Shown here: piece after piece, positions 1 to 23,400 of the stretch
How the letters are laid out: the number at the start of each line of letters is the position of its first letter
Position numbering within the stretch: the first letter of the stretch is position 1
Source: a virus
Length of the DNA: 23,400 nt
Direction: 5' to 3' (one strand)
Virus record (IMG/VR): IMGVR_UViG_3300008262_003986
Location: 1 to 23,400 of that record
Notes under the pieces: model-generated
The model's input: only the letters and a program-made list of their open reading frames with translations
Databases searched by the model: none
What the model was told of the DNA's origin: nothing
Translations under genes and position numbers: made by a program

Positions 1-90
1 ACAGCATCAGTCATTAGTGCTTCTATTGGTGCCGTATTGTTATTCTTTTATGCTCACGGGCTTTTATCTGTAGTTAATAATTTAAAATAG
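1..90 (+). CDS. C-terminal end of a small membrane protein (partial)
   Basis: Frame 1 is open from the window edge to a TAG at 88-90 and gives 29 residues. The sequence starts TASVISASIGAVLLFFYAHG and ends with a short polar tail, so it looks like a terminal transmembrane helix. The small-residue-rich helix ending in a hydrophobic run resembles the last helix of small GlsB/YeaQ-type membrane proteins, but too little is present to assign a family. An AGAGG at 89-93 follows, just ahead of the next possible gene, which supports a real stop here. Confidence 0.5.
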   Translation, partial: TASVISASIGAVLLFFYAHGLLSVVNNLK

Positions 91-96
91 AGGATA

Positions 97-180
97 ATGA
101 CATATCAAGTTATTCAGGGAGTTTTTGCAATGATGATTGTGATGTTCATCTTATATGTTGGAAGTGGGGAGCACCGTTGA
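97..180 (+). CDS. putative 27-aa membrane microprotein
   Basis: An ATG at 97 opens 27 codons ending in TGA at 178-180. The peptide is MTYQVIQGVFAMMIVMFILY followed by a short polar end (VGSGEHR), which is a single predicted transmembrane helix. The purine run AGAGG at 89-93 lies only 3 nt ahead of the ATG, a short but possible ribosome-binding spacing. It follows the preceding gene by 6 nt, so the two could be co-translated. I recognise no family. Its short length means it could be chance, although single-helix microproteins are common in large phages. Alternative starts are ATG 130 or 133. Confidence 0.4.
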   Translation: MTYQVIQGVFAMMIVMFILYVGSGEHR

Positions 181-225
181 AACTTTGTTAAATAATTGCG
201 TAGTATTTTATAAGTCATTTTTTTC

Positions 226-254
226 TTGACAGGAGCACCAGTTCTTGGTATAAT
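226..254 (+). promoter_or_regulatory. sigma70-type promoter ahead of tRNA-Pro
   Basis: A perfect -35 box TTGACA (226-231) and a perfect -10 box TATAAT (249-254) are separated by exactly 17 bp. Initiation would fall near 260-262, only about 5 bases before the tRNA. In a phage this is the look of an early promoter read by unmodified host RNA polymerase. Confidence 0.85.
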
Positions 255-266
255 ACACACATACAA

Positions 267-340
267 CCGGGTTTAGCGCAGTTTGGTAGCGCATCTGCTT
301 TGGGAGCAGAGGGTCGGGGGTTCGAATCCCTCAACTCGGA
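267..340 (+). tRNA. tRNA-Pro (anticodon UGG)
   Basis: A full cloverleaf can be drawn. The acceptor stem is 267-273 with 333-339 (one G-U pair), followed by discriminator A340. The D stem is GCGC 276-279/289-292. The anticodon stem is 294-298/306-310 around the loop TTTGGGA, with anticodon TGG at 301-303. The variable loop is 311-315. The T stem is 316-320/328-332 (one G-U pair) around the loop TTCGAAT. The 3' CCA is not encoded. Anticodon UGG reads proline codons, CCA best. It sits directly after a consensus promoter and directly before a second one, so it is probably its own short transcription unit. Confidence 0.96.
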
Positions 341-342
341 TT

Positions 343-360
343 ACCAGTTCCGAAACTGGT
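343..360 (+). other. stem-loop between tRNA and next promoter
   Basis: A perfect 7-bp inverted repeat, ACCAGTT (343-349) and AACTGGT (354-360), encloses a 4-base loop, CCGA. It begins 2 bases after the tRNA discriminator and ends 4 bases before the next -35 box. There is no T run after it, so it is not a canonical intrinsic terminator. It may help 3' processing of the tRNA precursor or attenuate read-through. Confidence 0.5.
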
Positions 361-364
361 ACAC

Positions 365-393
365 TTGACAGAAAACTTTCCAACCCTTATAAT
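365..393 (+). promoter_or_regulatory. sigma70-type promoter ahead of the small-gene/sugar-gene train
   Basis: TTGACA (365-370) and TATAAT (388-393) are both perfect and 17 bp apart. Transcription should start near 399-401, giving a leader of about 16-18 bases before the ATG at 417. It is the last clear promoter before the long co-oriented gene train, because I found no comparable pair between 887 and 988. Confidence 0.85.
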
Positions 394-416
394 ACTAAGG
401 CAAACAACGCAAAACA

Positions 417-629
417 ATGTCTCTGATTCAAAAGTTTAAGAAAGATGTTAGCACTCTTCGTCTTGCTGCTAACGGGGAATTCTACCTTGATGTAAAGAAT
501 CCGAAACTTTATAAAAAGGTTCGCCGCTTCTATGAAAATGAAGGGGTTGTATTTTCAGGTGACCCCCTTGATGATTACGAAATTCTTATGGAATACGTTG
601 CCCAAGATCTAGAAACTGTTGAAGTATGA
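417..629 (+). CDS. hypothetical protein, 70 aa
   Basis: The ATG at 417 lies about 17 bases after the expected transcription start of the promoter at 365-393, making this the first gene of that transcript. The product is a soluble, charged protein, with a basic N-terminal third (MSLIQKFKKD) and an acidic C-terminus (QDLETVEV). I see no signal peptide or membrane segment and recognise no family. No good Shine-Dalgarno sequence precedes the ATG; the leader is A-rich and unstructured. The stop overlaps the start of the next gene, so the two are probably translated together. Small acidic proteins behind an early-type promoter are typical of phage host-takeover or accessory genes, but that role is inference. 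Confidence 0.75.
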   Translation: MSLIQKFKKDVSTLRLAANGEFYLDVKNPKLYKKVRRFYENEGVVFSGDPLDDYEILMEYVAQDLETVEV

Positions 630-886
630 TGATTCAACCTAAAGTTCTTCTTGAAAAAGAAAACTATCGATTTGTGGAAAGGGGTATTATTGAACTCAAT
701 GGTAAACCCGATTATCGTCTCCAGAAAAAAGATTTCTATACAAAACGATGGAACGACATCTATTTGTTTGATAATCAAATGCAGTGTTTGACTGCTATGG
801 AAGACTTTAATTATGCCAAATGGTTGGATCCTGATAGAGTTCCTTGTTACATTAAGGATGATGATGAAGACACGGATGGTCTATAA
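626..886 (+). CDS. hypothetical protein, 86 aa
   Basis: The ATG at 626 overlaps the stop of the preceding gene by 4 bases (ATGATG context), which suggests translational coupling. The 86-residue product is soluble, rich in aromatic and charged residues in the middle, and ends with a strongly acidic tail (KDDDEDTDGL). I recognise no domain. It is the last gene before the G+C-rich gap at 887-988 and the sugar cluster. The acidic tail and small size suit a phage accessory protein, but no function can be assigned. Confidence 0.7.
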   Translation: MMIQPKVLLEKENYRFVERGIIELNGKPDYRLQKKDFYTKRWNDIYLFDNQMQCLTAMEDFNYAKWLDPDRVPCYIKDDDEDTDGL

Positions 887-988
887 CAGCACTGGTCGGG
901 AACCCCCCCTCAGTCACGGAGAGACTCTAAAAGCACTGGTGGAGTCAAATATGACCCTAATTAGGTTTCTTGCTTTCCCAAAAAGCAA
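887..988 (+). other. G+C-rich, repeat- and hairpin-bearing gap
   Basis: This non-coding gap is visibly richer in G+C than the genes around it, and the unusual composition continues to about 1020, inside the next gene. It holds a direct repeat AGCACTGGT (888-896 and 932-940) and a run of seven C (903-909). A small hairpin pairs ACTG 891-894 with CAGT 911-914. Another pairs GACTC 923-927 with GAGTC 942-946. A third pairs CTTGCTTT 969-976 with AAAGCAAG 982-989. GGAGAGA (918-924) could also pair with TCTCTCC (1005-1011). No promoter, tRNA or known riboswitch is recognised. It may be a leader RNA, a recombination scar at the edge of the cluster, or both. Confidence 0.5.
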
Positions 989-1501
989 GTGGTGCGGATG
1001 GGACTCTCTCCCGCCTGGTTTCCAATTTCTAGTTGCTTTGATCTTTTTCATGCTGGGCATGTTACTATGCTCAAAATGGAGAAGGAAATGTGTGATTACT
1101 TAAAGGTGGCACTTCAAGTCGATCCAACTATTGATAGACCTGGATTAAAAAATAAACCAGTTCAATCCATTTATGAAAGATATGTTCAGGTGCAGGCATG
1201 TAAATATGTGGATGAGATTCTTGTTTATGACACGGAAGCAGACCTTCTTAATTTAATTAAGACTCAAACTTTTCACGTTAGATTTCTAAGTGAAGAGTAT
1301 AAGGATATTGATTTTACTGGAAAGCAATACTGCATTGATAATGATATTGAAATTCATTATCACCTAAGAAGACATCAATTCTCTACCACAGAACTTAGAA
1401 ACAGAGTTTATGACCTAGAGAAAGCAAAACGGGAAGAGAAAAATATTACTGATATTAAGCAATATGCACCAGAACTTTTAGAAAAATACGGTCAAAAATG
1501 A
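989..1501 (+). CDS. glycerol-3-phosphate cytidylyltransferase-like nucleotidyltransferase
   Basis: From GTG 989 the protein has 170 residues. It carries the class signature SCFDLFHAGH (HxGH, His21 and His24), a mid-protein run typical of the family (DPTIDRP, NKPVQSIYERY, FTGKQ) and the late motif RHQFSTTELR (STT 132-134), which resembles RTxGISTT. Family members transfer CMP from CTP to a small phosphorylated alcohol or sugar phosphate, or adenylylate sugar phosphates. The substrate is not readable here. The start is uncertain: GTG 989, GTG 992 or ATG 998 are possible, and all give several more residues before the HxGH strand than relatives usually have. There is no Shine-Dalgarno sequence, and the GTG lies in an 8-bp hairpin. 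The stop overlaps the next ATG by 4 bases. Confidence 0.82.
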   Translation: MVRMGLSPAWFPISSCFDLFHAGHVTMLKMEKEMCDYLKVALQVDPTIDRPGLKNKPVQSIYERYVQVQACKYVDEILVYDTEADLLNLIKTQTFHVRFLSEEYKDIDFTGKQYCIDNDIEIHYHLRRHQFSTTELRNRVYDLEKAKREEKNITDIKQYAPELLEKYGQK

Positions 1502-2430
1502 GCATACTAGTTACAGGCGGCGCTGGATTTATTGGAAGTAATTTACTCCATCATTTGGATGAATCTTTCGATGATGAGATTATTTGTATTGATAAATTAA
1601 CCTATGCTGCGGATTGGCACAATATTCCAGATTCTGTAAGATTTTACACTACAGATATTGTTGATGAACATAATTGTGAGTATATCTTTAAGAAGTACAA
1701 ACCATCTGTAGTTTTTCATCTTGCTGCAGAGAGTCATGTTGATAATTCTATTAAAGATTGTTCAAATTTTATCAGCAGTAATATCATTGGAACAGTTAAT
1801 CTTTTGAACCTAGCAGTTAAGTATCAAGTAGAAAAATTCATTCATATCTCTACTGATGAGGTTTATGGATCTGTTGATGATGGGTACTTTACTGAAAAAT
1901 CAAATTATGATCCTAGAAATCCTTACTCCGCTTCCAAGGCATCGAGTGAACATTTTGTAATGGCATACCACAATACTTATCAACTTCCAGTCATAATTAC
2001 AAATTGTTCAAATAATTATGGACCTAGGCAGCATACTGAAAAGATGATTGCCAAGGCAATTACCAATTTATTATCTGGAAAAAAAGTTCCTGTTTATGGT
2101 GATGGTAAGCAGATTCGTGATTGGTTATATGTTCAGGATCATTGTGAAGCACTAGTTGACATTTTGCACCGTGGGAGAATTGGTCAAAAATATAATATTG
2201 GTGGAGAATTTGAAATTAAGAATATTGATTTAATACGGATGATTCTAGACCGTATGAATATGAAAGAAAATATGATAGAATATGTAGAAGACAGACCTGG
2301 ACACGACCGCCGATATTCTACTGATATTACTAAAATTCGACACGAATTAAAATGGTCTCCTAGATTTGATATAGATAAAGGATTAGATAAAACTATTGCT
2401 TGGTATTGCGAAAGACATGATAACAATTGA
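1498..2430 (+). CDS. rfbB: dTDP-glucose 4,6-dehydratase-type SDR
   Basis: This is an extended short-chain dehydrogenase of 310 residues. It has the NAD-binding GGAGFIG at 7-13, the RmlB-type stretch HLAAESHVDNSI (74-85), the catalytic triplet Thr119-Asp120-Glu121 in STDEVYG, and the YxxxK pair Tyr143/Lys147. The family converts dTDP-glucose to dTDP-4-keto-6-deoxyglucose in the cytosol. At 310 residues it is shorter than bacterial RmlB (about 350). The nucleotide specificity is inferred from the motifs, and a CDP- or UDP-sugar relative is possible. No recognisable RmlA, RmlC or RmlD lies in the window, so the product may go to another sugar or rely on host enzymes. ATG 1498 overlaps the upstream stop by 4 bases. 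Confidence 0.85.
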   Translation: MSILVTGGAGFIGSNLLHHLDESFDDEIICIDKLTYAADWHNIPDSVRFYTTDIVDEHNCEYIFKKYKPSVVFHLAAESHVDNSIKDCSNFISSNIIGTVNLLNLAVKYQVEKFIHISTDEVYGSVDDGYFTEKSNYDPRNPYSASKASSEHFVMAYHNTYQLPVIITNCSNNYGPRQHTEKMIAKAITNLLSGKKVPVYGDGKQIRDWLYVQDHCEALVDILHRGRIGQKYNIGGEFEIKNIDLIRMILDRMNMKENMIEYVEDRPGHDRRYSTDITKIRHELKWSPRFDIDKGLDKTIAWYCERHDNN

Positions 2431-3370
2431 TTACTTACCTCATGCCAGACCAATTGAGTATTGGCGTTTAACATCACATTTTCTGAATAATATTAAACCA
2501 GAAAATAAGAAAAAAATTAAAGTTAATATCCTAGCTACAAATGATGAACCTTGGTTAGACTATCTTGATCCTGATATTGCTGCTCAGGTTATTATCTTCC
2601 CTTACAATGGAAATTATCTTGCCAAGGCAAAGTTGGCTAGTAAGGATGAAAATCCATATTCAATAAAGTTGGATGAAGATTGCTTTATGAGTAATCATGT
2701 TTGGGATTATTTTATTGAAAATATTCATATTTTAGATGACCCAGACGTTCTATTATTATCTCCCCTGGTTTCCACCAATATTCCTCTAGTAGATGAATTT
2801 ATCAATTCATTTATTGATGATGAGAAAGTTAAAAATAAATTGCATGAATTATTTTTAAATCGTTTAATGCCCAATAATCTTTGGGGAGTTGATTATACAT
2901 CATTGAACAAATATACTCTTGAGGCAAACGAATGGAATCCTGAGGAATATTATAATGGAGTATCTAATATTAATCACTATTATCGTGGGATTCATCCTGT
3001 TCGTATTTCTGTAGAAGCACAACTTCTTTTGAGTGAATATGTTCTGAATAACATGGATAAGTTCTTGGCAAAGAATGAATATTCACTGAAAGAATTTAAT
3101 AGACCATATTTCACTAACAATATCTTTGCCTTTAAAACTTCAGATTGGAGAAAAATCTTACAACTTCCAAATGATGGGTTTGATGAAGTTCCTTTGAGTG
3201 AATACAAAAACGCTCATAATAAAAAGTGTTATTACATTGATAATGGATTCTGTGTTCATCCAATGTATAATACAGTGTTTGGATTCAATCCAGAATTTAA
3301 TATTGGTATGAATAATGGACTTGAAAAGGAGATAGAAATTGTAAATCAATTTGTTGAGAAAATTTTATGA
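2417..3370 (+). CDS. putative GT-A-type glycosyltransferase
   Basis: The ATG at 2417, overlapping rfbB by 14 bases, gives 317 residues starting [16 protein letters not shown]. The frame is open a little further upstream, but only through a TTG inside rfbB. The region ILATNDEPW (38-46), then [10 protein letters not shown] and a DxD-like LDED at 85-88 preceded by a beta strand, fits the nucleotide-binding half of GT-A enzymes. There is no signal peptide or membrane segment. The C-terminal half has no motif that I recognise. The donor and acceptor cannot be predicted, and the call rests on the DxD region and the cluster context. The stop overlaps the following gmd start by 4 bases. Confidence 0.6.
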
Positions 3371-4368
3371 AAAGAGCACTAATCACAGGTATCACGGGTC
3401 AAGACGGATCTTATCTTGCTGAACTTCTCCTAGAAAAGGGATATGAAGTTCATGGCATTATTCGTCGTGCCTCTCAAATCAATACACAAAGAATTGATCA
3501 CATTTATGACCAAATTAAATTACATTATGGTGACCTGACGGATTCCACAAATGTAGTGAGAGTCATTCAATTGGTTCAACCAGATGAAATTTATAATCTC
3601 GGTGCTCAGAGTCACGTAAAGGTATCCTTTGAGATGCCTGAATACACTGCTGATGTCGATGGTGTGGGAACCCTCCGTATTCTTGAGGCTGTGCGTCTCC
3701 TGGGCATGGAGGGGCATGTACGCATCTATCAGGCGTCTACCAGTGAGTTGTATGGTCTTGTTCAGGAAACTCCCCAGAGTGAAACTACTCCTTTCTATCC
3801 CCGCTCTCCTTATGGTGTAGCAAAGATTTATGGTTATTGGATTACAAAGAATTATCGTGAATCATATGACATGTATGCTTGCACGGGGATTCTTTTTAAT
3901 CACGAATCTCCTCGTCGTGGTGAGACCTTCGTTACTCGCAAAATTGTTCGTGGACTTTCGCATATTTCTTGTGGATTGCAAGACGTTCTGCAACTTGGTA
4001 ATTTGAATGCAAAACGTGACTGGGGACACGCCAAGGACTTTGTAGAAGCAATGTGGTTGATGCTTCAACAAGATGAAGCAGATGATTATGTGATTGCTAC
4101 AGGTAAGCAATATTCAGTTAGGGAATTTGTGGAAGAAGCAGCACCTTACTTTGGTATGAAAATTATATGGGAAGGTGAAGGTATTGAAGAAAGGGGAATT
4201 GACAAATACACTGGTAGAACGATTGTTAAAGTCAATGCTAAATATTTTCGACCTGCTGAAGTGGAAACTTTATTGGGTGATGCCTCCAAGGCAAAGAAGC
4301 AATTAGGTTGGGAACCTAAAACTTCTTTTAAACAATTAGTTGAGGATATGTGTATCAATGGACAGTGA
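3367..4368 (+). CDS. gmd: GDP-mannose 4,6-dehydratase
   Basis: The 333-residue extended SDR has the Gmd-specific [12 protein letters not shown] (8-19), [13 protein letters not shown] (77-89), the active-site STSELYG (124-130), YGVAK with Tyr149/Lys153, and the [15 protein letters not shown] segment typical of Gmd. It converts GDP-D-mannose to GDP-4-keto-6-deoxy-D-mannose in the cytosol, the first step to GDP-L-fucose. The next gene encodes the second step, so substrate identity is well supported by context. Length is close to the bacterial family (320-370). ATG 3367 overlaps the preceding stop by 4 bases. Codon choice in the middle of the gene looks somewhat more G+C-rich than its neighbours, perhaps reflecting separate ancestry. 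Confidence 0.96.
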
Positions 4369-5287
4369 TTCTAGAGTATTAGTTGCTGGTGCCAACGGGA
4401 TGGTTGGATCTGCAATTGTCAGAAATCTTGAAATTAAAGGATATACTAACATCATCAAAGGAACTCGTGATGATGTAGATTTTACAAATCAAGATGAGAC
4501 GGAAAGATATTTTTGTTCCGAAGAACCCGAATATGTTTTTGTTGCTGCTGCTAAGGTTGGTGGCATTATGGCGAATAGTAATTATAAGGCAGATTTTTTG
4601 ACTGAGAATCTCCAAATTCAAACTAATCTTATCCAACAATCCTATAATTTTGGAGTAAAGAAACTTCTGTTTCTTGGTTCTTCCTGCATCTACCCTAAGT
4701 TTGCTACTCAACCAATCACTGAAGACCAGTTGATGACTGGTGCTCTAGAACCAACAAATGATGCCTATGCAATTGCCAAGATTGCTGGTATCATGATGTG
4801 TCAGGCATATCGTCAGCAGTACGGGTTTAATGCCATCTCATTGATGCCCACAAACCTTTATGGTATTAATGATAATTTTAATTTAGAGACCTCACACGTC
4901 CTTCCAGCGATGATTGCGAAGTTTCATGCTGCATTATCCCATAGTGAATACTATGAAGTTAAATTGTGGGGTGATGGTTCTGCAATGAGAGAGTTTCTTC
5001 ACGTTGATGACCTTGCAGAAGCCTGCTATGTTTGTATGCAACAATATAATGAATCAGACCATATTAATGTTGGTACTGGGGAGGATGTAACTATTAAAGA
5101 ATTGGCAGAAACTATTGCCAATATAGTTGGGTATACCCGTGATATTAATTGGGACACGACAAAACCAAATGGAACTCCAAGAAAAGTTTTAAACGTCGAT
5201 AAAATTAAATCACTTGGATGGGAACCAAAAATTAGTCTTTGTGAAGGTATTGAAAAAACTTACGAATGGTACAAATCAAATGGATGA
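4358..5287 (+). CDS. fcl: GDP-L-fucose synthase (epimerase/reductase)
   Basis: I start at ATG 4358, 11 bases inside the end of gmd, because the nucleotide-binding strand [13 protein letters not shown] then begins near residue 7 as in known enzymes. The 309 residues include Gly11/14/17 of the dinucleotide fold, [10 protein letters not shown] (64-73), GSSCIYPK with Ser108 and Cys110, and Tyr137/Lys141 in YAIAK. These match the catalytic Ser, Cys, Tyr and Lys of E. coli GMER almost position for position. The enzyme converts GDP-4-keto-6-deoxymannose to GDP-L-fucose with NADPH. Together with gmd it supplies the donor for the GT10 and GT11 enzymes downstream. Confidence 0.95.
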
Positions 5288-5624
5288 AACTGTCTTAAAA
5301 CCTTGGGGTTCTTATACCAATCTTCTTGATGAAAGTTATACCAAAGTTAAAAAAATAGTTATTAATCCTGGTGAATCCCCCAGTTATCAATATCATTTTA
5401 AAAGAAGTGAAATCTGGATAGTTGTAAAGGGAACTGCTGAGGTAAAAATTGATGATGTTATTATGCAGCATCATGTTGGAGACATCATTAAAATTCCAGT
5501 GCAAGCAGCGCATCAGATTACTAACATTGGTGATGATGAATTGATTTTTGTTGAGGTTCAGTTAGGTGAATACTTTGGTGAAGATGATATTGTAAGATTG
5601 GAGGATAAGTATGGCAGAGTATAA
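5280..5624 (+). CDS. mannose-6-phosphate isomerase-type cupin
   Basis: ATG 5280 overlaps the fcl stop by 8 bases and gives a compact 114-residue cupin. It has KPWGSY at 7-12, then NPGESPSYQYHFKRSEIW with His39 and Glu44, and a later His79 in QAAHQITN. These are the metal-ligand positions of the type II mannose-6-phosphate isomerase domain, also found at the C-terminus of ManC. The likely job is interconversion of fructose-6-P and mannose-6-P, feeding GDP-mannose synthesis. No GDP-mannose pyrophosphorylase or phosphomannomutase is seen nearby, so the host may supply those steps. The short length equals the isolated cupin domain; a longer frame upstream lies inside fcl and lacks a credible start. 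Confidence 0.85.
   Translation: MDETVLKPWGSYTNLLDESYTKVKKIVINPGESPSYQYHFKRSEIWIVVKGTAEVKIDDVIMQHHVGDIIKIPVQAAHQITNIGDDELIFVEVQLGEYFGEDDIVRLEDKYGRV
5600..5604 (+). promoter_or_regulatory. ribosome-binding site for the nucleotidyltransferase-kinase gene
   Basis: GGAGG lies 6 nt before ATG 5611, inside the end of the cupin gene. It fixes the start of the next gene, which overlaps the cupin by 14 bases. It is stronger than the sites before most genes upstream. Confidence 0.75.
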
Positions 5625-7164
5625 AGTATTACTTACCACAAGTGGTCTTGGATCTAGACTTGGTAATCTGACTAAGTTTACAAATAAAAGTTTGGTTAGG
5701 GTAGGAAATAAACCTGTTATTTCCCACATTATTGAAAGTTATCCTGGGGATGTTGAGTTTGTTGTAACTCTGGGGCATTATGGGACTCATGTAAAACAAT
5801 ATCTAACACTTGCACATTCTGATCGTGCAATTCAGTTTGTTGAAGTTGATAATTATATGGGGGAGGGTAGTAGCCTACTCTACTCCATTTCTCTGTGTGA
5901 AGAGTATTTGCAGTGCCCTTTTATTTTTCATGCTTGTGATACTATCTTACCTAAAAATTATATTTCTGGCATAGATTTTTCTACGAATTGGTCTATTGGT
6001 GGTAAGGGTGATAATAGTCAGTCCTATAGAACAATTAATTGTGTCAATGGAAAAATCGCGGCAATCAATGAAAAGGGTGAACAAAATTTTGATTTTGTTT
6101 ATGTGGGTGTTTCTGGTATTGAGCAGTATGCAGTATTTTGGGATGCTTGTAGAAGCACTCTCAAAACTGTAAATGTCAGTGATTTAAGTGATTGTCACGT
6201 TATTAGAAAGATGAATGATTTTTCTGTTGTGGCAATTGATGAGTGGTATGATATCGGAAATATTGATTCTCTTAAAGTAACTCGCTCAAAGATTAAAGGA
6301 ACAATTCATGTTCTCGATAAAGAAGATGAGAACATTTTTATGTTCGATGAGTTTGTAATTAAGTTTTTCTATAATAAAAAAGTATGCTATGATAGAGTTT
6401 TAAGAACTCAAAATCTTCAAGGATTAGTTCCTGTTCTATTGGGGAGTTCTGAAAACTTTTATAAGTATAGTTATGTTGAAGGAGATCTTCTTGCTGATGT
6501 AGTTGATTTGAATAAGTTTGCTAATTTATTGAATTGGTCAGCGCAAAATTTATGGATTCCTAAAGAAGATTCTTCATATGATGATAATGCCCTTTCTTTT
6601 TATAAAGATAAAACAATTCTAAGGATTGAAAAATTTTTAGAAAAATATAATATAGTTGATGGCGATGACTACATTAATGGTATGCATATTCCATCTATTA
6701 GTGAACTTATAGGGCAGATAGACTTTCAATCCATTATAGGAACGTTCCCGAGTGGATTTCATGGAGACTTTATTTTAGATAATATTCTTATTACTGATAA
6801 TAAATTTACTTTAATTGATTGGAGACAAGATTTTAATGGTAGCATAGATGCTGGGGATATGAGATATGATTTGGCAAAGTTGAATCATAATCTTATTCTC
6901 AATCATGAGATTTTGGCAAATAATCAGTATTCGATTGATTTTACCAGTGGAATACGTTGTGATGTTCTTGTTAAAAAATCTTTATTAGAATGCCAGGAAC
7001 TTCTAAGAGCATTTTGTAATGCAAATCAAATTTCGTATAAAACAATAGAAATTTTAACATCTTTGATTTGGATAAACATGTCTCCACTTCATGAACATCC
7101 CCTTGATATGTTTTTGTATTATTTTGGTAAGTACAATCTGTTTATTAATCTCAGGAGTAATTAA
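5611..7164 (+). CDS. nucleotidyltransferase-kinase fusion (LicC/LicA-like)
   Basis: This 517-residue protein has two domains. Residues 1 to about 225 form a sugar-1-phosphate/choline-phosphate type nucleotidyltransferase: TTSGLGSRLGNLTKFTNKSL at the phosphate-binding loop, NKPVI, metal Asp110 in HACDT, and an ending WYDIGNIDSL typical of such enzymes. Residues from about 240 on resemble the choline/aminoglycoside kinase fold, with the Brenner-type FHGDFILDN (His384, Asp386, Asn391) and a metal-binding IDWR (Asp403). One chain could phosphorylate a small alcohol or sugar and activate it with a nucleotide. The kinase N-lobe is short and diverged. Substrates such as choline, ethanolamine or a sugar cannot be chosen from sequence. 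Confidence 0.82.
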   Translation: MAEYKVLLTTSGLGSRLGNLTKFTNKSLVRVGNKPVISHIIESYPGDVEFVVTLGHYGTHVKQYLTLAHSDRAIQFVEVDNYMGEGSSLLYSISLCEEYLQCPFIFHACDTILPKNYISGIDFSTNWSIGGKGDNSQSYRTINCVNGKIAAINEKGEQNFDFVYVGVSGIEQYAVFWDACRSTLKTVNVSDLSDCHVIRKMNDFSVVAIDEWYDIGNIDSLKVTRSKIKGTIHVLDKEDENIFMFDEFVIKFFYNKKVCYDRVLRTQNLQGLVPVLLGSSENFYKYSYVEGDLLADVVDLNKFANLLNWSAQNLWIPKEDSSYDDNALSFYKDKTILRIEKFLEKYNIVDGDDYINGMHIPSISELIGQIDFQSIIGTFPSGFHGDFILDNILITDNKFTLIDWRQDFNGSIDAGDMRYDLAKLNHNLILNHEILANNQYSIDFTSGIRCDVLVKKSLLECQELLRAFCNANQISYKTIEILTSLIWINMSPLHEHPLDMFLYYFGKYNLFINLRSN

Positions 7165-7713
7165 ATGAATAGTGTTCAGTACGCATCTACTTTTATTCAT
7201 CCTAACTATAAACACGTATTGGAATTCGGCGTATTTGAGGGAAAAACTATTAATGAAATTAGACAAGCACTTGATGAGTCTTATCAAGTTTTTGGTTTTG
7301 ATTCATTCGAAGGATTACCAGAAGATTGGGAAAATACTGTGTGCATGAAAGGTCATTTTAACAGAGGTGGTTCTATTCCAAATATTGAAAATGTCAAATT
7401 TTTTAAAGGATGGTTTGAAGATACAATTCCAGAATACTTGAAGGAAGCAGACACTATTGGACTTCTTCATCTTGATTGTGACTTATATTCTTCAACAAAA
7501 ACAATTTTTGATAATTTGCACCCATATATTAAAAGAGGAACAATTATTGTTTTTGATGAATGGTTTTATCATGGGCATGAAATGACCAAGTATGGGGATT
7601 GTGAACAGAAAGCTTTTTATGAGTATGTAATAGAAAATAGGTTGGAGTGGGAGTTTATTCCATTTTATGATAATGAAAATCCAACTGATAGAAAAATTGT
7701 TAAGATTTTATGA
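7165..7713 (+). CDS. TylF/MycF-type O-methyltransferase
   Basis: The 182-residue SAM-dependent methyltransferase begins at ATG 7165, directly after the upstream TAA and 7 nt beyond AGGAG (7153-7157). It shows the SAM-binding LEFGVFEGKTI (19-29), the acidic end of strand 2 in FGFDSFEGLP (Asp46), the metal-site LHLDCDLYSST (Asp104, Asp106) and VFDEW (Asp131, Glu132). This pattern is that of the macrocin O-methyltransferase family (TylF/MycF), which methylates sugar hydroxyls in a metal-dependent way. It probably caps a hydroxyl on one of the cluster's sugars. It is shorter than MycF (about 250), lacking part of the N-terminal extension. The stop overlaps the next ATG. Confidence 0.85.
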   Translation: MNSVQYASTFIHPNYKHVLEFGVFEGKTINEIRQALDESYQVFGFDSFEGLPEDWENTVCMKGHFNRGGSIPNIENVKFFKGWFEDTIPEYLKEADTIGLLHLDCDLYSSTKTIFDNLHPYIKRGTIIVFDEWFYHGHEMTKYGDCEQKAFYEYVIENRLEWEFIPFYDNENPTDRKIVKIL

Positions 7714-8708
7714 ATTTTCCCAAATACTATATTGGCCCAATGAGTAAAAATGTTGTTGATTGTGTGATTAAACACGGTCAAAAACATTCCATTGGATTCA
7801 TTCCCTCCAGAAGACAGGTTGACTTTTCTGGGGGGTATGTTAATGGGTGGAATACTGAAACTTTTTCGGAGTATGTTAAGGGTAAAAATTCCAAAATCCT
7901 TCTATGTAGAGATCATGGTGGTGCGGGACAAGGGCAATTAAGTGATGATGGGCATGAATCTTTTAATTGTGACATGCAATATTTTGATTTAATTCATATT
8001 GATCCTTTTAGAGTTTCTGAAACAATTTATCAAGCAGCAGAGAAAACTGGTAATATTATTGAAAAATATTTCAATATTAATCCAGATGTGATGTATGAGA
8101 TTGGAACTGAGGAAGCAATATTTAAATATGAACCTGAGCATTTGAATTGGATGCTTGGGTATCTAAAAATTAGATTACGAGTGGAGCAATTTAATAAAAT
8201 TAAATATGCGGTAGTTCAATCTGGAACTGGATTAGATTTATCTACCAGAACAAATATAGGTAACTTTAACAATAAAAGATTGGAAAAATTTGTTGAGATT
8301 ACCAAAAACTTTGGAATAATGAGTAAAGAGCATAATGGAGATTATCTAACCGAATCTTTTGATGTTGAAATGAGATTCCAGGCAGGATTAGATGCCATTA
8401 ATATTGCGCCAGAGTATGGGCAAATAGAATCTGAATTTTATTTGGAGTCTTGCAAACAAGATACACAATTATTTGAACAGTTGTATCAGATATGTTATAA
8501 TTCAGGTAAGTGGAAAAAATGGATTAAGAATATTGATAGGACATCAAAGGAGCAGTTAATTATGACTTGTTGCCATTATGTTCTCTCCGATAATCAATTC
8601 CTAGAGAAAATAAAAGTCCATTTTCCAAATGCTGATAAGAAAATTCAAAAAAAAATTACTTCCCAATTAAAGTTACTGAATGAACAAACTAAAAATTATA
8701 GCGTTTGA
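7710..8708 (+). CDS. GatZ/KbaZ-like aldolase-family protein
   Basis: The 332 residues follow the tagatose-bisphosphate aldolase accessory subunits GatZ/KbaZ strand by strand. RRQVDFSGGY (34-43) corresponds to NQVDQFGGYT, and LLCRDHGGAG (64-73) to LGGDHLGP. LIHIDPF (94-100) corresponds to KIHLDCS, MYEIGTEEA (128-136) to the IGTE motif, and VVQSGT (168-173) to VVQPGV. KEHNGDYLT (206-214) and INIAPEYG (230-237) correspond to EAHSTDYQT and LKVGPALT. A TIM-barrel fold acting on a sugar phosphate is likely. Some GatZ-specific residues differ, and no partner GatY/KbaY is visible, so it may be a stand-alone enzyme with a new substrate. The 4-base overlap with the methyltransferase and 29-base overlap with the HAD gene suggest a shared pathway. 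Confidence 0.72.
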   Translation: MNFPKYYIGPMSKNVVDCVIKHGQKHSIGFIPSRRQVDFSGGYVNGWNTETFSEYVKGKNSKILLCRDHGGAGQGQLSDDGHESFNCDMQYFDLIHIDPFRVSETIYQAAEKTGNIIEKYFNINPDVMYEIGTEEAIFKYEPEHLNWMLGYLKIRLRVEQFNKIKYAVVQSGTGLDLSTRTNIGNFNNKRLEKFVEITKNFGIMSKEHNGDYLTESFDVEMRFQAGLDAINIAPEYGQIESEFYLESCKQDTQLFEQLYQICYNSGKWKKWIKNIDRTSKEQLIMTCCHYVLSDNQFLEKIKVHFPNADKKIQKKITSQLKLLNEQTKNYSV

Positions 8709-9057
8709 TCTTGATGATGTCATTTGTTATAGACCTAAGGGATATGAGCATTTGGGTCCGGACAAATATGATTATTGCGAACCCGATGATCATGTAATTG
8801 AATTAATCAATTCCCTGTACGAGGACGGTAATAAAATCATCATATATACTGCAAGGGGAATGTCTCAGTATAAAGGAAACGTTGCACTTATTTACAGTGA
8901 GTTGTATTCCAAAACTACTCAACAATTGGATGGTTGGGGATTAAAATATGACCAACTTGTAATGGGTAAAATTCATTATGATCTTTTAATTGACGATAAA
9001 GTATTAAATTCTTCTAATATTACGAAGGAAACTATTTCAAAATTTTTATATGAATAA
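8680..9057 (+). CDS. small HAD-superfamily hydrolase
   Basis: The 125-residue protein has the HAD motifs in order: FDLDD with nucleophile Asp10 and Asp12, YTARG with Thr57, Lys97 in GKIHYD, and the terminal acidic pair Asp105-Asp106 in LLIDDK. It has almost no cap insertion. Proteins of this size and motif spelling (IYTARG, DLLIDDK) occur in capsule and LPS clusters, where they are thought to dephosphorylate a sugar-phosphate intermediate. It overlaps the aldolase-like gene by 29 bases and the next HAD fusion by 8 bases, so the three are probably co-translated and work in the same branch. The substrate is unknown. Confidence 0.82.
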   Translation: MNKLKIIAFDLDDVICYRPKGYEHLGPDKYDYCEPDDHVIELINSLYEDGNKIIIYTARGMSQYKGNVALIYSELYSKTTQQLDGWGLKYDQLVMGKIHYDLLIDDKVLNSSNITKETISKFLYE

Positions 9058-10420
9058 GTTAGTCATTTTTGATCTTGATGGTGTTTTAATTGACAGTCGA
9101 GATATGCACTATGAAGCACTTAATCGTGCTTTGTCGAATGTAGATAGAAAGTACGTTATCACAAGAGATGAGCATCTAAGTCTTTATGATGGTCTTCCTA
9201 CTTCCAGAAAGCTCACTATGCTTACTGAGAGGAAGAATCTTCCTGTAGATAAGCACCAACAAATCTGGGAAGACAAGCAAAAAGCAACTCTTGAAATCTT
9301 TTCCAGATTGGAGCACGATCATGAACTGATGTACTACTTTCAGCAACTTAAAACTAAGGGATATCAGATTGCTGTTGCTAGTAATAGTATTAGAAATACT
9401 GTTAAATTAGTTTTATTAAGATTAGGAGTATTAGAATTTGTCGATTATTATGTGAGCAATGAAGACGTTGTTCGCAACAAACCATTTCCAGAAATGTATT
9501 GGAAGTGTATGACTGCTTGCAATGCTCTCCCTAAGCACACTGTAATTTATGAAGATAGTCACATTGGAAGGCAGGGAGCTTTGGATAGTAAGGCACATTT
9601 AATTCCGATTGAAAATAGAGATCATATGACTCAGGAAAAAATTAATGAGGCAATTAAAATTCTTTCCCAAGAAACAGTAAGTCATATTCCTTGGAAATCA
9701 GAAAAGATGAATGTTTTAATTCCTATGGCAGGTGCAGGAACTCGTTTTGCAAATGCTGGATATACATTTCCCAAACCATTGATTGAAGTTAATGGGAAAC
9801 CAATGATTCAGGTGGTTGTTGAGAACTTGAATATTGAGGCAAACTATACATTCATTGTTCAGAAGGAACACTATGAAAAGTACAGTCTTCAGTATCTATT
9901 AAATCTCATTGCACCTAATTGTAATATTGTTCAGGTTGATGGGATAACGGAAGGTGCTGCTTGTACAACGTTGCTTGCTAAACAATTCATTGATAATGAT
10001 TGTCCACTGGTAATGGCAAACTCTGACCAGTTTGTGGAGTGGAATAGTAATGAATGCCTGTACGCATTTAATGCTGATGGTATTGATGGTGGCATTCTAA
10101 CATTCAAATCAACTCATCCTAAATGGTCTTATGCTAAGGTCGGTGAAGATGGATTTGTTTCTGAGGTTGCTGAAAAGAAACCAATTAGTGATAATGCAAC
10201 TGTTGGAGTTTATTTTTGGAAAAAAGGTTCGGATTATGTGAAATATGCTGAGCAAATGATTGAGAAGAATATTCGTGTAAATAACGAGTTTTATGTTTGC
10301 CCAGTCTTTAATGAAGCTATCGAAGATGGTAGGAAGATACGTATTAAGGATATTGAAAAAATGTGGGGAATTGGAACTCCTGAAGATTTGAATTATTTCT
10401 TGGAGCACTATAAAGGATGA
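9050..10420 (+). CDS. HAD phosphatase-nucleotidyltransferase fusion
   Basis: The 456-residue chain joins two enzymes. Residues 1 to about 210 are a beta-phosphoglucomutase-like HAD protein with FDLDGVLIDS (Asp8, Asp10), the SNS motif at 111-113, Lys144 in RNKPFP, and EDS at 168-170. Residues 220-456 are a nucleotidyltransferase starting MNVLIPMAGAGTRF (loop 228-233), with PKPLIEVNGKPM (241-252), a metal-type NSDQF, and WGIGTPEDLNYF near the end. An internal ATG at the domain border (9707) has no good ribosome-binding site, so one polypeptide is expected. It could isomerise or dephosphorylate a sugar phosphate and then activate it with a nucleotide. The gene overlaps its neighbours on both sides. 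Confidence 0.85.
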   Translation: MNKLVIFDLDGVLIDSRDMHYEALNRALSNVDRKYVITRDEHLSLYDGLPTSRKLTMLTERKNLPVDKHQQIWEDKQKATLEIFSRLEHDHELMYYFQQLKTKGYQIAVASNSIRNTVKLVLLRLGVLEFVDYYVSNEDVVRNKPFPEMYWKCMTACNALPKHTVIYEDSHIGRQGALDSKAHLIPIENRDHMTQEKINEAIKILSQETVSHIPWKSEKMNVLIPMAGAGTRFANAGYTFPKPLIEVNGKPMIQVVVENLNIEANYTFIVQKEHYEKYSLQYLLNLIAPNCNIVQVDGITEGAACTTLLAKQFIDNDCPLVMANSDQFVEWNSNECLYAFNADGIDGGILTFKSTHPKWSYAKVGEDGFVSEVAEKKPISDNATVGVYFWKKGSDYVKYAEQMIEKNIRVNNEFYVCPVFNEAIEDGRKIRIKDIEKMWGIGTPEDLNYFLEHYKG

Positions 10421-10881
10421 AACTGATTGCACACAGGGGAAATATTAATGGATCAAATCCATTAGAGGAGAATAAACCCGAATACATTGAGAAGGCAATG
10501 TTGGAGGGATTTGATGTTGAAATTGATATTCGGTATGATACTTTTGATAAAAAATTATATCTTGGGCACGATGACCCACAGTATGTTATTGATTGGTTTT
10601 GGTTGTCAAAATACAAAGATTTTCTTTGGATTCATTGTAAGAACATTGAATCTTTTTATGAGTTTTCTTCTGGCACTAGTGGGTTCAATTATTTCTGGCA
10701 CCAAGAAGATGACTACACATTAACTAGTAAAAATTATATTTGGACTTTTCCTGGAAAATCATATACACCAAGATCTGTAATTGTTATGCCTGAATGGAAT
10801 ATGCCAGTAGAAGTCTTTAGTGATTTGAAGGCATTTAATTGTTATGGTGTATGTAGTGATTATGTTGGTAAATTAAAATGA
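10417..10881 (+). CDS. short glycerophosphodiester phosphodiesterase-like protein
   Basis: The 154 residues begin with LIAHRGN (His6, Arg7), followed by EEN (17-19), GFDVEIDIR (Glu35, Asp37) and LYLGHDDP (His51). These are the GDPD catalytic residues in order. True GDPDs run to about 250 residues with a complete TIM barrel; this one keeps the first part and then diverges, so it looks truncated or is a compact variant. There is no signal peptide, so it acts in the cytosol. Placed right after the nucleotidyltransferase fusion (4-base overlap), it may cleave or transfer a phosphodiester-linked group rather than degrade phospholipid. That role is inference. Confidence 0.78.
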   Translation: MKLIAHRGNINGSNPLEENKPEYIEKAMLEGFDVEIDIRYDTFDKKLYLGHDDPQYVIDWFWLSKYKDFLWIHCKNIESFYEFSSGTSGFNYFWHQEDDYTLTSKNYIWTFPGKSYTPRSVIVMPEWNMPVEVFSDLKAFNCYGVCSDYVGKLK

Positions 10882-11762
10882 AAAAATTAAAAGTTTGGTT
10901 TCCTGGATGGTGGGGAACATTTGATTGCTATGACAATGTGTTTACATATGCATTATCTAAAAAGTATGATATAGAAATTACTCCAGATGATCCAGATTTG
11001 GTAGTTACTGGTTTTTATGATAATAGATATCAGAATGCTAAAACTGTTTACTTTAGTGGCGAACCATTTTACAATATTGGTGTTAATGATTATGCACTAA
11101 CATCATTTTATGTTGACGATCCAAGGTACTTTAGATTTCCTCTTTTCTTATTTTTTGCATATGAATATTATAAATTGAACTTTATAAGTTCGTATGATGA
11201 AATAATCCGTAAAAAGTTGTCTGTGGATTCTAATATCCTACAACGTAAGACGAATTTTTGTGCATATGTTTCCAGAGGACCTGGAGGACCTCAGAGTGAG
11301 AGGACTAATTTCTTTAATCTATTAAGTCAGTATAAAAAGGTAGATTCTATGGGTATGCATTTGAATAATGCTCCATGTGTTCCTGGAGAATCTGCAACGA
11401 TTGAGGGGTCAATATGTAAATGTAAAGTAATAAGAAATTATAAATTTACTATGGCGTTTGAAAATACAATGACTTATAATGATAATATTGGATATACTAC
11501 TGAAAAAATTTATGAACCAATGATTGCTCTTAGTGTACCAATTTACTGGGGTAATCCTGATATTCATAAAGATTTTAATACTAAGAGTTTTGTTAATTGG
11601 AATGATTATGGTAGTAATGAGAAGGCAGTTGAAAGAATAATTGAAATTGACAATGATGATGACTTATACATGGACTATATAAAGGAAAATTATTGTAGTA
11701 ACGAGTATTTGTTTACAATAGATTATTTGGTAGATATCTTTGATAAAATTATAGAAGATTAA
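10878..11762 (+). CDS. GT10 family (alpha-1,3/4-fucosyltransferase-like) enzyme
   Basis: The 294-residue protein contains the GT10 donor-binding signature: TMAFENTMTY with Glu195 and Asn196, then GYTTEKIYEPM with Glu209 and Lys210, then SVPIYWGNPDI with Pro221, Tyr223 and Gly225. GT10 enzymes transfer L-fucose from GDP-fucose, usually in alpha-1,3 or alpha-1,4 linkage, which matches the gmd-fcl pair upstream. No membrane anchor or C-terminal heptad repeats are seen, unlike Helicobacter FucTs. The gene overlaps both neighbours (4 bases with the GDPD-like gene, 1 base with the methyltransferase). The acceptor sugar is unknown. A second, clearly different GT10 member lies at 17233. Confidence 0.9.
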   Translation: MKKLKVWFPGWWGTFDCYDNVFTYALSKKYDIEITPDDPDLVVTGFYDNRYQNAKTVYFSGEPFYNIGVNDYALTSFYVDDPRYFRFPLFLFFAYEYYKLNFISSYDEIIRKKLSVDSNILQRKTNFCAYVSRGPGGPQSERTNFFNLLSQYKKVDSMGMHLNNAPCVPGESATIEGSICKCKVIRNYKFTMAFENTMTYNDNIGYTTEKIYEPMIALSVPIYWGNPDIHKDFNTKSFVNWNDYGSNEKAVERIIEIDNDDDLYMDYIKENYCSNEYLFTIDYLVDIFDKIIED

Positions 11763-12892
11763 TGGAAGTCATCAGTAGGGATAAATGCATTTTAAATGAT
11801 ACAAACGATTTGGAGTTTTTGTATTCATTTAAAAACTACCCAGTTTTTATGGGATGTACTAGTCAAGAATTATCTTCGGATATATTTTTCGATATGGACT
11901 GGTATATTAGCAAAAGTTCTGGACTTATACAGTTAAAAAATTTATTACCATTTGATGTTTTATATCCACAAACTCATGGTGCTGGTTCAATTGGTAAACT
12001 TTGGAATCAACACCATACATCGTTTGCTAATTTCTTGCATAAATTTAAACCTAAGTCCGTCTTTGAAATTGGAGGGTCTCATGGAATTCTGAATAATAAG
12101 TATTCGAAATTAGATGTAGTTCCTTGGGTTATTGTAGATGCAAATCCAAATCCTATTGATAATTGTAATGCCACTTTTATAGAGGATATTTTTGATGAAG
12201 ACTTCGAATATGAGGGAGATTATGATGTACTAATTCATAGTCATTTATTTGAGCATCTTTATGATCCACTCAAATTTATGGAAAAAATATCATCAATGTT
12301 ATCTAATAATAAAAAGATGATATTTTCTATTCCTAATATGGATATAATGTTAGATAGAAAGTATAGTAACTGTTTAAATTTTGAGCATACTTTTTTTGTA
12401 ACAGAACCTTATATTGAATTTATATTGAGTAAATATGGATTTGAAATTATTGATAAAGAATATTTTATGGAAGACCATAGTATTTTTTATGCTGTAATTA
12501 AAACCGAATCTATAAATCAAAAAAATATTGATTCTAGTTTATATCTTAAGAATAAGACACAGTACATAAATTATATTAATTACTACCAAAATTTAGTATC
12601 CAAAATAAACTCAGAAATCGAAGATAAAGATAATGTTTATCTTTTTGGCGCTCACATATTTGCACAAAATTTATTATCTTTTGGATTGAATCAATCTAAA
12701 ATTAAATTTATTTTAGATAATGATATTGGTAAGCACGATAAAAGACTCTATGGGAGTGATTTATTCGTTAAGTCTCCTAAAATTTTGAAGGATATTTGTA
12801 ATCCTGTTGTTGTTTTGAATGCAGGAGTATATAATAATGAGATTAAAAAAGATATTATAGATAATATAAATTCATCGTCTATTTTTATATAA
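11762..12892 (+). CDS. sugar C-methyltransferase-like protein
   Basis: The 376 residues follow the three-part sugar C-methyltransferase plan (TylC3/NovU-like). An N-terminal region of about 60 residues is followed by LYPQTHGAGSIGKLW (67-81) and the SAM site VFEIGGSHG (100-108). A catalytic-region HSHLFEHLYDP (159-169) comes next, then a C-terminal Rossmann-like half beginning near VYLFGA. The usual N-terminal zinc motif is poor: only Cys9 and Cys32 are present, not the four cysteines, so the zinc knuckle may be lost. The C-terminal half and its FEHTFF segment keep the family look. It probably puts a methyl group on a keto-deoxysugar carbon. Codon use is very A+T-rich here. Confidence 0.72.
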   Translation: MEVISRDKCILNDTNDLEFLYSFKNYPVFMGCTSQELSSDIFFDMDWYISKSSGLIQLKNLLPFDVLYPQTHGAGSIGKLWNQHHTSFANFLHKFKPKSVFEIGGSHGILNNKYSKLDVVPWVIVDANPNPIDNCNATFIEDIFDEDFEYEGDYDVLIHSHLFEHLYDPLKFMEKISSMLSNNKKMIFSIPNMDIMLDRKYSNCLNFEHTFFVTEPYIEFILSKYGFEIIDKEYFMEDHSIFYAVIKTESINQKNIDSSLYLKNKTQYINYINYYQNLVSKINSEIEDKDNVYLFGAHIFAQNLLSFGLNQSKIKFILDNDIGKHDKRLYGSDLFVKSPKILKDICNPVVVLNAGVYNNEIKKDIIDNINSSSIFI

Positions 12893-13567
12893 ATGATTAT
12901 TGTTTGTACTCATGAAAGCCCTGATACACTAGAACAGTTTCTAGGTTCAGTTCGCAAATATTCAAAAGAAAATCATAAGATTCTTTGTGTTGAAACATCA
13001 GAATCACAAATATCAAAACCAGTTGCCGAAAAGTATGATGCTTTGTTTGAAAATACTGAATTGAAATATGAGATTGGTGCCTTTAATTATGCAACCAATA
13101 CATATCCAGATGAACCTGAATACTTTATGTTCCAGGACTCAATTGAAATTATTGCAGAAGACTGGGAGCATATGATGAGAGACCCTTCAGAGGGTGTTAA
13201 AATGGTTGCGTTATGTGGTTATAGATTAGTGGATGATCCTTGTCCAGGATGCGGAGAGGACGTATTCTATAACCTGTACGGTAAAGCATGGCCATTACAC
13301 CAGGCATATGGGGTATTGACAAATAGCTTCTATGTACCTAAAATGGGTAAAGATAAATTGAAGGAATTTGGTATCGATTTACTTGTAGCTGAAAATAAAA
13401 ATGATACCTTCGGCACCGAAAGGGTCTTAGGTGCAATCGGGCATTATGCTTGTGGATTTGAAACAACTAATTCTGCAGTCGGTGAATGGATGTGGGATAA
13501 TTCTCATTTCCGTACTAACACTGGATTTACAAAGTATATTCTTAAGCATATTTTAAGCAGACAATAA
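12893..13567 (+). CDS. putative GT-A-type glycosyltransferase
   Basis: ATG 12893 directly follows the upstream TAA. The 224-residue soluble protein starts with a beta strand typical of GT-A folds (MIIVCTHESPDTLEQFLGSV). It continues with YEIGAFNYATN and YFMFQDSIEI (77-86), where a DxD would be expected but QDS stands instead. A cysteine pair CPGC lies near residue 118. This could be an inverting family 2-like transferase with a weakened metal motif, or an inactive relative. No signal peptide or membrane segment is present. The stop is 2 bases before the GT25 gene. The assignment is from fold-level pattern and context only. Confidence 0.5.
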   Translation: MIIVCTHESPDTLEQFLGSVRKYSKENHKILCVETSESQISKPVAEKYDALFENTELKYEIGAFNYATNTYPDEPEYFMFQDSIEIIAEDWEHMMRDPSEGVKMVALCGYRLVDDPCPGCGEDVFYNLYGKAWPLHQAYGVLTNSFYVPKMGKDKLKEFGIDLLVAENKNDTFGTERVLGAIGHYACGFETTNSAVGEWMWDNSHFRTNTGFTKYILKHILSRQ

Positions 13568-13569
13568 TA

Positions 13570-14217
13570 ATGACTAAATTAAAAATTTTAAACGAAGTAT
13601 TTAATAAGGTCTTTGTAATCACTACCCCACATTTTGAAGAACGAATTCAAAATATGAAGGAACGTCTTAGTGGGTGTGAGTATGAGTTTTTTTATGGAAC
13701 TTATGGTGGAGACATTGACGTTGAATCATATCGAAAGTTGGGGTCTAGACTTACCAGAGCACAACTTGCATGTGCTCTAAGTCATAGAGATCTTTGTAAA
13801 AAGATTATCGATGATGATTTGGATAATGTTTTGATACTTGAAGATGATTGTGTATTCTCTGAAAATATTGAAAATCTACCAAATTATCATTCACAACTTC
13901 CTAGTGACTATGGAGTTTTTTTCTTGGGGCACGATTTTTCTGGACCGGCAGGAAATTATTTTTCTGAAAATTTAATCGAAGTTTCAAGCGGAAGTGTCGC
14001 TCAATTTCATTGTTTTAATATGACTAGAAGGTGTGCAGAACTAATTCTAGAAGTGAATAAGGATTTACTCTGGACTGCCGATGGGGTTTCCGCAGAGGTG
14101 TTAAATAGATATGAAATAAGATATTATTTGGCCAATCCGAAACTTGCGGTGCAAGATAATCATGGGGAAACATCTACTCTAGTTGCGGTGGATATTAAAC
14201 ATGGTATGGGACTTTAA
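13570..14217 (+). CDS. GT25 family glycosyltransferase (LPS type)
   Basis: The 215 residues show the GT25 pattern: FVITTPHFEERIQNMKERL near the N-terminus (15-33), AQLACALSHRDL (64-75) and the acidic triad LILEDDCVF with Glu91-Asp92-Asp93. GT25 enzymes such as LgtB and LpsA transfer galactose or related sugars in LPS outer cores. The protein is soluble, with no membrane anchor. The stop is followed by a 39-base gap carrying the strongest ribosome-binding site of the window, so translation is re-set after this gene. A second, longer GT25 gene starts at 22622. The donor is not predictable. Confidence 0.85.
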   Translation: MTKLKILNEVFNKVFVITTPHFEERIQNMKERLSGCEYEFFYGTYGGDIDVESYRKLGSRLTRAQLACALSHRDLCKKIIDDDLDNVLILEDDCVFSENIENLPNYHSQLPSDYGVFFLGHDFSGPAGNYFSENLIEVSSGSVAQFHCFNMTRRCAELILEVNKDLLWTADGVSAEVLNRYEIRYYLANPKLAVQDNHGETSTLVAVDIKHGMGL

Positions 14218-14240
14218 ATTGTAAATTGTTGACTTAATTA

Positions 14241-14246
14241 AGGAGG
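14241..14246 (+). promoter_or_regulatory. strong ribosome-binding site AGGAGG
   Basis: AGGAGG lies 10 nt before ATG 14257, in one of the few intergenic gaps of the cluster (39 bases). A TTGACT at 14229-14234 resembles a -35 box, but no matching -10 box lies at the right distance, so I call only the ribosome-binding site. It suggests independent, efficient initiation at this gene. Confidence 0.8.
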
Positions 14247-14256
14247 AATACGAATC

Positions 14257-15510
14257 ATGGGTGTCAGTGATAGGCAAACTGAAAAATATGTAAAAAATTA
14301 CATTTACGAAAACTTTGACGCTTCTGCCAGAATTCTAGATGTTGGTGCAGGAGCAGGTCTAAATTTGGAGATGTTAAAGGATAGGTACGATAACATCGAT
14401 TGCATCGAAGTATTTGAACCTTATATTGAAACCTATAATCTGAAGAACAGATATAAAAAGGTATATCATCAAAATGTTGTAGAGTTTGATAACTTTAATG
14501 ATTATGATTTAATCATTATGGGTGACGTTTTGGAACATCTTACTGTTGAAGATAGTGTAGATGTTTTGGATCGTATTGCCAAAAGCAAATCAGAAGTTCT
14601 CATTCAAGTTCCCTACCAGTATGTGCAGGGAATAGAAAATGAAAACATTTATGAGATTCACATACAGGATGACTTGACTAAAGAATTGATGGAAGAAAGA
14701 TATGGTGAGTATTTGAAACTATTACATGAGCAATCATATCTTGGAATCTATATTAGGAATAGAGGTGATTCTGAAATTGAACAAGTCGTTAAGGCATCAT
14801 CATTCAAAATGAAAAAGTTTAACCATATAAGAGATAGACATTTTCCTGATGGATATACTGACTGGATTCAATTCCGAATTGATATGGTAGTCTCACAGTT
14901 CTTGCAAAAGACTAGTGAGTTTATTGACCTAAGTGAAATTAAAACAATCTTTGATATTGGATCATTGAATGGTATTGAAAGTGTAAAGTTTACTGAAAAA
15001 CTACCACAGGATGTAACTGTTTATACCTTTGAACCAAATGAAGAGTCCTATAAGAATGTTTTAATCAGCACCGAAGGTAATGCTAATATCATTACGAATA
15101 AATTAGCGGTTTCTAATTTTAATGGTAAGTCTGATTTTTACATGACCTACGAAAATATGGGTGGGTCTTCATTACTAGAACCTATGATTTTACATAAAAC
15201 TGGTAATGATAATCACAAAACTACAGTTGATGTTGTTCAATTATCTGATTGGTGTCCAGAGAATAATGTAACCAGCATTGACTTAATATGGATGGATGTT
15301 CAGGGAAGCGAATTTAATGTCTTTACTGGAATGGGTGACCTATTAAAAACAGTTAAGGCAATTTATGTGGAATGTTCGAACATTCCATATTATCATGGTG
15401 CATCACATAAAGATGATGTGATTAATTATCTACGTGGTTATGGTCTGGAATTAGTTGACGAATCATATCACGATTCCTACGAAGGAGATTTTATTTTTGT
15501 CAGGAAATAA
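14257..15510 (+). CDS. double methyltransferase: class I MTase plus FkbM domain
   Basis: The 417-residue protein carries two SAM-dependent domains. The first (about 20-170) has ILDVGAGAG (26-34), an acidic residue ending the next strand, and MGDVLEHL (88-95). The second (about 225-417) has IFDIGSLNG (231-239), TFEP (257-260) and the FkbM hallmark IWMDVQGSE (344-352). FkbM members O-methylate sugars or glycans, and the first domain resembles small-molecule methyltransferases. Two domains in one chain could methylate two positions of one sugar or a chain end. Capping methylation often ends polysaccharide growth, which is a possible role here. It has the strongest Shine-Dalgarno site in the window and is followed after 1 base by the next ATG. 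Confidence 0.87.
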   Translation: MGVSDRQTEKYVKNYIYENFDASARILDVGAGAGLNLEMLKDRYDNIDCIEVFEPYIETYNLKNRYKKVYHQNVVEFDNFNDYDLIIMGDVLEHLTVEDSVDVLDRIAKSKSEVLIQVPYQYVQGIENENIYEIHIQDDLTKELMEERYGEYLKLLHEQSYLGIYIRNRGDSEIEQVVKASSFKMKKFNHIRDRHFPDGYTDWIQFRIDMVVSQFLQKTSEFIDLSEIKTIFDIGSLNGIESVKFTEKLPQDVTVYTFEPNEESYKNVLISTEGNANIITNKLAVSNFNGKSDFYMTYENMGGSSLLEPMILHKTGNDNHKTTVDVVQLSDWCPENNVTSIDLIWMDVQGSEFNVFTGMGDLLKTVKAIYVECSNIPYYHGASHKDDVINYLRGYGLELVDESYHDSYEGDFIFVRK

Positions 15511-15511
15511 G

Positions 15512-16201
15512 ATGAACTTTACTTTTGGTATTGTAACAGCTGGAACAATGGATGAACGTGTTCATCTTGTTATTAACAGTATAGAACAACTGAATATACC
15601 AGAATATGAAATTATCGTTATTGGTAATAGTTCTGTTTCTAGGGACAGAACTAAAATAATTCCATTCAATGAAAATGAGCGAAAGGCATGGATTACTAAG
15701 AAGAAAAATCTAATCACCCAAAACGCAAAATATGAAAACGTTGTTTACTCTCACGATTATATTGTCTATAATCCTGATTGGTATAATGGATGGATTCATT
15801 ATGGAGATGATTATAAAGTTTGTATGAATCGTATGTTGAATGCCGATGGAACTCGTTATCGTGACTGGTGCATTTGGCCACATAATGATAATTTTGTTGA
15901 TGGGATTGTCACTCGTCAGAGAGGTTGCCTACTTCCCTACGACATGACTCATCTTTCTAAGTATCTTTATTTTTCTGGTGCTTATTGGGTCGGCAAAAAG
16001 GATGTGATGACTGAGTTCCCACTTGATGAAAATTTGCTTTGGGGTGAAAGTGAGGATGTAGAATGGTCTAAGAGGATTCGCCAAAAGTATGATTTTTCAA
16101 TGAATAAACATTCTTCTGTTCAATTGCTTGTTCAAAAAGATAGAGCATTTGATGAATCTGATGAACTCACCATAGAACAATTATTAATGATTAAGGAGTA
16201 G
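15512..16201 (+). CDS. putative GT2-like glycosyltransferase
   Basis: I choose ATG 15512, 1 base after the upstream stop. The frame is open upstream, but that part lies within the methyltransferase gene. The 229-residue protein opens with FTFGIVTAGTMDERVHLVIN and then EYEIIVIGNSS, the first two strands of a family 2 GT-A fold. Later it has SGAYWVGKKDV and LLWGESEDVEWSKR, resembling the acceptor-side WGxEDxE element of GT2/GT7-type enzymes. The central metal motif is less clear (SHDYIVYNPDW). There is no membrane segment. A galactosyl- or hexosaminyl-type transferase is possible, but donor and acceptor are unknown. Confidence 0.65.
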   Translation: MNFTFGIVTAGTMDERVHLVINSIEQLNIPEYEIIVIGNSSVSRDRTKIIPFNENERKAWITKKKNLITQNAKYENVVYSHDYIVYNPDWYNGWIHYGDDYKVCMNRMLNADGTRYRDWCIWPHNDNFVDGIVTRQRGCLLPYDMTHLSKYLYFSGAYWVGKKDVMTEFPLDENLLWGESEDVEWSKRIRQKYDFSMNKHSSVQLLVQKDRAFDESDELTIEQLLMIKE

Positions 16202-16203
16202 TT

Positions 16204-16926
16204 ATGAGTCGTTGTTGTTTTATTATCTTTGCTCATTCAATAGATCAGGATGTTGATGACCTTGAAGATATGCTTGAGAATATACAATATTTTCATGATG
16301 ACTGTGATTTTATTGTTAATCATCCAAATATTGTTCATCCAAAAGTCAGAGTTCGTCATGTTCCCGGTACTCTTAATCAATCGGATTTTATTTTCGGTGC
16401 ATACAATAAAATTCTTAAAGAACTATCTGTAGAAGAGATTGAATCTTTTGACCATTTTTGTTTAGTGTCTGCCAACCAGTATTTTGTAGATAAAATTAAA
16501 TTTGAAAAGGGAATCAATTACGTTCAGTTTTATAATACGGAAAACTGGGATGACCTTTATACTGGAAAGGATATGGATAAAACTATCATTGGGTTTCCTC
16601 TTCAGCAACCCTATGGTAGATGGGATCCTAAAGATTTGTATAAGCAATATGGTATTGAAACCCCAATGGCATCAAATTGGGAATGCCTAACCATAACGAA
16701 GGAGTCAATGTTACTTGCTAAAGAAAATGTTGACTCTTGTGCAGAAACATATTATAATCAAGATATGATTAGTATTTTCCCTGGTTATATGGCACTTATG
16801 TCTAAACAACCTTGGGAGTTTCCTGCTCATTTTGGAACATATGACCCGTCTAATCGTGCTCTAAGAAATCAACTTCTTTTTCCAGAACAAGTTGTAGAAA
16901 AGAGAAATGATGGGTATTTTAGTTAA
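16204..16926 (+). CDS. putative glycosyltransferase, GT14-like
   Basis: ATG 16204 has AAGGAG (16193-16198) 5 nt upstream. The 240 residues start with CCFIIFAHSIDQDVDDLEDM, followed by FIVNHPN and FDHFCLVSANQYFV. This resembles the core-2/I-branching type (GT14) arrangement, where a short strand-rich start is followed by a conserved ...S..D.... block. The match is weak. The second half, with WECLTITKESM and PWEFPAHFGTYDP, has no motif I can name. The protein is soluble. Its position between GT-like genes supports a transferase or a glycan-binding accessory. The end overlaps the NTF2-like gene by 20 bases. Confidence 0.45.
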   Translation: MSRCCFIIFAHSIDQDVDDLEDMLENIQYFHDDCDFIVNHPNIVHPKVRVRHVPGTLNQSDFIFGAYNKILKELSVEEIESFDHFCLVSANQYFVDKIKFEKGINYVQFYNTENWDDLYTGKDMDKTIIGFPLQQPYGRWDPKDLYKQYGIETPMASNWECLTITKESMLLAKENVDSCAETYYNQDMISIFPGYMALMSKQPWEFPAHFGTYDPSNRALRNQLLFPEQVVEKRNDGYFS

Positions 16927-17236
16927 AGACGTTGACGCTCTTTCCAAGATGCTTAGTAATGATGTAACTTTAATTGATTGGGAAAATAATGCTAGTGGAA
17001 AAACTGATGTCTTAGAAGTTAATAAAAAGATCTTTGACTCATCCCCACAGATATCGGTCACTCCAATTCAATATTATGAATCTGATAAATCGTATGCGAT
17101 TAAAATTGAAGTTGAGATTTCTGACCCAAATGATTCTGACAGTGTAATAGAAGATGAATTTGTTATGAGTGTTTTGGATATTATCTCATTTGATGATGAT
17201 GGTTTAATTAAATCTGTAGAAGCTTATCTGAGATGA
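16907..17236 (+). CDS. small SnoaL/NTF2-like protein
   Basis: The 109-residue protein shows the layout of the NTF2/SnoaL cone fold. An N-terminal helix (VDALSKMLSNDVTLIDW) runs into the first strand. A helix around VLEVNKKIFD follows, then alternating long strands (ISVTPIQYYES, YAIKIEVEIS, FVMSVLDIISFD) and the usual ending DGLIKSVEAYL. Members include isomerases, cyclases and binding proteins for small ligands. The start may be ATG 16907 or ATG 16910; both overlap the upstream gene, and the end overlaps the next gene by 4 bases. In a sugar cluster it might act on a keto-sugar intermediate or simply bind one. Function is not assignable from sequence. Confidence 0.65.
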   Translation: MMGILVKDVDALSKMLSNDVTLIDWENNASGKTDVLEVNKKIFDSSPQISVTPIQYYESDKSYAIKIEVEISDPNDSDSVIEDEFVMSVLDIISFDDDGLIKSVEAYLR

Positions 17237-18045
17237 AAAAGAAGATTAATTTACGGGGAGATACATTTACCCATCTGACGGGCGGGAACAAGGGATATTC
17301 CGTTCATGGTAAAGAATCCAAATATATTGAGTGGGTTAAGGATGACTCACTTGATTGTACTTTTTATATTGATGATACTATTGCTACTGCTTTTAGAGAT
17401 AATGTATCTGGGAAAAAGTATGCTTGGATTTTGGAATCTATGTATATTAAACCAACTATAGTCAGTCAGGTTAAAAATAATCCAGATAAGTTTCTGGATA
17501 CTTTTGAAACAATCTTCACTCATAATCAAGAACTTCTTGCTCTAGACCCTAAATTTAAGTGGTGTCCAGCTCAGGGATTTTGGATTAAAGAACCAAAGAT
17601 ATGTGAAAAGACGAAAATGATCTCAATGATTTCGTCAAATAAATCTATGACTGAAGGTCAAAGATTGAGACTTCAATGGGTTGAGATGATTGGTGAGCAG
17701 TTAGATCTTTATGGTCGTGGGTTTAATGAGATTGCTAGTAAGGAAGAAGGTCTTTGTGATTACATGTTCTCGGTTGTAGTTGAGAATGGTTTTTACAAAT
17801 CCTACTTCACTGAAAAAATTATGGATTGTTTTGCAACAGGAACGATTCCTGTTTATACGGGATCCCCTGACATTGGTAAGTACTTCAATAAGGATGGTAT
17901 TATTGATTTAACTGAAGAATTTGATGTATCGGAAGATATCTATTATAGTAAGATGGATGCAATCAAAGATAATTTTGAAAGAGTAAAGCAATACGAAGTC
18001 CTTGAAGATTTTATTTACTTAAATTATTTTGGAGATAAAGAATGA
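17233..18045 (+). CDS. second GT10-like fucosyltransferase-family protein
   Basis: The 270 residues lack close identity to the first GT10 but keep the core signature: YMFSVVVENGFYKSYFTEKI with Glu184, Asn185 and the TEK at 193-195, then GTIPVYTGSPDI with Pro206 and Tyr208. The N-terminal acceptor half (for example LESMYIKPTIV, IFTHNQELL) is of the compact kind seen in phage and cyanobacterial proteins. GDP-fucose or a related GDP-6-deoxyhexose is the likely donor. It overlaps the NTF2-like gene and the following GT11 gene by 4 bases each. Weak conservation outside the core leaves donor specificity open. Confidence 0.8.
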   Translation: MKKKINLRGDTFTHLTGGNKGYSVHGKESKYIEWVKDDSLDCTFYIDDTIATAFRDNVSGKKYAWILESMYIKPTIVSQVKNNPDKFLDTFETIFTHNQELLALDPKFKWCPAQGFWIKEPKICEKTKMISMISSNKSMTEGQRLRLQWVEMIGEQLDLYGRGFNEIASKEEGLCDYMFSVVVENGFYKSYFTEKIMDCFATGTIPVYTGSPDIGKYFNKDGIIDLTEEFDVSEDIYYSKMDAIKDNFERVKQYEVLEDFIYLNYFGDKE

Positions 18046-18890
18046 CTATTGGTTATAATCGTTTAGGTTCTAATGGGCGTCTGGGAAATCAGATGTTTCA
18101 ATATGCAGGTCTTCGTGGTATTGCCGCAAATCGTGGATTTGATTGGGTTATTCCCCGCCCAGATACTTATGGTGATTCTAATTATGGACTGTTTGATTGC
18201 TTTGAGATGAGCAGTGTAACCGAAAATAATTTTGGAATGGTAAGTGGTCAAAATGTTGTCACTGGTAGATTTGATTTTAATAAAGACTTTTTTAATCGTT
18301 GCCCAGACGATGTAAATCTTCATGATTACTTTACTACTGAAAAGTATTTTTCAAATATAACTGATGTCATACGTCAAGATTTTACATTTAAATCTGAAGT
18401 TCTAGATGCATGTAAAGAAATTATCGATGAAATTGATAATCCTATTTTTATTCATGTTCGTCGTGGTGACTACTTAGTTAATCCTGCTGCTCACCCAGTA
18501 TGTCCAATTGAATATTACGAAAAGGCACTTACTTATTTTGATGATGAATGCCCTGTTCTAGTATTCTCTGATGATATTGGATGGTGTAAAGAGCAAGAAC
18601 TTTTCCAGGGAGATAGGTTTATGCTTTCGGAATATTCTGAAAGATATCCACAAACTTGTGATACTCTTGAGGGGAGACAGAAAGCACTCATTCCATATTA
18701 TGATCTTTGTATGATGTCTCTTTGTAATGGGGGAATTATTGCTAATAGTACGATGAGTTGGTGGGCTGCCTGGTTAATCGGAAATCCATCACAACCAATC
18801 ATTGCTCCCAAAGAGTGGTTTGGTAACTTCTATGAGCATTATAATATGGAAGATTTGTATCCAGAATCTTGGATTGTATTGGAGGTATGA
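18042..18890 (+). CDS. GT11 family alpha-1,2-fucosyltransferase
   Basis: The 282-residue protein has GRLGNQMFQYA (12-22), the GT11/GT23-type donor-binding motif HVRRGDY (138-144), VFSDDIGWCK and the late IIANSTMSWWAAWL. All are hallmarks of bacterial alpha-1,2-fucosyltransferases such as FutC and WbsJ. It would add L-fucose from GDP-fucose in alpha-1,2 linkage, usually on galactose. It is soluble and of normal family length. The gene ends 1 base before the next start and carries that gene's GGAGG (18881-18885) in its last codons. A second GT11 follows one gene later, so duplication or recruitment of related copies is likely. Confidence 0.93.
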   Translation: MTIGYNRLGSNGRLGNQMFQYAGLRGIAANRGFDWVIPRPDTYGDSNYGLFDCFEMSSVTENNFGMVSGQNVVTGRFDFNKDFFNRCPDDVNLHDYFTTEKYFSNITDVIRQDFTFKSEVLDACKEIIDEIDNPIFIHVRRGDYLVNPAAHPVCPIEYYEKALTYFDDECPVLVFSDDIGWCKEQELFQGDRFMLSEYSERYPQTCDTLEGRQKALIPYYDLCMMSLCNGGIIANSTMSWWAAWLIGNPSQPIIAPKEWFGNFYEHYNMEDLYPESWIVLEV

Positions 18891-18891
18891 G

Positions 18892-19716
18892 ATGAAAGAA
18901 ATGAATGACGTTACTTACATAATGCCAACTAGAATTGAAAGTAATGATAGGTTAAGAAACATTATCACTTCTGTTACTTACCTGTTAAAAAATATCCCAG
19001 GTGCTAAAGTTCTTGTTAAGGAAGTTGATAATCAATCAGTATTCTCCGAACACGCTTTGCCAGAAATTCAAAAATATGTTTCTACTGATAATCTCAGACA
19101 TATTTTTGAACAAAACAATGAGGATGTATTCCATAAAACTCGTTATCTGAATGACCTAATTATTGAGTCTGATACTGAGATTGTTGTTAGTCACGATGTT
19201 GATGCAATCTATCCAGTTTCTAGTCATAGTATTGCATATGATTTAATCAAAAATGATCAGTGTGATGTTGTATATCCATATGGATGTGGTGTATGGCAAT
19301 ATCAAGTTTTAAATTATGAGAATATTTTTGACCAATTTTTGGGTAGTGATTTTAATATGGATGTTATAATGCCTCATTGTAGAACTGAGGCATCTACGAT
19401 TGGGTGGACTCAGTTTTATAATCGTAAAAAAGTCATTGAAGGATTTATGTGGAATGAGGCATTCCTATCATGGGGTGCTGAAGACTGTGAATTTTATTTT
19501 AGATTTAACGCACTGGGATACAGAGTTGGAAGAGTAGATGCTCCTATTTGGCACTTTGAGCATGGAAGAACTCATAACTCAGGGTGGAACAATCCTAAGT
19601 TTAAAGAAAATAATAATCTTTGGGAATGGATGCGAAATCAAACTTCTGAGAATATTAAGAGTTATTATGAAAATCAACCATATGTAAAAAGGAGACAAAA
19701 TTATGTTAGCGTTTAA
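18892..19716 (+). CDS. GT2/GT7-type glycosyltransferase
   Basis: ATG 18892 has GGAGG (18881-18885) 6 nt upstream, which selects this start over the longer open frame. The 274 residues begin VTYIMPTRIESNDRLRNI, with a DxD in VVSHDVDAIYP (Asp102, Asp104). Later comes WGAEDCEFYFRFNALGY, the galactosyltransferase-type WGxED element (194-200), followed by the metal-site-like HFEHGRTHN (221-229). This resembles chondroitin-polymerase-type or beta-1,4-galactosyltransferase-like enzymes. It lies between the two GT11 genes, so it may build the sugar that one of them fucosylates. The end overlaps the next start by 14 bases. Confidence 0.8.
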   Translation: MKEMNDVTYIMPTRIESNDRLRNIITSVTYLLKNIPGAKVLVKEVDNQSVFSEHALPEIQKYVSTDNLRHIFEQNNEDVFHKTRYLNDLIIESDTEIVVSHDVDAIYPVSSHSIAYDLIKNDQCDVVYPYGCGVWQYQVLNYENIFDQFLGSDFNMDVIMPHCRTEASTIGWTQFYNRKKVIEGFMWNEAFLSWGAEDCEFYFRFNALGYRVGRVDAPIWHFEHGRTHNSGWNNPKFKENNNLWEWMRNQTSENIKSYYENQPYVKRRQNYVSV

Positions 19717-20494
19717 TCATCTGGGACAACTTGGGAGACTTGGAAATCAAATGTTCCAATATGCTGCTGTTAGAGGTATCTCTGCAAATCGTGGATACGA
19801 TTTTGGAATCCCACCTTCGGCATTTAGTCATGTTTGGTTAGAGCATCAATTATTTGAAGTTTTTGATCTACCGCATCTACCCAGAAGGAATATTAAAAAT
19901 CTGGATAATGGTCATGCTCCAATTGCGAAGGAAAGGCACTTTGAGTTTGATGAACTTCTTTTCATGCAATGCCCCAATGAAGTATCTCTGTGGGGATTCT
20001 TTCAAAGTGAAAAGTATTTCCAAAACATTAGTCAAAGTATTAGAGAAGACTTTACGTTTAGGTCTCATATCAAAGACCCATGTGAACACATGATGAATGA
20101 AGTTGGAGATGCTATCTCCTTGCATGTGCGTAGGACAGACTATACAACAGACCCCAATCATACTGCTTTAAGTGTAAAGTATTATGAGAAGGCACTTTCT
20201 TATTTCCCGAGTGATGCTACTGTTATTGTTTTTAGTGATGATAACGAGTGGTGTCAGAATCAAGAATTGTTTGCTCCAGACAGATTTATGATTGCCGAAA
20301 ATAATCCTAATTCTGTTGATATGTGTCTCATGTCCCTTTGTAAGGGGCACATTATTGCAAATAGTTCCTTTAGCTGGTGGGGAGCCTGGTTGTCTGGTTC
20401 TGATGATGTTGTTGCTCCCAATGTTTGGTTTGGTCCAAACAATCAACACAAAACCACTAAAGACCTCATTCCTTCGAGGTGGACAGTTATATAA
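19703..20494 (+). CDS. second GT11 family fucosyltransferase
   Basis: The 263 residues share with the GT11 at 18042 the opening GRLGNQMFQYA (11-21), the block SEKYF, the element VFSDDNEWCQ and the closing IIANSSFSWWGAWL. The donor motif reads HVRRTDY (141-147), so the usual Gly is Thr. AAGGAG (19689-19694) lies 8 nt before the ATG. The similarity to the first copy is clear but spread, which points to an old duplication or separate acquisition, not a recent tandem copy. It likely uses GDP-fucose; the Gly-to-Thr change might affect donor choice or activity. The stop shares one base with the next ATG. Confidence 0.9.
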   Translation: MLAFNHLGQLGRLGNQMFQYAAVRGISANRGYDFGIPPSAFSHVWLEHQLFEVFDLPHLPRRNIKNLDNGHAPIAKERHFEFDELLFMQCPNEVSLWGFFQSEKYFQNISQSIREDFTFRSHIKDPCEHMMNEVGDAISLHVRRTDYTTDPNHTALSVKYYEKALSYFPSDATVIVFSDDNEWCQNQELFAPDRFMIAENNPNSVDMCLMSLCKGHIIANSSFSWWGAWLSGSDDVVAPNVWFGPNNQHKTTKDLIPSRWTVI

Positions 20495-21309
20495 TGTATT
20501 CTGTTTATGGTGGAACAGGATTTGTCGGTGGAAATTTCTGCCGACTTTTTTCTGACAATGTGAGTCTCCAACGAAGAGATGAAAGAAAACCAAATACTAA
20601 TGAGATAGTTTATTTTATCTCTACCGTTGACAACTATAACGTTCATACAAATATTACTTTAGATGTTGAAACCAATCTCAAGGTTCTATGCGAAGTTTTG
20701 GATTTTTGTAGAGATACTAATAATGTTTTCAATTTTATTAGCTCTTGGTTTGTGTACGGGGAAACTGAATTACCAGCAAAAGAAGAATACTACTGTCAAC
20801 CTACAGGATTCTATTCCATTACCAAAAAAGCAGCAGAAGATCTTTTGATTTCTTTTTGTAGGACTTATGGTGTTAAGTATCGTATTCTTCGGTTGTGTAA
20901 TGTAATGGGAAATGGTGATGGTAAAGTTTCTGCTAAGAAGAATGCACTAAGTTATATGATAGACCTTCTTAAAAAGAATGAGGATGTTTATCTTTATGAT
21001 GATGGCACACCAATTAGGGATATCATGCACGTTAATGATGTGTGTCGTGCTATTGAACTGGTTTGTAGAGAGGGTAATTTTAATGAAATATATAATATTG
21101 GAAGTGGACAACCCACACCAATCTCTGCTATAATAGAGACTGCAAAGGAATATTTGGGTTCATCCTCAAGTATTAAAAGTAAAGAAGCTCCCGAGTTTCA
21201 TAAGATTGTCCAAGCAAAAGATTTTTGGATGGACACAACCAAACTGAATCGACTTGGATTCACTCGGCAAATTAGTAATGACCAAATCATTCAACAACTA
21301 TGTCAATAA
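20494..21309 (+). CDS. NAD-dependent sugar epimerase/dehydratase (SDR)
   Basis: ATG 20494 sits in TAATG, sharing an A with the stop before it, and gives 271 residues. The nucleotide loop is GGTGFVGG (6-13) almost at the N-terminus. Then come the active-site strand NFISSWFVYGE (80-90), FYSITK with Tyr107/Lys111, and RDIMHVNDVCRAIE typical of extended SDRs. It is short compared with RmlB and Gmd. Because the RfbH-type 3-dehydrase lies immediately downstream, it may be a 3,6-dideoxyhexose C4 reductase or C2 epimerase, like the abequose, paratose and tyvelose enzymes. That is context only; the motifs do not fix the reaction. It overlaps the next start by 10 bases. Confidence 0.82.
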   Translation: MYSVYGGTGFVGGNFCRLFSDNVSLQRRDERKPNTNEIVYFISTVDNYNVHTNITLDVETNLKVLCEVLDFCRDTNNVFNFISSWFVYGETELPAKEEYYCQPTGFYSITKKAAEDLLISFCRTYGVKYRILRLCNVMGNGDGKVSAKKNALSYMIDLLKKNEDVYLYDDGTPIRDIMHVNDVCRAIELVCREGNFNEIYNIGSGQPTPISAIIETAKEYLGSSSSIKSKEAPEFHKIVQAKDFWMDTTKLNRLGFTRQISNDQIIQQLCQ

Positions 21310-22619
21310 ATCAAGAAGTTTCATCTTTCATTTCTAACCTTAAAGAGAAAGGTGAAAAACTTTTTCCTTATATTCATAATAATAATTATGTAAAGGGAGA
21401 AAGTAATGTTTACTATTCTGGTCCTTACTGGGATGAGAAAGAAGTTGCAGCAGCAATTACTACTTTGTTGGGTGGTAAATGGTTACCTGCTGGAGATGAA
21501 GTCAATAAGTTCGAACATCAATTCTCAAAGAAATTTGAATTCGATCATTCTGTAATGGTGAACTCTGGTAGTTCTGCCAATCTTGTAATGATTGCGGCAC
21601 TCAAAAAATATTTTGGTTGGAATGATGGTGATGAAATTATTGTTTGTGTTTGTGGGTTTCCTACAACCATCAATCCAATTATTCAGAACAATTTAAAACC
21701 AGTATTTGTTGATATTAGTTACAATGATTTGAATTGGGATATAAATCAAATCAAAGAAAAAATAACAACAAAAACCCGTGCAATATTTTCTTCACCAGTT
21801 CTTGCCAATCCTTACGATTACGATGCTGTCATCGATATTTGTAATCGTTACAATATCAAACTTATTGCTGATAATTGCGATAGTCTTGGATCTAAATGGA
21901 AAGGGGAATATTTAACTAAACACTCTGTAGCAGCATCTTGTTCCTTCTATCCTGCCCATCATATCTCTACGATTGAGGGTGGTATGGTTTCTTCTAATAT
22001 CAAAGAAGTCGTAGATATTGCTCGGAGCTTTGCCTGGTGGGGCAGAGACTGCTACTGTGTGGGTTCTCAGAATCTTTTGGAGTGTGGTGTTTGTGGTAAA
22101 AGGTTTGACCGTTGGCTTGAGGGATATGATAAAATTGTAGACCACAAATATGTCTTCGGAAATATTGGATACAATCTAAAACCAGCAGACCTTCAGGGTT
22201 CTATTGGTCTTGTTCAACTTGAAAAGTTTGATGAGATTCACCAAAAGCGTCGTCACAATAAAGAACGTCTTCATAAAATCTTTGCGAGTCTTCCTTTCTG
22301 CAGAGTGATTGATGAACTTGCTGAAGCAGAAACAAGTTGGTTTGGTGTTCCTATCGTATTTGAATATGACAAACCAGGATTAGTTAAATGGTTAGAAAGT
22401 CATAAGATTCAAACTCGTAACTATTTTGCAGGAAACATTCTAATGCATCCTGCATACAAACATTTAGAACCTGCTAGTAATTATCCAAATGCTTCCAAAG
22501 TTCTTGATAATGTTTTCTTTGTTGGATGTTCTCCCGTAATCACTGATGAAATGATTGATTATATCGAGGAGGTTGTGCAAGAATATAAAAATACTCAAAT
22601 TCAATATCACCCAGTTTAA
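21300..22619 (+). CDS. rfbH: CDP-4-keto-6-deoxyglucose 3-dehydrase-type enzyme (RfbH/E1)
   Basis: This 439-residue member of the DegT/DnrJ/EryC1 fold has NSGSSAN (88-94) for cofactor phosphate binding and IADNCDS (189-195). At the usual lysine site it has FYPAHHISTIEGG, with His220 in place of the Schiff-base lysine, the hallmark of 3-dehydrases. Cys193, Cys251, Cys253 and Cys262 (or Cys265) reproduce the [2Fe-2S] spacing of E1 (C-X57-C-X-C), with the last gap one residue longer than usual. ColD-type relatives lack the cluster, so RfbH/E1 is preferred. The reaction removes the 3-hydroxyl of a 4-keto-6-deoxysugar using pyridoxamine phosphate and electrons from a reductase (E3). No reductase, CDP-glucose dehydratase or glucose-1-P cytidylyltransferase of the usual type is seen. 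Confidence 0.92.
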   Translation: MSINQEVSSFISNLKEKGEKLFPYIHNNNYVKGESNVYYSGPYWDEKEVAAAITTLLGGKWLPAGDEVNKFEHQFSKKFEFDHSVMVNSGSSANLVMIAALKKYFGWNDGDEIIVCVCGFPTTINPIIQNNLKPVFVDISYNDLNWDINQIKEKITTKTRAIFSSPVLANPYDYDAVIDICNRYNIKLIADNCDSLGSKWKGEYLTKHSVAASCSFYPAHHISTIEGGMVSSNIKEVVDIARSFAWWGRDCYCVGSQNLLECGVCGKRFDRWLEGYDKIVDHKYVFGNIGYNLKPADLQGSIGLVQLEKFDEIHQKRRHNKERLHKIFASLPFCRVIDELAEAETSWFGVPIVFEYDKPGLVKWLESHKIQTRNYFAGNILMHPAYKHLEPASNYPNASKVLDNVFFVGCSPVITDEMIDYIEEVVQEYKNTQIQYHPV

Positions 22620-22621
22620 TT

Positions 22622-23400
22622 ATGGACAAGAATAAAGCAATTTATAAACTCAAGGGTCTTCCTCCTATCTATTATTTGAATTTGGATGGGCAACCAGAAA
22701 GAAGAAAATATATGGAAGACCAATTTGAATATTGGGAAATAGAAAATTATACTCGTATCTCTGCTTATGATGGTAGAGAAGATGATCTAAGTGATATCAT
22801 TAGAGGTCGTTATCCAGATAATATGCTTTCTGGTGAAGTTGGGTGTGTAACATCCCATCTCAAGGCACTAAAACATTGGTTAGAAAATAGTGACGATCCT
22901 TGCCTCTTGGTAATGGAGGATGATTGTGATTTGGAAGTTGTAAAACACTGGCCATTTACTTGGAAGGATTTTTATTCTAAGATTCCTTATGACTATGATG
23001 TTGTGCAATTGGCAATTATTAACCCAGCAACGGTTCATGTGCAACTTCATCATAGGTTTGTAAATGATTTTTCAACAGCATGTTATCTGATTACTCGTCA
23101 CTATGCACAGAAGCTTGTTAGTCTTCATTGCCGTGATGACAAGTATAAACTAGACCAAGGTGTTAAACCCCGTGCTGTTGCCGATGATTTGATTTATAAT
23201 TCTGGGAATACATTTGCAATTCCATTATTCCTTTATAAAATTGAATTGGGATCTAGTATCCATGACATTCATATTGATGTCTTTCATAGAAGCAGTTACG
23301 AAGGACTTTGGCAATTCTGGAGAAATCAATCGACGGATGTTTCGGATTGGAATGCAATATTCAATTATGATCCTTACTTTGGAAGACTCCCTCCTGGATT
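22622..23400 (+). CDS. GT25 family glycosyltransferase (cut by window end)
   Basis: ATG 22622 lies 2 bases after the rfbH stop and the frame stays open to the last base, giving 259 codons so far. The start LPPIYYLNLDGQPERRKYME is the classical GT25 opening. It is followed by SGEVGCVTSHLKAL (residues 74-87) and the acidic triad LLVMEDDCD (about 96-104). Later, ADDLIYNSG matches the GT25 C-terminal acidic element. It fits LPS-type beta-galactosyltransferases but differs from the shorter GT25 at 13570. The 3' end is outside the window, so the full length is unknown, and the gene train continues beyond 23400. Confidence 0.85.
   Translation, partial: MDKNKAIYKLKGLPPIYYLNLDGQPERRKYMEDQFEYWEIENYTRISAYDGREDDLSDIIRGRYPDNMLSGEVGCVTSHLKALKHWLENSDDPCLLVMEDDCDLEVVKHWPFTWKDFYSKIPYDYDVVQLAIINPATVHVQLHHRFVNDFSTACYLITRHYAQKLVSLHCRDDKYKLDQGVKPRAVADDLIYNSGNTFAIPLFLYKIELGSSIHDIHIDVFHRSSYEGLWQFWRNQSTDVSDWNAIFNYDPYFGRLPPG

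Follow-up and report, generated by a model that had tools for sequence, protein, structure and literature searches.

A Predicted E1-Like Sugar 3-Dehydrase and Its SDR Partner in a Cyanophage Surface-Sugar Cluster

How might a phage that encodes an E1-type sugar 3-dehydrase supply that enzyme with substrate and electrons, when neither the CDP-sugar enzymes nor the reductase E3 accompany it? The question is raised by the virus contig IMGVR_UViG_3300008262_003986, whose entire record, 23,400 bases in length, is referred to here as the window. The explanation that we favor, whose steps depend on one another and to which as a whole we assign a probability of roughly 0.55, is that the phage E1-like 3-dehydrase and an SDR whose gene overlaps it would together make a dTDP-3,6-dideoxyhexose with electrons from ferredoxin. 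If this is true, cyanophages probably build an unusual 3,6-dideoxysugar, perhaps on photosynthetic electrons.

By its gene content, the source of the window is a T4-like cyanophage. Cyanomyovirus marker families are present, and the marker at 626-886 matches 461 phage records, every one of them named for Synechococcus, Prochlorococcus, cyanophage, or marine virus. The DNA matches that of Synechococcus phage S-SRM01 across parts of the first 5.3 kb, and a tRNA-Pro is encoded. A reading made earlier from the letters alone (the sequence-only reading) had proposed a probable phage cluster, a proposal that the viral origin of the contig, the markers, and the S-SRM01 match bear out. The remainder of the window is a surface-sugar cluster containing a CTP_transf-like enzyme, RmlB, Gmd, Fcl, a PMI-type cupin, glycosyltransferases of families GT10, GT11, and GT25, and methyltransferases (Table 1). 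Large surface-sugar clusters have been known in cyanophages since P-SSM2. Two composite frames are also found in the window: HAD phosphatase and nucleotidyltransferase domains are fused within a single ORF (9050-10420), and a nucleotidyltransferase-like N terminus is joined to a weak APH-like kinase domain (5611-7164).

Table 1. Positions in the window of the genes and codons discussed, with their predicted roles
Feature	Position	Strand	Basis and remarks
CTP_transf-like nucleotidyltransferase ahead of RmlB	989-1501	+	PF01467; same gene pair in S-H68
RmlB, dTDP-glucose 4,6-dehydratase, predicted substrate source	1498-2430	+	TIGR01181, 409.7 bits (cut-off 365.1); adjoins SDR-E1 in related phages
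Gmd and GDP-L-fucose synthase (Fcl) pair, separate GDP-fucose branch, rival substrate source	3367-5287	+	TIGR01472, 558 bits (cut-off 415); NF047922, 459.5 bits (just below cut-off 500)
GT11 family glycosyltransferase, directly 5' of SDR	19703-20494	+	PF01531
Extended SDR, predicted NDP-4-keto-3,6-dideoxyhexose C4 reductase	20494-21309	+	3' end overlaps dehydrase start by 10 nt; YxxxK, no Asp-Glu pair; RMD-like fold
Predicted phage-type E1-like [2Fe-2S]/PMP NDP-4-keto-6-deoxyhexose 3-dehydrase, 439 aa	21300-22619	+	Alignment, profiles, tree, fold
Cys193 codon, predicted cluster ligand 1	21876-21878	+	Invariant; pairs with E1 C193
His220 codon, predicted catalytic base replacing aminotransferase lysine	21957-21959	+	Invariant; pairs with E1 H220; role from PMC8987622
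Cys251-Tyr252-Cys253 codons, predicted cluster ligands 2 and 3	22050-22058	+	Both Cys invariant
Cys265 codon, predicted cluster ligand 4	22092-22094	+	X11 after Cys253 (classical E1: X7); invariant; pairs with E1 C261
GT25 family glycosyltransferase, interrupted by record end	22622-23400	+	PF01755

The dehydrase reading frame begins with ATG and contains a sole stop, at its end. In a phmmer search of the PDB (E about 1e-71), Yersinia E1 ranks at the top (3bcx, 242.6 bits; 3bb8, 238.4 bits), followed by ColD (2gms, 174.3 bits), and the protein matches PF01041, the profile of the DegT/DnrJ/EryC1 fold, at 237 bits. His220 of the query pairs with His220 of E1, and the register of the alignment is fixed because the entry for the H220K mutant of E1, 3bb8, has lysine at exactly this point. 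Cys193, Cys251, Cys253, and Cys265 align with Cys193, Cys251, Cys253, and Cys261 of E1. These four cysteines and His220 are invariant in all 84 viral rows (window included) and in 19 of 19 cellular homologues, 103 sequences of a family in which the mean column identity is 66%. On these alignments, the match to E1 combined with four invariant ligands is far beyond chance. An AlphaFold model of the dehydrase (pLDDT 85.6) has its best match in E1 (3bcx, TM 0.83/0.87, as against about 0.75/0.85 for ColD), the cluster loop at residues 247-289 having low pLDDT.

E1 and SpnQ carry a four-cysteine cluster, and ColD is without one (review, PMC8987622). ColD, a GDP-4-keto-6-deoxymannose 3-dehydratase, has the catalytic histidine and the 3-dehydration chemistry in common with the phage enzyme, but it is driven by glutamate, has no cysteine at the positions of ligands 251, 253, and 265, and gives a clearly lower score. 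Assignment of the phage protein to the ColD type is ruled out by the cysteines, the score, and the position in the tree described below. The E1-type fold and residues are almost certainly present; judged from the sequence, the ORF is a full-length PMP/[2Fe-2S] E1-type sugar 3-dehydrase, a class assignment that is well supported, and it very likely encodes a functional [2Fe-2S] 3-dehydrase. The sequence-only reading had described a complete E1-type 3-dehydrase with cysteines at E1-like positions 193, 251, and 253 and a further ligand at 262 or 265. The frame, the histidine, and the first three cysteines all held up, the cysteines falling on the positions of the cluster ligands in the alignment with E1. 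As to the fourth, the choice falls on Cys265; position 262 is asparagine or glycine in 14 of the 84 viral rows, which rules it out.

The same reading had spoken of an RfbH/E1-type enzyme; E1-type is apt, but RfbH itself is not. In the dehydrase tree, which is a quick search with SH-aLRT support and no bootstrap, the phage-type enzymes form a clade (97) that is sister to the classical RfbH/E1 enzymes plus the Streptomyces dTDP-type enzymes (98), with ColD as the outgroup. The window protein is placed among cyanophage contigs and groups with E1 rather than ColD; neither of the two outcomes that the sequence-only reading had named as refuting an E1-type enzyme, cysteines off the ligand positions or a firm ColD placement, was obtained. 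Against the RfbH equivalog NCBIfam NF011936 it scores 370.4 bits, below the curated cut-off of 423. Because the clade is separate and this cut-off is not reached, the dehydrase is assigned by sequence to a subfamily that is rich in phage members and sister to E1/RfbH. Classical RfbH, represented by 17 rows from cyanobacteria, Desulfobaculum, and Yersinia, and two Streptomyces enzymes likewise have all four cysteines without exception; ligands 3 and 4 are spaced X7 in these rows and X11 in the phage type, and 15 further positions are fixed differently. With E1 (AscC of Yersinia pseudotuberculosis) and RfbH of Salmonella, the phage enzyme shares the fold, a full-length alignment, the histidine, the four cluster cysteines, and an adjoining NDP-sugar reductase. 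It differs from them in its identity of only about 32-36%, in the C-X11-C spacing, in falling below the equivalog cut-off, and in having no RfbF, RfbG, or E3 alongside.

A pattern scan of IMG/VR recovers at least 557 related stretches. The dehydrase of the 642-kb phage LR756502 groups apart from the rest, with cellular sequences, and therefore viral acquisition of the gene has probably occurred at least twice. A gene of Synechococcus phage S-H68 (QBP05885.1), 66% identical and in the same clade as that of the window, already bears the name 'CDP-4-dehydro-6-deoxy-D-glucose 3-dehydratase', an annotation by name only. It lies in a cluster with RmlB, RmlC, and the SDR, and near-identical genes are found in S-B43, S-B05, RN05-S, and RB11-B; this type differs from the window in the presence of RmlC and in the genes that intervene between SDR and dehydrase. 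A search of the open literature found no paper tying cyanophages to a 3-dehydratase or deoxysugar pathway. The kind of enzyme is already known; what sets this variant apart is the subfamily, the cassette, the dTDP and ferredoxin setting, and the viral home.

The functional unit is the SDR together with the dehydrase. In 86 of the 103 loci, an SDR of about 270 residues is encoded no more than 12 genes from the dehydrase; in 57 it immediately precedes the dehydrase, and 35 of these show the identical 10-nt overlap, an arrangement that spans cyanophage, Bacteriovorax, Bacteriovoracales, and Nitrospirales sequences. The SDR retains the glycine-rich motif and YxxxK, with SSWFVYG replacing the TDEVYG of 4,6-dehydratases. 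Since the Asp-Glu pair of the dehydratases is absent, the SDR would be a reductase or an epimerase rather than a dehydratase. By fold it is nearest to RMD, which reduces 4-keto-6-deoxymannose with NADPH, and only a little further from 4-epimerases; the SDR is likely to be the C4 reductase of the dehydrase product. An apparent fusion of SDR and dehydrase (L090, 740 residues) was rejected, its extra N terminus being a wrong-frame extension with no SDR match. An SDR resembling GDP-mannose 3,5-epimerase, as judged from sequence, is encoded at 16372-17439 of locus L003 and by 51 related genes, often immediately 3' of the dehydrase.

The place of the SDR is taken by other enzymes in some relatives. 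One clade of related phages encodes a YerE-like ThDP enzyme, absent from the window, immediately 3' of the dehydrase (eight loci and one cut copy); eight of these nine loci lack the SDR. The best PDB match of the ThDP enzyme, at 386.6 bits versus 234 for acetolactate synthase, is 8rph, the YerE-like enzyme JanthE (PMC12188165). YerE attaches a two-carbon unit to CDP-4-keto-3,6-dideoxyglucose, the product of E1 (PMC12247030), and the phage YerE/JanthE-like genes suggest viral synthesis of branched-chain 3,6-dideoxysugars. Because different enzymes suited to using it adjoin the same dehydrase, a 4-keto-3,6-dideoxysugar is indicated as the dehydrase product. The varied partners are good independent evidence for this product, which we consider quite likely. 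One of the phage carboligases lies behind the dehydrase at 7624-9306 of locus L073, and the same gene recurs in L069, L077, L078, L079, L080, L082, and L083. At 8853-9998 of locus L021, a sugar C-methyltransferase (PF08484) overlaps the start of the dehydrase where the SDR would sit, a possible third fate of the intermediate.

The substrate is probably dTDP-4-keto-6-deoxyglucose, which gene context favors over all other candidates combined. RfbF is found in none of 37 viral records and RfbG over cut-off in none of 48; as a control, a Salmonella plasmid returned the expected RfbF, and RfbG is annotated on the same plasmid. The lack of a CDP-sugar front end, remarked on earlier for the window, is thus general. 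RmlB is over cut-off in 22 of the 37 records; many of the other 15 are fragments, but they also include phage LR756502 and a 106-kb contig. RmlB, SDR, and E1 are contiguous in ten loci, and the order RmlB-RmlC-SDR-gene-dehydrase is seen in many others. In cellular loci of the phage type, RmlA/RmlB flank SDR-E1 (L091, L101), and in L130, the second copy of a Nostocales genome, RmlB comes shortly before the dehydrase. In the phage collection, the six records with the SDR are the same six with a dehydrase of at least 66% identity, and all six have RmlB, as compared with about one other cyanophage record (by organism tally) among the 461 with the marker gene; the Fisher p of about 5e-13 for this association is overstated, since the six records represent about two lineages. 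About 19 kb separate RmlB from the dehydrase in the window, where no consumer of the RmlB product other than the dehydrase was found, Fcl accounting for the product of Gmd. The sequence-only reading had offered the products of RmlB and Gmd as alternative substrates; the former fits well, but the latter fits poorly, for Gmd occurs in 3 of the 37 viral records and is absent from S-B43, RN05-S, and S-H68.

A dTDP setting with RmlB and no E3 recalls, here by gene context, SpnQ and the actinobacterial dTDP-sugar [2Fe-2S] 3-dehydrases. Unlike the phage enzymes, the Streptomyces homologues lie inside the classical clade (54% identity to Salmonella RfbH), and a 2,3-dehydratase, which the phage cassette lacks, stands alongside in one of the two Streptomyces loci read.

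As for the reductant, an E3-type Fer2 fusion occurs in none of the 37 viral records, in which all Fer2 frames are 98-102 residues long; Salmonella, as a control, gives a 345-residue frame where E3 sits. The absence of E3 first noticed in the window is likewise general. From this absence and that of the CDP-sugar front end it had been concluded that the phage must borrow host reductant or use another substrate, but the reductant need not be the host's alone. Ferredoxins of 98-102 residues are encoded in 9 of the 37 records. In the relative closest to the window (L005, whose dehydrase is 88% identical), the genes run GT11-SDR-dehydrase-GT25-Hli-like-ferredoxin, which puts the plant-type ferredoxin 1.2 kb 3' of the dehydrase; as worked out from coordinates, the next closest (L006) has one equally far from it. 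Cyanophages commonly carry ferredoxin genes for unrelated reasons, so the nearness of one to the dehydrase is weak evidence and speaks for availability rather than use. SpnQ, which is E1-like and has a dTDP substrate, works with ferredoxin/ferredoxin reductase or flavodoxin in place of E3 (PMC8987622). Taken with the gene context, this makes ferredoxin a modestly favored candidate for the electron donor to the dehydrase.

In the proposed pathway, RmlB would convert host dTDP-glucose to dTDP-4-keto-6-deoxyglucose, which would form a Schiff base with PMP on the dehydrase. His220 would take a proton from PMP, and the C3 hydroxyl would depart. The glucoseen would then be reduced in two one-electron steps via the dehydrase's own [2Fe-2S] cluster, with electrons from a plant-type ferredoxin (phage PetF or the host photosynthetic ferredoxin) replacing a dedicated E3. 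Reduction at C4 of the resulting dTDP-4-keto-3,6-dideoxyhexose by the overlapping SDR would yield the dTDP-3,6-dideoxyhexose. The sugar may be of the paratose/abequose type or, in phages that also have RmlC, an L-sugar of the ascarylose type. Glycosyltransferases of the cluster would then transfer the sugar to a glycan on the surface of the infected cyanobacterium. In the related clade, the YerE-like ThDP enzyme acting instead of the SDR would give a branched 3,6-dideoxysugar. Only tentatively do we put forward the broader scheme, in which a phage-borne, ferredoxin-driven dTDP-3,6-dideoxysugar pathway would draw its electrons from photosynthesis and have an exchangeable second step, either reduction by the SDR or two-carbon branching by a YerE-like enzyme, with neither CDP-sugar enzymes nor E3. 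The finding names a specific predicted product, a 3,6-dideoxysugar, and the smallest cassette that could be tested, two or three genes. It points to an additional role for phage ferredoxins and to an E1 branch that depends on neither CDP nor E3.

Other substrates and other roles have to be weighed against this pathway. The same chemistry might act on CDP-4-keto-6-deoxyglucose supplied by the host's RfbF and RfbG and draw on the host's E3 or ferredoxin, so that the phage would merely divert a host CDP-sugar. Cyanobacteria do carry such systems: 59 of the 292 sampled have a dehydrase match at E <= 1e-60, nearly all of the classical RfbH type; RfbF and RfbG stand alongside in all four classical loci examined more widely; and RfbG homology is seen in most of the short classical loci, which are about 3-4 kb long. 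Moreover, two cyanobacteria with the phage-type enzyme carry RfbF elsewhere in the genome. Neither of the two, however, has RfbG over cut-off, both genes are absent from every viral record searched, and the cassette travels with RmlB, all of which makes diversion of a host CDP-sugar unlikely. Use of GDP-4-keto-6-deoxymannose from phage Gmd, leading to a colitose-like GDP sugar, seems less likely still. ColD uses this substrate (PMC8987622), Gmd and Fcl are both present in the window, the nearest fold of the SDR is a GDP-sugar reductase, RMD, and many loci have an adjoining SDR that resembles GDP-mannose 3,5-epimerase by sequence; but Gmd is rare among the viral records, Fcl in the window already uses up its product, and the tree and cysteines exclude the ColD type.

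The pairing of SDR and dehydrase could be incidental, with the SDR belonging to a rhamnose or 6-deoxytalose pathway alongside RmlB and RmlC. These three genes do stand together in many phages, one gene separating the SDR from the dehydrase. The overlap is nevertheless kept in bacteria and phages without RmlC, among them three loci (L093, L096, L100) without adjoining Rml genes, and the YerE-like enzyme replaces the SDR in one clade; we consider an incidental pairing improbable, on a level with the GDP-sugar alternative. It is very unlikely that the dehydrase serves in vivo as a 4-aminotransferase making a dTDP-4-amino-4,6-dideoxysugar. SpnQ without its reductase does transaminate with glutamate and PLP, but E1 has no such activity (PMC8987622); in the phage-type enzymes the lysine is replaced by an invariant histidine and the four cluster cysteines never vary, and once a 4-amino sugar had formed, neither the SDR nor a YerE-like partner would have a substrate. 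Whether cyanophage surface-sugar clusters are functional or filler was described as not known in a comparative study, and non-functional filler for headful packaging has been proposed for cyanophage LPS clusters (PMC3037559). In the present case the catalytic residues are intact in every homologue, and pairwise comparisons put dN/dS at 0.03-0.10 for the dehydrase and at 0.05-0.14 for the SDR (Nei-Gojobori; approximate values, dS often exceeding 1). The dehydrase gene is under strong purifying selection and is maintained; because dN/dS is low the filler idea is disfavored, and for these genes it is hardly credible. The sugar may serve to alter the surface of the infected cell, for example against other phages, a role proposed for P-SSM2 (PMC2984593).

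Two Prochlorococcus single-cell contigs (L085, L095) contain the SDR-dehydrase pair nested in the viral clade, and represent either phage-to-host transfer or phage contigs. In a Woesearchaeota (archaeal) metagenome-assembled homologue (L103, 7974-10724), an intein with LAGLIDADG domains (PF14890, PF14528) lies directly after the active-site His-His-Met. The cyanobacterium Nostocales HT-58-2 has two copies of the phage-type dehydrase (L089, L130), each near cytochrome P450-like and macrolide-type glycosyltransferase-like genes, as judged from sequence, and these copies perhaps take part in natural-product glycosylation.
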